A stretch of 64,000 nt of DNA from Sphingomonas cremea (GTDB taxonomy: Bacteria > Pseudomonadota > Alphaproteobacteria > Sphingomonadales > Sphingomonadaceae), in the NCBI RefSeq assembly GCF_021502585.1, contig NZ_JAKFGM010000002.1, positions 124,001 through 188,000 of the forward strand, written 5' to 3'. A program made the translations under genes and the position numbers. The notes beneath the pieces are model-generated. The model was not told where the DNA came from. It searched no databases and was given only the letters and a program-made list of their open reading frames with translations. Positions 1 through 64,000 of the stretch are shown here, in pieces; position 1 is the first letter of the stretch; each line of letters opens with the position of its first letter.

Positions 1-342
1 GAGCAGCCATTTGCGGGTGCCGTCGGTCGACACCTGCGCCTCGACCACTTCCGGGCGGGTCAAGGTGAACCGCTCCGCGAGCCACGGCTGCTGCGCCTTG
101 GCGATGTCGGTCATCGCCGAAAAGTCGCTGACCCCCCGATTATAGATCCAGTGCCAGATCTGTTTTGCGCGGAGCTTCGCCTGTTTCGGATCGAGCCCGG
201 CCGATTCCAGCGCGGCGCGAATTTCTTCCTTGGGCAGGCCGACCAATTCGACCTTGCCGTCGGCGCGTTGAACGGCCGCGCGCGGAACGGGCACGGGATC
301 GATGGGGCCGGGGATCGGCATCAAATTAGTATCGGCGCTCAT
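1..342 (-). CDS. rlmN: 23S rRNA/tRNA adenine-C2 methyltransferase RlmN, N-terminal part
   Basis: Only the first 114 codons lie in the window; the gene reads leftwards off the edge from an ATG at 342. RlmN is a radical-SAM enzyme that methylates C2 of A2503 in 23S rRNA and of A37 in some tRNAs. The visible part is the N-terminal accessory domain. The stretch LRAKQIWHWIYNRGVSDF at residues 57-74 is the family's conserved R/KaxQiwxWiy segment, and LVGLPKEEIRAAL precedes it. The radical-SAM CxxxCxxC cluster would lie outside the window. It follows the tad operon on the same strand, 27 bp after the IalB-like gene. The family call rests on the N-terminal signature alone. Confidence 0.9.
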   Translation of the reverse strand, partial: MSADTNLMPIPGPIDPVPVPRAAVQRADGKVELVGLPKEEIRAALESAGLDPKQAKLRAKQIWHWIYNRGVSDFSAMTDIAKAQQPWLAERFTLTRPEVVEAQVSTDGTRKWLL

Positions 343-369
343 GGCAGGCGGGCGCCTTTACGTGAAAAC

Positions 370-867
370 TCAGCGATTTGCCAGCGCCGCCGCGCAGGCG
401 GCCGCCGCGTCGATGGCCAGCGGCGCGCCGTCGAGGCTGTAGCGGTCGACGATCCGCCCGCCCCCGGGGCTTCTGGCTTCGAGCCGCATTCCGCCGCTCG
501 CCCGCATCCTGGCGATGATCGCCTGCTCCTGCCCCGGGCCGCGACTCCAGGCCATGTCGCCCTGGGTCATCAGCAGGAACGGCGTGTCGCCAATGTATAG
601 CATGACGCTGGCTCCTGCCCTCGGGACTCGGCTCAGCCGGGCGGCGAACTGGCCGTGCCGTGGTCCACCGGCATCGAACGACAGACTGGCGCGGGCCGGG
701 GGGCGATCCTTGTAGACCGCGCCCAACGAGCGCGTTGCCGCCTCGCAAGTCCGCCCCGAACTGAGGGCCGCCCACTGCCCCCGTGCAGCAACGATCGATG
801 GCGCGGCGGCGAGTGGTACGGAAATGAACAGAAATGCGGCGGCCAATATCCTCAATTGCGCAACCAC
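370..867 (-). CDS. IalB-like periplasmic protein (uncharacterised)
   Basis: This 165-residue protein begins with a clear signal peptide (LRILAAAFLFISVPLAAAPS), so it is probably periplasmic. The rest has the layout of the invasion-associated-locus-B-like proteins that many sphingomonads carry next to rlmN: a QWAAL segment followed by a cysteine near residue 41, and a DRYSLDGAPLAIDAAA segment close to the C terminus. The molecular function of this group is unknown. The proposed start is a GTG that overlaps the end of the prepilin peptidase gene by 16 bp. A TTG a few codons downstream is also possible. The gene may be co-transcribed with the tad operon, but I see nothing that ties it to pilus assembly. 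Confidence 0.65.
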   Translation of the reverse strand: MVAQLRILAAAFLFISVPLAAAPSIVAARGQWAALSSGRTCEAATRSLGAVYKDRPPARASLSFDAGGPRHGQFAARLSRVPRAGASVMLYIGDTPFLLMTQGDMAWSRGPGQEQAIIARMRASGGMRLEARSPGGGRIVDRYSLDGAPLAIDAAAACAAALANR

Positions 868-1340
868 CAGCCCATCAACGCAACGCCCAGCGCGATCGCG
901 ATCCCATAGGGAATGCCCCCTCTGGGTTGAAGCATCAAGACCCGCGCACGGACGGAGTCAGGCCATTTCAATCGCCTCAGCCCAATGATGATAAGCGCTT
1001 CGACGCCGCCCGCGATTGCGATAGCCACTAGCAAGCGCCAGCCGTTCGACAGGTCGAACCACAACACTGATGCCGCCAACAGCTTTATGTCGCCGCCGCC
1101 CATCCAGCCGCGGCCGAACGCGAATGTCCCGACCGCCAGCATCGCGGCGAACAGGGCGAAATTCTGCCACAGACCAATGATCGGGCCGTCAAGCGCAAGC
1201 GCGGCAAAGGCTCCGATGGCGATCGCGCCCGAAATCCAATCGCTAATCTTAAGACGCAAGCCGTCCTGAAGCGCGGCGGCCAGCAGCAGCATGAAGAGCG
1301 CGATCGCCAGCCATTGAGGAGCCAACGCGAGGAGATTCAT
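852..1340 (-). CDS. cpaA: Prepilin peptidase CpaA/TadV
   Basis: A 162-residue polytopic inner-membrane aspartic protease that would cleave the Flp prepilin and the TadE-type pseudopilins. The two catalytic aspartates of the family are recognisable: one in DGLRLKISDW after the first membrane segment (residues 26-35), and one in the GxGD-type motif GGGDIKLLAA near residues 82-91. As usual for CpaA, there is no N-methyltransferase domain. The ATG at 1340 overlaps the stop of the TPR gene upstream by four bases (ATGA), indicating translational coupling. It is the last recognisable pilus gene of the operon. Confidence 0.9.
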   Translation of the reverse strand: MNLLALAPQWLAIALFMLLLAAALQDGLRLKISDWISGAIAIGAFAALALDGPIIGLWQNFALFAAMLAVGTFAFGRGWMGGGDIKLLAASVLWFDLSNGWRLLVAIAIAGGVEALIIIGLRRLKWPDSVRARVLMLQPRGGIPYGIAIALGVALMGWWLRN

Positions 1341-2173
1341 TTAGAAACGCCCAGCGCCGCCAGATTTTCGGCCGCCCGGGCATACCAGCGGCTTCGCAGC
1401 TCAATCGCCTGGGCGAAGGCTGCTTCGGCTCGCTTGGTTTGGCCGTCCGCAGCGGCGACCACCCCCGCGTCGTTGAGTCGCGCCGCATAGGCCTCGTCAC
1501 TCTCGCCCCGCATCCGGGCTGGAAGGTCCGCACCGACCGCCGCACGCGCCAATTCCAAGTTGTTGGCAAGGCGCGGCAGCGCGGGGTCGATCGCCGACGC
1601 TCGTTGAAAGAAGATCAGCGCCTCCGCCCATTGGCCGCGCAACATCAGCGACCAGCCCTGGTTATTGGGGACCTCGGCCCGCTTTGGATCGATGGCAGCG
1701 GCGCGGGCGTAGGCGGCGTCGGCCTCGGCCCAGCGACCCTGGCGGTCGGCGGCGGCTCCGCGCGCGTTCCATGCGCGCCAGCTGGCGGCGGGCACGCGCG
1801 TCGCCCGGTCGAGCAGCGCAGTTGCTTCGGTGGCTCGCCCCAGTCGAAGCGCTGCTATGCCCCCGCGTTCCAGCAACAGCCCGTCGTCCGGATGCACACC
1901 AAGCAGCGCCTTGTAGAGATTGAGCGCCTGCTCGTTTTCACCACGCGCCAAGGCAAGGTCGGCAAGCAGCCGATCGACCGGATCGCCCTTGGCTCCTGCC
2001 GCCACCGCGATAGCGAGCATCGCCTTGGCCTGATCTAGGCGCCCCGCCGCGATGGCGTGGCCAGCTTCGCTCAGTGAAATGGCCGGTGAAATCTGTTGTG
2101 CCGCTGGTTCCGGCAGCGGCGCTGGCGAGGCTGAATCGGCAAGTGCCAGGGCCAGCGCCAGCCCGAGGATCAT
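1337..2173 (-). CDS. TPR protein of the tad locus
   Basis: A 278-residue protein with an N-terminal signal sequence (LGLALALALADSASP) followed by several tetratricopeptide repeats, for example around residues 70-110 (ALNLYKALLGVHPDDG) and residues 135-190 (AEADAAYARAAAIDPKRAEV, ALIFFQRASAIDPALP). It lies between the TadD-like gene and cpaA and overlaps both by ATGA. This placement supports a role in assembly or stability of the Flp pilus machine, probably as a periplasmic scaffold. The exact role is not known. It is a second TPR protein beside the TadD homologue, so one of the two may substitute for functions found in a single TadD elsewhere. Confidence 0.8.
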   Translation of the reverse strand: MILGLALALALADSASPAPLPEPAAQQISPAISLSEAGHAIAAGRLDQAKAMLAIAVAAGAKGDPVDRLLADLALARGENEQALNLYKALLGVHPDDGLLLERGGIAALRLGRATEATALLDRATRVPAASWRAWNARGAAADRQGRWAEADAAYARAAAIDPKRAEVPNNQGWSLMLRGQWAEALIFFQRASAIDPALPRLANNLELARAAVGADLPARMRGESDEAYAARLNDAGVVAAADGQTKRAEAAFAQAIELRSRWYARAAENLAALGVSK

Positions 2174-3126
2174 GCGGTGCGCCTAGACGCGATCTCTCGC
2201 GCCGCATCGCGGCCGAGCAGGATGGTAAGTCCTCCCTCGGCACCTTCCTGCCGTTCGAGCGCGAACCCAAACTGAGCGGCGATCCGTTCGGCTCTCGCCG
2301 CATCCGGGGCTGAGAACAGAATGACGCTTTGCCTGCGGACCGCAGGAGCATCGCCGATCTTTGCGGCGGCAAAGCCGCGCGCCGCCAGATAGGCGCGGGT
2401 GCGAGCCGCAAGGCCTTGGACCCGGGCTGCATTGAGCAGGGTTACGGCGGGCTGCATCTTCTTTTCGAAGCGGATCGTCGTGCTGGTGGCGGTGCGGGTC
2501 ACGGTTCGCGCTTCCCAGCGGGGCTCGGGCCTGGTGACCAGCGCCACCTCTCGCATCGACAGACGCTCAAGGCGAAGGGGAGCAACAGGATGCTCAACCG
2601 CCACCGGCGCGGGACGCGACGGTGCGAGGGCGACCGTCACGCTCCGCGCCGGCGGCGGCGGCAGCACGGGAACCGAGCCAGGCGCTTCGCGCGGCGCCTC
2701 GGGGGCGACGACGCGCGCCGCCAGCTCAGTCTTGACCCGTGCGGCTTCCTCACGCTGTCCCTGCGCATCCAGGGACTGGGCGAACAGCGAGTAAGTTTTC
2801 GTATCGGCAGGATTGACCGCCAATGCCATTTCATAGTGGCGACGCGACAGGTCGGTTCGGCCCATCCGATCGTAACAGGCAGCGAGTCCGAGCATCGCGT
2901 CGACGCTATCGGGCTCCTCCCGCAGCGCCTTGCGATAGGCTTCGACCGCCAGGCCGACATTGCCCAACGCCAGCTGCGCATTGCCTTCGCCGACGCGGAA
3001 GTTCGCAGGCTGGCGGCCAACCGCAAGCGGCTGCTTGATCGAGCGAACTTCGACGTTGCCGGTAGCACACGAAGCAAGGCCCGCTGCGGCGACAGCATAA
3101 AGGAGACAGCTACTGCGCTTGATCAT
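2170..3126 (-). CDS. tadD: TadD-like TPR lipoprotein with C-terminal LytR_C-type domain
   Basis: A 318-residue protein with a lipoprotein signal (LLYAVAAAGLASCATG, Cys near residue 20). TPR units follow at about residues 45-130 (AVEAYRKALREEPDSVDAML, DLSRRHYEMALAVNPADTKT). A proline-rich linker leads to a C-terminal domain of about 90 residues (TLLNAARVQGLAARTRAYLA, then RQSVILFSAPDAARAERIA) that resembles the LytR_C domain. TadD is the outer-membrane pilotin-like lipoprotein of the tad apparatus. The ATG is one base from the tadC stop, and the stop is coupled to the next gene by ATGA. The LytR_C assignment is from pattern recognition only. Confidence 0.8.
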   Translation of the reverse strand: MIKRSSCLLYAVAAAGLASCATGNVEVRSIKQPLAVGRQPANFRVGEGNAQLALGNVGLAVEAYRKALREEPDSVDAMLGLAACYDRMGRTDLSRRHYEMALAVNPADTKTYSLFAQSLDAQGQREEAARVKTELAARVVAPEAPREAPGSVPVLPPPPARSVTVALAPSRPAPVAVEHPVAPLRLERLSMREVALVTRPEPRWEARTVTRTATSTTIRFEKKMQPAVTLLNAARVQGLAARTRAYLAARGFAAAKIGDAPAVRRQSVILFSAPDAARAERIAAQFGFALERQEGAEGGLTILLGRDAAREIASRRTA

Positions 3127-3127
3127 A

Positions 3128-4105
3128 TCAATTCCCCAAGGCTGGCATCACCGCGCGGATCGTACGGATCACGGCGGGAAGCATCAGCACCCCAATCATC
3201 ACAGGCAACATGCAGCACACCAACGGTATCGACAGCAGCACCGGCAGCCGGTGCGCCTTTTCCTCGGCACGCATCCGGCGGCGCTCGCGCATTTCCGAGG
3301 CGTAGACGCGCAGCGTCTGCGCGACGCTCGATCCCAGCTTGTGCGATTGGATCAGAAGCGTTGCAAAGGCGCGAATATCGTCAGCGCCGGAGCGGTCGGC
3401 CATCCGCCGAAGCGCGTCTTCCTGGCTTCGCCCGGCGCGAAGCTCCAGCACCACGGCCCCCAATTGCTCCGCAAGCAGTGGGTGCGAACGGGTCATTTCC
3501 ATCCCGACACGGCTGAAGGCCGCTTCCAATCCCAGTCCGGCTTCGACGCAGACGAGCATCAGGTCGAGGGCATCAGGGAAGCCGTTAATAATCTCACGCT
3601 GCCGCCGATCGGCCTTGGCGCGGATCCACAAGCTCGGCAGGTAGAGGCCGGCCACTGCTGCAATCATGCCGACGATGTAGAGCTTCATTGCCGACGGCGA
3701 ACTGCCGCTGGCCCAAAGGAAGGCGATGGTCGCAAGGGGCAGGCCGATAACCATCAATAGCCGAATGAGCGAATAGGTGCGCGGTGCGTGACCCTTGGTA
3801 TAGCCCGCAGCGACCAGCCTGCTGCGCAGGGTCGCATCCTTGGTGTCGACCAGTGGAACGCCCGCTTTTTCGATCGCCGTGACCAGCGCAATCCAGGCAC
3901 CGCGTGCATCGTGAACCCGAAGTCCTGCGCCTGGCGCCACGCCGTCCTGTTCCGTCGAATGCCCGGTCGCGCCGGAAAGCCGCTGTCGAACCGCGCGCCT
4001 TTCCTCTACCGAAATCGTGAGCCCGAAGGTGACCCCGACCACCGCCACGAACAGCAGGAACAATAGGGCCATCCGTGCGGCGTCATTGGAAAGAAATTCG
4101 GTCAT
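3128..4105 (-). CDS. tadC: Tad inner-membrane platform protein TadC
   Basis: A 325-residue member of the T2SSF/GspF family. A first membrane segment near the N terminus (MALLFLLFVAVVGVTFGLTI) is followed by a cytoplasmic stretch, two membrane segments around residues 115-160, the GspF core with DALDLMLVCVEAGLGLEAAF near residue 180, and a final membrane segment (LLSIPLVCCMLPVMIGVLML) before the C terminus. With TadB it forms the platform on which the CpaF ATPase works. Six bases separate it from tadB upstream and one base separates it from the next gene, so it is firmly within the operon. Confidence 0.93.
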   Translation of the reverse strand: MTEFLSNDAARMALLFLLFVAVVGVTFGLTISVEERRAVRQRLSGATGHSTEQDGVAPGAGLRVHDARGAWIALVTAIEKAGVPLVDTKDATLRSRLVAAGYTKGHAPRTYSLIRLLMVIGLPLATIAFLWASGSSPSAMKLYIVGMIAAVAGLYLPSLWIRAKADRRQREIINGFPDALDLMLVCVEAGLGLEAAFSRVGMEMTRSHPLLAEQLGAVVLELRAGRSQEDALRRMADRSGADDIRAFATLLIQSHKLGSSVAQTLRVYASEMRERRRMRAEEKAHRLPVLLSIPLVCCMLPVMIGVLMLPAVIRTIRAVMPALGN

Positions 4106-4111
4106 GACGCG

Positions 4112-5113
4112 CTACACCTTCAAGTCGATCATTTTGCGGATCGAAACAAATCCGATGGTATAGAGAATCAACAGCCCGACATATCCCGGCATGAACGCGG
4201 GATCGTCGGCAACGTCGAGATAGAATCTGGGATTGCCGAGAAACAGCAAGGTGAAGGCGACGATCGGCAAGCCGGTCAGCATTGCCCCGGTCATCCGTCC
4301 CTCGCTCGAAAGCGCCCGGACCTTCAGCATCATCGACGCTCGTTCGCGAATCACCTGGCTCAGATTTTCCAGGATTTCCGCCAGGTTGCCGCCCGTCTCG
4401 TTCTGCACCGCAAGGCTGACGACAAACATCCGCATGTCCTCAAGGTCCCAGCGATCCGCCATTGCCGACAATGCATCGCGCAAGTCTGCGCCATAGGTCA
4501 CCTCATCGACGACGATCCCAAACTGGCTGCCGATCGGGTCGGGCATTTCCACTGTCAGCAAATCGAGTGCCGCGGCTATCGGATGGCCGGCACGAAGGCC
4601 GCGAACAAACACGTCGAGGGCCACCGGGAACTGGTCCTGCATCTTCTTGCGCATCCGGTTGGCCCGGACCTGGAAGTAGAGCATCGGGATGCCCGCGCCG
4701 ATCACGAATGCGACGGTTGCAAGAAGCACTATTCGGCCGCCGCCAAGCGCCGCCCCACTGATCGCCATGAACAGGATCATGACGACGAAGATCAACGCTG
4801 GAGCGATCAGCAAGGTTAGCATCAGCCTGCCGGTCGGCATCGACACGCCGGCGGCCATCAATGTCTTTTCGAAGGCGATGGCCGGCCGTGCGATTATTTC
4901 CGGAAGGCCTTCGGGAAGGCTGCTTGCCCGACGGCGGAGCAATTGCATCGCTTCGCTGCGCCCCACTCCGCGATTGATCATATCCAGTCGCTGGTTGATG
5001 GCCCGGCTTTCCAGTCGGCGGCCGACGATGCTCGAAAGGATCCGCTCGACCGCGAATACGACTGCGGCAAAGATGAGGATCAGGGCGGTTGCTTTGAGCC
5101 AGACGCCGGTCAT
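4112..5113 (-). CDS. tadB: Tad inner-membrane platform protein TadB
   Basis: A 333-residue GspF-family protein, partner of TadC. It has an N-terminal membrane anchor, two membrane segments around residues 100-150 (LMLTLLIAPALIFVVMILF and a following hydrophobic stretch), the GspF core including QFPVALDVFVRGLRAGHPIA, a conserved VSLAVQNETGGNLAEILENL segment, and C-terminal membrane segments. The ATG at 5113 overlaps the cpaF stop by four bases (ATGA). TadB and TadC are normally adjacent, as here. Confidence 0.93.
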   Translation of the reverse strand: MTGVWLKATALILIFAAVVFAVERILSSIVGRRLESRAINQRLDMINRGVGRSEAMQLLRRRASSLPEGLPEIIARPAIAFEKTLMAAGVSMPTGRLMLTLLIAPALIFVVMILFMAISGAALGGGRIVLLATVAFVIGAGIPMLYFQVRANRMRKKMQDQFPVALDVFVRGLRAGHPIAAALDLLTVEMPDPIGSQFGIVVDEVTYGADLRDALSAMADRWDLEDMRMFVVSLAVQNETGGNLAEILENLSQVIRERASMMLKVRALSSEGRMTGAMLTGLPIVAFTLLFLGNPRFYLDVADDPAFMPGYVGLLILYTIGFVSIRKMIDLKV

Positions 5114-6498
5114 GCTTCGAAATTCCTGTCCGGTCGGAATAGGTCGGGCGCTAGTGTCACGCCATGCGCTATTACCTGCTCAAGGAAGCGCGGCCGGATG
5201 CCACTGGCTTCGAACCGGCCCTGCACCATCCCGTCCGACGATATTCCGGTTTGGCGGAAGCGGAAGATTTCCTGCATGGTGATGACGTCGCCCTCCATGC
5301 CGCTGATCTCCGACAGGCTGACGAGCCTGCGCCGGCCGTCACTCAGACGCGCGACCTGGACAACGACGTGGATTGCCGACGCGATTTGCGCTCGCGCTGA
5401 ACGTGCCGGCACGTCGATACCGCTCATCCCGATCATCTGCTCGACGCGTGACAGGGCGTCGCGCGGAGTATTGGCGTGCACCGTCGTCATCGAACCGTCG
5501 TGACCGGTATTCATGGCCTGCAGCATGTCGAATGCTTCGCCGGCTCGAACCTCGCCGACGATGATCCGGTCGGGCCGCATGCGCAGCGAGTTCTTGACCA
5601 GGTCGCGTTGAAGGATTTCACCCTTGCCCTCAATATTCGCGGGCCGAGTTTCGAGGCGTGCGACATGGGGCTGCTGCAACTGCAGCTCAGCGGAGTCTTC
5701 GATGGTCACGATCCGCTCGCGATTGTCGATGAACGCCGACATGGCGTTGAGCATGGTCGTCTTGCCCGAGCCCGTTCCGCCCGAAATCAGCGTGTTGAGC
5801 CGGGCAGCGACAACTGCCTTCAGCACTTCAGCGACCTGAGACGGAACCGATCCGATTTCGATGAGCCGCGCCATGCTGATCGGCGTCTTAGCGAATTTGC
5901 GGATGGACAGCAGCGCGCCGTCGAGCGCCAGTGGCGGCACCACCGCATTGACGCGGCTTCCGTCGGCAAGGCGGGCATCGACCATCGGCGCGGATTCATC
6001 GACCCGGCGGCCGACAGCGGAGACGATCTTCTGGATGATCCGGATGAGATGCTTCTCATCCTTGAAGCGAACCGGCGACGGCTCAAGCACGCCGAAGCGC
6101 TCGACGAACACGCTGTCATGGCCATTGACCAGGATGTCGGTGATCGTTCCGTCTTTCAGCAGCGGCTCGAGCGGGCCAAGGCCGAGCAACTCGTCGAGAA
6201 CGTCGTCAACCAGTTGGCGCCGTTCGGCATGGTTCAACGCATGGCGTTGCTTGTCGAGCTCCTCGAGGACGATGTCTCCGACTTCTTCCTCAATCTGCTC
6301 CCGCGACATAGTGTCGAGCGCGCTGAGGTTGATTAGGCTCAGCAGGCGCTGGTGAAGCTCGACCTTCAGGTCCGTATGGAGATCGACGGTCGTGAATGCC
6401 CCGGCGTCACCAGTCGCATCCAGGCGCCGGTCATGCTCGGTCCGCTCCGCGACCTCTTCAGGCGATATCTGGTCCTTGGGCTTGCGGATCTGCCACAT
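5110..6498 (-). CDS. cpaF: Tad secretion ATPase CpaF/TadA
   Basis: A 462-residue hexameric VirB11/GspE-type ATPase that would power Flp pilus extension and retraction at the cytoplasmic membrane. Visible motifs are Walker A GGTGSGKT at residues 240-247, an Asp-box-like DSAELQLQ near 268, Walker [17 protein letters not shown] at 311-326, and the His box [19 protein letters not shown] at 331-349. The N-terminal helical region (residues 45-140) is as in other CpaF proteins. It follows cpaE by two bases and overlaps tadB by ATGA. No key residue is missing. Confidence 0.96.
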
Positions 6499-6500
6499 GA

Positions 6501-7700
6501 CTAATGCTCCAGCCCAAGGGCGGCGGTGACGCCCTGTTCAAGCGTGTCGATGTCCTTGCCAAGCGCGCACTTGCGCTTGACCTCCGCAATCGGCACGCCG
6601 CGATCGATTGCCATGCTCATCGTCTGATGGTCGTTGGCGACGGTGAAAGCGATCGGGCGCCGCAGCACCCGCTCCGCGTCGGCGGGCCCAAGGGTCCGGA
6701 ACAGGCCTTTTTCCGTGCGATTGAGAACGATCCTCACATCGAGTTGGTCCAAATCCTGCGATGCCAGCAGGTCAAGTTGGCGCCGGGCGCGGTGGAGACT
6801 GGACACCCGCAATTGCGTGACCATCAGCACGAGGTCCGCCCGTGCCAGCAACGACAGCGACCAGTTGGTCCAGTTGGCGGGCAAGTCGATGAATACCGTC
6901 CCGAATTCGTCCGTGGCGAGATCGACGATCGACAGCAGCTGGTCGCTGTTAAGCGATTCCAGCGGCATGATATCGCGTGGCGCTGCGATCACGTGAAGGC
7001 CGCTTGAATCTTGTACGGCGATCGATCGCATCAGTCCGCCGTCGAGCCTTTTTCCGGCATCGATCAAGTCGCTGAATGTCAGTTTGGGATGAAGCCCAAG
7101 CTGAACCGCGGCGTCGCCGAACTGCACATCGAGGTCGATCAGGCACGCTTGGCGACCCACGGCTGCTTCGTCTGCAGCGAAACGGGTGGCCAGTTGGCCG
7201 AGAAGCGCAGTCGCCCCGACGCCGCCCTCGCTCTTGATCACCGCGACGATCTTGTGTTGACCGGCGCGTTGTCGCGGGCCTTGCTCCGACACCATCCGGC
7301 GGATCGGGTCGAGTGCGGTTTCCAGCTCTTCGGCGTCGATCGGCAATGGAATAACGTCATGCGCCCCTGCGCGAACCAGCGCACGAACCAATGCCATTGG
7401 CGGCTCATAGGCGGCGGCGATCAGCGGCACAGGCCCCTTGGCCAATTGCTCGAACCGGGCGACCGATGTCTTGTCGTCGGCATTGACCTGGACGACGGCC
7501 GCCGCTGCCCCGGACAGGACCGACGAATCAACCGTAGCGGACGGGTCGACGATCACCAGCTCCAGCGGGAAGCCGGATGCGCGGGCGCCGACCAGCTCAT
7601 TCGCTTCCCCTTCGACACCGGCAAGCAACAGGCGCACGGGAGCGGGGCCGGTGTCGGCCATCCACTGGGCGCTGGGTCGATCAGGTGTGTGCACGCTCAT
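6501..7700 (-). CDS. cpaE: Pilus polar-localisation ATPase-like protein CpaE/TadZ
   Basis: A 399-residue protein with an N-terminal receiver-like domain (about residues 20-135, LLLAGVEGEANEL to AHDVIPLPIDAEELETAL) and a C-terminal ParA/MinD-like domain. CpaE/TadZ proteins place the pilus machine at the cell pole. The P-loop position reads KSEGGVGATALL at residues 156-167, so the lysine expected in GKT/S is replaced by alanine. Such atypical Walker A motifs are known in the TadZ family. The downstream segment FIDLPANWTNWSLSLLARAD corresponds to the MinD-type switch region. It sits between the TadE-like gene and cpaF. Confidence 0.9.
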   Translation of the reverse strand: MSVHTPDRPSAQWMADTGPAPVRLLLAGVEGEANELVGARASGFPLELVIVDPSATVDSSVLSGAAAAVVQVNADDKTSVARFEQLAKGPVPLIAAAYEPPMALVRALVRAGAHDVIPLPIDAEELETALDPIRRMVSEQGPRQRAGQHKIVAVIKSEGGVGATALLGQLATRFAADEAAVGRQACLIDLDVQFGDAAVQLGLHPKLTFSDLIDAGKRLDGGLMRSIAVQDSSGLHVIAAPRDIMPLESLNSDQLLSIVDLATDEFGTVFIDLPANWTNWSLSLLARADLVLMVTQLRVSSLHRARRQLDLLASQDLDQLDVRIVLNRTEKGLFRTLGPADAERVLRRPIAFTVANDHQTMSMAIDRGVPIAEVKRKCALGKDIDTLEQGVTAALGLEH

Positions 7701-7707
7701 AACATCC

Positions 7708-8316
7708 TCAATTCGAAAAAGTCCCCGAGCTATCCTCGGCGGTCAGCGTCGCGGAAGCCGCCGGTAGATTCCATCCGGCAAAGCCCAGCAAGGCAATTGG
7801 CTTGAATCGCATGTCCCGAACGGTGACGGTGACAAGAGGCTGGACATCCATCGTCTCATCGGCGGCGCCGGCATAGCCAAAGCCCGAACCTGAGTAGCTG
7901 ATCACGACCTTGCTTGGGCTGATCAGCGGGTTCATCTGCGACATTCGCGTAACGATCGTGTTGAACGCGGTAGTGTCGACGGTGCTGTTAGAGAACGGGC
8001 AAGGGTCCACCTTGCACAGGCAGCCGCCACTGTTGCATTCGATCGTTCCCAATGCACTGGACGGAATTAGGTCGCCACTCTTGACCGTGCCAGCCACATA
8101 GCTTGCTTCGACGAGGTCCGGCGAGACCGGAGTCGTGACGATTGCCATCCGGGCGCCCATCTGGGTCGCCTTCTCGGTTTCGTTGAGCTGCCAGAAGAAG
8201 CGGCCGGTATCGATAATCCCGAACAGCAACAGGATTAGCAGCGGCAGGACGAGCGCAAACTCGGCGGCACTTGCAGCACGGCGATCGCCGAGAAGATGGT
8301 GGAGCATCAAGGTCAT
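7708..8316 (-). CDS. TadE-like pseudopilin (second copy)
   Basis: A 202-residue protein with the TadE signature at its N terminus: a short basic leader, then ASAAEFALVLPLLILLLFGI with the conserved glutamate, then a periplasmic domain. The start at 8316 is chosen because its ATG overlaps the stop of the upstream tadE by four bases (ATGA). A longer reading frame would run into that gene. The periplasmic part has a cysteine cluster (CNSGGCLCKVDPC) that may form disulfides. TadE and TadF are minor pseudopilins processed by CpaA and required for pilus assembly. This one holds the TadF position, but I would not insist on that name. Confidence 0.85.
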   Translation of the reverse strand: MTLMLHHLLGDRRAASAAEFALVLPLLILLLFGIIDTGRFFWQLNETEKATQMGARMAIVTTPVSPDLVEASYVAGTVKSGDLIPSSALGTIECNSGGCLCKVDPCPFSNSTVDTTAFNTIVTRMSQMNPLISPSKVVISYSGSGFGYAGAADETMDVQPLVTVTVRDMRFKPIALLGFAGWNLPAASATLTAEDSSGTFSN

Positions 8317-8837
8317 GACCCGATCACCGGAGCTTCGGATTCGGCGCGCAGGCAAAGGTTGGCCGTCGGCAGTCCGAGCGAACCCAGCACCGAACGGTAG
8401 CCGACTGCCGCGCTGACTTTGACGACCGGAATGTCGCCGGCGAGCGACTGGTAAATGCCGTCATAATCGTCGTTGGATACGCAGCGCACGGTGATGGTCA
8501 ACGTCTGCGTCCCGCTCCCGCAATTTCGAGCCCAATAGCTGGCGCCGAACCGTCCCGTCCCCGCACCGGTGACGGTACCGGTCTTGGTGACATTCGCGAT
8601 CAAGGTCTCCGCCCCCGAGCTAACTGTTGCCCCTGGGCAAGTGTAATTTGCTTCCAGCGGAAGCCTCGCCGCGTAGCGCGCGCCATCACGGACTTGTTTG
8701 ACCAGCCCGTGTTCGTCGAGGAAGTAATTCCCGAGCTCGGCACTGCCGAACATCAGCACCAGCAGGAATGGCAATACCATCGCCATTTCCGCCGCCGCGG
8801 TGCCGCCGTCCTGGGCAAAGGGGTTGCGCCATTTCAT
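8313..8837 (-). CDS. tadE: TadE-like pseudopilin (first copy)
   Basis: A 174-residue minor pseudopilin. Residues 11-35 contain the prepilin-like stretch GGTAAAEMAMVLPFLLVLMF, with a glutamate five residues after the likely cleavage site and a hydrophobic helix. The periplasmic domain has cysteines near residues 67, 109, 118 and 162 that could pair. The ATG shares one base with the TGA of the tadG-like gene (TGATG), and the stop is coupled to the second tadE-like gene. Confidence 0.88.
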   Translation of the reverse strand: MKWRNPFAQDGGTAAAEMAMVLPFLLVLMFGSAELGNYFLDEHGLVKQVRDGARYAARLPLEANYTCPGATVSSGAETLIANVTKTGTVTGAGTGRFGASYWARNCGSGTQTLTITVRCVSNDDYDGIYQSLAGDIPVVKVSAAVGYRSVLGSLGLPTANLCLRAESEAPVIGS

Positions 8838-10498
8838 CAGCGCACCAGGTACGGCCGGCTGCGGCTGTAATATTGGAAGCCTCCGCTGCCACCGACGGGC
8901 TGCGCGGGACCGATAACCTCACCATAGATTTCCTTGTCGTCGGTCACCGGGCTAATCGTCGCTCCAGGGACTTGGGCCTGCGTTCTCTGCAAGGAAGGTT
9001 CGGTGAGGAATATGTCGAAAACGCGCAGGATCACATAATCTTCAAACGCGGATCCTTTTCCTTTCAGATTGTCGCAATTGGCCGCTACGATCGGCAGGAC
9101 ACGTCGATCTTTGACGGTAGTAGCGGCGACAGTCGCAAACCTTGGCTTGTTGAACGCGCACTTCTTGACGATCGTCCAAGTTCGATTGCCTCCTTGAAGC
9201 TTGGAGCTGACATCCGCGGTTCCAATCTGGAGCGGGTCGAGCTTGCCGCTGCCCATGTTGGCAATTTCCCATTGGTAGACCTGGTATCTTGTAAGCGTCC
9301 CGGCGGACGCCCCACCACCGATCGCAGCTGCGATGGTCGCTGCCGTTTCGCCCGGGTGATTGGCGGCGATATACCCGGCCCGATCCCAGTTTCCGTCACC
9401 GAAGTTCTGGGCTCCCCCCGCCGTCGGGCACGAGCCGGTGTAATGGCAAGTGTCCCGTCCGAACTGCCTGGCTGCACCATTTTGTGCAAAGTCGCTTGCG
9501 TATGATGTCTTGCCTCCGGAGTTCACATTTCCGCCCGCTGCGGCCCCGCAATTTGGGCCGGCGGGCTGTGCTGCCGTACTGGAAAGTCGCACTTCAAACG
9601 TCATGTCCTGCGTCATATCCTTGCGCGTATCTTGCGCGGGACAGGCGACCCCAGTTGAGGGAACGCAATTGCTGGCATCGTTCTTGTTGCTGCCGGCGTA
9701 GACGTCCATCCGCGTATTGATCGCGTCGGTGGCGTTCTTGTTGCCGGGCTCCGTCTCATTGTCGTCCGTGTTCTGGCACCCGTTCAGGCCGTTCCCAAGC
9801 AGCGCGTTGAGCACCGCCGGGTTGCCGTTGCCGAAGTCGAGGAAACCGTAATTGCCGGGAGCCCAGGCGTTGCCGCCGGCGGTCTTCATGACAATTCCCT
9901 TGCCGACATCTTCAGGGGTCGGGAAATCGTCGGACGGAGCGCAGACCAGCAGCGGCGCGACGTTGCAAATGGACGATTCGATGCCCGCGACCGCGGTGGC
10001 CGAGACATCACCGGCGAAGGCGCCGACGATCGGCGTCAGCGCATAATTAGCGGCGCGGACCTTGGTGGTGACGATTACGTAGCGGGATTCGCTGTCGCCC
10101 GCGGCATCGCCATCGGCGACTTCTTCGCAAGCGGCGGCATTGTCCTGGATGGAATCATCGAATTCGCTGCAGAAGGTGATCGTCTCTATCTCGACCGCCG
10201 TGCCGTCAGCGTCGCTATCATTGGCAAATCGGGTCAGGTTTTCGGCAAGCCGGTCTTTATCATCGGAAGTAATCGCGTCGCGAGCTCGCTCGCGGGCCCC
10301 ATCGGCCCGGTCCAATTGGGTCGCTGCGGCCAGCGCTGACTGGTCGGCGGCCTGCTGCAATTCGGTATCAAGGGTCGCGAGGCGCGCATAGTCAAAGGCA
10401 ATTCCACCGGCGCCGATCAGCGCGAGCATCGACAGGGCTACGGTAGGCGCAACTGCTGCGCTCTTATCGCCCCAAATGTCGAAGAGACGCCGCATCAT
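8837..10498 (-). CDS. tadG: TadG-like pilus assembly protein
   Basis: A 553-residue protein with the N-terminal Tad/TadG domain: a single membrane helix at residues 16-37 (AVAPTVALSMLALIGAGGIA), then DYARLATLDTELQQAADQSA, the hallmark segment that leads into the periplasmic part. The large remainder is periplasmic, with several cysteines, and its end (YYSRSRPYLVR) carries no obvious signal. I do not see a complete MIDAS motif (DxSxS), so it lacks a recognisable von Willebrand A domain found in some TadG proteins. It follows the small lipoprotein gene by 12 bp and is coupled to tadE by TGATG. Confidence 0.85.
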   Translation of the reverse strand: MMRRLFDIWGDKSAAVAPTVALSMLALIGAGGIAFDYARLATLDTELQQAADQSALAAATQLDRADGARERARDAITSDDKDRLAENLTRFANDSDADGTAVEIETITFCSEFDDSIQDNAAACEEVADGDAAGDSESRYVIVTTKVRAANYALTPIVGAFAGDVSATAVAGIESSICNVAPLLVCAPSDDFPTPEDVGKGIVMKTAGGNAWAPGNYGFLDFGNGNPAVLNALLGNGLNGCQNTDDNETEPGNKNATDAINTRMDVYAGSNKNDASNCVPSTGVACPAQDTRKDMTQDMTFEVRLSSTAAQPAGPNCGAAAGGNVNSGGKTSYASDFAQNGAARQFGRDTCHYTGSCPTAGGAQNFGDGNWDRAGYIAANHPGETAATIAAAIGGGASAGTLTRYQVYQWEIANMGSGKLDPLQIGTADVSSKLQGGNRTWTIVKKCAFNKPRFATVAATTVKDRRVLPIVAANCDNLKGKGSAFEDYVILRVFDIFLTEPSLQRTQAQVPGATISPVTDDKEIYGEVIGPAQPVGGSGGFQYYSRSRPYLVR

Positions 10499-10510
10499 GC
10501 CACGTCATCC

Positions 10511-10798
10511 TTAATTAGACCCACCGGAGCCGCCGCTGCCCGAGCCCGACTTGGTGCTCTCCGTTCTCAGCGGCTTGGTTTGGCCCTTGCGGTAACGCTC
10601 GGTCGCCTTCTGCCCCTTTTCGCCGTGATAACCGGGCTGCAGGCTGTCAGCGGGATAAACCGGGTCGGGATCGACCGTCTGTACGGCCATGTCATATTTC
10701 AGCGCTTCTCCGAAACCGGGATCCACCGGCGTGCAGGCCGATGTGCCAGCAAGCGCCACGCCGGCGACGATCAGGAGGCGCTCAATACGCATGACCAT
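10511..10798 (-). CDS. Short CpaD-position lipoprotein
   Basis: A 95-residue secreted protein. The leader is RLLIVAGVALAGTSAC with a cysteine at residue 22, so it is a likely lipoprotein although the lipobox is not canonical. A short mature region follows (DPGFGEALKYDMAVQTVDPD), then a Gly/Ser tail. It occupies the place between the secretin cpaC and the tadG-like gene where cpaD normally sits, but it is about half the length of typical CpaD. The ATG at 10798 is preferred because GGAG lies seven bases upstream. It overlaps the end of cpaC by 17 bp. An ATG two codons further is also possible. Confidence 0.75.
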   Translation of the reverse strand: MVMRIERLLIVAGVALAGTSACTPVDPGFGEALKYDMAVQTVDPDPVYPADSLQPGYHGEKGQKATERYRKGQTKPLRTESTKSGSGSGGSGGSN

Positions 10799-12371
10799 AT
10801 TCTTTCTCCAGCTTGGTGGGGTCGAGCGCGGCCATGCCGCCGCCCGCCGGCGGCATCGGTTGCACGGGCGCCGCCTGGGACGGTTCGCCAATCGGCCGGC
10901 CGACTGGCGATGTCCCGGTTGGCTCCAGCGGATTGACCCCAACACCGCCGTCGGTCCGGCCCATCAAGAACAGTTCGGCCTCGTCAGGCGGAGTCGCGTG
11001 GTCGGTCGGCACTTTCATCGCCGCCGCCCGTACCGGCTTCACCAGCCGCGGCGTGACAATGATCACCAACTCGGTCTCTTCCTTCTCGAAGTTAGTCGAG
11101 CGGAACAGGGTGCCGATAATCGGAATGGTGCCGAGGACAGGGAATTGGCGGATCGTGTCCCGGAAGTCTTTTCGGATCAGGCCCGCCAGCGCAAAGCTTT
11201 CCCCATCGCGCAATTCGATCGTCGTATGGGCGCGGCGGGTTTGCAGGCCCGGAACCCGTAGATTGTTGATGACTACCGAGGCGCTTGGGTCGATCGAGCT
11301 GACTTCCGGCGCCACTTCCAGGTTAATTACGCCATCGGCCAGCACGGTCGGGGTGAAGGCAAGGCTTACCCCGAACTGCTTGAACTCCACTGAAATCGCG
11401 GCGTCTCCGCCGTTGGTTCCGCTTTGGGATACCGGGATCGGGAATTCGCCGCCGGCGAGGAAGCTTGCAGTCTCACCGGACAGTGCGATCAGCGTCGGCT
11501 CGGCCAGGGTGGTGACAACGCCCTTCCGCTCAAGCGCGTTAAACGTCGCGTCGAAATTCAATCCGCCAATATGGAACACCCGCGACAGGATTCCGAAACT
11601 GTCGACGATCGAGCCAAGTGAGAGCGTCGGCGGATTGGGCGTGGTCGTTTCGGTAACAGCCCCGGTCACCGGATCGGTTGTGGTGACGGTGGTCGAACCG
11701 AGAGAGGGAGTCAGGCTGGCCCCTCCTCCGATCGCGCCCTGGAACCCATTGTTGCCGCTGCCGGTCACGAAGCTGCTGAACCCGAGATCCTTGAGCGCGC
11801 CGCGCTTAATTTCCGAGAAGCGGACCTCGAGCATGACCTGCTGCGACGAGCCGATCGAAAGAAGGTTGATGACCTTGCCCGGCGCATAGGATTCGGCGAC
11901 CTGGACAGCCTTGTCGGCTGCCGGCCCGCTACTGACGACGCCTTCTAGTATGAGCGACTCATTGGAAATTCGTGCCCCAACCTGGTCGTTCGGCATCAAT
12001 TCCGACAATTGGCGCTTAAGGCCGATCACGTCGGGCCCGACAGCAATGTCGACCACCGCAATCAGCGCGTTGCCGCGGTCGTAGAGGGTGAGACTGGTTG
12101 TCCCCATCTTCTTGCCAAGCACATAGAGCGAGCGGTCGGAAAGCGGCAGGATGTCGGCAATATCAGGATTGCCGATCAGTGCCTTGGCGAACGGCCGATC
12201 GGACCGCAGCACCTGGCTCTTATTGAGCGGCACGGCCAGTTCACCGGCGCGGACCTCGTCGGCCTCGCTGACGGTAATCTGCGCCGCGGCCGGAGCCGCG
12301 TACACAAAGACGGATGCAGCGACGGCGATGGAGGCGCCAAGCGCAGCTCCTTTCATGGTCCTAGCGAACAT
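10782..12371 (-). CDS. cpaC: Tad outer-membrane secretin CpaC/RcpA
   Basis: A protein of about 529 residues forming the outer-membrane pore for the Flp pilus. After a signal peptide (AALGASIAVAASVFVYAAPA) comes the pilus-secretin N domain (VPLNKSQVLRSDRPFAKALI and following, about residues 40-115), a BON-like stretch (LILEGVVSSGPAADKAVQVA) and the secretin domain. The latter ends with the conserved TTIELRDGESFALAGLI and TELVIIVTPRLVKPV segments. The C-terminal tail is Pro/Gly-rich. I take the ATG at 12371, which overlaps the cpaB stop by 11 bp and has AGG nine bases upstream. ATGs at 12386 and 12356 are alternatives. Confidence 0.93.
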   Translation of the reverse strand: MFARTMKGAALGASIAVAASVFVYAAPAAAQITVSEADEVRAGELAVPLNKSQVLRSDRPFAKALIGNPDIADILPLSDRSLYVLGKKMGTTSLTLYDRGNALIAVVDIAVGPDVIGLKRQLSELMPNDQVGARISNESLILEGVVSSGPAADKAVQVAESYAPGKVINLLSIGSSQQVMLEVRFSEIKRGALKDLGFSSFVTGSGNNGFQGAIGGGASLTPSLGSTTVTTTDPVTGAVTETTTPNPPTLSLGSIVDSFGILSRVFHIGGLNFDATFNALERKGVVTTLAEPTLIALSGETASFLAGGEFPIPVSQSGTNGGDAAISVEFKQFGVSLAFTPTVLADGVINLEVAPEVSSIDPSASVVINNLRVPGLQTRRAHTTIELRDGESFALAGLIRKDFRDTIRQFPVLGTIPIIGTLFRSTNFEKEETELVIIVTPRLVKPVRAAAMKVPTDHATPPDEAELFLMGRTDGGVGVNPLEPTGTSPVGRPIGEPSQAAPVQPMPPAGGGMAALDPTKLEKEYGHAY

Positions 12372-13323
12372 AGCCCCCCACCTCATAGTCTTTGGTTTCC
12401 GTTCCCCGGGTTACGCTGATCGTTGAAGTTGCCTTGGCCATCGGTGCGGCGCTGCGCACGACTGGCGAGCGCGGCCGGGTCAGGCGAGCAACCTGCGCGC
12501 GCCGTTCTGGCGGCGGCGGAAGCATGCTGCTGCCCGGCACCGGATTGGCGGCGGAGGGCCGCGAACCGGGCGGAAGCGATCCGTAATAGCTGTAGCGCAG
12601 GTCATCGAGGCTGACGGTCTCCACCTGCGGGATATTCTGCTCCTCGCCCGGCTTGCGCAGGACGAAGCTCAGCTGCCCGAGCCGCTGGCCGAGCGCGACT
12701 TTCTGCGCGTCGAGCGGAGTCAGTTCCAGCGTCGCGTTGCGTGTGGAGCTGGGCTTTCCATCGGCGCCGACCGCATCCTGGCCCATGGCAATGACGCGAA
12801 TGTTCTGAAGAAGCACGTCGGTTACCTGCTCGCCACGGTCAGTGCCGTCGGGTCCGATCGCGTTACGGGTGATCAGCACGTCGACCGTGTCGTTCGGTTT
12901 GACGAAACCGGCGACGCCGGAGATGTCGTTGATGCGGACCGTTGCTGCGCGCATTCCGTCGGGAAGCAGCGCGGCGATGGAGGCGTTCTGCCCTTCGCCC
13001 GAAAGATCGGCGGCCAGAAGCGGCTGGTTGACCTGGATCGGGCGAAGCGCGACGCGGCGCTTGCCCATCGGCAGCAGTTCCGGAAGAGACTTGTAAACGC
13101 CCGGCGGTAGGCTAGTCGCCGGATAATTGACGAACTTGACCTTGTCGGGTGTGATGTCAACGCCATAGTCCAGCGGCATCGCGGCGACCGCGACCCGAAC
13201 CATGCCTTCGGGCGATGCGGCGAGCTGCTTCTCGCGCCCGGTCAAATAGGTGTTGGCAAGAAATACGGCGAGCACGCCGAGAATGATGGCGACGCCTAGC
13301 GCAATTAATGTCTGCCTTTTCAT
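12361..13323 (-). CDS. cpaB: Flp pilus assembly protein CpaB/RcpC
   Basis: A 320-residue protein with one N-terminal membrane segment (LIALGVAIILGVLAVFLANT) followed by a SAF-type domain (VAAMPLDYGVDITPDKVKFV) and the RcpC/CpaB domain (MRAATVRINDISGVAGFVKP and NDTVDVLITR). It is thought to act in the periplasm, together with the secretin. The C-terminal tail is Pro/Arg-rich and basic. The ATG at 13323 follows a G-rich ribosome-binding region. Ten further codons upstream are open but have no supporting signal. It is the first gene after the pilin and overlaps cpaC. Confidence 0.92.
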   Translation of the reverse strand: MKRQTLIALGVAIILGVLAVFLANTYLTGREKQLAASPEGMVRVAVAAMPLDYGVDITPDKVKFVNYPATSLPPGVYKSLPELLPMGKRRVALRPIQVNQPLLAADLSGEGQNASIAALLPDGMRAATVRINDISGVAGFVKPNDTVDVLITRNAIGPDGTDRGEQVTDVLLQNIRVIAMGQDAVGADGKPSSTRNATLELTPLDAQKVALGQRLGQLSFVLRKPGEEQNIPQVETVSLDDLRYSYYGSLPPGSRPSAANPVPGSSMLPPPPERRAQVARLTRPRSPVVRSAAPMAKATSTISVTRGTETKDYEVGGYVR

Positions 13324-13428
13324 CAGCCCGGTCCCCCGCTGAAGGCTACGCACTCATACATAACACAGGCCCGGCCCACCCGAGCGAGAAAAATGGACGG
13401 CCGCGCCGAGACGCGACCGCCCATAAAC

Positions 13429-13611
13429 TTAGCAGACTGTCGAAGTAGGAGTATTAATGCAGTCAGCCGTATTGTTCATAGCGTTACCGATTGCGCCGCT
13501 GAGAGTCAGCGCCGCGATGGCGATAACGGCGCCGATGATGGCGAGAATGAGCGCATATTCCGCTGCCGATGCGCCACGGTCGTCGCGAAGCATGTTAATG
13601 AAAGTTTTCAT
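13429..13611 (-). CDS. flp: Flp-type type IVb major pilin
   Basis: A 60-residue prepilin, the structural subunit of the tad pilus. The leader MKTFINMLRDDRG ends in the glycine expected at the cleavage site, and the mature protein starts ASAAEYALILAIIGAVIAIA with glutamate at +5 and tyrosine at +6, the Flp signature. Two cysteines lie near the C terminus. The start at 13611 is set by AAGGGGA about six bases upstream. The gene leads the minus-strand tad operon. A gap of about 105 bp before cpaB could hold a partial terminator or processing site that lets pilin mRNA accumulate. Confidence 0.96.
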   Translation of the reverse strand: MKTFINMLRDDRGASAAEYALILAIIGAVIAIAALTLSGAIGNAMNNTADCINTPTSTVC

Positions 13612-14100
13612 TGTCCGTCCCCTTACTGTTGATCCCCCCGTCCCAGCCGGGACGAATGGATGGTCAGCGCCAGGGGAGGCGGACACTCATGATTTCAAAC
13701 GGGCGGGGAGGGTCATCAATCAACAGCCCCCGCAATCATGTTTCCGCGGCCCCCCAGCCGCTAGACCCTTGAAACGTCTGCCTAGCTTAACTTTTTGTCA
13801 AGCATATCCATTTAACCCAAGTTAACACCCTGGCCTAATCGCGATTGCGGTAAATGGCTCGAGAAACTGCCATTTTTTCAATGGAGAAGGGCCGATATGG
13901 CGGAGATTCGATGATCGGGCCCTTGTCTCGAATCTGGACAGGTGGGGGCGGGAAACAGCCAATTATCGAAAGTTAAGGGTCGCCGGAGCCAAGCCTTTGC
14001 CCCGCATTTTGGGATCCGGTCCCCGAGTCGCATGTTCTCTGTTCGTCAATGCGAGTGCGCCGCTATCGCGACACGCAATGACGGAATGAAGGGTGGTGAG
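13612..14100 (-). promoter_or_regulatory. Upstream region of the tad operon
   Basis: This 489-bp gap holds no convincing gene. On the minus strand a perfect TTGACA lies at 13801-13796, about 185 bp before the flp start. A matching -10 box at 16-18 bp is not evident, so the promoter may need an activator or the box may be fortuitous. Short A+T-rich stretches with TTAAC/GTTAA elements surround it (13786-13825). A small hairpin, CCATT-loop-AATGG, lies near 13869-13884. It also contains the 3' flank of the DUF2569-like gene. The exact promoter is not resolved. Confidence 0.35.
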
Positions 14101-14901
14101 TTAGACCTCAACCCGATGGCGGAATGTCACATTCACCCGCTTCGACATCAACAAGTAAGGTAGCCACAGGCAGACGCTAATCAGCACCTTCTTGACGTTA
14201 CCGTCGAGCAACGCATGCAACGCGCGGGCAACCTGTCCAGGAAGGCCCTGCGTCCCGGCAACGGCGGTAGCAATGCCCAACTGCATGACGATATCGATCA
14301 ACCAAATGGCAACCAGCAAGCGCGGGAACAGCGGTACGCGGCGCAACCCCGCGACAAAGCCAATGGTATAGAGGCTGGATAGCAAGACGACGTCTAGGGT
14401 CATTACGAAACGGAGCGTAGATAGCCAGAGCGGAACATTTCCGGCAATCGCCGGCATCGCCGCAAGATATTCCAGCGCGCGGACGGGCACATTGAGGAGC
14501 ATCCCGACCAGCAGCGAGACCATAATACCGTTGCTGCCATAAAGCGGATGCTGCTGCGCCTCGACCCGTTCGACATTGCGCCAGCGCCCGTAACGGGCAA
14601 GGCGCGTACGCGGTTGAGGCAGACCGTCGCCATTTTTAAACCAATGCAAGGCTAGCATCATCGAAGCCAGCGGCGCGCCAACTAGCAAAATGTAGGGAAG
14701 GAATGTCGAAAGGTCGGGTACCGAATGAATTGGGCTGACCGCAACGCGAAGGGCGCAAGCGAGGATCGCGACACCAACCCAGATCGTCATTATGCGCGGC
14801 AGGCGAGATTCGATTGAAAGCAGGAGCGCTGTAGACTTGGCCCGCAGCCGCTGATGGACTCTCGCGTAAGTTGCTCGCGCGTTGTTTCGGTAGAATGTCA
14901 T
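14101..14901 (-). CDS. DUF2569-like membrane protein
   Basis: A 266-residue protein with about six membrane segments (among them WVGVAILACALRVAVSPI, LPYILLVGAPLASMMLALHW and VMTLDVVLLSSLYTIGFVAG). It ends in LPYLLMSKRVNVTFRHRV. That ending, aromatic-proline-tyrosine followed by SKRVxxTF, resembles the end of DUF2569 proteins, a family without assigned function. The N-terminal 35 residues are basic and probably cytoplasmic. It is transcribed towards the tad operon and divergently from the PAP2 gene at 15095. The functional relation to either neighbour is unknown. Confidence 0.7.
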   Translation of the reverse strand: MTFYRNNARATYARVHQRLRAKSTALLLSIESRLPRIMTIWVGVAILACALRVAVSPIHSVPDLSTFLPYILLVGAPLASMMLALHWFKNGDGLPQPRTRLARYGRWRNVERVEAQQHPLYGSNGIMVSLLVGMLLNVPVRALEYLAAMPAIAGNVPLWLSTLRFVMTLDVVLLSSLYTIGFVAGLRRVPLFPRLLVAIWLIDIVMQLGIATAVAGTQGLPGQVARALHALLDGNVKKVLISVCLWLPYLLMSKRVNVTFRHRVEV

Positions 14902-15094
14902 GACGAAGAGGTACGGTGTTAACCTTACTCCGGAGTAAAAGATCCATCCTCTTCCCGGGTTCCGCAGGTTGGCATTACATGGCAGCAGGGAATGTCCGAT
15001 GAGCCATCATGCCACCGTCAGGATCAGGTGTGCCAGTCGGAAACGCGTGCAGCTCGGTGAGCGACATGAACGCAGCAGGTGATAGGTAAAGGCG

Positions 15095-16114
15095 ATGAGA
15101 GATGCCGATTGGGTCATGCCTGCGATTGTGTTGCTATTGCTGCAATACTTCTCGGCAATTTTTATTAGTCAACTGACCGGCTTCGCCGGGCGCCCACAAA
15201 CGTTCAGCTACATGATTATGGCGTTGGTCCTGTCGTCGATTGGCGGCTTAGCAATCCTGTTACATCGGCTTTGGCGGATGTGGCGAGAGGGGGAGGAAGG
15301 GCCAATTGAGCGTTTGCGTGCAGATACCGATCCTGCAGCAGTGGTTACCTATTTTTTGGGCTTTCAGCTGGTCGCGCTGCAAATTGCTGCACTCACCTGG
15401 CTAAAGGAAATGCTGCCTTGGGCAATTCCCTACTGGGCAGATCCGCCCTTGGCTGCCTTCGACCGGGCAGTGCTTGGAACCGATGCGTGGCGAATCATCC
15501 CCGATAGATTCATCCATCTGCTCGACGTGCTTTACACAACCTGGGCGCCGGTAAAATTCTTTGCGCTGATGTTGGCCTTGGTCCTTCCCGCGTCGCGGCT
15601 TAAGGCTCAGGCAATGATGGCCTACTTTCTTACAGTCGGCCTGATTGGCGTATCAGGTCAGTACCTCCTGTCCTCGGGCGGCCCGATTTTCTATGATCGG
15701 CTCGTTAATACACGTGAGTTTGGCGCACTGGCCTTACGCACCCGGGAACTCGCCCCTATCGCCCACACCGCTTCGGAATATCTTTGGCACTCCTACCTCG
15801 GACGTGACACTTCGATCGGCAACGGCATTTCTGCGATGCCGTCGATCCATGTTGCGACAACGACCTGGGCCTCAATGATCATCAGCCGATTCTGGAGAAA
15901 GGCAGCTGTTGCGATTTGGACCTTTTGGGTCATAATTTTTGCTGGCTCTATCGCCCTAGGCTGGCATTATCTCAGCGACGGTATCGTGGGTGCGGGGGGA
16001 GCAGTTTTGTGTTGGAAGTTGGCGCCGAGGCTGTTGCTTCGAAGTAGTCGATTAAACTTTAGACGTTTGCAGAAATTGGGAAATCATTCGGAAAATGTGA
16101 GTCCGCTTCCATGA
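15095..16114 (+). CDS. PAP2-superfamily (Aur1-like) membrane phosphotransferase/phosphatase 1
   Basis: A 339-residue inner-membrane protein with six or more hydrophobic segments. Its catalytic motifs match the PAP2_3 group (related to inositol-phosphorylceramide synthase Aur1): ISAMPSIHVATTTWAS near residues 247-262, then GWHYLSDGIVGAGG near residues 288-301, providing the two histidines and the aspartate of the active site. Such enzymes transfer or remove phosphate or phospho-alcohol head groups on lipids at the periplasmic side. The ATG has AAAGGCG just upstream. It is followed closely by the GT87-like gene, and two more PAP2 genes lie nearby on the opposite strand. The substrate is not known. 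Confidence 0.83.
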   Translation: MRDADWVMPAIVLLLLQYFSAIFISQLTGFAGRPQTFSYMIMALVLSSIGGLAILLHRLWRMWREGEEGPIERLRADTDPAAVVTYFLGFQLVALQIAALTWLKEMLPWAIPYWADPPLAAFDRAVLGTDAWRIIPDRFIHLLDVLYTTWAPVKFFALMLALVLPASRLKAQAMMAYFLTVGLIGVSGQYLLSSGGPIFYDRLVNTREFGALALRTRELAPIAHTASEYLWHSYLGRDTSIGNGISAMPSIHVATTTWASMIISRFWRKAAVAIWTFWVIIFAGSIALGWHYLSDGIVGAGGAVLCWKLAPRLLLRSSRLNFRRLQKLGNHSENVSPLP

Positions 16115-16183
16115 ACTCGGAAAATCTTTGGATCATTTTGGAATCGTTTTCCGGAAGAAAGACTTTGAAACGGATTGCGTTAG

Positions 16184-17269
16184 TTGAATAAATTTTGCTC
16201 CTGCGCCCTACAGCGGACTTTAGTGGATTCGTACACTCGCTACATCTTAAAGTTGGCCAGTATTTGCATCGCTTCTTTATCAGCGATCGTCTTTATAGTT
16301 TTTGTTGGCATTTGGCATATCGATTTATTTATGATGGACTTTGGTGTCTATTGGCGCGTCGCAAATGGACCCATTTCATCAGCCTATGAGCACCGCGCGT
16401 CTCTAAATTTTCCCTATCCGCCGACGATGCTGCTGTGGATTTCACCATTAAGCCTTTTATCGAAGGGACCAGCCTACGCGCTATGGATTGTAGCTAGTGT
16501 GGCTGCGCTAGTGGCTGCCAGCCGCCGCCACTTGGACAGATCGGCGCTCACCCTAACACTGATCGCCCCACCCGTTGTGTATTGCCTACTTACAGGCCAA
16601 GTTTCCGTCGCGCTTGGGGCCTTAATTCTATGGTCCTGTTCCGTTAATAGTCGGATCGCCGCCGGTAGTGCTTTGGCGATAGCCGCATCTGTCAAGCCCC
16701 AACTCGTATTGATGGCCCCATTGTTACTTGCCGCTAGAAAAGATCATTCCGCGATAATCTGGGGCGGCATAGTGTTAATCAGCCTCGTGCTTCTGACTGT
16801 GGCAATGTTCGGCATCGAAACGTGGGCGGCATGGCTTGGCTCTCTCGATCATTTCCGGTCAATCGTCGTGAGGAACGGCGTACTAAACGTTACAATCACT
16901 CCTGCTTCAGTTGCTGTGCTTTGGCACCTTCCGCCGGTCCCGTTTCTAATTTTAGGTGCTACCCTTGGTGCATGGATTGCAATCTATTGCTGCGATGGTG
17001 ACCCTCTGATCCGGAGCGCGGCAATCGTAACGGGGAGCTTACTCGCCTCCCCATACGCAGTAATCTATGACCTTGCGGCATTGGTGCCCTTTTTGGCCTG
17101 GGCTGTTGCACGAGGGAAAATAGTCGCGGTTATTGGCTATCTTGGTGGTCTCAACATCATACCTCTGTTGGTAACGGCCTTCGAACTTGCTCAGGTCGCG
17201 CCGGCAAAGATCGAAACTGACCCTCAGGAAGAGGCTAGTGCCTCGCGCGAATCGTCCGTCATTGATTGA
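16184..17269 (+). CDS. GT87/DUF2029-like polytopic glycosyltransferase
   Basis: A protein of up to 361 residues with about ten membrane segments. The first periplasmic loop has an acidic DFGVYWRV motif (residues 52-59), and FPYPPTMLLWISPLSLL follows about 25 residues later. This pattern is typical of GT87 polyprenyl-phosphate-dependent mannosyltransferase-like enzymes. A lysine/proline pair in SVKPQLVLMAPLLL is also family-like. The start is uncertain: TTG at 16184 is the longest, and a GTG at 16223 is an alternative. Base composition is clearly lower in G+C than in the tad genes. It follows a PAP2 gene by 69 bp, suggesting joint work on a lipid-linked glycan or glycolipid. Its end overlaps the next, convergent gene by 46 bp. 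Confidence 0.72.
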   Translation: MNKFCSCALQRTLVDSYTRYILKLASICIASLSAIVFIVFVGIWHIDLFMMDFGVYWRVANGPISSAYEHRASLNFPYPPTMLLWISPLSLLSKGPAYALWIVASVAALVAASRRHLDRSALTLTLIAPPVVYCLLTGQVSVALGALILWSCSVNSRIAAGSALAIAASVKPQLVLMAPLLLAARKDHSAIIWGGIVLISLVLLTVAMFGIETWAAWLGSLDHFRSIVVRNGVLNVTITPASVAVLWHLPPVPFLILGATLGAWIAIYCCDGDPLIRSAAIVTGSLLASPYAVIYDLAALVPFLAWAVARGKIVAVIGYLGGLNIIPLLVTAFELAQVAPAKIETDPQEEASASRESSVID

Positions 17270-18270
17270 CTTGGAACTGCAAAAATCTTGCGCGCAATTA
17301 TCCAACAAAATACTGCGGCGATGGCTGCTACAGGAGCGTCGACTGCATAATGATAGCCAAGGTAAATTGAACCGAAGAAAGTCAGCCCCCAAAATAATAG
17401 CGCTAGCGGGAACCAGCGCGTCCTAAATGCCATGAGAGCCAAAATTGTGGCAGTGGCAATGTGCATTGACGGCATGGCTGAAACTCCTCCCCCCTTCAGC
17501 GCAATCTTCATGTTCATGCCAATGGCTAGGTATCGTTGTGACTTCAGGACTAGGTCATCTTTTGCCAATATACGACCAAGCTCGACACGAAGCGGCAGGA
17601 ATCGATCCGCGAGATTTGGATCCGTTAGATGAGCAAAGACTGGCCCGGCAGCTGAAATGGAATAGGCCATAGCAGTTCCGCCAATCAGCCAGCAAAGCAT
17701 AAGCGCGGTGAAATAGGTTGCGGTGAACCTGCGGCTTGCGAATGCGCTGATCAATGTCCCGCTGAATACAAGCGCGAAGCCCCATATTACAGCATAGTAG
17801 AAGGTCATAGCGGAGGCGAGAAACTCGGGGAGAACGGAGTGCGCCCAGCGCCACGCATCTTCGCCGAAAATCATGCGATCGGCGTTTGCCCAGACCTCTT
17901 CCCAGCCATAACCGACTGTAAACGGAATGGAGCACTTGGCCCAGGTGTACGCCCCCAGGAAGAGTGGAAAGATAAACGCGGGCAACAGCGCCACCCGCGC
18001 TGGCTCTCGGACCCTTCGCAAGACCGCCTGAAGAGGGTGGTCGGCGCGGGTCGGAAGCAGGACGAGAACTTGCACGAACATCCACACCAACATCGATAAA
18101 AGTGTCGATGCTCCCCATGCACCGAGGTAGGGAGCAAACACGCGCCAGCCGCTTACCCCGGTCTGCAGGCTGATTGCGCTGGCAACGGCTAGCATGACCA
18201 GCGCCAGAAGCGCCGGAAATGCCAAGGCGCGCTTGGTCGAGATGTCGTCCAATCCGCCCCCCACGAACAA
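17224..18270 (-). CDS. PAP2-superfamily (Aur1-like) membrane protein 2
   Basis: A protein of up to 348 residues with multiple membrane segments. PAP2_3 motifs are clear: [18 protein letters not shown] around residues 268-285 and LGYHYAVDAPVAAIAAV around residues 307-323. A middle region, WRWAHSVLPEFLASAMTFYY, is shared with the next PAP2 protein. The displayed start is a TTG; downstream GTG and TTG codons are alternatives, and no strong ribosome-binding site decides among them. It runs convergently with the GT87-like gene, overlapping it by 46 bp. The same domain plan in three neighbours suggests local duplication followed by divergence. Confidence 0.8.
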   Translation of the reverse strand: MFVGGGLDDISTKRALAFPALLALVMLAVASAISLQTGVSGWRVFAPYLGAWGASTLLSMLVWMFVQVLVLLPTRADHPLQAVLRRVREPARVALLPAFIFPLFLGAYTWAKCSIPFTVGYGWEEVWANADRMIFGEDAWRWAHSVLPEFLASAMTFYYAVIWGFALVFSGTLISAFASRRFTATYFTALMLCWLIGGTAMAYSISAAGPVFAHLTDPNLADRFLPLRVELGRILAKDDLVLKSQRYLAIGMNMKIALKGGGVSAMPSMHIATATILALMAFRTRWFPLALLFWGLTFFGSIYLGYHYAVDAPVAAIAAVFCWIIARKIFAVPSQSMTDDSREALASS

Positions 18271-18338
18271 TCGGCCTATTTGGATTGTGCCACGTAGTCG
18301 AGCGACGGGAAATCCCTACCCTGCAAGAGTGGCCCGCT

Positions 18339-19349
18339 TCATGCCGCCGCAAGCTTCTGCCGAGGCTGAACTGCCGCCGGGATAGCGATCGGAGCGGTCA
18401 GCTTCCAGACGAGCACCGCCATTGCCGAACCGACGATCCCGTCGAGCGCATAGTGATAGCCGAGATGAACCGATCCCACCCAGATGACCGACCACAGGAT
18501 CAGTGCCGGTATGCGCCACCACCTGCTGTGCCAGGCGAGGAGGGTGAGAATCGTACAGTCGGCAAGGTGCATCGAGGGCATCGCCGACACGCCGCCGGCG
18601 CGAACCGCTTCCCGGAGGTAGAAGTGGTGGCGAAGATAGGCCTGGGACTGAATGATGGTGTCGTCGGGCGGCAGGAGCGCGGCCAGCGAGTGGCGCAGCG
18701 GTGCGAAGCGCTCGCCAAGCGCCGGATCGACCAGGTCGGCAAATACCGGCCCGGCCGAGGAGAAAGCGGCGGCGCCGACCACTCCGACCAGGAACCAGGT
18801 GGCCATCAGCGCGGTATATGCCCGGATGACCGCGCGGGGGCTGGCCGAAAAACTGTATAAAGGAAGCGCCCAGGCCAGCGTCAGGGCCCAGATCAGCGTG
18901 TAGAAAACGACGATGACCTGAGTCCCCCGGACGCCGATCAGCCGGTGGGTCACCAGCCATGGATCGCCATTGAACAGAAACGCGTCGGCCGCGGTCCAGA
19001 AGCCGTCCCAATGAAAGCCGGTGAACAGCGGGAAACTGATCTTTGACACCGTGAAGCCGGTCATGAAGATGGGAAAGATCGCCAGCGGCAGGATCAGCAG
19101 CAGCCAGCGTTCGCGAAGCATCATGGACGCGGCTTTGAACGGGCCGGCCTGGCGAAGGTCGGCGCCGCGGAGCCACGGAATCAGCATCCAGATGAGGAAC
19201 GCCAGGCCGCTGGTCACCAAGCTGATCGTCACATAATCGATCAGGATCTGTGTCCCCGTGACCCGCCCGGCAATCGCCATGGCCAGGGCCACCGCGAAGG
19301 TCATGGCGCATAGCGCGCAAGGCAGCACCAATTCGCGCGCGTGCTTCAT
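18339..19349 (-). CDS. PAP2-superfamily (Aur1-like) membrane protein 3
   Basis: A 336-residue polytopic protein, closest in layout to its downstream neighbour. Motifs: [19 protein letters not shown] in the third quarter and [19 protein letters not shown] near the C terminus, giving the PAP2 His/His/Asp site. The segment [20 protein letters not shown] before the first motif matches the equivalent SAAGPVFAHL of its neighbour. I choose the ATG at 19349 because a clean membrane segment follows it and GAGGAAG lies about a dozen bases upstream. Sixty more codons upstream are open but do not look like protein. Lipid head-group transfer or hydrolysis is likely; the substrate is unknown. Confidence 0.83.
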
Positions 19350-19537
19350 TGGCCGCCGACTTCCTCCAACATCGGAATGGCCTAATGGCAACGTGGTTAA
19401 GGGATCGATAAAGCGGACGGTGCGGCCGCACGCCAGACTTGGCGGTCGAGGCGAATATTGGCGCCATAGTCCTCGAGAATTCTTGTTGCCTTGGTTTTGC
19501 CGCTCATTTGCGGCTAGCGTTGCCAGCACGACGCACC

Positions 19538-20446
19538 ATGGACATTTACCTCCCTATAGCCGGCATGTCGGTCAATGCGCTGCTGATGGTCGCGCTGGGT
19601 GGTCTGGTCGGTCTCTTGTCCGGCATGTTCGGGGTTGGTGGCGGCTTTCTCACCACTCCGTTGCTGATCTTCTACGGCATTCCGCCAACCGTCGCAGTTG
19701 CGTCCGCGACGACCCAGATCACCGGCGCCAGCGTGTCCGGGGCGCATGCCCATTGGCAGCGCGGAGGGGTCGATTTCAAAATGAGTGCCGTGCTGATTGC
19801 CGGGGGCGCGGTCGGCAGCCTGGTCGGTGCCGGCCTGTTTCGGCTGCTCCAGTCATCCGGCCAAATCGACCTGGTCATCGGCTTCCTTTATGTCCTCCTG
19901 CTCGGGGGAATCGGTGGCTTGATGCTGAAAGATGCGCTGGTCGCATTGGGCTGGGTCAAGCTAGAGGAGCGAACGGAGCGCCCACGCCATAACCGGTGGG
20001 TAGCTAGCCTGCCGCTCCGCTGGCGCTTTTATGCTTCGGGCCTCTACATTTCGCCGCTCGCGCCGCTCGCTCTTGGATTCTTAGCCGGTGTGATGACCGT
20101 GCTGTTGGGGATCGGCGGAGGATTCATTCTCGTCCCAGCGATGATCTATCTTTTTGGAATGGCCGCACGCGTCGTCGTCGGGACCAGCCTGGTGATGATC
20201 CTGGCCGTGAGCGCCGTAACCACGATGGTCCACGCAACTACGACCCAGGCCGTCGACATCGTCCTGGCTGGGCTTTTGCTGATCGGCGGCGTGATCGGCG
20301 CCCAATATGGCGCTGCGCTCGCCACCCGGCTCAAGCCAGACCTGCTTCGCCTGGCGCTGGCTGCGATTATCCTGATGGTCGCGCTGCGGATGCTGCTTGG
20401 GCTAACCTGGCGGCCCGACGAGATCTTCACGATCGAATATCTGTGA
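19538..20446 (+). CDS. TauE/SafE-family sulfite/organosulfonate-type exporter
   Basis: A 302-residue membrane permease of the DUF81/TauE-SafE family. It shows the internal duplication typical of the family: [20 protein letters not shown] near residues 18-37 and [20 protein letters not shown] near residues 178-197, each with the G-V/I-GGGF motif. About eight membrane segments are visible. The start is the ATG at 19538; upstream codons lack a signal. The stop overlaps the start of the TIGR02186 gene (GTGA), a pairing seen in many alphaproteobacteria. The transported anion is inferred from the family only. Confidence 0.88.
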
Positions 20447-21201
20447 GGCGGGCGTTTATCCTGCTCGGCCTGGCGCCGATCCTGATGGCCCAGGCCGAGC
20501 CCAAGCTGGTGCCAGATATCAGCGCCCGGTCGATTCAAATCCGCTACAGCTTCACCGGCGCGCAGTTGCTGCTGTTCGGCGCAATTCTTTATCCCGGCGG
20601 ACGCGTGCCGAGGCACCCTGCCGACGTTATCGTCGTGCTGAAGGGTCCAGTCGAGCCGATCCTGATGCGCGAAAAGGCGAAAATTGCAGGTATTTGGATG
20701 AACGCCGATTCCAACCGCTTCCGTTCGGCGCCGAGCTTTTATGCGGTCGCGTCGTCGGCACCGGTGCGCAAGCTGGTCGATGAAAGGACCGCCGCAATCT
20801 ACGAACTGGGCTTGCAGGACTTGCAGCTTTCGCCCGGCGGGGGCGCACTACCCGACAAGGAGCGGAGATTCGAGGCTGGCTTGCTCGATGTCCGAAAGCG
20901 CAACGGACTGTACGCGGAAAATCCGCATGGCGTGGAGATCAGCGAGGGGGTGCTTTACCGAGCCCGCATTTCCATCCCCAGCCAGGTCCCGGTCGGCACC
21001 TATACCGCCGAAACATTCCTGGTGGACAAGGGCAAGGTGATCGCCGCCGCCACCAAGGAGATCGAGATCGGAAAATCGGGTTTCGAACGCTACGTCGCGC
21101 TGGCGGCGCGGCGACACGGCTTTTTGTACGGGCTTGCCGCGGTGATGTTGTCGCTTGGCCTCGGCTGGGCCGCAGCTCTCGCCTTCCGACGCAGATTCTA
21201 G
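20443..21201 (+). CDS. TIGR02186/Alph_Pro_TM membrane-anchored protein
   Basis: A 252-residue conserved alphaproteobacterial protein. It has a signal sequence (AFILLGLAPILMAQAEPKLV), a large periplasmic beta-rich domain (residues 25-215, including YSFTGAQLLLFGAIL and VLKGPVEPILMREKAKIAG), a C-terminal membrane helix (HGFLYGLAAVMLSLGLGWAA) and a basic tail. The GTG start overlaps the TGA of the TauE/SafE gene, indicating coupled translation. It is probably an accessory subunit of that transporter. Its biochemical function is not known. Confidence 0.88.
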   Translation: MRRAFILLGLAPILMAQAEPKLVPDISARSIQIRYSFTGAQLLLFGAILYPGGRVPRHPADVIVVLKGPVEPILMREKAKIAGIWMNADSNRFRSAPSFYAVASSAPVRKLVDERTAAIYELGLQDLQLSPGGGALPDKERRFEAGLLDVRKRNGLYAENPHGVEISEGVLYRARISIPSQVPVGTYTAETFLVDKGKVIAAATKEIEIGKSGFERYVALAARRHGFLYGLAAVMLSLGLGWAAALAFRRRF

Positions 21202-21275
21202 CCCTAAATCCAATCTTAACCCGGTTAGGCTAATCCAGCCGCAACCGTAACGATTGAGCGAGGGCGTCTGCGCGT

Positions 21276-22964
21276 ATGAACGATCAACCGAGCCTGAGGC
21301 ATTTTCTCGACGAGATGAGCAACTATACCGAGAGCGAGGGCGGCGCTGGCGCCAGCTCCGCCTCGCGGGATGCCTGCCCGCCGATCGGCCAGGTGCTTGA
21401 GATCGCCGGGTCCGGTTCGCGCGTCGTGATGGACGCCGCGCGGCTGCTGGAATTGCAGGCCCATGGCGACCCTTCGATCGCCATGTCGGGCCAGGTTGGT
21501 AGCCAGGTGAAGATGAAGGTCGCCAACAGCTGGCTTGTCGCCAACGTCCGCACCCTTCGCGCCGGCGACGAGCCCGGCACGGTAGTTGCCAATGTCGACT
21601 TCCTTGGCGAAGGCACGCAGCGTTCCGGGGGCGGTCTTAGTGGCTTTCGTCGCGGTGTGACCCGCTACCCGATTCCGGGCCAGGCAATCCTGCCCGTCAC
21701 CACCGAAGACATGCGCGCCATTTTTGCCGCCGACGACAGCCCTCACGTGGAGATCGGCACCGTCTATCCGACCGATGACATCCGCGGCACTCTCTATGTC
21801 GACCCGATGCTGTCGAAGCACTTCGCGATCCTGGGATCAACCGGTACCGGTAAGTCGACTTCGGTCGCGCTGATCCTCCATCGTATCTCGGAGCTCAGCC
21901 CCGAGGGTCATATCGTGATGATCGACCCGCACGGCGAATATTCCGCGGCGTTCAAGAGCTGCGGCGAGCTGTTCAACGTCGACAATCTTCAACTGCCCTA
22001 CTGGCTGCTGAACTTTGAAGAGCATTGCGAGGTGATGCTGACGACCGATGGTGCGGAACGGCAGCGCGATGCCGATATCCTTGCCAAGTGCCTGCTCAGC
22101 GCACGGACAAAGTCCAAGTCATCGGAGCAGTTTGGCAAGGTCACCGTCGATTCGCCGATCCCCTATCTATTGACCGATCTCAACCAGATCTTGGTGGCGG
22201 AGATGGGCAAGCTCGATCGTGCTGGCGACACCACGCCTTACCAGCGCCTGAAGAACAAGCTGGACGAGCTGCGCGCCGATCCGCGCTACAACTTCATGTT
22301 TTCGGGCATGCTGGTGTCGGACACGATGGGCAGCTTCATCGCCAAGCTGTTCCGCCTCCCAAGTCATGGCCGGCCGATCTCGATCGTCGACGTTTCAGGC
22401 GTCCCGTCTGAGGTCACGTCGGTCGTGGTCTCGGTGCTTGCCCGCATGGTGTTCGACTATGCCATCTGGTCGCGGACCGAGGCACAGCGGCCGCTGCTGC
22501 TGGTTTGCGAAGAGGCCCACCGTTACGTCCCCAAAGACGAGCATGCGGGCGGCCAGGCGGTTCGCAAGATCCTCGAGCGTATCGCCAAGGAAGGCCGCAA
22601 GTACGGCGTTTCGCTGGGCCTCATTACGCAGCGTCCGTCCGATCTGGCCGAAGGCGTGCTGTCGCAGTGCGGCACGATCATCTCGATGCGCTTGAACAAC
22701 GACCGCGACCAGGCCTGCGTCCGTGCCGCGATGCCGGAAGGCGCGCGCGGCTTCCTCGATGCCATCCCGGCGCTCCGCAACCGCGAATGCATCGTATGCG
22801 GCGAAGGCGTTGCCATCCCGATCCGGGTGCGGTTCGACGACCTCGAACCGGAACGACGCCCGGCTTCGTCCGACCCCAGTTTCGCCGCCGCTTGGCGCGA
22901 AACAGGCGACGAGGAAGGCATCATCCAGCGCACCGTCCGCCGCTGGCGCGGGCATGGGAAATAG
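21276..22964 (+). CDS. HerA-like DUF87 ATPase
   Basis: A 562-residue hexameric ATPase of the HerA/FtsK superfamily. An N-terminal HAS-barrel-like region (residues 36-140, PIGQVLEIAGSGSRVVMDAA) precedes the motor. Walker A is GSTGTGKSTS at residues 187-196. Walker B is LLLVCEEAHRYVP near 408-420, followed by an arginine-rich segment, and the sensor region is SLGLITQRPSDLAEGVLSQC. HerA proteins translocate double-stranded DNA, in archaea together with the nuclease NurA. No nurA-like gene is adjacent here, and the bacterial partners remain uncertain. A terminator-like hairpin follows about 100 bp after the stop. Confidence 0.88.
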   Translation: MNDQPSLRHFLDEMSNYTESEGGAGASSASRDACPPIGQVLEIAGSGSRVVMDAARLLELQAHGDPSIAMSGQVGSQVKMKVANSWLVANVRTLRAGDEPGTVVANVDFLGEGTQRSGGGLSGFRRGVTRYPIPGQAILPVTTEDMRAIFAADDSPHVEIGTVYPTDDIRGTLYVDPMLSKHFAILGSTGTGKSTSVALILHRISELSPEGHIVMIDPHGEYSAAFKSCGELFNVDNLQLPYWLLNFEEHCEVMLTTDGAERQRDADILAKCLLSARTKSKSSEQFGKVTVDSPIPYLLTDLNQILVAEMGKLDRAGDTTPYQRLKNKLDELRADPRYNFMFSGMLVSDTMGSFIAKLFRLPSHGRPISIVDVSGVPSEVTSVVVSVLARMVFDYAIWSRTEAQRPLLLVCEEAHRYVPKDEHAGGQAVRKILERIAKEGRKYGVSLGLITQRPSDLAEGVLSQCGTIISMRLNNDRDQACVRAAMPEGARGFLDAIPALRNRECIVCGEGVAIPIRVRFDDLEPERRPASSDPSFAAAWRETGDEEGIIQRTVRRWRGHGK

Positions 22965-23063
22965 GGGGCGCAATCAATCCTGGAAATGATCAGGCACAAC
23001 TAGGAACGACCCAAGCGACGTAAGCGTTTTGTCGTTGCTGATTGTCCCCATTCAGCGTGTGAT

Positions 23064-23095
23064 GGCCCCGTCGGATTGCTCTTGCCGGCGGGGCC
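23064..23095 (+). terminator. Rho-independent terminator-like hairpin after the HerA-like gene
   Basis: An 11-bp stem pairs GGCCCCGTCGG (23064-23074) with CCGGCGGGGCC (23085-23095), with a single G-T wobble and a 10-base loop. TTTGCCGTCTTTG follows. The T tract is interrupted, so efficiency is uncertain. The rest of 22965-23270 shows no gene. Confidence 0.6.
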
Positions 23096-23270
23096 TTTGC
23101 CGTCTTTGCAAACATAGGCTTTTTTAACCACCTTCTGTTACGCGGCAAGACGGAGGGCCCTCGGTTGCCCACACAGCTGGGGGCTTTCCATCATTTTTGC
23201 GTGAAGGCCTGTCGTATAGAGCCCAAGCAGCGGGCCTAGGTCATTCGGGCATAGGGACGGGAAGCGAACG

Positions 23271-23483
23271 CTAGCCTTTGTTAGCCTTACGAAGGGCAAA
23301 TCCCTCTGCAAGGTCACATTGGGCGAGAAAGTCTCGCATCATGTATATTACAGCATCGCTGGGTCCCAGTTTTACTGCTTCGGAGGCAGGCGGCCAACTG
23401 GCCCACACGGCTTCATCAAGCAAACTGAAGACGATAACGTCCATTGCGGGGTCGTTGTCCATCGGCACGATCTGCTCCCTCAT
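23271..23483 (-). CDS. Small hypothetical protein
   Basis: A short frame of about 70 residues beginning MREQIVPMDNDPAMDVIVFS and ending in a Lys-rich tail. It is acidic, has no signal peptide or membrane segment, and contains a predicted helix ending MMRDFLAQCDLAEGF. Its amino acid usage looks protein-like, with few rare residues. A TTG codon directly before the ATG at 23483 could also serve. The ribosome-binding site is weak, so it may be spurious. It lies alone between the HerA-like gene and the SulP gene. I do not recognise a family. Confidence 0.45.
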   Translation of the reverse strand: MREQIVPMDNDPAMDVIVFSLLDEAVWASWPPASEAVKLGPSDAVIYMMRDFLAQCDLAEGFALRKANKG

Positions 23484-23693
23484 CAAGCGGGAGCGCGACT
23501 AACAATGTCTCTCAGCCGCTAGCGCGCTTCTGAACACTGCTAGCGATGTGGCAAATCTACACCTCCGGCGGCCCCAAAGATATTGGGGTTTGTGACTACT
23601 CCCAAGGCCGCAGGCGGTGTTCCTATCCTGCAACGCCCTTCCCAATAGACCGAGCCATAGCCCTTAAATGCCCGTCCAAGCGCGGTTCAGGAA

Positions 23694-24944
23694 CTATCGA
23701 TCGGGCGGTGTCCATTCAGCGGGCTCCACGTCCCTGCGGATGAGGCGTTGAGCGAGGCCGATTGCCGTTCCCACAGCTATCGCCACGGTCAAGTCGCTGA
23801 CCACGGTCAGGATCATGGTTAGCAGCAGGAGGAATCGGTCGGCGGGACGAGCTCGAAGATGCTCTCGCCAGCGATGGGGTTCACTCATCGACCAGGCCGT
23901 TACCATGAGCAGAGCGGCAAGAGCGGGCATCGCCAGATACCCGGCGAGCGGAGCAGCAGCGACGACGAAGACCAGAATTGCAAGCGCATGAACTATGCCC
24001 GCGACTGGCGTGCGCCCGCCGGCCCGCACATTGGCTGTAGTACGGGCGATAGCACCGGTCGCAGGAAGGCCGCCAAACAAGGGCGAAGCGATGTTGGCTG
24101 CACCTTGCGCCAGCAACTCGGCATTGGAGCGGTGGGCACCGCCTATCATTCGGTCGGCAACAATCGCTGACAGCAAGGATTCGACCCCTGCCAGGAACGC
24201 GATCACCAGGGCCGATGGAAGTAGCTCGCTCATCCGCGCGAGGGTGATTGCAGGAAGCGACGGAAACGGCAGTCCATTGGGAAGGTCGCCGAAGCGAGAG
24301 TGGATCGTTTCCACCGGGAGCGTGAACAGGGCGACTGCGGCGGATGCCAGGGCGATAACAATTATTGAGCCCGCCCGCCTTCGCAAAAGCGCGATCGCGA
24401 CGATCGAGGCAATGCCGATTACGGCAGCCACCAGACTTGCCGAATGTCGAGCAGCCCACAGGGCGGGGACGGTGTCGACGAAGTCGGCGGGCAATCTGGC
24501 GATTGAAAGTCCGAACAGATCCTTGAGCTGGCTAATTGCAATGATCAGCGCAATTCCAATCGTGAACCCTTCAATTACCGCTTCTGGAATCAGTGCGATT
24601 AAGCTGCCGGCGCGGGCCATGGCAGCAATGAGCAGGATCACACCGGCCATCAAAGTTGCTAGCAACAGGCCGTCAAACCCAAATTGATCGATCACACCAT
24701 AGACGACGACGATGAAGGCGCCGGTGGGACCGCCTATCTGGACGCGGCTTCCGCCCAGGGCTGAGATCAGCAGGCCTCCAACAATCGCCGTGACCAGTCC
24801 TGCCGCCGGTTCGGCCCCCGACGCGATGGCGATGGCGATACTCAACGGGAGCGCGACCATCGCCACGGTAATTCCAGCCAGAGCGTCGGCGAAAAAGAGC
24901 TTGGCGGAATAGTCCGTGATTGTGGTGAGCAGTTTTGGCTTCAT
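23694..24944 (-). CDS. SulP-family anion (sulfate-type) permease without STAS domain
   Basis: A 416-residue inner-membrane transporter. The SulP core is clear: DALAGITVAMVALPLSIAIA near residues 20-39, GGSRVQIGGPTGAFIVVVYG near 64-83, a long run of membrane segments, and SLLSAIVADRMIGGAHRSNAE near 258-278 with GLPATGAIARTTANVRAGGR after it. The protein ends shortly after the last membrane segment, so the cytoplasmic STAS domain usual in SulP proteins (which are typically well over 500 residues) is absent. Substrates in the family include sulfate, bicarbonate and other anions; sulfate is only a family-based guess. It stands alone. Confidence 0.86.
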   Translation of the reverse strand: MKPKLLTTITDYSAKLFFADALAGITVAMVALPLSIAIAIASGAEPAAGLVTAIVGGLLISALGGSRVQIGGPTGAFIVVVYGVIDQFGFDGLLLATLMAGVILLIAAMARAGSLIALIPEAVIEGFTIGIALIIAISQLKDLFGLSIARLPADFVDTVPALWAARHSASLVAAVIGIASIVAIALLRRRAGSIIVIALASAAVALFTLPVETIHSRFGDLPNGLPFPSLPAITLARMSELLPSALVIAFLAGVESLLSAIVADRMIGGAHRSNAELLAQGAANIASPLFGGLPATGAIARTTANVRAGGRTPVAGIVHALAILVFVVAAAPLAGYLAMPALAALLMVTAWSMSEPHRWREHLRARPADRFLLLLTMILTVVSDLTVAIAVGTAIGLAQRLIRRDVEPAEWTPPDR

Positions 24945-25086
24945 CGGCCAAGGCTATCGGGTACGTTAGGCGGCTGCAAATGGCCGTCGCTGAGTTTTGG
25001 GTGGACGGTTGCACATACGGTCCATTGCGTATGGCTAGCTGCCCCTGACTAGGCAAAGCGCATAGTTCACCGACTGGGAACGACGA

Positions 25087-25803
25087 ATGGCAAAAGCCAC
25101 GGACAAAGTGAGGGTTTGGGACCTCCCGCTCCGCCTCTTCCATTGGACCCTCGTGATCGCCATTGCGATCGCGTTTTTATCTTCCGAAGAGGAAAGCGTT
25201 CTCAATCAATGGCACGTCCTGGCTGGCTGGGTTGTCGCCGTGTTGATCGCCTTTCGCTGCGTGTGGGGCTTCGTTGGTGGAGAACACAGCCGCTTTTCGG
25301 ATTTCATCCGCCCTGTTCGCATTGCCGATCACATTTCTGGGCTACTCCGCGGCAAAAGCGAGGCGTCGCTCGGCCATAACCCGCTAGGCGCCGTCGCAGT
25401 CCTCATCCTACTTGCACTTGCTGCAGCCACCGTGTGGACGGGAGCGTTCGGCGGCGAAGGAGCAGAGGAGTTCCACGAAATCATCGCATGGACGCTCCTC
25501 GCCATGGTCGGTATCCATGTCGCTGCGGTTATCATCATGTCTGCGATGGAGCGGGAGAGCCTGATCCGCGCAATGATTAGCGGGTACAAGCCCGCACCTC
25601 GCCACCCCGGAGCGGCTAACGCGAGGCCCCCAAATTTATTTGGTTGGGCCATTGCCATTCTCACCGTGGCCGGCTCGATCCTTCTTATCCTTCGATACGA
25701 TCCGCAGGCCTTCACTCCGCGAAGCGCAGAAGCCTTCGAGCATCGCGCCGAAGGAACCAGTCGCCCTTCTGTCAGCGATGAAGGGAGCGAACACGAAAAC
25801 TGA
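25087..25803 (+). CDS. Cytochrome b561/Ni-hydrogenase-type b cytochrome
   Basis: A 238-residue membrane protein with four membrane helices of the bacterial cytochrome b561 family. Likely heme-b ligands are visible: H19 in RLFHWTL, H43 in NQWHVLAGW, H130 in EEFHEIIAW and H144 in VGIHVAAV. The KVRVWDLPLRLFHW start is typical of this family. Such proteins transfer electrons between quinol and periplasmic partners. An additional C-terminal membrane segment near residues 180-200 (LFGWAIAILTVAGSILLILR) and a charged tail follow. No cytochrome c or dehydrogenase gene is adjacent, so the partner is unknown. Confidence 0.87.
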   Translation: MAKATDKVRVWDLPLRLFHWTLVIAIAIAFLSSEEESVLNQWHVLAGWVVAVLIAFRCVWGFVGGEHSRFSDFIRPVRIADHISGLLRGKSEASLGHNPLGAVAVLILLALAAATVWTGAFGGEGAEEFHEIIAWTLLAMVGIHVAAVIIMSAMERESLIRAMISGYKPAPRHPGAANARPPNLFGWAIAILTVAGSILLILRYDPQAFTPRSAEAFEHRAEGTSRPSVSDEGSEHEN

Positions 25804-25945
25804 GGCAGGTTTAGGCGGAATGATGCCACGATAGTGCATTCTCGAGGGCTCGCTATTAATTGCTTGCAATGTAGGGCAGATTGTTCGCCGAATCGGAGGC
25901 GGGCAGGTTGATGCATTTCCGATCCTGGAGCGACCGGAGAATCGG

Positions 25946-26713
25946 ATGTTCCTTCACCGCATCGTCGACCACCTGAAGACACAAAACTGGACGGCAGTCG
26001 GGCTCGATCTGGCGATCGTAATTGTTGGTGTGTTCGTTGGTACGCAGGTGTCCAATTGGAACCAGGGGCGGCTCCAGAAGCGCGAGACGGCGCAGCTGCT
26101 CGTCGAACTCAAGCCGGCTCTCAACACATTCACCGACTTTTTCGCCGCGGCCAAAATCTATTACGCAACGACACACGATTATTCTGACCGTGCATTCGCA
26201 GGCTGGCGGCGCGATCCGAACGTAAGCAACGAGCAATTCGTAATCGCTGCCTATCAAGCAAGCCAGATTTATACCTGGGGGCTTAATGGGGAAAATTGGG
26301 CCTCGATATTCGGAAGCGACCAACTGCGTGACATCAACGATGCGGATGTACGCCTGGGCCTCACGACACTTATGACGATCAGCTACGACCAAATCGACTC
26401 AGTCGTCACTAATACGGCATATCGTGAAGATGTTCGGCAGGTGATCCCGGAGGACATCCAGGATGCCATCCGCGCAAATTGCGACGACCAGGTTGTCCCG
26501 GAGCGACCGCTTACGGTTCGCCTGCCCCGAACTTGTGACCTACCACTAGCTGACGCGAAATTCGCAGAGGCCGCTGCTATGCTGCGTAGCCACCCTGAGC
26601 TGATCGGCAAGCTGCGATGGCATCGCGCCGCCGTTGCTGCGTTCATGAGGGATTATAGTACAGTCGACCAACTGACTCGGGATCTTCAAAGCGACATCGA
26701 CAAAGCGACCTAG
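25946..26713 (+). CDS. Membrane-anchored hypothetical protein (paralogue A1)
   Basis: A 255-residue protein with a short basic N terminus, one membrane helix (AVGLDLAIVIVGVFVGTQVS) and the motif NWNQGRLQKRETAQLLVELK directly after it. The remaining 200 residues are soluble, probably periplasmic or cytoplasmic helical. The layout, helix then Q-x-x-W/N-W and a helical domain beginning with an acidic/basic stretch, is like DUF6090-type proteins of unknown function. The gene at 31424-32182 has the same architecture. GGAGA lies five bases upstream of the ATG. The first hairpin repeat of the window follows 33 bp after the stop. Confidence 0.72.
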   Translation: MFLHRIVDHLKTQNWTAVGLDLAIVIVGVFVGTQVSNWNQGRLQKRETAQLLVELKPALNTFTDFFAAAKIYYATTHDYSDRAFAGWRRDPNVSNEQFVIAAYQASQIYTWGLNGENWASIFGSDQLRDINDADVRLGLTTLMTISYDQIDSVVTNTAYREDVRQVIPEDIQDAIRANCDDQVVPERPLTVRLPRTCDLPLADAKFAEAAAMLRSHPELIGKLRWHRAAVAAFMRDYSTVDQLTRDLQSDIDKAT

Positions 26714-26746
26714 GTGGAGGGACCGAATGAATTCCCCGTCGAATTC

Positions 26747-26776
26747 AATGTCCGCTTTGGGTGGAAAGCGGTCATT
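26747..26776 (+). repeat. Hairpin repeat unit 1
   Basis: A 30-base imperfect palindrome: left arm AATGTCCGCTTT, loop GGGTGG, right arm AAAGCGGTCATT. It is read here in the orientation shared by all units in the window (GGGTSGAAAG on the plus strand). Its right arm contains the stop codon of the minus-strand gene that ends at 26772. Confidence 0.9.
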
Positions 26777-27335
26777 GGGAAATCAGGTGAGGAAGCAGGG
26801 CCAGGAGCAAATAGTAGATCAAGAGGATGACAAGAAGCGCCAGGTTCGAGCGCTTTTTAGTCACCCAGATTGCCAATGCGAGCGGAGGAAAGAACAGGCC
26901 TACCGAGAACCAGTCGCCCGGGCTTGCGAATGGGGGGAGGCCGAGCGCCCACTGGCCTGCGATGGCAAGCAGGTTGCACAGCAGTACGCCGCTAAGGATC
27001 AGGCGTTTGTGCGCGAAATAATAGCGGTCGAAATCTGGCCATTTTCCAGGATCGCGTGGAAAAACGAGGCGCGCTACCAGATAATAGATGGCGGTCAACA
27101 CGAACCCCCAAAACAGGCTAAGGTAACTTGCTGGGATGGTGCCGCGGACCGTCCACGCAACGCCCCAAAATGAGATTAAGTCGAGCGCGACGAACAATCC
27201 CAGCAATGGCGTCAGCCACCCGACCTGAACGCTGCCTCGCGTCTCCACTGCGCGCCCAAACCCGGCCAGCACCTCGGCCAGCGCCAGCCCGAGCAGCAGC
27301 CCGAACAGCGAAAAGACAAATTCAAAATTGCCCAT
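26772..27335 (-). CDS. Polytopic hypothetical membrane protein (paralogue B1)
   Basis: A 187-residue integral membrane protein with five or six hydrophobic segments, beginning MGNFEFVFSLFGLLLGLALA. It shares its plan with the protein encoded at 34261-34839: MGxF start, GLA-rich first helix, then W-x-x-P/A-L in the second helix, and FDRYYFAHKRLILSG matched there by LGRYFDENRAYFWAL. No family with known function is recognised. The ATG at 27335 is chosen because the first helix starts directly after it; six more codons upstream are open. Its last codon and stop fall inside hairpin unit 1. Confidence 0.72.
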   Translation of the reverse strand: MGNFEFVFSLFGLLLGLALAEVLAGFGRAVETRGSVQVGWLTPLLGLFVALDLISFWGVAWTVRGTIPASYLSLFWGFVLTAIYYLVARLVFPRDPGKWPDFDRYYFAHKRLILSGVLLCNLLAIAGQWALGLPPFASPGDWFSVGLFFPPLALAIWVTKKRSNLALLVILLIYYLLLALLPHLISQ

Positions 27336-27374
27336 ACGGTTCGCCCCCCGCACGGAACCATCTCATTCTAAATC

Positions 27375-27430
27375 AATGACCGCAATGGGTCGACTCCGGT
27401 CATGACCGGAATGGGTGGAAAGCGGACATT
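27375..27430 (+). repeat. Hairpin repeat units 2 and 3 (tandem)
   Basis: Two units in the same orientation share a CAT at their junction. Unit 2 (27375-27403) has the A-type left arm AATGACCGCAAT, with GGGTCGACTCC in place of the usual GGGTCGAAAGC. Unit 3 (27402-27430) reads ATGACCGGAAT, then GGGTGGAAAGCGGACATT. They fill most of the gap between divergent genes. Confidence 0.88.
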
Positions 27431-27450
27431 AAATGGGCGAGAAAGTCGCC

Positions 27451-27750
27451 ATGAAAGCGAATGACTACGCCGTTGCAGAGGCTTGGACCAAGGCTGGGCG
27501 AAGCCTTCTCGCTACCGCGCTTGCGTTAAGCGCTGTCCTATCTGGATTTGCTGCCTTCATTGTGCGGACATTTTTCGGTGGCGACGACGCCAACGTGATA
27601 GATGGCCTGCTACTGCTATTCGCCGGCGCAGCCGTTGCGACGGCTATTGGATTTAGGCGCGTTCAAACTCCGAGTTGGAAGCACTGGTCGGCTGTTGCCC
27701 TTCTGGCCGCTCCAGGAGGCTTATTCCTCCAGACCCAGGCGGTGCGCTAG
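27451..27750 (+). CDS. Small hypothetical membrane protein
   Basis: A protein of about 99 residues (MKANDYAVAEAWTKAGRSLL start) with two or three membrane segments (LLATALALSAVLSGFAAFIV, GLLLLFAGAAVATAIGF and possibly AVALLAAPGGLFLQ). I recognise no family. The ATG at 27451 has GAGAAAG upstream. An earlier in-frame ATG at 27433 abuts hairpin unit 3 and is less likely. The stop TAG at 27748-27750 directly joins the next hairpin-like repeat. Confidence 0.55.
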   Translation: MKANDYAVAEAWTKAGRSLLATALALSAVLSGFAAFIVRTFFGGDDANVIDGLLLLFAGAAVATAIGFRRVQTPSWKHWSAVALLAAPGGLFLQTQAVR

Positions 27751-27777
27751 CGACCGCTTTGGGTGGGAAGCTGCCAT
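27749..27777 (+). repeat. Hairpin repeat unit 4 (decayed)
   Basis: A diverged unit: AGCGACCGCTTT, loop GGGTGG, GAAGCTGCCAT. Arm pairing is partly lost. Orientation is as in the other units. It starts within the stop codon of the preceding small membrane protein gene. Confidence 0.75.
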
Positions 27778-27891
27778 ATCAGATACCCTGACGCGGCTCC
27801 CACCAAGTGGTCGCACGCGGCAACTCGCATTATAATCGAAGCCATCCTCCGGATCGAGCGTTTCACCCCCGCCAATCCAAGGAGAGTCTTT

Positions 27892-28077
27892 ATGCCAGCG
27901 AAATCCGCAGCACAGCAGAAAGCCGCCGGTGCGGCCCTCTCGGCCAAACGCGGCGAGACGCCGAAGAGCAAGCTCAAGGGCGCATCGAAGTCGATGGCCT
28001 CATCGATGAGTGAGAAGGAGCTTAAGAAGATGGCGTCGACCAGCCGCAAAGGCAAAGTCGAGCACAAATCGCCATAA
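27892..28077 (+). CDS. DUF3008 small basic protein
   Basis: A 61-residue Lys/Ser/Ala-rich protein. The sequence MPAKSAAQQKAAGAALSAKR, then KGASKSMASSMSEKELKKMA and STSRKGKVEHK, matches the DUF3008 family found in many proteobacteria. The function is unknown, and a nucleic-acid-associated or stress role is only a guess from the basic composition. AGGAGA seven bases before the ATG makes 27892 the clear start. Confidence 0.88.
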   Translation: MPAKSAAQQKAAGAALSAKRGETPKSKLKGASKSMASSMSEKELKKMASTSRKGKVEHKSP

Positions 28078-28165
28078 GAGAGCCATCGGCCCGCCGTTTC
28101 CCTCCGAATTGACGGCCTATTGCGGGTCTAAATGTGTGCAATAGATCGAGAGCGACCATTAGCTT

Positions 28166-28231
28166 AATGACCGGAATGGGTCGAAAGCGGTCATAACCGC
28201 TAATGACCGGAATGGGTGGAAAGCGGACATT
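28166..28231 (+). repeat. Hairpin repeat units 5 and 6 (tandem)
   Basis: Unit 5 (28166-28194) reads AATGACCGGAAT, GGGTCG, AAAGCGGTCAT. Unit 6 (28202-28231) reads AATGACCGGAAT, GGGTGG, AAAGCGGACATT. Both have the same orientation, 36 bases apart start to start, separated by AACCGCT. Confidence 0.92.
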
Positions 28232-28295
28232 AGCTTGACACCCAAGGCGTTCGGGCATTTCCTCCTAACGCTCGGTCAAAAGGGAGGGGAGACCC

Positions 28296-28445
28296 ATGGC
28301 TGAAGTTGGCAAGGAATCGCACGACCGTCGCACTGGCGAGGGCCGCAGGAGTGATGACAGGCGCAAGCACGGCGATGCAAGTCAGATGCCGCCAGAGGGC
28401 GACCGCCGGAAGGGAGATAGGCGTCAGGGAGATCGGCGGGATTAG
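28296..28445 (+). CDS. Small Arg/Asp-rich GDRR-repeat protein
   Basis: A 49-residue highly charged frame starting MAEVGKESHDRRTGEGRRSD and ending in a run of GDRR-type repeats (GDRRKGDRRQGDRRD). The ribosome-binding region AGGGAGGGGAG five bases upstream of the ATG is very strong, which makes translation likely. There is no membrane segment or signal peptide. I know of similar short RRxxDRR-rich proteins in proteobacteria, but none with an assigned function. It lies between two hairpin units and the Nudix gene. Confidence 0.6.
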   Translation: MAEVGKESHDRRTGEGRRSDDRRKHGDASQMPPEGDRRKGDRRQGDRRD

Positions 28446-28499
28446 GCTCGCACTGATCGGTAAAGCTGGAATGCACACGTTAGCATTGGGCCGCGTGTC

Positions 28500-28970
28500 T
28501 TAGTCCGATTGCGCTTCAAGAACCCGTTCGGGCACAAAAGCCTTAATCATATCGCGCAACTGCCCTGGCCTCACCAGATCCGCCGCATGCTTGATGCTTA
28601 CCCACTGCCGCTCACGCATATCCATTTCGGGCCACTGCAGCTCAACCGATACTACCTCGAGAGCGAACGTGATGACCTCAACGATCTTGGGCCTTTCGCC
28701 AAAGAGTTTTGGGGTCTTGTCATGAAGATAGCTACCCAACGCATTTGACCAGACCCTGCCGGTGACGCCCGCCTCTTCATAAGCTTCAATCGCGGCGGCC
28801 TCGTGGAGTTCTCGACCAGCAATCGGTTTGCCCTTTGGGATGGACCAATGGATATGTCCGTGACGACGTATCAGGAGAATTTCAGCTTCACTGCCCATAG
28901 CCGCTCGAAACGGGAGAACACCGGTTCGCATAGCTAAGCTCGGCCACTGTCGTTTGAAGCTGTAACTCAT
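28500..28970 (-). CDS. Nudix hydrolase
   Basis: A 156-residue Nudix protein with the diphosphoinositol-polyphosphate/Ap4A-hydrolase-like layout. It starts with FRAAMGSEAEILLIRRHGHI, then WSIPKGKPIAGRELHEAA, then the Nudix helix AIEAYEEAGVTG at about residues 59-70. The box reads E-A-Y-E-E-A-G-V with isoleucine where the REUxEExGU consensus has arginine, a substitution that the catalytic glutamates may tolerate. The substrate is unknown. The end of the gene faces the GDRR-repeat gene. Confidence 0.88.
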   Translation of the reverse strand: MSYSFKRQWPSLAMRTGVLPFRAAMGSEAEILLIRRHGHIHWSIPKGKPIAGRELHEAAAIEAYEEAGVTGRVWSNALGSYLHDKTPKLFGERPKIVEVITFALEVVSVELQWPEMDMRERQWVSIKHAADLVRPGQLRDMIKAFVPERVLEAQSD

Positions 28971-29067
28971 CCCTGCCCCCGGCAGTCAATTCTCACGGCG
29001 TAATTGGCTTTGACCTGCGGGGGAGTCGAGTCCTGAAATGACGAGAATGGCCATCTTAAAAAGCATG

Positions 29068-29133
29068 GATGTCAGGTAGTGTTGACATCGGTTCTCGCGT
29101 TTTGTATGTAAGGTAATGCTGACAATGTGTCAG
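29068..29133 (+). promoter_or_regulatory. Promoter with two palindromic operator candidates before the membrane protein/XRE pair
   Basis: A near-consensus sigma-70 promoter is visible: -35 TTGACA at 29082-29087, a 17-base spacer, and -10 TATGTA at 29105-29110. A perfect inverted repeat, GATGTCA (29068-29074) with TGACATC (29083-29089), overlaps the -35 box. A second perfect palindrome, CTGACA-ATG-TGTCAG (29119-29133), lies just downstream of the -10 box. Both contain TGTCA/TGACA half-sites, so one repressor, plausibly the XRE protein encoded at 29652, may bind both. Confidence 0.65.
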
Positions 29134-29155
29134 TCATATTTGACAGGAGAACATC

Positions 29156-29629
29156 ATGCTGTTCTATCGGTCTAAGGCCGGTGCTTCGAATTTGCCTGTT
29201 GGCGCTGCTCGCGCGCTTTCGCTGTTTGCCCTAGCGGCATACCCAGCAGGCGCGCTGATGCTCGACCTGTCGAAGAAGTCGCTCCCGGCAAGCTTAGGCG
29301 GCTACGCGCTCATATTGGCCGCGCTGATTTGTGCGGCGGCTCTCGTGAAATCTTCCTTGCAACGAATTGTCGCCGAGCAGCCGAGCAAACTGGACGAGTA
29401 TGAGCTTCAGCTTCGTAGCCGAGCGATGAACCTGGCCTATGGCGGCTTCACAGCGCTCGCTCTCGTGGCCGTGATCTACGCCGCCATTGCAAGCGACCAT
29501 GGGGGCTGGGTTCCCGTCAACTATGACCAATTCAACGGCCTTTTCTGGGGCGTTTTCTTGTACGCGGTTGTGATCCCCGTCGCAGTGCTCAGCTGGATGG
29601 TCGATGAGTCTTTCGAGACCGAGCGATGA
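29156..29629 (+). CDS. Hypothetical four-helix membrane protein paired with an XRE regulator
   Basis: A 157-residue integral membrane protein with four membrane segments (VGAARALSLFALAAYPAGAL, LGGYALILAALICAAALV, GGFTALALVAVIYAAIA, GLFWGVFLYAVVIPVAVLSW). A charged cytoplasmic loop, RIVAEQPSKLDEYELQLRSR, lies between helices 2 and 3. AGGAGA lies five bases before the ATG. It shares a likely operon with the small XRE regulator 22 bp downstream, an arrangement common for DUF2178-like membrane proteins with YozG-type regulators. The function is unknown. Confidence 0.72.
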   Translation: MLFYRSKAGASNLPVGAARALSLFALAAYPAGALMLDLSKKSLPASLGGYALILAALICAAALVKSSLQRIVAEQPSKLDEYELQLRSRAMNLAYGGFTALALVAVIYAAIASDHGGWVPVNYDQFNGLFWGVFLYAVVIPVAVLSWMVDESFETER

Positions 29630-29651
29630 TCGGGCGAGCAGGAGCCACGCA

Positions 29652-29849
29652 ATGAACAATCGTTTGCGGGTATTGAGAGCAGAGCGGGCGTGGAGCCAAG
29701 CTGATCTGGGTGCGCAACTAGGGGTATCGAGGCAAGCGGTGAACGCCATTGAAACTGGCAAGCACGATCCGTCCCTGCCGCTTGCATTCAAAATCGCACG
29801 GTTATTCGGCCTTTCAATCGAAACCATCTTTGACGAGCCGGTCGCGTAA
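29652..29849 (+). CDS. Small XRE-family (YozG-type) transcriptional regulator
   Basis: A 65-residue protein that is almost entirely one HTH_3 domain: NNRLRVLRAERAWSQADLGA (helix 2), VSRQAVNAIETGKHDPSLPL (recognition helix and turn), then AFKIARLFGLSIETIFDEP. The ATG at 29652 has AGGAG seven bases upstream. It lacks any sensor domain, like YozG-type regulators that pair with a membrane protein. The palindromes around the upstream promoter suggest that it represses its own operon. Confidence 0.88.
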   Translation: MNNRLRVLRAERAWSQADLGAQLGVSRQAVNAIETGKHDPSLPLAFKIARLFGLSIETIFDEPVA

Positions 29850-29862
29850 TGACACCTGCCGT

Positions 29863-29934
29863 AATGTCCGTTTTGGGTCGAAAGCTGCCATAACGCCGCT
29901 AACGGCAGGAATGAGTGGAAAGCGGACGGCCATT
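29863..29934 (+). repeat. Hairpin repeat units 7 and 8 (tandem, unit 8 decayed)
   Basis: Unit 7 (29863-29891) reads AATGTCCGTTTT, GGGTCG, AAAGCTGCCAT. Unit 8 (29901-29934) reads AACGGCAGGAAT, GAGTGG, AAAGCGGACGGCCATT, with an insertion in the right arm. Orientation is the same and the starts are 38 bases apart. They lie between the XRE gene and a convergent membrane-protein gene. Confidence 0.8.
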
Positions 29935-29937
29935 CGG

Positions 29938-30354
29938 TCACTTCACCAACAGAAAGAACGCAATGATGGCAACGCTTGAGATAATCGACGTTGTCCATCC
30001 CATCGCTCTTGAGTGGCTCCATCCAGACGCCGCAATAGCGGCCAGCAGCGCAACCATGCCGATCGAAAAGCTGATGGCCAGTAGCGGCCGAATTGCCGCC
30101 GTCGAACGCGCGGCCGTAACAGGCGGCGCATCGGGGTGCGCAATTGCGATCAACGCGCTCGAGGCCATGACTGCGATGACGAACGACACAGCGGCGACCG
30201 CCGACGCATGAGCGGCGACGAGCGAGCCTCGCGACTTTCGTCCGACGGTAAGAAACAGTGCCAGCATCGTTGCCGCAAATCCTCCGAAGAAGGCGCTCAC
30301 CGACCCAAGTTGCGTCGCAATCGCCATCAGATAGTCGGGCTTTAGCGGCACCAT
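29938..30354 (-). CDS. Hypothetical membrane protein
   Basis: A 138-residue protein with four hydrophobic segments (VSAFFGGFAATMLALFLTVG, HASAVAAVSFVIAVMASSAL, PLLAISFSIGMVALLAAIAA and SIISSVAIIAFFLLVK). The loops are short. I recognise no family. The ATG at 30354 lacks a strong ribosome-binding site, and an ATG nine codons later (MAIATQ) is an alternative. It converges on the XRE gene, with repeat units 7 and 8 between their ends, and is followed upstream by hairpin unit 9. Confidence 0.62.
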   Translation of the reverse strand: MVPLKPDYLMAIATQLGSVSAFFGGFAATMLALFLTVGRKSRGSLVAAHASAVAAVSFVIAVMASSALIAIAHPDAPPVTAARSTAAIRPLLAISFSIGMVALLAAIAASGWSHSRAMGWTTSIISSVAIIAFFLLVK

Positions 30355-30416
30355 GTCTTATCGAATGACCGCAAAACCCACAGTTTAGCAAGCGTCATCC
30401 CCGAAAGGCTTTGCCG

Positions 30417-30445
30417 AATGTCCGCTTTGGGTAGAAAGCAGACAT
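30417..30445 (+). repeat. Hairpin repeat unit 9
   Basis: AATGTCCGCTTT, loop GGGTAG, AAAGCAGACAT, in the common orientation. A possible half-unit (AATGACCGCAAAACCC) lies at 30364-30379. The units occupy the region between two divergent membrane-protein genes. Confidence 0.85.
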
Positions 30446-30519
30446 AGGCCAGCCGACGCTCCGGGGTCCTCTTGTGGTTCCTGTCTCATGGTGCGAAATG
30501 TCCGGTGAAAAGGGGGCCA

Positions 30520-31326
30520 ATGCCTTACCGCAAAGCTTGGCTTTACGTGCTGGCGCTGCTCGCGCTGACCTTCGTTGCCTTCTGGCCCGGATATTTCGCG
30601 AAGCTACCGGCCAAATTAATGGCCCATCACGCCCATGCGGCAAGCGCCGTCCTATGGATGATCCTCGCCATCTTGCAGAGCTGGACGATCCACCACGATC
30701 AATTCGCCTTGCACCGCAAAGTTGGCCTCGCAACCTTCATTCTCTTCCCATTCTTCCTGGTCGCGGGAATGTGGGTCATCCATGTCGAGGCGACGACCCT
30801 GGCCGGAGATTTCAATAGTCTTGAAGGCAGGCAGATTGCGCAGTTCGGCTGGTTCGATCCGCTGGCCAATATCGGCTTTGCCCTATTGTTCTGGGCGGGG
30901 CTTAAATATCGCCACAAGGTCCAGCTCCATGCCCGCTATATGCTGGCGACATTGCTGTTCGTGATCTCTCCGATCGGCTTCCGGTTGCTCGCTATCGGGA
31001 TCCCGTTCCTGAGATCCGATGAGAATTTTTCCTACGCCATGGCTGGCGGAAACCTCATCGCTTTTGCCATAGCGCTTTACCTATACCGTCAGGCGCCCAA
31101 GCATGGCCGGCCGTTCCTGATCGCCGCCGGTTTCATCGCGGCGCAGGAAATCACCTTCGAGACGCTGGGGCGCCTACCGGCTTGGGCGCCGATGTTCGCC
31201 AGCGTCTCCTATATTAATCTGCCATTCCTGCTCCTCCTGACCGGCATCGCCAGCGTTGGCATCGCCTGGCACGGCTGGGTCACCGGCGCGCGTCCAGGAA
31301 GTCCCAAGGTGGCGTTGGCGGCCTAA
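30520..31326 (+). CDS. DUF2306-like polytopic membrane protein
   Basis: A 268-residue membrane protein with about seven helices. A histidine-rich region, LMAHHAHAASAVLWMILAIL followed by WTIHHDQFALHRKVG at residues 33-68, resembles the conserved H-x-x-x-G / HRxxG core of DUF2306-type proteins. A second His cluster is in GLKYRHKVQLHARYM. Such conserved membrane histidines could bind heme or a metal, but no function is established. AAAGGGGG precedes the ATG at 30520. The preceding 16 open codons are probably not translated. Confidence 0.68.
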   Translation: MPYRKAWLYVLALLALTFVAFWPGYFAKLPAKLMAHHAHAASAVLWMILAILQSWTIHHDQFALHRKVGLATFILFPFFLVAGMWVIHVEATTLAGDFNSLEGRQIAQFGWFDPLANIGFALLFWAGLKYRHKVQLHARYMLATLLFVISPIGFRLLAIGIPFLRSDENFSYAMAGGNLIAFAIALYLYRQAPKHGRPFLIAAGFIAAQEITFETLGRLPAWAPMFASVSYINLPFLLLLTGIASVGIAWHGWVTGARPGSPKVALAA

Positions 31327-31385
31327 GACCGGCTAACTGAGGCCGACGCATATCAACTCCTCGACCGTGGCTCTCACGGTTGGCT

Positions 31386-31415
31386 AATGACCGCAATGGG
31401 TGGCAAGCGGTCATT
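31386..31415 (+). repeat. Hairpin repeat unit 10
   Basis: AATGACCGCAAT, GGGTGG, CAAGCGGTCATT, in the common orientation, with complementary outer arms of nine bases (AATGACCGC with GCGGTCATT). It lies eight bases beyond the stop of the minus-strand gene that ends at 31424. Confidence 0.9.
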
Positions 31416-31423
31416 AGAACACG

Positions 31424-32182
31424 TTAATTCGGCACTGCCTGCATTGCGTCTTTAAACGACCGCATCGGCAGGCCGTGCGCCTTGCAGAATTTGTAGCTCC
31501 CGTAGCGCTTGGTAAGCCTTTCGGCATTTTCTGGCGCCGGAAGCATTCCGGCCTTTTTGATATTATCGATCACATTGCCCTGAATCATATCCAGATATTC
31601 GAGGCGGCCTCGTATTCGCTCGATATCCTTAATGATCGCGTATCGAACTCCCGGATCCAGCGGTAAGCGGTGGGCCAGAGCGACAAATGCCGGCTCAACC
31701 GCGTTATTTTCAGCGTTCATTTCCGCCATTTCCGGGAGTAGCGCGTAATGGCCCGCCAGTTGACGCCTTAACGTCGGATCGAAGCTCCGGATCGTGCCGT
31801 CGCTCACGGCCGCCTCCCATGCGTCGGCTGGATAAATCTTTCCCGGCAATCGCAGGACGTAATGCAAATCATAGTCTTCCGAAAAGACAGGCGCCGGGTC
31901 CAATGTTGAACCACTTGCCAAAACGCGGTCCCGCAAGCGGCTAATCTGTGCCTGTAGACATGGGTAAATAACGCGATATTCGACCGCATAGTCATAGTGT
32001 TCGGCGAGCTCGGCACGGAGCGCGGACCTAGTCGCCTCGACATTGCGGTCCCAACTGCGATCTTCGGCCCATTGCTGCGCGGCAAGTGCGAGAAGCACGC
32101 CTGCCGTGACGATGACCAATTCAATGGCGATCGCGACCCAGTCCTGGGCCCGCAGCTTCGCTACGGCGCGCTTGAAGATCAT
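31424..32182 (-). CDS. Membrane-anchored hypothetical protein (paralogue A2)
   Basis: A 252-residue protein of the same plan as the product at 25946-26713. A short basic N terminus (FKRAVAKLRAQDWVAI) is followed by one membrane helix (IELVIVTAGVLLALAAQQWA), then EDRSWDRNVEATRSALRAEL and a helical soluble domain. The N-terminal pattern, W-V/AxxxLxIVxxGVxxxxQxxxW, is shared. The function is unknown. GGGAGG about six bases upstream supports the ATG at 32182. It is flanked by hairpin units 10 and 11. Confidence 0.72.
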   Translation of the reverse strand: MIFKRAVAKLRAQDWVAIAIELVIVTAGVLLALAAQQWAEDRSWDRNVEATRSALRAELAEHYDYAVEYRVIYPCLQAQISRLRDRVLASGSTLDPAPVFSEDYDLHYVLRLPGKIYPADAWEAAVSDGTIRSFDPTLRRQLAGHYALLPEMAEMNAENNAVEPAFVALAHRLPLDPGVRYAIIKDIERIRGRLEYLDMIQGNVIDNIKKAGMLPAPENAERLTKRYGSYKFCKAHGLPMRSFKDAMQAVPN

Positions 32183-32229
32183 TGCTTGCCCTCCCGGCTG
32201 AGCCTTACCGCAGCGGGCGGGCATTTCCT

Positions 32230-32258
32230 AATGACCGGAATGGGTCGAAAGCGGACAT
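32230..32258 (+). repeat. Hairpin repeat unit 11
   Basis: AATGACCGGAAT, GGGTCG, AAAGCGGACAT, in the common orientation. It lies between the divergently transcribed paralogue A2 and the amidotransferase gene. Confidence 0.9.
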
Positions 32259-32368
32259 AGCGCCACGGATGGCGGCCGCTTCTCAGGGTTTCACTCGATT
32301 TCCTTCTTCCTCCGCATGGCCATTAGCTGTCTTGGAAAATCATCACGGTCGGTCAGGAGTGAATGGTC

Positions 32369-33199
32369 ATGTGCCGTTGGCTCGCATATTCTGGAACACC
32401 GCTCCCGCTGGAGGCGCTTCTCTACAAGCCAAAGCATTCGCTGATCGACCAAAGCCTCCACGCCAAGCTCGGGCCGAACACGACCAATGGCGACGGATTT
32501 GGCGTCGGTTGGTACGGCGACGATGATGATCCGGCGCTGTACAAGGGCGTCGATCCCGCGTGGAACGATCAGAACCTGCGCGAGATTTCACGGCAAGTCC
32601 AATCGCACCTCATCTTTGCGCATATCCGGGCGTCGACGGGCTCACCCGTTCAATACACCAATTGCCATCCGTTTCGGCACGGCAAGTGGTTGTGGATGCA
32701 CAACGGGCAGATTGCCAACTTCGGTCTGGTCAAGCGCGACCTCACACTGGCGATTGCCCCCGACCTCTATCCCTTCGTCAAAGGCTCGAGCGATACCGAA
32801 ACCTTCTTCTTTCTCGCGCTGACCTTCGGGTTGGAGGACGACCCGCCGCTCGGCGTGGAGCGCGCTGTCGGTTTCATCGAACAGGTCTGCCGGCGCGCCG
32901 GCATTGATCATCCGGTCCGGATGAGCGTTGCCGTCAGCAATGGCCTGGACGTCTGGGCCTTTCGCTACTCAAGCGAGGGCCAGCCTCCGACATTATATTT
33001 CTCGACAAAGGTTTCGACCCTGCGCGAACAACATCCGGAAATTCCCGCTTTCCAAGCGCTTTCGGATGAATCGAGGATGGTTGTGTCGGAACCGCTTGGG
33101 GACCTTGAGGGCGCCTGGAACGAGCTTCCCGCATCCAGCTATGGTGTGGTCAAGCTGGGCCCAGACAATCTCAAGCAATTTACACCGCGAAACGACTAG
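32369..33199 (+). CDS. Class II glutamine amidotransferase (YafJ/EgtC-like)
   Basis: A 276-residue protein starting MCRWLAYSGTPLPLEALLYK. Cys2 becomes the N-terminal nucleophile after Met removal, the hallmark of class II (GATase_4) amidotransferases. Further conserved pieces are GPNTTNGDGFGVGWYG near residues 35-50, FAHIRASTGSPVQYTNCHPF near 85-104 and WMHNGQIANF near 110-119. The catalytic context therefore looks intact. I choose the ATG at 32369 rather than the one two codons upstream because it puts Cys at position 2 and has AGGAG nine bases away. No partner synthase domain is present. The substrate is unknown. Confidence 0.88.
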   Translation: MCRWLAYSGTPLPLEALLYKPKHSLIDQSLHAKLGPNTTNGDGFGVGWYGDDDDPALYKGVDPAWNDQNLREISRQVQSHLIFAHIRASTGSPVQYTNCHPFRHGKWLWMHNGQIANFGLVKRDLTLAIAPDLYPFVKGSSDTETFFFLALTFGLEDDPPLGVERAVGFIEQVCRRAGIDHPVRMSVAVSNGLDVWAFRYSSEGQPPTLYFSTKVSTLREQHPEIPAFQALSDESRMVVSEPLGDLEGAWNELPASSYGVVKLGPDNLKQFTPRND

Positions 33200-33238
33200 C
33201 CACCGTCGGCCCAAGCCTTAAGCGTTCGTCGCGCCTGT

Positions 33239-33302
33239 AACGTCCGCGCTGGGCCGAAAGCAGGCATTCGCCTAAGGCAGCTTTGGGTGGAAAGCGGCCA
33301 TT
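33239..33302 (+). repeat. Hairpin repeat units 12 and 13 (tandem)
   Basis: Unit 12 (33239-33268) reads AACGTCCGCGCT, GGGCCG, AAAGCAGGCATT. Unit 13 (33273-33302) reads TAAGGCAGCTTT, GGGTGG, AAAGCGGCCATT. Both are diverged in one arm, have the common orientation, and start 34 bases apart. Confidence 0.82.
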
Positions 33303-33413
33303 GGGTCGACCATGCAAGTTCGCGCGACCGGCCGCTTTGTATTTGGCTTAGGTTCATTTTGCGGTGCGTTTATTAGCGGCGCCAAAACCCGTGTGGTGTT
33401 GAGGGAGATATTC

Positions 33414-34196
33414 ATGGCGAGTTTGAAAGCACTTATGGCGACGGGCATGCTGGCCGCGTCCGCGCTGCCAGCGATGGCAATTGCTCAGCAGGCGCCGACC
33501 GCCAGCATCGCCGAAATGGCGAGCACGCCGCTGGTGCGCGTCAACATCCAGGAATCTTTGAAGACGCCACCGGACGAAGCCAGCATGACGGTCGGAACGC
33601 AAGCCAAGGCGGCGACAGCCACCGAAGCGGTCGCGCTCAACAAGGCGAAGACGGAGAAGCTGCTCGCCACGATCCGCGCTGCCGGGATCCGCGAACGCGA
33701 TATTCAGACGCAGGGCATTCAGCTCAATCCCGACTATCGTTGGGACAATGAACCAGGCGGGCGCGGAAAGCAGACGCTGATAGGCTATATCGCCGGCAAT
33801 TCGGTGCTGATCAAAACGCGCAATATCGAAAAGCTGACGTCGCTGCTCGATGCGCTGACGACCGCCGGCGCGGACACCGTCTACGGGCCGAGTTTCGCCA
33901 TTTCCGACCCAGCGCCTTTACGGAAGGAGGCGCGCATCCGTGCGATGGCACGCGGCCAAGCCGAAGCCACGGAATATGCCCGCAATAACGGTTACGCCTC
34001 GGTCCGGCTGCTTTCGGTAGAAGAGGGCGTATCTTATCGCGGCACCGACGTGATCGTGACGGGCGCTCAGGTTGGCAACGCCATGGCCCCGCCGCCACCG
34101 CCACCCCCCGCACCCGAGCGCGGCGGAGGCATCGTCGCTCCTGGCCAACTGGAAACGGCAGTCTCGCTCAGCCTGCTATATCGCATGGAACGCTAA
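33414..34196 (+). CDS. SIMPL-domain (DUF541) periplasmic protein
   Basis: A 260-residue secreted protein. A signal peptide (ALMATGMLAASALPAMAIAQ) is followed by the SIMPL/DUF541 domain: PPDEASMTVGTQAKAATATE at about residues 52-71, the helix KTEKLLATIRAAGIRERDIQ, QTQGIQLNPDYRW, and the C-terminal half with ARGQAEATEYARNNGYASVR. A short proline run (PPPPPPPAP) interrupts the domain near residue 230. SIMPL proteins form ring-like periplasmic oligomers; some are linked to oxidative stress. The start at 33414 has GGGAGA six bases upstream. Confidence 0.88.
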   Translation: MASLKALMATGMLAASALPAMAIAQQAPTASIAEMASTPLVRVNIQESLKTPPDEASMTVGTQAKAATATEAVALNKAKTEKLLATIRAAGIRERDIQTQGIQLNPDYRWDNEPGGRGKQTLIGYIAGNSVLIKTRNIEKLTSLLDALTTAGADTVYGPSFAISDPAPLRKEARIRAMARGQAEATEYARNNGYASVRLLSVEEGVSYRGTDVIVTGAQVGNAMAPPPPPPPAPERGGGIVAPGQLETAVSLSLLYRMER

Positions 34197-34222
34197 AGAT
34201 TGCTGCGGCCCGCTAGCTTGCT

Positions 34223-34251
34223 AATGTCCGCAATGGGTGGAAACCGGTCAT
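34223..34251 (+). repeat. Hairpin repeat unit 14
   Basis: AATGTCCGCAAT, GGGTGG, AAACCGGTCAT, in the common orientation. It lies between the convergent ends of the SIMPL gene and the paralogue B2 gene. Confidence 0.88.
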
Positions 34252-34260
34252 AGCGACTGG

Positions 34261-34839
34261 TTAGGCTGGCGAGGCCAGCGGGCGGTTCCACCAGTCGAAA
34301 CCCCAGATCAGCCAGGCCAGCGTGACGATCATCACCGCGCCGCTGATCCAGCGTGGCTTGACGCGGGTCATGACGAAATAGCCCACGATGCAAATGAAAT
34401 CGAAGTAATGGTCTTGCAGGATTTCCGAGGCGGAACGGCCGGCTTCAATCTTTCGCAGCACGATCAACGGTATGTAGACCAGAAGGTAGGTGCCATAGAG
34501 CGCCCAGAAATAGGCTCGGTTCTCGTCAAAATACCGGCCCAGGTCGATGCCGCCTTCGGGCACTTGGTCAGGCAGAGTGATCGCCGCTGTCAGGAACAGC
34601 ACGATCAGCGCAAGGAAGTAGGGTGCGATGTCGCCCAGGGTTGATCCGGTGAACCCTCGCCACTGCCACCAGAAATTGAAAAGCTCCGTCAGGATCAGAA
34701 GGGCAGCGAGCGGCGCCACCCAGTCCCATTGAACACGACGGCGATCACGAAGGAGCCTGTGCAGGCTGAGTGCTTGGTCAGCTATGGCTAGGCCGACGAC
34801 CACGGCCACCAGCACAGTGATATAGTCGAACGTCCCCAT
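34261..34839 (-). CDS. Polytopic hypothetical membrane protein (paralogue B2)
   Basis: A 192-residue membrane protein beginning MGTFDYITVLVAVVVGLAIA, with five or six helices. It shares architecture with the product at 26772-27335: the same MGxF start, a basic segment HRLLRDRRRVQWDWVAPLAA after helix 1, an aromatic second helix, and LGRYFDENRAYFWALYGTYL in the second half. The two are likely paralogues. The function is unknown. GGAGCG lies about seven bases before the ATG. Confidence 0.72.
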   Translation of the reverse strand: MGTFDYITVLVAVVVGLAIADQALSLHRLLRDRRRVQWDWVAPLAALLILTELFNFWWQWRGFTGSTLGDIAPYFLALIVLFLTAAITLPDQVPEGGIDLGRYFDENRAYFWALYGTYLLVYIPLIVLRKIEAGRSASEILQDHYFDFICIVGYFVMTRVKPRWISGAVMIVTLAWLIWGFDWWNRPLASPA

Positions 34840-34876
34840 GCAATCGCTCCCCGGGCGGCTGTGTCACACGGCGCGC

Positions 34877-34944
34877 TAATGACCGCAATGGGTCGAAAGC
34901 GGTCATAAGCGGCTTATGACCGGAATGGGTGGAAAGCGGACGTT
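34877..34944 (+). repeat. Hairpin repeat units 15 and 16 (tandem)
   Basis: Unit 15 (34877-34905) reads AATGACCGCAAT, GGGTCG, AAAGCGGTCAT. Unit 16 (34914-34944) reads TTATGACCGGAAT, GGGTGG, AAAGCGGACGTT. The common orientation holds; starts are 37 bases apart. They lie between divergent genes. Confidence 0.92.
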
Positions 34945-34993
34945 AACGACACAACGGATCGGCAATGCTAAGATTCCTCACAATGGGGGTCTT

Positions 34994-35857
34994 ATGCGAT
35001 ATCCGTCATTGATCCTTTGCAGCTTCATTCTCACTGTGCCGGCTGAGGCCCAAACGCCGCCGCGGCCCGGTATGAGCGAAAGAGGTCTTGCGCCAGATCC
35101 GGCGGGGCAACGGCCGATTGCGACGCGCGATAGCGTATGGATCGAAGAGCTGACCTGGATGGAGGTCCGCGACGCGCTGGCCAGTGGAAAGAAGACCGTC
35201 ATTGTCCCGACGGGCGGTGTCGAGCAAAACGGACCCTATGTCGCCGCTGGGAAGCATAACCTGATTCTTCGAGCGACGGCGGAAGCAATTGCCCGCAAGC
35301 TAGGCGACGCGCTCGTTGCACCGATCATTCCGTTCGTCCCGGAGGGTCAGATCGATCCTCCGACAAGTCACATGCGCTATCCTTCGACTATCAGTCTGGA
35401 GGAGTCGACGTACCAAGCTCTGCTAAAGGACATAGCGCGCTCGTTGCACGCGCATGGCTTCCGCAATGTGATTTTCATTGGCGACAGCAAAAACAATCAG
35501 GACGGCATGAACATCGTCGCCAAGCAACTCGACGACTTGTGGCGTACGTCTGGAGATCGAGCACTCTTCGTGCCCGAATATTACGATTGGGATGACCGTT
35601 CGCGTTGGTTGCGGGCTCGTGGCTTTCAGGAAGTGGACGAGGGCATTCACGACGAGTTGAGCGTGGAATCAATCATTATGGCAGTCGATCCTACAGCGAT
35701 CCGCCTCGCGGAAAGGCAAGCTGCCGGCCGGGACTCCATAAATCGCGTGAAGCTGGCACCTCCGGACTCCATTGCCAAGACTGGCAGGGAGTTGGTTCAA
35801 CACATCGCGGACGTCACGGTGGCAGCAATCCAGAGGCAGCTACAGTCCCAACGTTGA
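34994..35857 (+). CDS. Secreted creatininase-family protein with altered metal ligands
   Basis: A 287-residue protein with a signal peptide (PSLILCSFILTVPAEAQTPP), unusual for the mainly cytoplasmic creatininase/MftE family of amidohydrolases. The family core is recognisable: TVIVPTGGVEQNGPYVAAGK at residues 68-87, MRYPSTISLEESTYQALLKD, VIFIGDSKNN near 159-168, and EGIHDELSVES in the C-terminal half. Compared with the usual EQHGPHLPLGTD and NGHGGN motifs, EQNG puts asparagine for the first histidine, GKHN alters the aspartate, and GDSKNN lacks the second histidine. Metal binding, and so catalysis, may differ. The ATG at 34994 follows GGGGGT. Upstream open codons overlap a hairpin repeat and are excluded. 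Confidence 0.8.
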   Translation: MRYPSLILCSFILTVPAEAQTPPRPGMSERGLAPDPAGQRPIATRDSVWIEELTWMEVRDALASGKKTVIVPTGGVEQNGPYVAAGKHNLILRATAEAIARKLGDALVAPIIPFVPEGQIDPPTSHMRYPSTISLEESTYQALLKDIARSLHAHGFRNVIFIGDSKNNQDGMNIVAKQLDDLWRTSGDRALFVPEYYDWDDRSRWLRARGFQEVDEGIHDELSVESIIMAVDPTAIRLAERQAAGRDSINRVKLAPPDSIAKTGRELVQHIADVTVAAIQRQLQSQR

Positions 35858-35885
35858 GTGGCCGCAATGGGTGGAAAGCAGACAT
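35857..35885 (+). repeat. Hairpin repeat unit 17
   Basis: AGTGGCCGCAAT, GGGTGG, AAAGCAGACAT, in the common orientation. Its first base is the last base of the TGA stop codon of the creatininase-like gene, and it ends 13 bases before the convergent cysA stop. Confidence 0.85.
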
Positions 35886-35898
35886 AGCGTTTTCCCGG

Positions 35899-36615
35899 TC
35901 AGGCCAAGAATGAGCGCACGAAGTCCGATGCAGGGTCTTGCATGATTCTCTTGGGCTTCTCGAACTGCTCTACCTGACCATGATTGAGGATCGCGACCCG
36001 GTCGGCCAGCGTGAACGCCTCCTCATGGTCGTGAGTGACGAAGATGGAAGTGAGCCCTAACTCGTCATGGATCGTACGCAGAGCACCCCGAAGCTCGCGC
36101 CGGACCTTGGCATCCAGCGCTCCAAACGGTTCGTCGAGAAGCAGGATTCGCGGTCGGCGCGCGAGCGCCCGGGCCAGTGCAACGCGCTGCCGCTGACCAC
36201 CTGAAAGCTCACTCGGATAGCGGCCGCCAATTCCGGGTAGCTGAACCAGGTCGAGCAGTTCGTTAGTGCGAAGCAAGATATCCTTTTTGGACGGGCGCGA
36301 GGCGCGGGGCATGACGGTAAGCCCGAAGCCGATATTCTCCGCCACCGTCATGTGACCGAACAGCGCATAATGCTGGAATACGAAACCGATTCCCCGTGAG
36401 GCGGCCGCTGCCTCGGTCACATTTTTCCTGCCGAACCAGACCTCGCCCGACTCCGGAACTTCCAGTCCGGCGATGATCCTGAGCAAGGTCGTCTTGCCGG
36501 ACCCCGAAGGTCCAAGCAGCGCTGCGAACTCGCCGTCGCGGATCTCCAACGACACCTGGTTAAGTGCTGCAAATGCAGAGAAGTTCTTCGACACATTTTC
36601 GATACGGATCGACAT
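35899..36615 (-). CDS. cysA: Sulfate ABC transporter ATP-binding protein CysA (short form)
   Basis: A 238-residue ABC ATPase. Walker A is GPSGSGKT at residues 35-42, the Q-loop is FVFQHYALF near 78-86, the signature is [16 protein letters not shown] at 137-152, Walker B is [13 protein letters not shown] near 156-168, and the switch His is in [14 protein letters not shown] near 192-205. This is typical of the CysA group. The protein ends right after the nucleotide-binding domain, so the regulatory C-terminal domain of CysA proteins of about 350 residues is missing. The ATG at 36615 is one base after the cysW stop. Its end faces the creatininase-like gene across hairpin unit 17. Confidence 0.92.
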
Positions 36616-36616
36616 G

Positions 36617-37456
36617 TCAGCTTCTCGCCGCAATTGCGGCTCGATATCGCCATTCAAGAGCGCTCTTGAGGGCGAGAGTGACGACTGCGAGGAGGGCGAG
36701 GAGGGAAGCGACCGCGAAGGCGGCGATAAAGTTATACTCATTATAGAGCACCTCGACATGAAGCGGCATGGTGTTGGTTTCGCCGCGGATGTGGCCGGAT
36801 ACGACGCTGACTGCCCCAAACTCCCCCATCGCCCGAGCGTTGCATAGCAGCACGCCGTAGAGGAGGCCGAAGCGGATATTGGGGAGGGTTACGTGCCAAA
36901 AGGTCTGCCAACCGGACGCGCCGAGCGTGAGCGCGGCTTCTTCGTCGCCGCGACCCTGGGCTGTCATCAACGGGATCAATTGTCGCGCGACGAATGGGAA
37001 GGTTACGAAGACCGTCGCGAGCACCAGTCCGGGCAGCGCGAAGATAATTTCGATATCATGCTGTTGCAGCCATCCACCGAACCAGCCCTGGGCTCCGAAC
37101 AGCAGGACGAAGACTAGGCCGGAGACGACCGGCGAGACCGAGAAGGGCAATTCGATCAGGGTGATCAGGATGGACTTGCCACGAAAATCATATTTGGAGA
37201 TCGCCCAGGACGCCGCGATTCCGAAGATCATGTTGAGTGGCACGGAAATTCCGGCCACGAGCAACGTCAGCCGAATTGCGGAACGCGCGTCGGGCTCGGT
37301 CACGGCGGCGAGCCAGCCTCGCCAACCGTCGGCGAACGCCTGACTGAGCACTGCGCCGAGCGGCAACAGCAGCATTAAAGCGACATAGGCGAGCGCCACC
37401 AGGGTCAGCAGCGCCTTGATCGCCGCCGGCTCGCGCAGATGCGAAGCACGGCGCAT
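36617..37456 (-). CDS. cysW: Sulfate ABC transporter permease CysW
   Basis: A 279-residue inner-membrane permease with six membrane segments. The binding-protein-dependent transport motif (EAA loop) is [20 protein letters not shown] near residues 175-194, followed by [20 protein letters not shown] and [20 protein letters not shown], typical of CysW. The ATG at 37456 shares a base with the cysT TGA (TGATG), so I prefer it to a TTG eight codons upstream. It forms the membrane channel with CysT and is followed one base later by cysA. Confidence 0.93.
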
Positions 37457-38295
37457 CAGGCTGAACGCCTCTGCTGCCAATGTTGCAGCAAGTTGAGCAC
37501 CATCAGGATCGCGAATGAAACGACCAACATAACCGCCGCAATCGCGGTCGCGCCCTCGAAATCATATTCCTCCAGCTGTGTGACGATCAGCAGCGGTGCG
37601 ATTTCTGATTCGAAGGGCATGTTGCCGGCGATGAAAATGACCGATCCATATTCCCCGGCTCCCCTCGCGAATGCCAGCGCGAAACCGGTCGCCAGTGCCG
37701 GCGCGATGGTGGGGAAAATAACCCGGGCGAAAGTCTGCCACCGTGAGGCGCCGAGCGTCAGGGCAGCTTCCTCGGTTTCGCGCGACACTTCCGCAAGGAC
37801 AGGCTCGACCGTTCGAACGACGAAGGGAAGGCCGACGAAGATCAGCGCCACGACGACACCCGTCGGCTTATAGGCGACCGCCAATCCGAGCCGAGCGAGC
37901 TGCGCGCCGATCAGGCCGGTATCGGCATAGAGTGCTGCCAGCGCGATCCCTGCGACGGCGGTTGGCAACGCGAACGGCAGGTCGATCAGCGCCGCGAACA
38001 ACCGCTTGCCCGGGAAATGGTAGCGGACGATGACCCAGGCGATGAGGAGCCCGAACAGGGCATTGACGGCAGCCGCGCCAAGCGCGGCGCCGAACGTCAG
38101 CTTGTAAGATGCAATTGCCCGTGGTGTACCCGCTGCCGCCCAAAATGCGTCCCATCCGCCTCCCCAGCTACGGATGAATACCGCCGACAGCGGAATGAGA
38201 ACGATGAACGACAGCCAGAAGATCGTAATGCCAAGGGAAAGGCCCAACCCCGGCAGCGGGGAGGGATTGCGTATAAGGGTGCGGGCCATTCCCAT
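37456..38295 (-). CDS. cysT: Sulfate ABC transporter permease CysT (CysU)
   Basis: A 279-residue permease with six membrane segments. Typical CysT features are visible: [20 protein letters not shown] near residues 123-142, [19 protein letters not shown], and the EAA loop [20 protein letters not shown] near residues 190-209, then [20 protein letters not shown]. The start is taken at the ATG at 38295; a second ATG two codons further is possible. It lies 10 bp after the porin gene, which is unusual, and overlaps cysW. Confidence 0.93.
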
Positions 38296-38305
38296 ACCGC
38301 TTGGC

Positions 38306-39778
38306 TCAGAAGTCGTAATGGAGACGCGTGGCGAAAGCATCGCCCTCCGTCTTCGACCCGTCGGGATCCAGAGGCGTGTTGTCGCCGCGGAAGTGGATCC
38401 AGTTGAACATCAGTTTGGCATAGGGATTGAAATACCAATTCAGGCCAAGGGTGATGGTTTCGGCCTCGTTGCCTGCCCGGGCAGCGACCGGCGTATTCGA
38501 AAGGTCGAGCGAGTCATATCGAAGAGCCAGCTCGAACGCGCCGAGCCCGTCCTTACCAAGTTCCTTGAACGGCCGCACCCGATCGAAATTGCCGCCTCTG
38601 AACGGGCGCGTTTCGCCGGTCAGCATGTAGGCCACATAGCTGTAAAAGCCGGTGAAGGATTTGTTGCTGAGATCGGGTCGATCTAGCCAAATACGGCCAA
38701 CCTCGCCGGCCGCGGTAAATGGCCCAAGCACGACCGCGGCCTCTGCGCCGCCGTAGCTCAACGAGCGCACGCCAGTGATGACTCCACTGTCAGCGATGTT
38801 GCCATTGTCGACGCGGACGTTTGGTCGATCGGACAGGCGGACTGCGTCTTGTGTGTCGCCGGACTTAAGCGCCATACGATAATAGCCCGATAGGCCGAGG
38901 TGGACGATCTTTCCGGTGTCGAAAATCGGCTCCCAGGTTGCTCGCCCATTGAAGCCCCAACTTTCGTCGGGGGTATCCGTAACCGGAGTGCTGTTCGAAC
39001 GACTGATGCTTTCGTTGTCGCCGAAAAGGCCGATGGCGAGGTTGAGGTTTTCCTTGGGGGCGTATGCTGCCGACAGGCCGATCCGACGTTCAGCACCGAC
39101 ATTCCCAAATGCATTGGTGAACATGCCGCGTTCGAGGAACATGTTGAAATTGTCGCTATTGTTGGACTCGAGGCCGAATGGCGCTTTGTGCTGTCCGAAC
39201 GTCAGGAGGGTCTTCGGGATCTTGGAGTATTGCAGATAAGCGTCGGTCAGATTTACCGCATTGCCGGCAAAGTCCATCTCCACCCGATAGTTGAAATATT
39301 TATACGCCGTGCCCTCGAAGCCGATGCGTGCGCGGCGAAATGCCGTGCCATTATTGTAGTCATAGCCACCCTTGCGCTCGATGAACGCCGCCACGTCCGC
39401 TTCGACTACGCCCCGTGGCCTGAAGCTGAAATTGCCCGACGGGTCGGAGATCGTCGGCGTCCAGCTAAACTGCGCTGCCTTTGCGGCTCGGGTTTCAACG
39501 GTCTCCAGCCGCCCTTCGTTCAGCTCCGCCTGTTGTTCCAGTTCTGCATTGCGGGCCTCCAGTTGGCGGACCCTCGCCTCGAGTGCGTTCAAGCGGTCGA
39601 GGATCGGATCTCCGGTCGGCGTTGCGGCTTCGACAGCAGGCGTGGCGTCGGCATCGACCACGCTATCGATCGGGCTGTCCGTTGTGGTCTCGGCAGGAGG
39701 CTCTTCTGATTGGCCCTGCGCAAATGCAGGCGAGGAAAGCGCAAGGAACGAACCCCCGGCCAGGAGCAGTAAGCGCAT
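38306..39778 (-). CDS. OprP/OprO-like anion-selective porin
   Basis: A 490-residue outer-membrane porin. After the signal peptide (LLLLAGGSFLALSSPAFAQG) comes an acidic linker and a coiled-coil stretch (LDRLNALEARVRQLEARNAE). The phosphate-selective porin O/P beta-barrel follows, with aromatic-rich strands such as YKYFNYRVEMDFAGN and TFGQHKAPFGLESNNSDNFN, and ends in phenylalanine (ATRLHYDF) as expected for outer-membrane proteins. The start has AAGGGGG upstream. It sits between the sulfate-binding protein gene and cysT, so it probably brings sulfate or related anions across the outer membrane. Confidence 0.9.
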   Translation of the reverse strand: MRLLLLAGGSFLALSSPAFAQGQSEEPPAETTTDSPIDSVVDADATPAVEAATPTGDPILDRLNALEARVRQLEARNAELEQQAELNEGRLETVETRAAKAAQFSWTPTISDPSGNFSFRPRGVVEADVAAFIERKGGYDYNNGTAFRRARIGFEGTAYKYFNYRVEMDFAGNAVNLTDAYLQYSKIPKTLLTFGQHKAPFGLESNNSDNFNMFLERGMFTNAFGNVGAERRIGLSAAYAPKENLNLAIGLFGDNESISRSNSTPVTDTPDESWGFNGRATWEPIFDTGKIVHLGLSGYYRMALKSGDTQDAVRLSDRPNVRVDNGNIADSGVITGVRSLSYGGAEAAVVLGPFTAAGEVGRIWLDRPDLSNKSFTGFYSYVAYMLTGETRPFRGGNFDRVRPFKELGKDGLGAFELALRYDSLDLSNTPVAARAGNEAETITLGLNWYFNPYAKLMFNWIHFRGDNTPLDPDGSKTEGDAFATRLHYDF

Positions 39779-39827
39779 TTGGGCCCCCTTTTGCGGTTGA
39801 ATAATTTGGCGAAAAATCTGGCGCCGG

Positions 39828-40841
39828 TCAGCGCTTGGCGCTCTCGAAGATCTGGTCGAACAGGCCACCGTCGTTGAAATGCGTCTTCTGCGCCCGCGCC
39901 CAGCCGCCGAAATGGCGGTCGATGGTCAACAGCGACACGTTGGGGAAGCGCGCTTTATATTTAGCTGCCACCTGCGGGTTGCGCGGCCGGTAGTAATGCC
40001 TGGCAATGATATCCTGAGCTTGGGGCGTGTAGAGATATTTGAGATATGCCTCCGCAGCGCGCCGCGTCCCCTTGCGGTCTACTACCTTGTCGACGACGGC
40101 GACCGGCGGCTCGGCCAGGATCGAAATGGACGGAACGACAATGTCGAACTTTCCGCGGCCGAGTTCATTGACGGCAAGGAATGCCTCATTCTCCCAAGCG
40201 AGCAATACGTCGCCTTGCCCGCGTTGAACGAATGTCGTGGTTGAGCCGCGCGCGCCGGAATCAAGCACCGGCACGTTGCGGAACAGGCGCGTCATATATT
40301 CTCGCGCCTTGGCCGGTGACCCGTATTTGCGTTGAGCATAGCCCCAGGCAGCGAGGTAATTCCATCGTGCGCCGCCGCTGGTCTTCGGATTTGGCGTGAT
40401 GACCTTGATGCCGGGACGGGCGAGATCGTCCCAATCCTTGATGCCTTTCGGGTTCCCCTTCCGAACCAGGAATACGATCGTCGAGTAATAAGGCGCGCTG
40501 TTGTTCGGCAGGCGGCTTTGCCAGTTGGGAGCAATCAGCTTCGCCCGCTGCGCGATTTCGTCGATGTCGTAGGCGAGGGCAAGGGTGACGACATCCGCCT
40601 GAAGGCCGTCAATCACCGAGCGGGCCTGCTTGCCGGAACCGCCATGGCTCTGGCGAATGACAATCTTCTGCTTGGTTTGGGCTTCCCATTGACGTGTGAA
40701 GTTCGCGTTGATGTCGCGATAGAGCTCACGGGTAGGGTCGTAGGAGACGTTGAGCAGTTGGACCGATTGAGCCGGAGCCCGGTTTGGAATGGCCAGTGAA
40801 AGAGCGAAAGCTAGGCCGAGGAGTGTGCGAACCTTGGTCAT
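39828..40841 (-). CDS. sbp: Periplasmic sulfate-binding protein (Sbp/CysP)
   Basis: A 337-residue periplasmic solute-binding protein. The signal peptide is [20 protein letters not shown]. Characteristic Sbp motifs follow: [20 protein letters not shown] at residues 29-48, [20 protein letters not shown] near 64-83 (the SGGSGxQ-type ligand loop), [30 protein letters not shown] near 148-167 and [15 protein letters not shown]. It delivers sulfate to CysTWA. An A+T-rich promoter region and an Rrf2 regulator gene precede it. Confidence 0.95.
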
Positions 40842-40869
40842 GACGTTGCCCCTGTCATTGCCCAGATTG

Positions 40870-40896
40870 GTTATACCCTAGTAATTAGATAGACAA
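40870..40896 (-). promoter_or_regulatory. A+T-rich promoter/operator region of the sulfate operon
   Basis: The 111-bp gap between the Rrf2 gene and sbp is clearly A+T-rich. On the minus strand TATAAC (40875-40870) is a good -10 box. The best -35 candidate, TTGTCT (40896-40891), is only 15 bases away, shorter than optimal. The stretch between them contains CTA-GTAAT-TAG-type symmetry, the kind of site Rrf2 regulators use. It is a plausible target of the adjacent Rrf2 protein, but this is not proven. Confidence 0.4.
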
Positions 40897-40952
40897 TATA
40901 ATGAGCAGTCGAAATGTCGCAGCTTGCCCTCCGTTCGTCGCTGTTTTGTGGA

Positions 40953-41438
40953 TCAGATTTGCCAGTCGGCGGCGAGCGGGTCGCCGCTATGGCTATTGTC
41001 GGCGTCAGAATCGGTGAGCCTAAGCTCCCATCGGGCGCCGTCCTCAAGGCTGACGGAATTGAGTACGTCGATGCTGCGGTCGCGGACCAGGACAAACAGC
41101 CGCCGGATGGCGCAAGTGGCTTCATCATGGCAGTCGCCGCAACGCTTGTAGAAATTGACGCTGGCACAAGGCACCAGCGCAATTGGCCCTTCAAGGCCGC
41201 GGATGACTTCACCGAACGAAATGCCTCTTGGATGACGGGTTAGTCGATAGCCGCCCTTGGGGCCACGCACGCTTTTGACGATGCCTAGTGCCTTTAGGTC
41301 CAGCATGATGAGCTCGAGGAACTTGCGAGGGATTTTCTGCGTCTCGGCTATCCGCGGCAGTTGGACCGCATCCCCATGACCTTCTTCGATCAGGTAGAGA
41401 AGGGCGCGAAGCGCATATCGCGTCTTCTGGGTAAGCAT
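40953..41438 (-). CDS. Rrf2-family transcriptional regulator with four cysteines
   Basis: A 161-residue Rrf2 protein. The winged-helix domain (MLTQKTRYALRALLYLIEEG, IPRKFLELIMLDLKALGIVK, SVRGPKGGYRL) is followed by the sensor loop with cysteines at residues 91, 100, 103 and 109 (CASVNFYKRCGDCHDEATC). Rrf2 members such as IscR and NsrR bind an Fe-S cluster through three cysteines here, whereas CymR senses sulfur status without a cluster. Its place directly upstream of sbp and on the same strand suggests control of the sulfate operon. The start at 41438 is set by homology; hairpin unit 18 lies 49 bp upstream. Confidence 0.9.
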   Translation of the reverse strand: MLTQKTRYALRALLYLIEEGHGDAVQLPRIAETQKIPRKFLELIMLDLKALGIVKSVRGPKGGYRLTRHPRGISFGEVIRGLEGPIALVPCASVNFYKRCGDCHDEATCAIRRLFVLVRDRSIDVLNSVSLEDGARWELRLTDSDADNSHSGDPLAADWQI

Positions 41439-41486
41439 GGGGTAATCTTGGTCGGTAGGGATACGCGGCGCAAGCGCCGGCACTTT

Positions 41487-41515
41487 AATGACCGCAATGG
41501 GTCGAAAGCGGCCAT
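41487..41515 (+). repeat. Hairpin repeat unit 18
   Basis: AATGACCGCAAT, GGGTCG, AAAGCGGCCAT, in the common orientation. It is the last unit of the family in the window and lies 49 bases upstream of the Rrf2 start. Confidence 0.9.
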
Positions 41516-41634
41516 AAGAGCCGAACACAATTTAGTGCTCCGCGATGGCATTTCGCGTGGCGCGAAAGCACCAACCGTTTCCGCCCAGCGAGTCCAAAGC
41601 CAACGATCCCCGATTGCAGCTTCCAGGGGCTTGG

Positions 41635-41811
41635 TTAGGTCGCCCGATCGGTCTTCGATGACTGATCGTCGAGCGCTTGTTTTAGGCGCTTTGCTTGCGC
41701 CTCCAGGTCCTGGACGGCCCAAATCAGTTCTCGCCGCTGGTACCCGTCGCAGTCGTTGGCAAGCTCGCGGTATCGGGCCGCCTGCTTCATCAGCCTGTCA
41801 TACTCTTCCAT
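41635..41811 (-). CDS. Small coiled-coil hypothetical protein
   Basis: A 58-residue charged frame starting MEEYDRLMKQAARYRELAND and continuing with a helix, RRELIWAVQDLEAQAKRLKQ. It is probably a short helical hairpin. A strong AAGGAG lies seven bases before the ATG. One base separates its ATG from the TGA of the HNH gene, so the two are likely co-translated. I know of similar short proteins in proteobacteria but no function. Confidence 0.68.
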   Translation of the reverse strand: MEEYDRLMKQAARYRELANDCDGYQRRELIWAVQDLEAQAKRLKQALDDQSSKTDRAT

Positions 41812-41812
41812 T

Positions 41813-42172
41813 TCACAACTCCTTCCTCAGATTGGGATCGTCCAGCTTGCGATAGTGGGGCGAGCGCCGGGCAAAGGCCTCGGCCAGGTCAGTGAGGCAG
41901 ATCCGGTGCTTCTGCTCGAACCGTGGTTCGCCGAGCCGATGCTGCTCGGCATGGTGGAAGCGGCACAGGCTGATGCACCAGCGGTCGGAGGGCTTGAGCG
42001 CGGTGCCGCCATCGGTGCGGGTGCGGACATGGGCGCACTCGATCGGCAGGCGCCTGCAGCCGGGTACACAGCAATGATGGCGGCGGACCCAGGCGCGGTG
42101 AGCCGGGCAGGAGCGTGACGGATCACGCCGCCTTTCGGTCCGCACCCGGTCGGGCAGGCGAAGACTAGCCAT
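41813..42172 (-). CDS. HNH-type nuclease-like protein of the phage recombination block
   Basis: A 119-residue basic protein with a zinc/HNH-like arrangement: HHCCVPGCRRLPIECAHV at about residues 30-47, RTDGGTALKPSDRWCISLC, then RFHHAEQHRLGEPRFEQKHR. This looks like the phage-type HNH proteins related to DUF968/Ref, which often stand next to single-strand annealing genes. The start at 42172 overlaps the ERF gene by eight bases. A longer frame exists but is not protein-like. The catalytic histidine cannot be assigned with confidence. Confidence 0.72.
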   Translation of the reverse strand: MASLRLPDRVRTERRRDPSRSCPAHRAWVRRHHCCVPGCRRLPIECAHVRTRTDGGTALKPSDRWCISLCRFHHAEQHRLGEPRFEQKHRICLTDLAEAFARRSPHYRKLDDPNLRKEL

Positions 42173-42878
42173 CGACCGGTTCCATGGCCTGCTTCGCGGC
42201 GGGTTTCGGCTTCGGCCTTGGCGCGGCCAGCTGCTGGCCGCGATCGGCAAAGCCCGCGCCGATCCGGGCATAAAGCTCGGGCCGCTCGCGCTTGAGCGCC
42301 GCCAGCAGCTGGCCCTGACGGGTTCGCACCCGGTCCAGCGCGTCGAGGCTCTCGCACACCTTGATCATGTCGAGGATATCGTCGCTCCACGCCGGCCAGC
42401 CCTGGACTGGCTCGACCGCGCGGGCAGCGGCCTTCACGCGATGGCTCGAGGCATCGGCATCCTCGCCGGCGACGGGGACGCAGAACAGCTCGAGCATGGC
42501 GCTCTTGTAGGCCGCCGACATCGCCTTGGCGGTGCCCTTGTCGCCCGCATCGAGCGCCTCGCCCCAGCTTTGCACCACGTGGCTGCTGCCATCACGCGCG
42601 CTGACCAGGTCGAACGCCACCTTGAGCCGCACGCTGACCAGCACGGCGTCATGGTCGCCGGCCCGGTCCTCGGCCTGGCGCCTGAGCACTCGGGGCAGCA
42701 CGCACAGCCGGTGCCGGGCCAGCAGCGGCGCCAGCCGGTTGAGCACGTCGTCGATCGAGCGATACTGGTATTGCTCAATAAGATTGGTGTGGGCCTTGGC
42801 GATGCCGGCCCGGGCGAAGTCGGCGGTGATCGCGTTGATGGCGCGATAGACATGGGGGGCGGTGATGGCCCGGGTCAT
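42165..42878 (-). CDS. ERF-family single-strand annealing protein
   Basis: A 237-residue protein of the ERF recombinase superfamily, which anneals complementary single strands in phage recombination. The conserved segments are QYQYRSIDDVLNRLAPLLAR near residues 36-55, VRLKVAFDLVSARDGSS, and the core GDKGTAKAMSAAYKSAMLEL near residues 112-131, followed by FCVPV. The C-terminal tail is basic and proline-rich. The start overlaps the YqaJ gene stop by ATGA. With that nuclease it forms a typical two-component phage recombination system, comparable to Red alpha/beta. Confidence 0.88.
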   Translation of the reverse strand: MTRAITAPHVYRAINAITADFARAGIAKAHTNLIEQYQYRSIDDVLNRLAPLLARHRLCVLPRVLRRQAEDRAGDHDAVLVSVRLKVAFDLVSARDGSSHVVQSWGEALDAGDKGTAKAMSAAYKSAMLELFCVPVAGEDADASSHRVKAAARAVEPVQGWPAWSDDILDMIKVCESLDALDRVRTRQGQLLAALKRERPELYARIGAGFADRGQQLAAPRPKPKPAAKQAMEPVDG

Positions 42879-43762
42879 TGGCCAAGCTCGCGGATGGTGA
42901 TCGCCCCGGCCTTGCTGCGCCTGGCCTCGATGCCATGGCCAAAGGCGCGGGCGACATCGGGCTCGACCAGCTGCTTGAGCTCGTTGGTGGCGCTGGCATG
43001 GAGCCGGGCCGCATCGCGGTTGGCGAGCCAGTCGGCCGCCGCCGCGGCCCAGGCGTTGTTGCCTTCAAGACAGACCTCGCGCACCCCGATCGGCTTCGGC
43101 GGGGTCGGCGGAACGGCAGGGACCGGTTCGCGCCCGGTCTGGACGCAGTCCCAGAAGTCGACCTCGGCCTGGAGCAGCTCGATCTGATAAACCCAGTCGG
43201 ACGCCACCTCGAACAGCTCATATTTGTGGTTGCCGAAGATCACCGACAGGATCGCCCGCTCGACCCGGGCCAACGCCATGTTGTGCTGGAGCTGGGGCAT
43301 GTAGCGCTCGAGCACCTCCTCGGCCTTGGCGAACGCGTTGCTGTGCTTGGCCTCCCAGATGGTGTCGCTATCGACGATGTAGCCGTCGAGCGTGCAGCGC
43401 CGCCACGGGTTGGTCGGGCAGGTGAGGGCGACCGCCAGCCGGTCGACCCGCTGGCCGGTGAGCTTCTCGTACCACAGCCGGTTGAACGGCTCGGTCCAGC
43501 AGCCGAGCATCACCGCCAGGTTGGCGCCAAGGTCAGGGCCCTCGGCCTCGCCGCGCTTCTCCCGCCACAGCGCGAGGATCCGGTCGCGGTCGCCCGACAG
43601 GATGATGTTGGCATCGCTGCCGCCGATCCCGGCCAGCCGTCCCGCCCGTTCCCCCTCGTCCAGTCCCAGCTGCTCGAGGCGTGGCCAGTCGAGCAACGGC
43701 CGCGAGGCCTGCTCGCGCCGCTCCCCGGCAAACAGGGCCTTGAGTTCGATAATATCGCCCAT
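42875..43762 (-). CDS. YqaJ-like viral recombinase/exonuclease
   Basis: A 295-residue nuclease of the YqaJ/lambda-exonuclease fold. It has GIGGSDANIILSGDRDRILA near residues 45-64, an invariant glutamate in LGCWTEPFNRLWYEKLTG near 86-103, the D...ExK catalytic motif in RRCTLDGYIVDSDTIWEAKH near 121-140, and YMPQLQHNMALARVERAIL after it. All expected catalytic residues are present. GGGAGGG precedes the ATG. It degrades one strand to make the substrate for the ERF annealing protein, with which it is translationally coupled. Confidence 0.9.
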   Translation of the reverse strand: MGDIIELKALFAGERREQASRPLLDWPRLEQLGLDEGERAGRLAGIGGSDANIILSGDRDRILALWREKRGEAEGPDLGANLAVMLGCWTEPFNRLWYEKLTGQRVDRLAVALTCPTNPWRRCTLDGYIVDSDTIWEAKHSNAFAKAEEVLERYMPQLQHNMALARVERAILSVIFGNHKYELFEVASDWVYQIELLQAEVDFWDCVQTGREPVPAVPPTPPKPIGVREVCLEGNNAWAAAAADWLANRDAARLHASATNELKQLVEPDVARAFGHGIEARRSKAGAITIRELGQ

Positions 43763-43790
43763 GCGTCCCTCCCGTCATCAGCCGCATGGC

Positions 43791-43952
43791 TCACCCGCGC
43801 TCCTCGAGGGCCTCGGCCAGCCGGCGCAGCTGCTCGACCAGCAGCTGGCCCCGGCAGGTCCGGTCCACCCCCGCCCGGCGAAGCTCGGCTTCCGCGTAAC
43901 GGAGGCAGCTTTGGGCCAGGGCCACGACCCGCCTCAGCGACTCGGGTGCCAT
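43791..43952 (-). CDS. Small helical hypothetical protein
   Basis: A 53-residue frame starting MAPESLRRVVALAQSCLRYA, mostly helical and rich in Leu, Arg, Glu and Ala. It lies 28 bp upstream of the YqaJ gene on the same strand, in the position of small phage early genes. The ribosome-binding site is weak (GAGGAG is more than 20 bases away), so translation is not certain. Confidence 0.45.
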   Translation of the reverse strand: MAPESLRRVVALAQSCLRYAEAELRRAGVDRTCRGQLLVEQLRRLAEALEERG

Positions 43953-44062
43953 GCGTTCATGGCCGCTGTCTGCTCCTCATCGCGGCCGATTTGAAGTCGA
44001 AAGCGAACGGAGTTACGAGTAATTACAGCCACTTAGAACGTACCGTGGCCAAGGCCGGGACA

Positions 44063-44611
44063 ATGTATGACCATCTAACCATGGCGGAGCTGAATGACGG
44101 CATAGTATCGGGCGAGATCAGCCTTGAAATGCTGCCCAAGCACTTGCAGACGGCATGGTATGCGTGGGAGCCCGAGCCCATCGACTTGACCGTCTATGCT
44201 CTGGCCAACGACGAGCACCGCCGCGAATTTCTCGCTCAATACTGCTGGCAGGGCGAATCGGTGCTGCTTGTCGCCGTCGCCCATATCTGGGGTTCGCTCG
44301 CCGAGCCCAGGCAAGCCCGCTGCACCCGAATGGGCCAAGCCTGTGGTGCCGGCGGCAAGGGCAAGATGGCGCTGGTGCGGATGCTGAGGCAGCTGCTGGC
44401 CGAGTGCCTCGAATATCCGCCGATGCCACGGCCCGACCAGTTCGACAGCCTCGAAGCCTGGCACCAGGCTTCAATGCAGGCCTTCGCCGCCGAGGCGCAG
44501 CGCGAGCAGGACCTCTATGCCCGCTATGCCGCGATCCTCGACGGTCGCCCGGACCCGGCGGAACCTGCCGCCACCGCCACGGTGATCACCGGGCCATGGC
44601 AGCAGCCATGA
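44063..44611 (+). CDS. Hypothetical protein of the phage-like block
   Basis: A 182-residue acidic, helix-rich soluble protein beginning MYDHLTMAELNDGIVSGEIS. Its middle part (RREFLAQYCWQGESVLLVAV) and a Cys/Lys-rich loop (ARCTRMGQACGAGGKGKM) show no family I recognise. It is transcribed divergently from the YqaJ/ERF/HNH genes and converges on the zinc-ribbon gene. The ATG at 44063 is preferred, but GTG and TTG codons further upstream could extend it. Codon use is like the neighbouring phage-type genes. Confidence 0.58.
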   Translation: MYDHLTMAELNDGIVSGEISLEMLPKHLQTAWYAWEPEPIDLTVYALANDEHRREFLAQYCWQGESVLLVAVAHIWGSLAEPRQARCTRMGQACGAGGKGKMALVRMLRQLLAECLEYPPMPRPDQFDSLEAWHQASMQAFAAEAQREQDLYARYAAILDGRPDPAEPAATATVITGPWQQP

Positions 44612-44688
44612 GCGGGTCACTCTCATACGCGCTTCCAGTAGGAATCGTCGGTGGGGCCCAACAGATCGTGGCGCGGGTCGGGGTCGGG

Positions 44689-45438
44689 CTAGGGCTTCGC
44701 GGCTACTGGAGCCGGAGCGGGCGCCGGTGGGTCGTCTGCCCACGACGGCCGCACAACTTTGACAAACTTGTCTCCGGCCTTTTCGTAGCCCGGGTGCACC
44801 ATATGTTCGACCTTCGCGACTTCGAGCCACTCTGCTCGGATCACCTGGCGGTGGGCCTCCGAGACCTCGCAAAAGGGCCCGCGCTGCGCACGCAACGCAG
44901 CCTGCCGCTTTCGCAGTTCGCGAAAGGTGCGCCCATGCATGCCCCTGAGTCGCCTGCCCCCAGGAATCCTGGCATCGATCTCGGCGAGCTCTTCCCGAAC
45001 ACGCACTTGAGGATCGATCAGCTTGCTTCGGTAGCCCAGCCCATGACAATCGCAGCACCGCCAGACTCCCCGTTTAAAGGCAAGAATGGCGCGGCCTTGC
45101 TTGCAGTCGTCGCAGCCGAAGAGCTGCCGCGTCGGGTCGATCCCGTTTGGCGCCGCCACCAGGGACAGGGAAATAAGGTCTCTCCCCCGCAGATACTCCG
45201 GACCGTGAAACCAATAGTCGATTGCGACGGTGCTCTCGGTCCGCGCCAGGATCACCAACTCGCCTACGCATCTTCCTGGGCCCCAGAACCGGCATAGCCA
45301 GCGGTCGAATTCGACCTCGTTCACCCGGTTGCTGAGCCCGGCCTCGAACACGCTAAGCCGGGGGTATGCTTCCCGGTAAATCGGATCTTGCATGGCAGCC
45401 CTCCCACGCGCGCGCGTCTTTTTTTTATAGTCGGACAT
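44689..45438 (-). CDS. Zinc-ribbon protein of the phage-like block
   Basis: A 249-residue protein with a central Cys4 zinc ribbon (GCDDCKQGRAILAFKRG then WRCCDCHGLGYRSKL, residues about 107-140). An N-terminal basic segment and a helical C-terminal region end in a proline/alanine repeat. Such proteins occur in prophages and plasmid-like islands of sphingomonads. A DNA- or RNA-binding role is likely but unproven. An inverted repeat, AATTCCC-N10-GGGAATT, lies just upstream of the ATG and may be an operator. Confidence 0.6.
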   Translation of the reverse strand: MSDYKKKTRARGRAAMQDPIYREAYPRLSVFEAGLSNRVNEVEFDRWLCRFWGPGRCVGELVILARTESTVAIDYWFHGPEYLRGRDLISLSLVAAPNGIDPTRQLFGCDDCKQGRAILAFKRGVWRCCDCHGLGYRSKLIDPQVRVREELAEIDARIPGGRRLRGMHGRTFRELRKRQAALRAQRGPFCEVSEAHRQVIRAEWLEVAKVEHMVHPGYEKAGDKFVKVVRPSWADDPPAPAPAPVAAKP

Positions 45439-45451
45439 CCAACTATTGGAG

Positions 45452-45475
45452 AATTCCCGAAATACTTGGGGAATT
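45452..45475 (-). promoter_or_regulatory. Operator-like inverted repeat before the zinc-ribbon gene
   Basis: Perfect seven-base arms AATTCCC (45452-45458) and GGGAATT (45469-45475), separated by ten bases, lie 14-37 bp upstream of the zinc-ribbon start. A repressor site is plausible. The rest of 45439-45672 shows no gene. Confidence 0.35.
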
Positions 45476-45672
45476 TCCTCTCACTCTAACCGATTCTAGC
45501 CGCCCAAGGGCGTTTGCATAGTCAGCGCATTGCAAGGGGATGCGGGCAAATTTCCAAGGATTGTAAAAAGGGTTGGCGTTCAAAAACCCCTAGGCTGAAC
45601 GCGCGCCGCCCGAATTTCGATCACATTAGCGGCGCAAACAGCTCCCTGAACCGCTCCCAACTGCCGCCAACG

Positions 45673-46143
45673 TCACTCTGAATCGCCGCAGAGGCTTGAT
45701 TCCTTGTCGTGGCAATAATCGACGAACAGGAGCGTCGTGACTCCGATCGCGGCCAGGACTCCAATCCCAACCCACGCTCCAGTGGAAAGCCCCATCTTGT
45801 TATTGTCACCGGGCCGCCGCGATCCCGACATGCCCAATGCTCGATCGGCCCGAACGCCCGCCAGGGTTAGTGTCGGCTTGGAATTGGAGGTGAAGTCCAG
45901 GGCAATGCCCTCACCAATGTCGGTGCGGACCATGCCTCGGCTCGATACTCGGGTTGAGGTTGGAGCAAGCGCCAAAACGGCTCGCGGCTTGGCGGCCGTT
46001 CTGCCGCCCAGCGATAGCTTGAATTGCGCACCCACAAACAGGCCAGCCTGCGTTTCAGTAGCCTTATATTCGGCAAAACCGGCTTGCGCGGGCGCGGCTA
46101 ACAGACCGCTGGCGACCAAGCCCGCAATGATCCTAGACAACAC
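45673..46143 (-). CDS. Hypothetical secreted/membrane protein
   Basis: A 156-residue protein with a signal peptide (IIAGLVASGLLAAPAQAGFA), a beta-rich middle part and a C-terminal membrane segment (TGAWVGIGVLAAIGVTTLLF), followed by YCHDKESSLCGDSE with two cysteines. The GTG at 46143 has GGGAG about eight bases upstream; a TTG directly after it is an alternative. I recognise no family. It is the next gene downstream of the M23 peptidase on the same strand, 181 bp away. Confidence 0.6.
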   Translation of the reverse strand: MLSRIIAGLVASGLLAAPAQAGFAEYKATETQAGLFVGAQFKLSLGGRTAAKPRAVLALAPTSTRVSSRGMVRTDIGEGIALDFTSNSKPTLTLAGVRADRALGMSGSRRPGDNNKMGLSTGAWVGIGVLAAIGVTTLLFVDYCHDKESSLCGDSE

Positions 46144-46324
46144 AGCGATACTCCCTTCCTCCCAGCGAGGCGGGCGCAGATTGTTCGAGGCAAATGGCGT
46201 GGGAAGCTGGTTGCAGATGAACGAGCGATTCGTGTGGGCGAACAGCTGATATGCCGACGCTGACTGAACAGAATAGAAGGTGGCGATTCTGGGTGAGAGG
46301 CGGCCAATTGGCCCTTGGGTGAGC

Positions 46325-47863
46325 TCACCCCTTCGGCTGGGCCGGCGGCGCCTGGGTTCCGATGGCCATCAGCTGGGCGAGCCGCGCCTTGAACCGCTCT
46401 AGCTGCTGGCCTTCGAGCAACGCCCGGCTGGCGAACCTCACACCGAGCGGATTGACCGCCGCTCCATTGCGAAGAACTTCATAGTGAAGATGCGGGCCGG
46501 TCGACAGGCCCGACGAGCCGACATAGCCGATCAGCTGGCCCTGGCGGACGAAGCTGCCGGGCGCGGCGATAATCCGGCTCATATGGCTATAGCTGGTTGA
46601 AATCCCGCCGGCGTGGGCAATGCGGACCTGCTGGCCGTAGCCGCCCGCCCAGCCCGCGCCCGTCACTCGTCCATCGGACGCGGCGACAATCGGGGCGCCA
46701 TAATGGGCGCCGAAATCGATTCCGCGGTGGAAGCGGGCGAAACGCAGTATCGGGTGGATCCGAATTCCAAAGCCCGAAGTGATGCGCGCCGCCACCGGCC
46801 AGACCATCGCCGATACCTGGCGGCCCGCGTCATTGGCATCGACCCAGTCGGTGCGGCCATCGACGGTCCACTTCATCAGCTTGACGTCGCTGGCCCCGGC
46901 GCGCTCGATAGCGGCAAAAAGCAAGGGGCCTTCCTGGCTTTCCCCAGTCGCGGCGCGGCGGTTGGAGATGATCAGGTCGAAGCGGTCGTCAGGCCCGACC
47001 TGGCCGCCAACATCGATCTGGCTGGCCAGGGCGCGCAAATATTCGCCGGCAGCCTGCGGGGAGACCCCCGATGCCCGGAGCGCCCAATAGAGACCATCGC
47101 CAACCCGGCCGCGAATCCGAAGCGGGGTATTGTCGATCGCGATTCGGGTGGTAGTCAGCTTGAAGCCGTCTGCTCCGGCCGTCAGGGCAACATTTAGGTC
47201 GAGCCCGGCACGAAGCGCGATCCGCTCGATCGGGCGAACGCCGCTTGGACTTCGGCGGCCCAGCAGAATCGCAAAGCTGGTGCCGGGAATGACTCCGCCC
47301 GGAACGGCGGAGCCGATCAGCCGCGCAGCCTCACCGGCCTCGGCGTAGGATACGCCGGCGCGGGCGAGGAGGCCGGCGACGCTGTCGCCGCTTCCAAGCT
47401 TTGCGAACAATTCGATGTTGGGGCGGTCAGGTGCCTGGGACAGTGGCTCGACCAGCCCATTGGCCGCCATTCGCCCGCCGGTGCGGGATCCGGCACCCAG
47501 CGGCGATATGGCGATGTCGCGATATTGCATGGCGTCGGCGGCGCTGACCCGATCTGCGGGTGCAGCGGGCAGCGGCTCGAACGGAGCGGGGGCAATGAAA
47601 GCAACCGTCGCACACAACAGGGTAAGCGTGGCTACACCGCGCCACCAGCGGCGCGAAAGTACGTCCTCGCCTAGGTCGACGACAAGATCGATGTCGCGCC
47701 AGCGTCGACGGCGGCGGCCAAAGCCGGGCCCAGAGGATCGCACCGGCGCCAGGGCCGCGGCCCCGCCTACGTTCCTCCACTCAGCGCGCATGTCCAGCAA
47801 GGCACTGCCCCCGTCCAAGAAGTCGACCCCGCGCGACTCCTCCGCGACGGGTGCCATTGTCAT
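46325..47863 (-). CDS. M23-family peptidoglycan metalloendopeptidase
   Basis: A 512-residue cell-wall hydrolase. An N-terminal cytoplasmic part with an Arg-rich stretch precedes a membrane helix near residues 74-94 (VATLTLLCATVAFIAPAPF). A LysM/OapA-like region (KLGSGDSVAGLLARAGVSYA) and the M23 domain follow. Zinc ligands and catalytic residues are in place: HRGID (H379, D383) and HLHYEV (H458 and H460), with ITSGFGIRIHPILRF before them. It probably cleaves peptidoglycan cross-links during growth. It is divergent from the helicase gene. Confidence 0.92.
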   Translation of the reverse strand: MTMAPVAEESRGVDFLDGGSALLDMRAEWRNVGGAAALAPVRSSGPGFGRRRRRWRDIDLVVDLGEDVLSRRWWRGVATLTLLCATVAFIAPAPFEPLPAAPADRVSAADAMQYRDIAISPLGAGSRTGGRMAANGLVEPLSQAPDRPNIELFAKLGSGDSVAGLLARAGVSYAEAGEAARLIGSAVPGGVIPGTSFAILLGRRSPSGVRPIERIALRAGLDLNVALTAGADGFKLTTTRIAIDNTPLRIRGRVGDGLYWALRASGVSPQAAGEYLRALASQIDVGGQVGPDDRFDLIISNRRAATGESQEGPLLFAAIERAGASDVKLMKWTVDGRTDWVDANDAGRQVSAMVWPVAARITSGFGIRIHPILRFARFHRGIDFGAHYGAPIVAASDGRVTGAGWAGGYGQQVRIAHAGGISTSYSHMSRIIAAPGSFVRQGQLIGYVGSSGLSTGPHLHYEVLRNGAAVNPLGVRFASRALLEGQQLERFKARLAQLMAIGTQAPPAQPKG

Positions 47864-47939
47864 GGTTAAAAAGGGTTAAAGTCAAATAAATGGGGCCGTT
47901 GATGCTTGCGCTTCCCGGCGCCTGTGCCAAATTGGCCCC

Positions 47940-50459
47940 ATGTCCGCCCCGCGCGACAGCCTTGTACGGGCCATTCTCGGCCCAACCAACACCGGCAAGA
48001 CCTATTTGGCGATCGAGCGCATGTGCGCCCACTCCTCGGGCGTCATCGGCTTCCCGCTGCGCCTGCTGGCCCGCGAAGTCTATGACCGGGTGGTCCAGAT
48101 CAAGGGCGCCAACCATGTCGCGCTGATCACGGGCGAGGAGCGGATCGTGCCCCAGGGGGCACGCTACTTCCTCTGCACCGCCGAAAGCATGCCGGTTCAG
48201 GGAGACCCCAGTGACGACCGGGAGTCCGGCCGCGATTTCGCCTTTGCCGCAATCGACGAGGCACAGCTGGGCATCGACCCGGAGCGCGGCCATGTCTTCA
48301 CCGATCGGATGCTCCGCGCCCGCGGCCGCGAGGAAACGTTGATCCTCGGTTCGGACACGCTCAAGCCACTGATCCGGAAACTTCTGCCAGAGGCCGAGAT
48401 CGTCAGCCGCCCGCGCTTTTCGACTCTTCGCTACGCCGGCGCCACCAAGTTGTCGCGCTTGCCGCCGCGAAGCGCTGTCGTCGCCTTCTCCGCCGAGCAG
48501 GTCTACGCGTTGGCCGAGATGCTGCGCCGCTTCAAGGGCGGAGCGGCGGTGGTCATGGGCGCGCTGTCTCCGGCCACCCGCAACGCCCAGGTCGCCATGT
48601 TTCAGCGGGGAGAGGTCGATTACCTCGTCGCGACCGACGCGATTGGCATGGGCCTCAACATGGATGTTTCCCATGTAGCGTTCGCGGGCCTCGAAAAGTT
48701 CGACGGCCGCCGCGACCGGCGCCTGACCATCGCCGAGATGGCGCAAATTGCCGGTCGCGCCGGGCGCCACCAGCGCGACGGGAGTTTTGGCACGCTGGGA
48801 TTGGGGGGCGAGACCGGCCCCGCCTTGTCTGACGAAGAAATCAATGCGATCGAGGAGCATCGCTTCCGCCCGCTGGACCATCTTTACTGGCGCAGCGCCG
48901 ACCTCGATTTCACCAGCGTCAACGACCTGATCGCAAGCCTCGAGGCACGCAGTGACGACCCCTTGCTCCGACCCGCCCCGTTGGCGATCGACCTTGCGGT
49001 GCTGAAGCTGCTCGCCGAGGATCCGGCGATCGCCGCTACGCGAGGATCCAGGGCACGCAAGCTGTGGGCGGTGTGCGGGCTGCCCGATTTCCGCAAAGTC
49101 GGACCGATGCATCATGCGCGTATGGTGCGCCGGCTGTTCAGCTATATCGGCGAGGGCGGGCATATTCCGCACGAATGGTTCGCCGCCGAGGTCGCCCGGC
49201 TCGACAATGTCGCAGGGGATATCGAGGCGCTGGCCGACCGGCTCGCCGGAATCCGCAGCTGGGCCTATATCGCCCAGCGCTCCGACTGGCTCGCCGATCC
49301 GGCGAAATGGGCCGAGCGCACACGCGCGGTCGAAGCCCGGCTGTCGGACGCGCTTCATGAGCGGCTAACCCAGCGCTTCGTCGACCGCCGCACCGCGGTG
49401 CTGGTCCGCGACATCGGAGCGCGCGGTGCCGATGCGCTGCCCGTGACCGTTGCCGCCGATGGCGAGGTCAGCGTGGGTCCGGAGCCAATCGGACATCTGG
49501 CGGGCTTCGAATTCAGGGTCGACCCAACGGCGCGATTGGCCGACAAAAGGCTGTTATTGGCCGCTGCGGAGCGACGTCTGGGCGAGGAGCTCGACCGGCG
49601 GGCGGCGGCCTTGTGCCAGGCGCCCGACTCCGAATTCCGGCTTGTGGAAGAAGATGGCGGGCTCGCCATCGGCTGGGATGGGCATATTCTCGCCAGGCTT
49701 GCCCCAGGTCGCTCGCTGCTTGAGCCTGCGGTGCGAACTGCGCGCGCGCTCGACCGCCTGTCTGCGGGCCGCCGCACCCGGCTTCGCGCCCGATTGGAGC
49801 AATGGGTTGAGGCCCAGGTAGCACGCCATCTTCCGGCCCTGAAGGAATTGGCCAAGGCAGCAGCTGACCCTGCCGCAAGCCCGGGAGTCCGTGCACTCGC
49901 CGCAATGTTGGTCGACGCGGGCGGGCATTTGCCCCGTCGCGCCATTGCCGCGCAGCTGGCCGCGCTCGACAAGGCCGACCGTCACGCCGCGCATCGGCAA
50001 CGCGTCCGCCTCGGCGCACTCGATGTCTATATCCAGTCACTACTCAAGCCCGCTGCCCAGCAATGGCGAGCGGCGCTGCTTGCAGTGCGTTCCGGCCAAT
50101 CGATGCCACGCTTGCCGGCTCCGTCTGCTGCAACCCTAGACGGAAGCGCTGATCCGCGCGGCGCGGCACTGGCCTTTCGCCGCCTCGGCACCGAATGGCT
50201 GAGGATCGACCTGGCCGACCGGCTTGCGACCCACGCACATCATGTTCGCGCACATCGCGGAGAGGATCCCGTCGATCAAGCGTTGGCTACTAGCCTCGGC
50301 CTTGACGAGGCTACTGTCCGCCACTTGATGGCCGAAATCGGCTTCGTTCCCGCGGGTGAGGCGTGGGCCTGGCGCGGTCACCGTCGCCCGCGCCGCCGCG
50401 AGCCACAGGGGCCGCGCCCCGGCAACGCCTTCGCGGCGCTGGCTGGCCTGAAGCGCTGA
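47940..50459 (+). CDS. Suv3-like RNA helicase
   Basis: An 839-residue superfamily 2 helicase of the Suv3/SUPV3L1 type. Motif I is GPTNTGKTYLA at residues 14-24, motif II is AIDEAQ near residues 101-106, motif III is TLILGSDTL, motif V is YLVATDAIGMGLNMDV, and motif VI is QIAGRAGR near residues 272-279. The C-terminal half has the helical Suv3 domains and a basic tail (RPRRREPQGP). Alphaproteobacterial homologues are conserved but little studied; mitochondrial Suv3 acts in RNA decay. It is followed one base later by an S4 protein gene, which also fits an RNA role. Confidence 0.92.
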   Translation: MSAPRDSLVRAILGPTNTGKTYLAIERMCAHSSGVIGFPLRLLAREVYDRVVQIKGANHVALITGEERIVPQGARYFLCTAESMPVQGDPSDDRESGRDFAFAAIDEAQLGIDPERGHVFTDRMLRARGREETLILGSDTLKPLIRKLLPEAEIVSRPRFSTLRYAGATKLSRLPPRSAVVAFSAEQVYALAEMLRRFKGGAAVVMGALSPATRNAQVAMFQRGEVDYLVATDAIGMGLNMDVSHVAFAGLEKFDGRRDRRLTIAEMAQIAGRAGRHQRDGSFGTLGLGGETGPALSDEEINAIEEHRFRPLDHLYWRSADLDFTSVNDLIASLEARSDDPLLRPAPLAIDLAVLKLLAEDPAIAATRGSRARKLWAVCGLPDFRKVGPMHHARMVRRLFSYIGEGGHIPHEWFAAEVARLDNVAGDIEALADRLAGIRSWAYIAQRSDWLADPAKWAERTRAVEARLSDALHERLTQRFVDRRTAVLVRDIGARGADALPVTVAADGEVSVGPEPIGHLAGFEFRVDPTARLADKRLLLAAAERRLGEELDRRAAALCQAPDSEFRLVEEDGGLAIGWDGHILARLAPGRSLLEPAVRTARALDRLSAGRRTRLRARLEQWVEAQVARHLPALKELAKAAADPAASPGVRALAAMLVDAGGHLPRRAIAAQLAALDKADRHAAHRQRVRLGALDVYIQSLLKPAAQQWRAALLAVRSGQSMPRLPAPSAATLDGSADPRGAALAFRRLGTEWLRIDLADRLATHAHHVRAHRGEDPVDQALATSLGLDEATVRHLMAEIGFVPAGEAWAWRGHRRPRRREPQGPRPGNAFAALAGLKR

Positions 50460-50460
50460 A

Positions 50461-50727
50461 TTGCGTCTCGACCGCTACCTGTTCTTCATCCGCCTGGTGA
50501 AGAGCCGGACGCTTGCGCAAGGGCTGATCGAGGCCGGGTATGCCCGCATCGACGGCAGGCGCGCCATCAAGACCGCCGACGAAGTGCATGTGGGTTCGGT
50601 CATTGCCCTGCCATTGCGAGGCCGGGTGCTCGTGCTGCGCGTTATGGCCCTGCCTGCCCGGCGTGGGCCCGCCAGCGAAGCACGCCTTGCGTATGAGGAG
50701 ATTGACGAGGGCGGCGGCGCGACCTAG
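50461..50727 (+). CDS. S4-domain RNA-binding protein (HslR-like)
   Basis: An 88-residue protein consisting of one S4 domain: [51 protein letters not shown]. It resembles the heat-shock protein Hsp15/HslR, which binds ribosomal particles carrying nascent chains. The start is a TTG one base after the helicase stop, indicating coupled expression. The arrangement helicase, S4 protein, FdxA recurs in alphaproteobacteria. Confidence 0.87.
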
Positions 50728-50756
50728 CGAACGGCAGGAAGAGGGAGCTTTTCACC

Positions 50757-51098
50757 ATGACTTACGTCGTCACCGACGCCTGCATCCGCTGCAAATATAT
50801 GGACTGCGTCGAGGTCTGTCCGGTCGACTGCTTCTATGAGGGCGAGAATATGCTCGCCATCAATCCCAACGAATGCATCGATTGCGGCGTTTGCGAACCC
50901 GAATGCCCGGCCGAAGCGATCCTGCCCGATACCGAAGGCGGGCTCGAAAAATGGCTCGAGCTCAACTCGACCTTCTCGGCCCAATGGCCCAACGTCACCC
51001 GCAAGAACGACCAGACTCCTGCGGATGCCGACGAGCACAAGGGCGAGGAAGGCAAGTACGACAAATATTTCTCGCCGGAGCCCGGCAAGGGCGATTGA
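50757..51098 (+). CDS. fdxA: 7Fe ferredoxin FdxA
   Basis: A 113-residue ferredoxin. The cluster ligands are visible in [18 protein letters not shown] (residues 9-26) and [16 protein letters not shown] (residues 40-55), consistent with one 3Fe-4S and one 4Fe-4S cluster as in FdxA. The C-terminal helix, with [19 protein letters not shown], is typical. GAGGGAG precedes the ATG. It acts as a low-potential electron carrier in the cytoplasm; the partner is not evident. Confidence 0.95.
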
Positions 51099-51138
51099 CG
51101 GGCGGCGCTTGGAGCTGGCCCAATCAAGAGCGCTGGTG

Positions 51139-51606
51139 ATGTCACGCATCATCCTGGCACTGGCGATCCTCGCTATTCCTGCAATGACTAGAGCGCAAAC
51201 CGGCGCCATCAAACCGATCCCGCGCGCGCAGTTCATTGCCGAAATGGACAGCCAGTTTCGAACGATAGACACCGACAAGAATGGACAACTGAGCCGAGCC
51301 GAGATCGAGCAATATCAGAAAGCTTCAGCCGACGCCGATGCAAAGGCACGCAACCGCGCCCTGTTCGCCGAGCTGGACGCGAACAATAATGGCCAGCTCA
51401 GCGCATCCGAATTCGCCAAGCTGACGGCGCCTGCCCCCGCCGCCGATGCGCAGCCGATGCTCATCCAAGAAGATAGCAATCGCGACGGTCAGATCAGCAT
51501 GGTCGAGCATCGATCGGCCACGCTCGCCAATTTCGACCGGCTCGACACGGACAGGAACGGAGTGGTGACCCCTGCCGAAATGAAGGCCGCTGGAATCTCG
51601 CGCTAG
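51139..51606 (+). CDS. Secreted EF-hand calcium-binding protein
   Basis: A 155-residue protein with a signal peptide ([20 protein letters not shown]) and four EF-hand-type loops: [36 protein letters not shown] and [12 protein letters not shown]. Each keeps the D-x-D/N-x-D/N-G pattern and the final glutamate, so calcium binding is likely. It resembles small periplasmic EF-hand proteins of sphingomonads. Its end overlaps the convergent cysNC gene by four bases. Confidence 0.83.
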
Positions 51607-53528
51607 CCGCGGGCCAGCAAAGTCTCGACGATTTTTTCCGCTGCCTGTTCGGCACTGAGTTGAGTCGTATCGATTCTCAACTCGGGATCCTCTGGCGCCT
51701 CATAAGGGCTGTCGATTCCGGTGAAATTGGGCAATTCGCCGGCGCGGGCCTTGGCATAGAGGCCCTTGACGTCGCGCCGCTCGGCTTCGCCCAACGGAGT
51801 GTCCACGAAGATTTCGAAGAACTCGCCATCAGGCACCATGTGCCGAACCATCTCCCGCTCGGCGCGGAATGGCGAGATGAAGGCGGTGAGAACGATCAGG
51901 CCGGCATCGGACATCAACTTCGCAACTTCGCCCACCCTGCGGATATTCTCGATCCGGTCGGTCTCGGTGAAGCCCAGATCCTTGTTGAGCCCGTGGCGAA
52001 TATTATCGCCATCAAGCAGGAATGTATGGCGGCCAAGCGCCGCCAGCTTCTTTTCGACTAGGTTGGCAATCGTCGACTTGCCCGCGCCGGAAAGGCCGGT
52101 GAACCAAAGCACGGCCGGCCTCTGGCCTTTCAATCGCGCATGGGTTTCCCGGCCGACATCAAGCGCCTGCCAATGTACATTTTCCGCCCGCCTCAACGCG
52201 AAATGCAGCATTCCGGCGGCGACAGTCGCGTTGCTGAGCTTGTCGATCAGGATGAAGCCGCCAAGCGCGCGATTGGGCGCGCCGCCATGATCGTCGCGAT
52301 AGGGCTCAAACACCAGTGCGCGGTCGGTAGTCACTTCGGCGACCCCGATCGCGTTCAGCTCGAGTGTCTTCGCGGCCAACTCCTCAAGCGTGTTGACGTT
52401 GAGTTGGTGCTTGGGGTGGGCCACCGTTGCCGTTGCGGTTTGCGTTCCGAGCTTCAGCCAATATCCGCGACCGGGAGTCAGCGGCTCGTCGGCCATCCAA
52501 ACGATCGTCGCTTCGAACTGGTCGGCGGCGTGCGGAGGGTCCTTGGCGGCTGCGATCACGTCGCCGCGTGAACAATCGACCTCGTCGGCCAAGGTCAGGG
52601 TAACCGACTGGCCGGCGACCGCTTCCTGCAAATCCCCATCCATTGTCACGACCCGGGCCAATTTGGTCATGCGCCCGGACGGCAGAATCCTGATGGCATC
52701 GCCCGGCGCGATGCGCCCGCTTGCAACCTGACCGGCAAAGCCGCGGAAATTCTGGTCGGGCCGGTTGACCCATTGCACCGGCATTCGGAACGGTTTGACC
52801 TCGTCCGCCGCACTATCGATCGGCACCGTCTCTAGATGCTCGAGCAAGGTCGGACCTGAATACCATGCCATGGCGCTGCCCGGCGCGGCGACATTGTCCC
52901 CACCAAGGCCTGACACGGGGATGGCGATCCACTCCGCGATCCCGATCTTCTCCGCGAAGGCCCGGTAATCGGCAACGATCGCATCGAACAAGTCGCGGTC
53001 ATAATCAACCAGGTCCATCTTGGTCACTGCCAACACCAGCCGGCGAATGCCGACCAGATTGGCCAGGATCGAATGGCGCCGGGTTTGCTCCAGCACGCCC
53101 TTGCGCGCGTCGACTAACAGCAGCGCGAGATCGGCCGTCGACGCGCCAGTGACCATGTTGCGCGTATATTGTTCGTGACCGGGGGTATCGGCGACGATGA
53201 ACTTGCGCTTGTCGGTGGCGAAGAATCGATAGGCGACATCAATGGTGATGCCTTGCTCGCGCTCCGCGCTGAGACCGTCGACAAGCAGCGCAAAATCGAT
53301 CTTCTGCCCCTGCGTCCCGACTTTGCGGCTGTCGGCTTCGAGCGCGGCCATCTGGTCGTCGAAAATCTGACGCGTCTCGTAGAGCAAGCGGCCGATCAAG
53401 GTCGACTTACCATCATCGACGCTGCCGCAGGTGATGAAGCGTAGCAACTCCTTGCTCTTCTGCCGCTCCAGATATGCAGCAATATCGCTGGCAATGAGGT
53501 CGCGCTCGGCGGCTAGGTGGAGGGTCAT
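51603..53528 (-). CDS. cysNC: Bifunctional sulfate adenylyltransferase large subunit/APS kinase CysNC
   Basis: A 641-residue fusion. Residues 1-450 are the GTPase subunit CysN: G1 GSVDDGKST at 35-43, switch [20 protein letters not shown], and NKxD-like TKMDLVD. From about residue 470 follows APS kinase (CysC), with Walker [30 protein letters not shown], and [20 protein letters not shown]. With CysD it makes APS from sulfate and ATP, and the kinase domain converts APS to PAPS. The start shares a base with the cysD stop. No APS/PAPS reductase is nearby. Confidence 0.96.
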
Positions 53529-54430
53529 CAGAAATAGCCCTCCTGCTTCTTCTTCTCCATCGAGCCGTCGCCGGCGTCACGGTCGATGATCCGGCCCTGC
53601 CGCTCGCTGGTTGTCGCCAGCAGCATTTCCTGGACGACCTTCTCGATCGTATCCGCCTCGCTTTCGACCGCGCCTGAAAGCGGGTAGCAACCAAGCGTCC
53701 GGAACCGCACGGAACGGGTTTCGACCTTCTCTCCGTCGCGAAGGCGGAAGCGATCGTCGTCGACCATCAGTAACAAGCCGTCACGCTCAACCACCGGCCG
53801 CGGTGCCGACAGGTAGAGCGGAACAATCTCGATGCCTTCGCGCATTATATATTGCCAGACGTCGAGCTCGGTCCAATTGCTGAGTGGGAACACCCGCATT
53901 GACTCGCCCGGCGCCTTGCGAACATTGTAGAGCGACCAGAGTTCGGGCCGCTGACGCTTGGGATCCCAGCGGTGGCTGGCTGAGCGGAATGAGAAGATGC
54001 GTTCTTTCGCCCGGCTCTTTTCCTCGTCGCGCCGGGCGCCGCCGAACGCAGCGTCGAAGCCGAACATGTCGAGCGCCTGTTTCAGCCCTTCCGTCTTCCA
54101 CAGATCCGTGTGCAGCGGGCCATGGTCGAACGGGTTGATCTCGCGAGCCTCGGCCTCCGGGTTTTTATGGACGATCAGCTCGATACCGTCCTCGCCCGCC
54201 ACCTTGTCTCGGAGCGCGTACATGTCGCGAAACTTCCAGGTGGTGTCGACATGGAGCAGCGGGAACGGGAGCGGCGCTGGATAAAATGCCTTCTTCGCGA
54301 GGTGAAGCATCACCGCGCTATCCTTGCCGATCGAATACAGCATCACCGGACGCGCCGCCTCGGCGACGGTTTCACGCATGATGTGGATGCTCTCGGCCTC
54401 AAGCCGGTCGAGATGGGAAAGCGCTCGCAT
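53528..54430 (-). CDS. cysD: Sulfate adenylyltransferase small subunit CysD
   Basis: A 300-residue PP-loop enzyme. The P-loop is [20 protein letters not shown] near residues 32-51. [20 protein letters not shown] near 130-149, [15 protein letters not shown] and [15 protein letters not shown] are characteristic of CysD. It forms ATP sulfurylase with CysN and acts in the cytoplasm. The gene follows the sulfotransferase by 44 bp and is coupled to cysNC by a TGATG overlap, so the three probably form one operon. Confidence 0.97.
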
Positions 54431-54474
54431 TCAGTTACCCAGACGGAAGACCGATTCCTCCGGTTGCCCTGCGC

Positions 54475-56685
54475 TTAGCCGTCCTTGCCCGCAATTGCAT
54501 CCGCCAGCGGCTTCAGCCCGTCACCATATTTTTTCCAGCGCTTCACCGCGGTTTTGTAGATCGGCTTGCGCACCTGGGCGACGCTAGCGGTTTTCACCGG
54601 CCGGTCGGACTTGTGGAACTCAAGGCATTTGTCGTTCCAGTCGAGGCCGATGAAGTCGATCAGCGCCTTTGCCTCCTTCTCGGTGTCGGCAATGACATTC
54701 TCGTAGACGACGGTATGGATCGTCCCCTTGGGAAGAACCTTGTCCCAATATGCCATCAACTCGCGGTATTTCCGGTAATAGCGGCCCAGCTCGGCGAGGT
54801 TATAGCTGTGCGGCATGTCGTCCTTGAACAGCTTGGTGAAGCCGCTGAGGCACGTGTCCACCGGATCGCGGGCGGTGTGGATGAACTTCGCCTTCGGGTA
54901 GAGAAGGTGGATTAGCCCGACGAAGAAATAGTTAGTCAGAAGCTTGTCGGTGATGCGCTTGGCATCGCCGGCGCCGTTGCTCAGCGCCACCAGGTAATTC
55001 TTGGCGACGATGTCGAGCTGGGCCGGGGTGATCTTCTCCATCATCTGCGGATATTTTGGCAGCGAAGGGAAGCGATCGCGCAGCTGCCCAAGGGCGCGGC
55101 TCAAATACTTGACTTCCCCGGCGCCATAAACGTCCGGATGGCTGGACAATATCTGTTCGACCAGGGTCGACCCGGATCGCGGCATTCCGATGATGAAGAC
55201 GGGACGCTCATCCTCGATTCCCGCAAACTTGCGATTGGCGAACGCTTCCTTCGGGAAGGCCGCGCGAATATTGTCGAAGAAACCGAAGGTCTCGGTCTCA
55301 TTATAGTCGAGCTGGGCGCGCTTCATGCGTCCGCCGACGATGTAATGATCCAGCGCCTTGGCATGCTGGCCGCGGTCCTCAAGTGCCTTGGCATAGGCAA
55401 AATGCAGCGGAAGGAGGTGCTCGGCTTCAAGATTCGAAGACGCCTCGAAGATCGCATCCATGCGGTTGAACAGCTCGTCGCCAATGTCTTTCGAGAAATC
55501 GACCAGGTCGTTGAGGTTGGCGTAGGCGCCGTACATCGTGTCGTTGAGCTTGAGCGCCTTCAGGATGAATTCGCGCGCCTCGTCGAGGCGTCCGACCGAC
55601 TTCAACGCCACGCCGTAGAAGTTGAGCGCCTCCGGATTGTCGGATTTCTGCTCGACCGCCTTGGCGAGCACCTGGATCGCCTCGTCGTAGCGGTCAGTCT
55701 CGTGTAGGACCTGACCAAGCAGGGTCAAAGCCTCGGCATTGTTCGGATCGCGCTTGAGTACGGCCCGCGTCGCCTGCTCGGCCGCCTGATGATTGTTGCG
55801 CCGGTTCTGGATGCGGGCGGTGATCAGCAATGTCTGGGGATTTTCGGGAGCGAACTTCAGCGCATCGCCAAGAATGCGTAGCGCATCGACCTCCTTCTTC
55901 TGCGCCGAATAGAGCAGGGCGAGATTGTTGTGTGCTTCGACATAGCGCGAGTTCTGCCCAATGGCCTTCTTCAGCGCATGCTCGGCTTCATCAAGTTTCT
56001 TATCCTGCTGCAACAGCGTGCCGAGGTTGTTATACGCCTCCGGATAAATTTCCCGGTGGGTCAGCGCTTCCTGATAGGCCTGCATCGCTCCATCAATGTC
56101 GCCCGTCATGCGCAACGCATTGCCAAGATTGTTCAGCGCTTCCGCCATCGTGGGGCGATTAGCGACCGCTCGGCGGTACAGTTCGACCGCTTCCTCATAT
56201 TTCCCCTGATCGTATCGGATGATCCCTAGATTGTTCAGCGCCTGGGAATTGTTGGGATCGATCTTGATTGCGGCCTCAAGCGCCTTGGCGGCTTCCTTCT
56301 GGTCCCCGCTCTGGCGAAGAACTTCTCCCAAGTTGGCGTGAATGCTCGCCGCTTGAGGCGCCAGTTTCACGGCACGGCGAAGCGACGCGATTGCCTCCTT
56401 CGACTGCCCCAGGGCATTCAGGCAAACCCCGATGATATTATGGGCGTCGGCATTGGCCGGTCTCGCCTCGATAATCTGGCGGCATACCCGCTCCGCCTGG
56501 CGATATTTCCCGTCACTGAACAGCTTCCCAGCCATGGCGATGGCCTTGGCCGGGGTCACGTTCACCCGGCCTTGCTGGGCCTTGGCAATCGTCTGATCGA
56601 GGGGACTGCCGCCGGGGATGGCGGCTTTCGGGGTGGCTGGTGACGCGCCTTGCGGATTGCGCTGTGCCGTCTTGGTGTTGCTCAT
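54475..56685 (-). CDS. TPR-containing sulfotransferase
   Basis: A 736-residue cytoplasmic-looking protein. Residues 45-390 hold about ten tetratricopeptide repeats (for example AEALNNLGNALRMTGDIDGA and AYNNLGTLLQQDKKLDEAE). A Sulfotransfer_3-type domain follows at about 490-715. The PAPS-binding motifs are clear: GMPRSGSTLVEQILSSHPDV (5' phosphosulfate loop, from residue 500) and TARDPVDTCLSGF (3' phosphate-binding, 604-616). It uses PAPS to sulfate an unknown acceptor, perhaps a protein recognised by the TPR part, in analogy to tyrosylprotein sulfotransferase. It heads the likely operon with cysD and cysNC. Confidence 0.93.
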   Translation of the reverse strand: MSNTKTAQRNPQGASPATPKAAIPGGSPLDQTIAKAQQGRVNVTPAKAIAMAGKLFSDGKYRQAERVCRQIIEARPANADAHNIIGVCLNALGQSKEAIASLRRAVKLAPQAASIHANLGEVLRQSGDQKEAAKALEAAIKIDPNNSQALNNLGIIRYDQGKYEEAVELYRRAVANRPTMAEALNNLGNALRMTGDIDGAMQAYQEALTHREIYPEAYNNLGTLLQQDKKLDEAEHALKKAIGQNSRYVEAHNNLALLYSAQKKEVDALRILGDALKFAPENPQTLLITARIQNRRNNHQAAEQATRAVLKRDPNNAEALTLLGQVLHETDRYDEAIQVLAKAVEQKSDNPEALNFYGVALKSVGRLDEAREFILKALKLNDTMYGAYANLNDLVDFSKDIGDELFNRMDAIFEASSNLEAEHLLPLHFAYAKALEDRGQHAKALDHYIVGGRMKRAQLDYNETETFGFFDNIRAAFPKEAFANRKFAGIEDERPVFIIGMPRSGSTLVEQILSSHPDVYGAGEVKYLSRALGQLRDRFPSLPKYPQMMEKITPAQLDIVAKNYLVALSNGAGDAKRITDKLLTNYFFVGLIHLLYPKAKFIHTARDPVDTCLSGFTKLFKDDMPHSYNLAELGRYYRKYRELMAYWDKVLPKGTIHTVVYENVIADTEKEAKALIDFIGLDWNDKCLEFHKSDRPVKTASVAQVRKPIYKTAVKRWKKYGDGLKPLADAIAGKDG

Positions 56686-56720
56686 GGTTTTGAACTCTAA
56701 TCAAAAATTCGCAGGCCCCA

Positions 56721-56753
56721 AGAAAAAAGAAGAGGGAATTGCTTCCCTCTTCT
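56721..56753 (-). terminator. Strong rho-independent terminator downstream of the autotransporter
   Basis: A perfect 11-bp stem, AGAAGAGGGAA (56728-56738) with TTCCCTCTTCT (56743-56753), has a four-base loop. On the minus strand it is followed by a run of T (56727-56721 read as TTTTTCT). It terminates the autotransporter transcript before the sulfotransferase gene. Confidence 0.85.
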
Positions 56754-56835
56754 CTTTTCTGACTAACTGCCCTGCCTGTTGCCGATCAGTCCATTCGTCA
56801 CTTCCCGATCGGCTTCAGACTGGCTGCTCGTTCGC

Positions 56836-59800
56836 TTAACCGCGTTCCGGCTCCGGCGGAGGCGGCGGAGGCGGCGGAGGCGGCGGCGGCGGCGGGCAGG
56901 TATCCGTCGCCAGGATCACCGAACCGTCCGGGCAAGTCTGCGTCGCCGGTGGAGGCGGCGGCGGCGGCGGCGGCGGAGGCGGAGGCGGAGGCGGAGGTGC
57001 GCCGAAGGCCAACGCTATCGACCCGTAAACCGCATGGTCCTTATACTCGCTGTTGAATTGTCCCAGGTAGCCGATCCGGCCAGAGACATTCGACCCAAGC
57101 GCTCCGGCAAGGCTGAGGCCCGCCATGAAGGCACCATTCTTGCGATTTTCTTCCTTGCGGAAGTCGCTTCCGGACGGGGCGTCCGCGAACTCGGCATCGA
57201 CGCCGAGATCGCCGCCAAAGTTGTTGCGGTAAGCGATCTTCGCTTCCGGAATGATGCCGTTGTAGTTGCCGGTCCACTTGACGCCGATCACGCCGGACGT
57301 CTGGCTTTCGGTCTGACTGCCGAAGTGGAGATCCGCGCCGGTTCCGCCGTTTTCGGTGAACGACTGCAGCTTCATGCTGGTGTAGTCGATCGCCAAGTAC
57401 GGCGTCACCCACGACGATGACCCGACATTGAAGCGGTATCCGCCCTCACCATAGAAGGACCAGACATTGACGTCCGGATCGCCCTTGGCCGAGCCTTCGA
57501 TCGTCCCGATCGAAATGTCTCGGGTGCTGTTGCCGTCAAGGCTCGAGTAGCTGCCGATGCCGCGGACATACCAGGTGCCCACATCATAGGCGGCCGTCAG
57601 GCCAAGCTGCCAACCCTTGCCCTTGATCTTGCTGTCGACAAGGGCATCCGGGTAGTCGACATCCAGGTGGCGGTAACCGACGAACGCGCCGATCGTGAAG
57701 TGGCCCATCCGGTATTCACCGCCGAGCGTGCCCGCCCAGTGATTGCCGTCGTAGCCGATGGCGTTGTTGTTGCTGTCAAGCTTACCCCAGTTGTAATCGC
57801 CCATGAACCAGACACGACCCTGGTAGGTAGGATCGCTGCAATTCTCGATTCCGCGCAGGTCGATCGCGCAGTCGAGCTGGTCATTGACGAAGGTGTTCTG
57901 GACGAACGTGTTGTTCCGAACCGCGTGCAGGTAGTTCGGATACTCAACGCCGCTCAGCTGGTCATAGGCATCGAGCAGGTTGCCCAGATTGAGCGTGAAC
58001 AGCTCGGCAACGAGATTGCCGAACGGACCGGTCAGACCGACACCGTATACATTCTCGATCGCAGCCGCGACGGCTTCCTCGTTGTCCGTCAGCCCGGCGA
58101 CCGCGTCGAACGCAGTGCGCGTAAGGCCGAGGTCGACGTTCTCGGTTGCGTCGTAGGTGCAAGTCAGGCCGAGCAGCGGCGAACTGCCGTATGCTCCGCC
58201 CAGCGTGCAGCTGTCGAACGTGCCGTTGAGCGTGTTGGCGTCAATGACGTTGTTCCAGAAGTAGCTATTCGCGAACAAGCCATTCGGCGTCGTGATCCGT
58301 GCAACCAGGTTGCCGTCGATGTTCGCCGTGTTGGCGAATATCTGCGGATATGTGCCGATCGCCTGTGTTCCGCCAGCCGCTGGCTGCAGTTCGTAGATGA
58401 TCGTTCCGCCGGCGGCCTGGTTATAGGTGTCGACGAACACATAGGACGGACCGTCATAGGTGTTGGCAGGGCCGGAGACCCGGCGATCGCGCAGGAACAG
58501 CGCACCGTCGCCGGTGATGTTCATCGTGCCCTGGCCACAGGAGCTGGCTGCTCCATCGAACACCGGCGGCATGCACTCTGGGTTGACGATGCCGTCGAAG
58601 CTTGTCTCGCCATTGTCGACGTTGATCACGTCGCCCGAGACGATGTCGATGTTACCGTAGATGTTGCCGCCGCCCAGCAGGTTGAGAACGCTGTTGTTCG
58701 GCGCGGATGCGACATCAACCGCCATCCCGCGATGCCACGTGGCGCCGCCGTCACCCGACACCCGGACGATGATGTCGCCCGAATTGTTGAGGGTGAAAAG
58801 GTTGGCACCGCCGTTGCTCGTGCCATTGTTGGTGACGAGGATGCCGTTGGCGGATGCGTAACCACCCGGCGAAAGCGGATCGGTGACCGAGTCGCCATTG
58901 GCCGTGATCGCATCGACGTTGATCGATCCCGAGTTGTTCACGGTCATCGTATTGCCGGCGGACTCGAGGTAGATGCCGGTAGCCGTCGCATTGCTCAAGG
59001 CACCGACAAGCGTCGTGGCCGTGGTTCCGACACCGACAACCGTCGTGTAAGTCCCGCCGGCTGCGCTGGCGATCGCTGAAATGCTGCCGCTGTTGTCGAT
59101 GGTGCCGGTGAGGATCGCCCCTGCCGTGCCGTACGCCTGGCCCGAGACGGCGACCGCGAAGGCGTTTGCGGTGCCGGGCGAGACCGCAATCGCCGAGGCT
59201 GCGAAATCGCCGCTATTGTCGAACTCGATCTCGCCACCGACGCCGCTATTGAAGTCGATGTCGTCAGCGTAGACTACGGCACTGGCAAAACCGGTAGCTC
59301 CGCTCGCTACGGCCGTCGCTGCGGCGGTAAAGCTGCCGCTATTGTCAACGTTCACCAGCTGCGTCCCAAGACCGTTCATGTTCTGGTAGATGCCGGTGAC
59401 CGTAGCGGTTGCCTGGCCATATTCATCGCCAGTCGCATTGGCGACCGCGTTCAACGAAACGCTGCCGCTGTTGGTGATGTTCGATACACCTGCGGCGGTG
59501 CTGTTTATGTTCTGCCCGAAGCCAGCAACATAGACCGTCGCCGTGGCGCTGTTCGCGGTGCCAACTGTGCCGGCCACGGCGGTGGCTGCGCCGGTCGCGG
59601 TGATCGAGCCGCTGTTGTCGATCGTAGCGGTCTGTGTCGCGCCATCCATGTCCTGCGAAACTACCGTGCCGCCTGCAGTTGCAATTGCATCGTCAGCCCC
59701 GCTCGCAAAAGCCGCCGCGTCAATCGTCAGCGTGCCGCTATTGTCGACCGAGGCAATCCCGACCGGTGCGGTGACATCCTGGGCAATCAACGAGAACGCC

Positions 59801-62800
59801 GAGGCGGAAGCCTGGGCATCATTTGTCGCCGCGATCGCGTTGGCTGCGACGTTGGCCGTGATGTCACCGCTGTTGGTGACAGAAGCCGTACCAGCCGCAG
59901 TCCCGCTAACGTCCTGGAGCAAGCCGTCGTTGACAGTCGCCTGCGCTACGGCCGATGAGCCGCTGGCATTGGCACTCGCGTCGAACGTGACCGTGCCGCT
60001 GTTGGTGAAGCTTGCGCTAGCAGTCGCGCCGGTTGCTGACTGGTAAATACCCGTAATCGCCGCCGTCGCCGAAGCGAAGGTCGATGCCGTCGCATTGGCA
60101 ACCGCATCCATATTGATCGTGCCGCTGTTATCCAGCGTCACGGTCGAGCCATAGGCTCCCTGGAAAATACCAGAGTCGATATGTGCGTAGGCAAGGGCCG
60201 TCCCGCTCGCGCCGACTGCATCGGCGAAGGCGCCGATATTGATCGTGCCGCTATTGGTCAGAGTGACCGAGGCATCACCGCCGCCGGTTGCACTTGCCGT
60301 CTGGTAAATGGCGCTCTCAGCCTCTGCCGAAGCCGATGCTCCGGTGCCGCCGTGGGCAACCGCAGTCGCGGTATGGTCGAGGGTGCCGCTATTGGTCAGC
60401 GTTACCGTGGCATCACCGCCGCCGAAGGCTTGTGCCGTCTGCGACAGGCCGCTGTCGACTAGCGCTGAGGCGTCAGCATAGCCGAACGCCGCATTGGCGG
60501 ACGCCACGGCATTCAGGGTGACAGTGCCGTTGTTGACTAGGTCTGCCGACGCGTTGCCGCCAGCCGATGCCGAGGCAAATTGCTGGATGCCTTCGCTAGC
60601 AGTAGCCACCGCAGTTGCGTTTCCTGCTGTCGTATTGGTGGCGTTGGCTACCGCCGATGCAGCAAGTGAGACCGAACCGTCGTTGGTGAGCGTAATGACC
60701 GCATCGCCGGTGTTTGCGGACGCATCTTGCGAAATACCGCCGGTGATGCTGGCTGCCGCGTTAGCGTTGCCCAAGGTAGCCGTCGCGCTTGCGACCGCGC
60801 TTATGTCGATTACACCGGTGTCGCTATTGGTGAAGGACGACGTCGCGTTGCCCGAGCCATTCGCGCTAGCCGATACTTCGACTGCGCTGAACACGGAAGC
60901 GTCTACGTCGGCGCTGGATCCGGCGCCGTGAGCGACTGCAGCCAGCGTGATCGTGCCGCTGTTGGTCAAGCTTGCCGACGCGTTTCCGCTGCCATTGGCC
61001 GTGGCGCTGAGGTCGAAGCCGTCATCAACTTCGACGCTGGCATCCGCAAAGGTGACGGCAGTTGCGTTACCAGTCGCCGACATGTTGATCGAGCCGCTAT
61101 TAGCGAGCGCGACACTGGCATCGCCGGCGCCCGACGCGACAGCAACCATGTCAATCACATCGGAAACCGTGGCTTGGACGTCAGCCGAGCCTTGTGCATT
61201 TCCGGTTGCCAGAGCTGAGAAGGTCAACGTTCCGTCGTTGGTCAGGGCAACGCTGGCATTGCCGTCGGCCGCCGTCGCATTTTGGCTGATGCCGGTGTTG
61301 ATCGAGGCGGATGCAAGTGCGTCGGCGGTGTTAAGGGTGGCATTAGCCAGCGCATGGACCGAGAAGTCCATCGTTCCGCTGTTGGTCAGTTCGACCGACG
61401 CGGCGCCCGTGCCGCCAGTCACCGAGGCAGTCTGATTGATCGCCGAACTGATCGTCGCTCGGGCACTGGCGCCGGCGCCGCCCTGGGCGGTCGCGTCGAG
61501 TGCGACATCGATCAAGCCGCTGTTGGTCAGGTCAACGGATGCCGATCCGCCGGCATCCGCGCTCGCATATTGGCTGATGGCCGCCTCAAGCGTGGCGCTG
61601 GCCGAAGCCGTTCCCGTGCTGACCGCGTTCGCGCCGAGCTCTACGGCGATCGTGCCCTGGTTGTCGATGCTGGCGCTCGCTGCCCCGCTCTGGGCGTTTG
61701 CGCTCTGGTCGAGCAGGACTGATGCGTACGCAGTTGCATTAGCAATGGTTACGCCATGGGCCGTAGCATTAACCTGCGCACTGAGTACGCCAGAGAAAGC
61801 GGCGGTTCCCGTTCCGCCGGCCGCATTGACGAGCGTTAGAGAGGCATTTCCAGTGCCAGTGGCATTTGCTTCCTGGACGATGATATTCGTCGCGGAAGCA
61901 TAAGCATTCGCCGTGTCGCCTTCTGCTGAGGCAATGGCCGTCAGGCCGATGCTGCCGTTGTTGGTCAGCGACGCCGAGGCGTTACCATCAGCCGTCGCGG
62001 AAGCATATTGTGCAACGCCGTCGTAGGCGTAGCCGTTTGCGTTGGCCGATGATCCGTCGGCATTGGCGCTGCCGCCAACTGAGATGTCGCCATTGTTGGT
62101 GAGCGTCGCGGAGGCATTGCCGTCGTGCGCAACGGCCGACTGGTATACGCCGTAGGCTGTTGCCGTCGCATTGGCCGTGGCGCCGATTGCGCCGGCTACT
62201 GCGTCGACGTCGATCGCTCCGTCATTGGTAATCGACGCTGTGGCGTCGCCGCTTGTCGCGGTTACATCCTGGTCGATGGCCGAAGAGACCAAAGCATACG
62301 CATTTGCGGCCGAGGAGGCGACTGCGTTCGCGACTGCGTCGATATTGAGTGTACCGACATTGGAGATGCTCGCGCTCGCATTGCCATCTGCCGCAGTGAC
62401 ATTCTGGACAAGGCCATCGTTGACCGTCGCATTGGCGTTCGCGTTGGTGGCGGAAGTGCCGCTCTTGGTTCCATGGGCACTCGCATCGGCCAGCACGTTG
62501 ATCGTACCGTCGTTGGTGATCCCAGCGACTGCATCGCCGATCCCCGTCGCGCTGGCATTCTGGCTGATCGCATAGCTTACGTACGCATTGGCGTTCGCCG
62601 TGGCGTAGGCGCCCGCGTCGGCAAGGGCTGAAACGTTGAGCGTGCCATTATTGTCATAGCTCGCGTCGGCAGACGTCACGCCTGTCACATTCTGCTGGAC
62701 GCCGTCAGCATTGGCGTTCGCCGTTGCGACCCCGCCGATGCCAGTGGCGGAAGCATTCGCAGACGCGTCAAAGCTCACCGTGCCGTCGTTGACCAGGGAA

Positions 62801-64000
62801 GCGCTGGCAGAGATGCCGCTCGCGTTCTGCACGAGGCCCGGTACGCTGGCGCTCGCCAATGCAGCGAGGGTGCCGGCGGCGCTGGCGATCGCAGCGACGT
62901 CGATCGTGCCCGCGTTCGTCAGGCTGACGCTGGCCGAAGAGCCAACTGCAGTTTGCGCAATGACGAGACCGGCGTTGGCAATGGCGTGGGCAGTGGCCCC
63001 TGACTTGGCAAGTGCGACTGCGCTCTGATCGATTGAGCCGTTGTTGGTGAGCGAAGCGGCTGCTGTTGCACCAACCGCGCCGGATTTGATCCCCGTGGCA
63101 ACATGCGCGGAGGCGGAAACAAACCCGGCAGTGCCGACTGCAGCCGCGAAAGCATCAATGCCAATGTCGCCATCGTTGGTTAGCGAGACGCTTGCGCTCG
63201 AACCCAGTGCGTAGTGGCCGATTCCGGTGCCGACGGTCCCATGCGCGAACACGGATGCACCGCCAACGGCGGTCGCACCCGCCGAAATATCGATAGTTCC
63301 TGCATTGTCGAGTGCCGCAGACGCGACGCTCCCCGACGCATTCTGCGAAATGCCGACTCCGACGCTTGCGGAGGCAAAGGTGCCGAAAGACGAGCCGTTT
63401 GCGGATGCGTCGGCGCCGATATTGATCACGCCGCCGGCCAGGTTGCTAAGCGTAATGGCTGCCGCGCTTCCGGCATTTGCGTCCTGGACAATACCGAAGT
63501 TTACGGTGGCGAAGGCATCAGGGGATGTGCCTATCGGAGCTGTCGCGAGGGCATGAATATCCAGGGAACCGGCGTTGGTTAGGTCTACCGACGCATTGCC
63601 TACTGCATTGCCTTGCTCGAACACACCGGTCTGCACAAGTGCGTTGGCGGTATTGGTTCCTGACGTCGCTTCGGCAGCAATCTGTACGGAGCCGTCGTTG
63701 ATGAGGCTCATGCCGACGTCCCCGGCGAACGTTGGCTGCGGCCCGACTGCTGTCGCGACATATCGAACTTCGCCGGTCAGGACACTGTTGACAGTGGAGG
63801 CAGGGAAACCTCCGCCGCTATTGTAGACGCCAAAGTCGAAGTCGTCGCCAATGTTGCTGATGACGAGCGTATTGTTGGTGACATTCGGCCCGACAATTAA
63901 CGCGCCGATGCCTGGTTGGGTCGCAGCTTGTGCCGGCAACGCCGCGCCAAGTGCTGAAATGGATGCGCCCGTGAAAAGTGCAATGCGGCGGTTGAAGCTC
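56836..64000 (-). CDS. Giant Ala-rich autotransporter (5' end beyond the window)
   Basis: The reading frame is open to the window edge. Upstream of the first start-like codon (TTG at 63939) it encodes RRIALFTGASISALGAALPA and QAA, the end of a signal peptide, so the true start lies beyond 64000. More than 2,370 residues are visible. The passenger contains about 37 repeats of about 45 residues, each with an N-x-G-T/S-I/L-type turn, as in secreted beta-helices. A unique region with VDTYNQAAGGTIIYELQPAA follows, then the autotransporter beta-barrel (from about RVWFMGDYNWGKL to DHAVYGSIALAFGA). After the barrel a tail of about 55 residues holds two polyproline runs flanking CPDGSVILATDTC. It is translocated to the cell surface; its role is unknown (adhesion is usual for the family). 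Confidence 0.9.
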   Translation of the reverse strand, partial: SFNRRIALFTGASISALGAALPAQAATQPGIGALIVGPNVTNNTLVISNIGDDFDFGVYNSGGGFPASTVNSVLTGEVRYVATAVGPQPTFAGDVGMSLINDGSVQIAAEATSGTNTANALVQTGVFEQGNAVGNASVDLTNAGSLDIHALATAPIGTSPDAFATVNFGIVQDANAGSAAAITLSNLAGGVINIGADASANGSSFGTFASASVGVGISQNASGSVASAALDNAGTIDISAGATAVGGASVFAHGTVGTGIGHYALGSSASVSLTNDGDIGIDAFAAAVGTAGFVSASAHVATGIKSGAVGATAAASLTNNGSIDQSAVALAKSGATAHAIANAGLVIAQTAVGSSASVSLTNAGTIDVAAIASAAGTLAALASASVPGLVQNASGISASASLVNDGTVSFDASANASATGIGGVATANANADGVQQNVTGVTSADASYDNNGTLNVSALADAGAYATANANAYVSYAISQNASATGIGDAVAGITNDGTINVLADASAHGTKSGTSATNANANATVNDGLVQNVTAADGNASASISNVGTLNIDAVANAVASSAANAYALVSSAIDQDVTATSGDATASITNDGAIDVDAVAGAIGATANATATAYGVYQSAVAHDGNASATLTNNGDISVGGSANADGSSANANGYAYDGVAQYASATADGNASASLTNNGSIGLTAIASAEGDTANAYASATNIIVQEANATGTGNASLTLVNAAGGTGTAAFSGVLSAQVNATAHGVTIANATAYASVLLDQSANAQSGAASASIDNQGTIAVELGANAVSTGTASASATLEAAISQYASADAGGSASVDLTNSGLIDVALDATAQGGAGASARATISSAINQTASVTGGTGAASVELTNSGTMDFSVHALANATLNTADALASASINTGISQNATAADGNASVALTNDGTLTFSALATGNAQGSADVQATVSDVIDMVAVASGAGDASVALANSGSINMSATGNATAVTFADASVEVDDGFDLSATANGSGNASASLTNSGTITLAAVAHGAGSSADVDASVFSAVEVSASANGSGNATSSFTNSDTGVIDISAVASATATLGNANAAASITGGISQDASANTGDAVITLTNDGSVSLAASAVANATNTTAGNATAVATASEGIQQFASASAGGNASADLVNNGTVTLNAVASANAAFGYADASALVDSGLSQTAQAFGGGDATVTLTNSGTLDHTATAVAHGGTGASASAEAESAIYQTASATGGGDASVTLTNSGTINIGAFADAVGASGTALAYAHIDSGIFQGAYGSTVTLDNSGTINMDAVANATASTFASATAAITGIYQSATGATASASFTNSGTVTFDASANASGSSAVAQATVNDGLLQDVSGTAAGTASVTNSGDITANVAANAIAATNDAQASASAFSLIAQDVTAPVGIASVDNSGTLTIDAAAFASGADDAIATAGGTVVSQDMDGATQTATIDNSGSITATGAATAVAGTVGTANSATATVYVAGFGQNINSTAAGVSNITNSGSVSLNAVANATGDEYGQATATVTGIYQNMNGLGTQLVNVDNSGSFTAAATAVASGATGFASAVVYADDIDFNSGVGGEIEFDNSGDFAASAIAVSPGTANAFAVAVSGQAYGTAGAILTGTIDNSGSISAIASAAGGTYTTVVGVGTTATTLVGALSNATATGIYLESAGNTMTVNNSGSINVDAITANGDSVTDPLSPGGYASANGILVTNNGTSNGGANLFTLNNSGDIIVRVSGDGGATWHRGMAVDVASAPNNSVLNLLGGGNIYGNIDIVSGDVINVDNGETSFDGIVNPECMPPVFDGAASSCGQGTMNITGDGALFLRDRRVSGPANTYDGPSYVFVDTYNQAAGGTIIYELQPAAGGTQAIGTYPQIFANTANIDGNLVARITTPNGLFANSYFWNNVIDANTLNGTFDSCTLGGAYGSSPLLGLTCTYDATENVDLGLTRTAFDAVAGLTDNEEAVAAAIENVYGVGLTGPFGNLVAELFTLNLGNLLDAYDQLSGVEYPNYLHAVRNNTFVQNTFVNDQLDCAIDLRGIENCSDPTYQGRVWFMGDYNWGKLDSNNNAIGYDGNHWAGTLGGEYRMGHFTIGAFVGYRHLDVDYPDALVDSKIKGKGWQLGLTAAYDVGTWYVRGIGSYSSLDGNSTRDISIGTIEGSAKGDPDVNVWSFYGEGGYRFNVGSSSWVTPYLAIDYTSMKLQSFTENGGTGADLHFGSQTESQTSGVIGVKWTGNYNGIIPEAKIAYRNNFGGDLGVDAEFADAPSGSDFRKEENRKNGAFMAGLSLAGALGSNVSGRIGYLGQFNSEYKDHAVYGSIALAFGAPPPPPPPPPPPPPPPPPATQTCPDGSVILATDTCPPPPPPPPPPPPPPEPERG
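58770..63705 (-). repeat. About 37 degenerate repeats of about 45 codons in the autotransporter passenger
   Basis: Each unit encodes a motif like LTNSGTINI or LTNDGSVSL, then Ala/Ser/Asn-rich strands, a GIxQxAxA-like segment and a GxAxASxT return. Counting the N-x-G turn motifs gives about 37 units, spaced 43-47 residues apart. The units are diverged at nucleotide level, which argues for an old array with constant length. Confidence 0.85.

What the first reader, a model, noticed from the sequence alone, without database searches (positions are those of the whole stretch)
51603..56685. PAPS-producing operon dedicated to sulfation
A TPR-sulfotransferase gene, cysD and a cysN-cysC fusion follow each other on one strand (44 bp gap, then TGATG overlap). 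CysC makes PAPS, the donor for sulfotransferases. No cysH, cysI or cysJ is in the window. Gene order suggests that sulfate activation here feeds sulfation of a macromolecule, perhaps a protein recognised by TPRs, rather than only cysteine synthesis.
Basis: partly seen in the sequence, partly recalled or inferred. Interest (0 to 1): 0.65.

Follow-up and report, generated by a model that had tools for sequence, protein, structure and literature searches.

The report
Sulfate-tagging operon beside surface protein
A bacterium that has lost the known genes for turning sulfate into cysteine still keeps the genes that make activated sulfate, next to an enzyme resembling animal protein-tyrosine sulfotransferases, so the pathway probably serves to attach sulfate to surface proteins, which would be a largely unknown habit in bacteria.

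Summary
In detail: TPR-sulfotransferase, cysD and cysNC lie head to tail on the minus strand (44 bp gap, TGATG overlap). The interpretation gains support. The whole 2.55 Mb genome has one PF01507 match, CysD itself, so no cysH, and no siroheme sulfite reductase. In its genus 63 of 71 genomes lack both, yet 56 of these keep CysD and 58 an APS kinase. APS kinase and PF13469 sulfotransferases tend to be lost together. PAPS made here therefore probably serves sulfation only.

The sulfotransferase domain is nearest, among solved structures, to protein-tyrosine sulfotransferases, and its inferred catalytic residues are invariant. Sister sulfotransferases in the genus sit beside TonB-dependent receptors (41 of 65), and those receptors are rich in tyrosines in acidic context; this recurs on plasmids of other genera. 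Best reading: tyrosine sulfation of outer-membrane proteins, fed by a released PAPS pathway. The substrate is inferred, not shown; the autotransporter itself has few acidic tyrosine sites.

The parts
51603..53528 (-). cysNC: ATP sulfurylase GTPase subunit fused to APS kinase (makes PAPS)
   Evidence: NF004035 1027 bits, PF01583 7.2e-68
53528..54430 (-). cysD: ATP sulfurylase small subunit; the only PF01507 match in the genome
   Evidence: TIGR02039/NF009214
54475..56685 (-). TPR-sulfotransferase, 736 aa
   Evidence: orthologues at 65-75% identity over nearly the full length in 11 other genomes of 71 in the genus
55546..56553 (-). TPR superhelix, about residues 45-380, 10 TPR hairpins by my count
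   Evidence: Pfam TPR families; single-sequence AlphaFold2 model, pLDDT mostly 80-96 in this part
54631..55203 (-). Sulfotransferase domain PF13469, residues 495-685; R503, G505, T507, E524, K581, R606 and S701 (the last just outside) invariant in 78 of 78 aligned domains of the genus
56728..56753 (-). Hairpin with T tract between autotransporter and sulfotransferase, terminator-like; in the window and 3 of 5 relatives looked at (L074, L075, L079; not L080, L083)
   Evidence: listed there on the + strand only; z -6.15 for the 146-nt gap
56836..64000 (-). Autotransporter, 2389 aa with signal peptide; ATG at about 64005, just outside the window; repeat-rich acidic passenger; proposed partner or substrate
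   Evidence: PF03797 4.1e-49 in its C-terminal 419 aa (the whole ORF gave no family); start; composition; signal peptide judged by eye
57067..57813 (-). Autotransporter beta-barrel domain
   Evidence: PF03797

Best explanation
The operon is a PAPS-supplied protein sulfation unit. CysD and CysN-CysC turn sulfate and ATP into APS and then PAPS (established chemistry of these families). Because cysH and sulfite reductase are gone from this genome and most of its genus, PAPS is no longer an intermediate of cysteine synthesis and is kept as sulfuryl donor for PF13469 sulfotransferases, of which this genome has 8 matches. The enzyme in the operon has a TPST-like catalytic domain behind a TPR arm that would hold an unfolded export protein in the cytoplasm. 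It most likely sulfates tyrosines (less likely other hydroxyls) of an outer-membrane protein before export. The partner here is most likely the upstream autotransporter; sister enzymes would modify adjacent TonB-dependent receptors on a loop of the form DYTDYxDAYDxxYE. Shown by sequence: gene order, absence of cysH and SIR, partial co-loss of APS kinase and sulfotransferase, catalytic residues, pairing with outer-membrane proteins, acidic tyrosines. Inferred: activity, tyrosine as acceptor, identity of the substrate, compartment. My step estimates: PAPS for sulfation only 0.85; protein or peptide substrate 0.65; tyrosines of outer-membrane proteins 0.45; the adjacent autotransporter as substrate of this particular enzyme 0.35.
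For: One PF01507 match in the whole genome, CysD itself; controls ring in 14 of 14. PF01077 absent in own genome, present in 8 of 71 of the genus, the same 8 that have a CysH-length second PF01507 hit. Of the 63 others 56 keep CysD and 58 APS kinase. APS kinase and PF13469: genus, 53 good genomes, 48/1/1/3 (both / kinase only / sulfotransferase only / neither), Fisher p 7e-4; family, 187 good genomes, 174/6/2/5, p 5e-6. In 6 of 8 cysH-bearing genomes the CysN of the assimilatory cluster (540-564 aa) lacks an APS kinase domain in my map. Of 10 solved sequences matched by the sulfotransferase domain, 7 are protein-tyrosine sulfotransferases, including the six best (2.8e-12 to 2.1e-9). Autotransporter directly upstream in 6 of 7 other orthologue loci that reach far enough, also where the pair lies away from cysD (G265). 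TonB receptor beside 41 of 65 sister sulfotransferases, 39 on the same strand, in 11 of 18 distinct contexts. Acidic-context tyrosines 6.24 vs 1.84 per 1000 aa in 39 paired vs 24 other receptors, p 1.2e-6; on plasmids 6.8 vs 2.7, 9 vs 10, p 0.005. In two genomes without PAPS genes (G220, G222) the conserved cytb-ychF site lacks both members of the pair.
Against: The autotransporter has only 2 tyrosines with 3 or more acidic neighbours in 2389 aa, and a terminator-like hairpin separates it from the sulfotransferase here and in 3 of 5 relatives. In G221 an autotransporter precedes cysD with no sulfotransferase between, and by listed coordinates so in G241; shorter barrel genes do so in G199, G204 and G208. 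In G236 no autotransporter precedes the sulfotransferase. G232 keeps cysD and APS kinase without any PF13469 match; G259 has the reverse. G216 has cysH and SIR but one CysD and one APS kinase, in this operon. Weak partial PF01583 hits lie in the assimilatory CysN of G225, G247 and G248 (23-34 bits, above the cut-off): kinase relic or cross-match. A polyketide-synthase sulfotransferase domain scores 2.9e-9, close to TPST1. Paired receptors mostly belong to one subfamily (26 of 39), so the tyrosine loop could be a subfamily trait not tied to sulfation; the loop pattern was chosen after seeing the sequences. On plasmids a tighter tyrosine pattern did not separate paired from unpaired (2 of 9 vs 1 of 10), one paired receptor (L246) has only 2.3 acidic tyrosines per 1000 and one unpaired (L243) 7.4. 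A receptor in a sulfotransferase-free genome has 9 acidic tyrosines (L266). The TPST R101 position is K in this clade and mostly P in the others.
Confidence: 0.57

Rival explanations
1. The PAPS serves sulfation, but of a small molecule, lipid, carotenoid or envelope glycan; the closeness to outer-membrane protein genes reflects a shared surface function.
For: Sulfated carotenoids, and sulfation of zeaxanthin by an extract, are reported for Erythrobacter flavus (PMC6627997, passages). A polyketide-synthase sulfotransferase domain is among the solved relatives. A separate class of PF13469 hits in ~410-450 aa frames exists in the genus; its neighbours were not looked at.
Against: Genes that I identified beside the operon are autotransporter, EF-hand and ferredoxin and, by eye, S4, helicase and ThiC; not every neighbour was searched. 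Neighbours of sister enzymes are receptor genes in 41 of 65 cases; the TPR arm and TPST-like domain fit protein substrates.
Confidence: 0.2
2. The sulfotransferases act on a ribosomal peptide or ligand handled by the paired receptor or autotransporter, not on the outer-membrane protein itself (as RaxST acts on RaxX).
For: RaxST sulfates a secreted peptide encoded nearby (PMC8872720, passages). In Asticcacaulis the receptor is followed by two sulfotransferases and an aspartyl/asparaginyl hydroxylase. In Pontixanthobacter relatives, consecutively numbered gene clusters list lasso-peptide biosynthesis protein B2, two sulfotransferases and an aspartyl hydroxylase (PMC10040529, passages); this last fact made me raise this rival a little.
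Against: Gaps in the same-strand pairs are mostly 20-220 bp, leaving little room for a gene between; acidic tyrosines are in the receptors themselves. Short ORFs were not searched.
Confidence: 0.17
3. cysD-cysNC is a leftover of assimilation, or feeds an unrecognised reductase, and its place beside the sulfotransferase means little.
For: cysD-cysNC sits near a helicase-ferredoxin block in many genomes of the genus without this sulfotransferase; G216 still has cysH and SIR and only this CysD and APS kinase.
Against: PF01507 (beyond CysD) and PF01077 are absent from the genome; retention of CysD in 56 of 63 genomes without cysH/SIR and its co-loss with sulfotransferases argue for selection; no stop codon inside any listed PF01507 match.
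Confidence: 0.06

Closest known systems
Rax system of Xanthomonas (RaxP, RaxQ, RaxST, RaxX, RaxAB)
   Same: ATP sulfurylase and APS kinase supply PAPS to a bacterial tyrosyl-protein sulfotransferase that modifies an exported product (PMC4216712 and PMC8872720, passages)
   Different: Here the PAPS genes are in one operon with the sulfotransferase, which carries TPRs; no type I secretion genes or peptide recognised next to it; the partners are outer-membrane proteins; cysH and SIR are absent from the genome
Animal tyrosylprotein sulfotransferases TPST1 and TPST2
   Same: Sulfotransferase domain homologous (E 2.8e-12 to 6e-8); PAPS loop, Glu, Lys and Ser in place; acidic tyrosine context in the receptors paired with sister enzymes
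   Different: TPR fusion in a bacterium, no signal peptide sought; R101 equivalent is K (mostly P in sister enzymes); activity untested
Bacterial autotransporter heptosyltransferases (TibC/TibA, AAH/AIDA-I)
   Same: Modifying enzyme gene next to the repeat-rich autotransporter it would modify before export (PMC4358343, search listing and start of abstract; adjacency recalled)
   Different: Would add sulfate rather than heptose; different catalytic domain; modification not shown
cysDNC of assimilatory sulfate reduction
   Same: Same CysD and CysN-CysC protein families
   Different: No cysH and no sulfite reductase in the genome

Membership tests
Assimilatory sulfate reduction pathway | ATP sulfurylase CysD/CysN (with APS kinase) | tested here: met
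Assimilatory sulfate reduction pathway | APS/PAPS reductase CysH in the genome | tested here: not met
   Only PF01507 match is CysD (control 14 of 14)
Assimilatory sulfate reduction pathway | Siroheme sulfite reductase (PF01077) | tested here: not met
   0 matches in own genome, 8 of 71 genomes in the genus (control 11 of 14)
PAPS-dependent sulfotransferase, PF13469 | Sulfotransfer_3 domain with PAPS-binding loop and catalytic residues | tested here: met
   4e-45; R503, G505, T507, E524, K581, R606, S701 invariant in 78 of 78
Tyrosylprotein sulfotransferase (TPST) | Sequence homology to TPST with residues matching R78, E99, K158, S285 (numbers and roles recalled) | tested here: met
   the R101 position is K here
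Tyrosylprotein sulfotransferase (TPST) | Transfers sulfate to protein tyrosine | not testable with these tools
   needs enzyme assay
Rax sulfation system | PAPS-making genes plus a sulfotransferase | tested here: met
Rax sulfation system | Adjacent type I secretion genes and RaxX-like peptide | tested here: inconclusive
   None recognised by eye among the neighbouring ORFs of 80 aa and longer; short ORFs and the rest of the genome were not searched
Autotransporter heptosyltransferase (BAHT) | Modifying enzyme gene beside an autotransporter | tested here: met
Autotransporter heptosyltransferase (BAHT) | Heptosyltransferase domain | tested here: not met
   The C-terminal domain is PF13469; no glycosyltransferase among the 25 Pfam families shown of 42

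The most novel reading that the evidence does not exclude
Sphingomonads and other Proteobacteria run a general tyrosine-sulfation system for outer-membrane proteins: TPR-TPST enzymes encoded beside the receptor or autotransporter they modify sulfate acidic tyrosine clusters (DYTDYxDAYDxxYE) in the cytoplasm before export. In this genus the system is important enough to keep PAPS synthesis alive after sulfate reduction was lost.
Probability: 0.38. Interest if true: 0.88.

Novelty: new variant of a known kind. Interest (0 to 1): 0.72.

Why it matters
Protein tyrosine sulfation in bacteria is known to me essentially from one system, RaxST/RaxX. A genus that kept PAPS synthesis but has mostly lost sulfate reduction is a natural experiment that isolates the sulfation role, and the pairing of sulfotransferases with particular receptors names testable substrates down to the residue. 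If receptors and adhesins carry sulfotyrosine, models of TonB-dependent uptake, phage and toxin binding and surface charge in sphingomonads need revision, and gene neighbourhood gives a rule for predicting substrates.

Tried and rejected
CysQ (TIGR01331) as a marker of PAPS use: matched in all 53 good genomes of the genus, those without APS kinase included, so uninformative. SulP (PF00916): present in 38 of 71 with no evident pattern. Single-sequence structure prediction of the TPR-sulfotransferase: TPR part confident, residues 454-736 below pLDDT 50, so no fold search was made. Solved-structure search with a receptor: the alignment shown covers the plug and a stretch at 613-706, so the place of the tyrosine motif in the barrel could not be read off. 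The genome-contig scan returned 12 loci, all matched within residues 17-478, before the sulfotransferase domain; not used further. A search for acidic tyrosines in the autotransporters gave little (2 in the window's; 2-11 in six relatives), which is why the autotransporter's role as substrate stays uncertain.

Counts depend on a simple ORF caller of my own. It missed the sulfotransferase in L182 and L207, so 62 loci gave 65 sulfotransferases in 60 loci, and L182's receptor is counted as unpaired although a sulfotransferase hit overlaps its over-extended start by coordinates. Sulfotransferase loci were chosen by hand from the listed (truncated) rows. Receptors of 600 aa or less were dropped from the tyrosine comparisons; of the 19 plasmid loci, L256 (whose annotated receptor my model did not catch) and L258 (none) gave no receptor, and L241 and L245 gave two each. 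The p-values treat related loci and genomes as independent; only 18 context groups exist. Weak extra PF01507 hits in G201, G236, G245 and G263 (best 2.7e-10) were not counted as CysH; those genomes have no PF01077 match. The second PF01507 matches of the family were not each checked to be CysH. The cytb-ychF site was not found in the stretches fetched from G227 and G232.

Gene labels helicase, S4, M23, ThiC, ClpB, YchF, cytochrome b and 2OG oxygenase are my reading by eye; no family search backs them. A tree of the sulfotransferases, a phylogeny of the genus and a control of same-subfamily receptors without a sulfotransferase were not done.
Full report
What is there. On the minus strand, in order of transcription, lie an autotransporter (stop at 56836; its ATG is at about 64005, five bases outside the window), a 150 bp gap, a 736 aa TPR-sulfotransferase (56685-54475), a 44 bp gap, cysD (54430-53528) and cysNC (53528-51603, overlapping cysD by TGATG). 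Family searches confirm each: PF13469 at 4e-45 behind many TPRs, CysD (NF009214, 520.6 bits), CysN-CysC (NF004035, 1027 bits; APS kinase PF01583 at 7.2e-68), and an autotransporter barrel PF03797 at 4.1e-49 in the C-terminal 419 aa (the whole 2367 aa ORF gave no family).

Is the PAPS for cysteine? A search of the whole genome (2.55 Mb, 9 contigs, 100% complete by the tool's figure) with PF01507, which covers CysD and CysH, gives one match: this CysD. PF01077, the siroheme sulfite and nitrite reductase domain, gives none. Both models ring in control genomes (14 of 14 and 11 of 14). So neither known reductive step was found here. In the family, 180 of 199 genomes have two or more PF01507 matches (my count; the second match was not checked in each). 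In the window's genus 8 of 71 genomes have a second, CysH-length match (G209, G212, G216, G225, G244, G247, G248, G264), and the same 8 have PF01077. Of the remaining 63, 56 keep CysD and 58 an APS kinase.

What keeps PAPS synthesis alive? PF13469 sulfotransferases occur in 67 of 71 genomes of the genus, 8 matches in the window's own. Three well-assembled genomes (G220, G222, G227) lack CysD, APS kinase and every PF13469 match. Over 53 good genomes the split is 48 with both, 1 with kinase only (G232), 1 with sulfotransferase only (G259), 3 with neither (Fisher p 7e-4); over 187 good genomes of the family it is 174/6/2/5 (p 5e-6). The six family genomes with kinase but no sulfotransferase (G024, G109, G112, G162, G170, G181) all have two or more PF01507 matches, and the two with sulfotransferase but no kinase (G025, G143) are assemblies of 380 and 320 contigs. 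In genus g54, G186 keeps one PF01507 match, APS kinase and sulfotransferase, while G053 and G129 have none of the three. Related genomes are not independent, so these p-values are optimistic. In 6 of the 8 genomes with cysH the CysN of the assimilatory cluster has 540-564 aa and no APS kinase match in my map, though weak partial PF01583 hits (23-34 bits) lie in three of them (G225, G247, G248). If real, this means that the kinase is not needed for assimilation there. An exception: G216 has only one CysD and one APS kinase, both in this operon, and cysH/SIR elsewhere.

The operon across the genus. Orthologues of this sulfotransferase (65-75% identity over nearly the whole length) occur in 11 other genomes of 71. 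In 10 of the 11 cysD and cysNC follow directly, with gaps of 44-83 bp and -1 to 0 bp. In the eleventh (G265) the sulfotransferase has no cysD beside it, and cysD-cysNC sits near a helicase-S4-ferredoxin block (L148), as in many genomes of the genus. The autotransporter lies directly upstream in 6 of the 7 loci whose contig reaches far enough (G231, G251, G216, G265, G202, and G215 where the contig ends inside the autotransporter barrel); in G236 it does not; in 4 the contig ends about 300-570 bp upstream. In G202 about 1.1 kb separates the two. In G221 an autotransporter lies directly upstream of cysD with no sulfotransferase between, and by the listed coordinates the same holds in G241; smaller barrel genes do so in G199 (PF03797), G204 and G208 (by similarity). 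A hairpin with a T tract lies between autotransporter and sulfotransferase in the window and in L074, L075 and L079, not in L080 or L083, so the two may be separate or partly coupled transcripts. The terminator scan listed it on the plus strand; five such sites were found in the region against 5.5 expected in shuffles, but the gap folds far better than its shuffles (z -6.15).

The enzyme. Ten solved sequences match the sulfotransferase domain; 7 are protein-tyrosine sulfotransferases, including the six best (8w5z 2.8e-12, TPST2 4e-10, TPST1 2e-9); a polyketide-synthase sulfotransferase domain follows at 2.9e-9, so the leaning towards TPST is moderate. Residues aligned with the TPST2 residues R78, E99, K158 and S285 (numbers and roles recalled) are R503, E524, K581 and S701; these, with G505, T507 and R606, are invariant in 78 of 78 domains of the genus. 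The R101 position is K in this enzyme and in 12 of 78 in all, and P in 42. A single-sequence AlphaFold2 model gives a confident TPR superhelix (residues 45-380, 10 hairpins by my count) and no usable sulfotransferase domain.

The sisters and a clue to substrates. I fetched 62 loci around other sulfotransferases (3 from the window's own genome, 59 from relatives). Of 65 sulfotransferases called, 41 have a TonB-dependent receptor as immediate neighbour, 39 on the same strand; receptors make up 40 of 124 genes at distance one and 13 of 438 at distance three or more (odds ratio 15.6, p 1.7e-18). The loci fall into 18 context groups, 11 with such a pair. Pfam confirms the receptors tested (4 of 4). 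Tyrosines with at least 3 acidic residues within 5 positions number 6.24 per 1000 aa in 39 paired receptors and 1.84 in 24 others (p 1.2e-6). In the main subfamily (27 receptors, 26 counted as paired and the 27th beside a sulfotransferase that my caller missed) a tyrosine- and acid-rich stretch such as SDYTDYADAYDAYYE recurs; a short pattern, made after seeing these sequences, is found in 26 of 39 paired and 1 of 24 unpaired receptors, that one being the miscalled one. In the two other subfamilies that hold both paired and unpaired receptors (1 and 2) no such clear difference is seen. Acidic context is what animal TPSTs favour (recalled). That the stretch is an outer loop is a guess.

An independent look. 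Among 72,556 plasmid records, the three closest relatives of such a receptor (37-40% identity over 94-95% of its length, Novosphingobium, two of them near-identical to each other in the stretch) all have a sulfotransferase beside them; in N. pentaromativorans pLA3 it lies between two receptors. Pairs also occur in N. capsulatum, Pseudoalteromonas (Gammaproteobacteria) and Asticcacaulis, the last with a second sulfotransferase and an aspartyl/asparaginyl hydroxylase between. From the 19 plasmid loci fetched, of which 2 gave no receptor, 9 paired receptors average 6.8 acidic tyrosines per 1000 aa and 10 unpaired ones 2.7 (p 0.005; several are close relatives of each other); a tighter tyrosine pattern did not separate them (2 of 9 vs 1 of 10), one paired receptor has 2.3 and one unpaired 7.4. 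In G220 and G222, which have no PAPS genes, the cytb-ychF site where many relatives carry a sulfotransferase-receptor pair has about 2 kb and neither gene; one receptor elsewhere in G222 has 9 acidic tyrosines without a sulfotransferase in that genome.

How it most likely works. Sulfate is activated by CysD/CysN, phosphorylated by CysC, and the PAPS is used by TPR-sulfotransferases that hold export-bound outer-membrane proteins and sulfate exposed tyrosines before Sec export. For the receptors the sequence evidence is fairly good; for the autotransporter it is gene order only, since its passenger has 38 tyrosines but almost none in acidic context. The passenger as a whole is strongly acidic (139 D/E to 12 K/R). 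The main alternative for the acceptor is a ribosomal peptide: a paper on Pontixanthobacter lists lasso-peptide, sulfotransferase and aspartyl-hydroxylase genes with consecutive cluster numbers (PMC10040529, passages).

What is known. RaxP, RaxQ and RaxST of Xanthomonas are the nearest working system (PMC4216712 and PMC8872720, passages). Autotransporter heptosyltransferases are the nearest arrangement (PMC4358343, listing and start of abstract). Paper searches for TonB receptors with sulfotransferases, tyrosine sulfation with autotransporters, tyrosine sulfation with outer membrane, and cysD/cysNC sulfation without cysH showed no title or abstract start that describes this pairing; of the hits I opened passages of PMC9203511 and PMC10040529, PMC4216712 and PMC8872720 only. 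The library lacks most subscription journals.

Which organism.

Noticed in passing
L123:8538-12870 and L124:5224-15745 (own genome, contig C1): Other TPR-sulfotransferases of the same genome lie beside TonB-dependent receptors, once as receptor-sulfotransferase-sulfotransferase-receptor on one strand.
   Followed up: yes
56836-57040 (C-terminal tail of the autotransporter): After the beta-barrel comes a poly-proline tail with a short Cys-containing stretch between two proline runs; also in L079 and L083, absent in L080. A tail behind the barrel seems unusual for an autotransporter.
   Followed up: no
about 51130-51606 (+) and L219:2363-2899 (+): EF-hand proteins (the second by similarity and eye) flank the cassette on both sides; beyond the second lies a ThiC-like gene, beyond the first a ferredoxin, S4 protein and helicase block found beside cysD-cysNC in many genomes of the genus.
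   Followed up: partly
23820-24896 (-): A SulP-type transporter (PF00916) lies in the window; the genome has three matches. SulP genes show no evident link with PAPS genes in the genus.
   Followed up: partly
L256 (Asticcacaulis plasmid), 471-8339: TonB receptor, small sulfotransferase, aspartyl/asparaginyl beta-hydroxylase, sulfotransferase and a further sulfotransferase in a row: several peptide-modifying enzymes beside one receptor.
   Followed up: no
L125:2125-10224 (own genome, contig C3): Near a ClpB-like gene a TPR-sulfotransferase lies with TPR proteins and a gene that resembles a 2OG-Fe(II) oxygenase (by eye); sulfotransferases stand near a similar ClpB-like gene in some relatives (L151, L157, L206).
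   Followed up: no
L151, L152, L157: In three relatives (G234, G077, G211) a different sulfotransferase (31-34% identical) stands divergently beside cysD-cysNC, a second way in which PAPS genes and a sulfotransferase are linked.
   Followed up: partly
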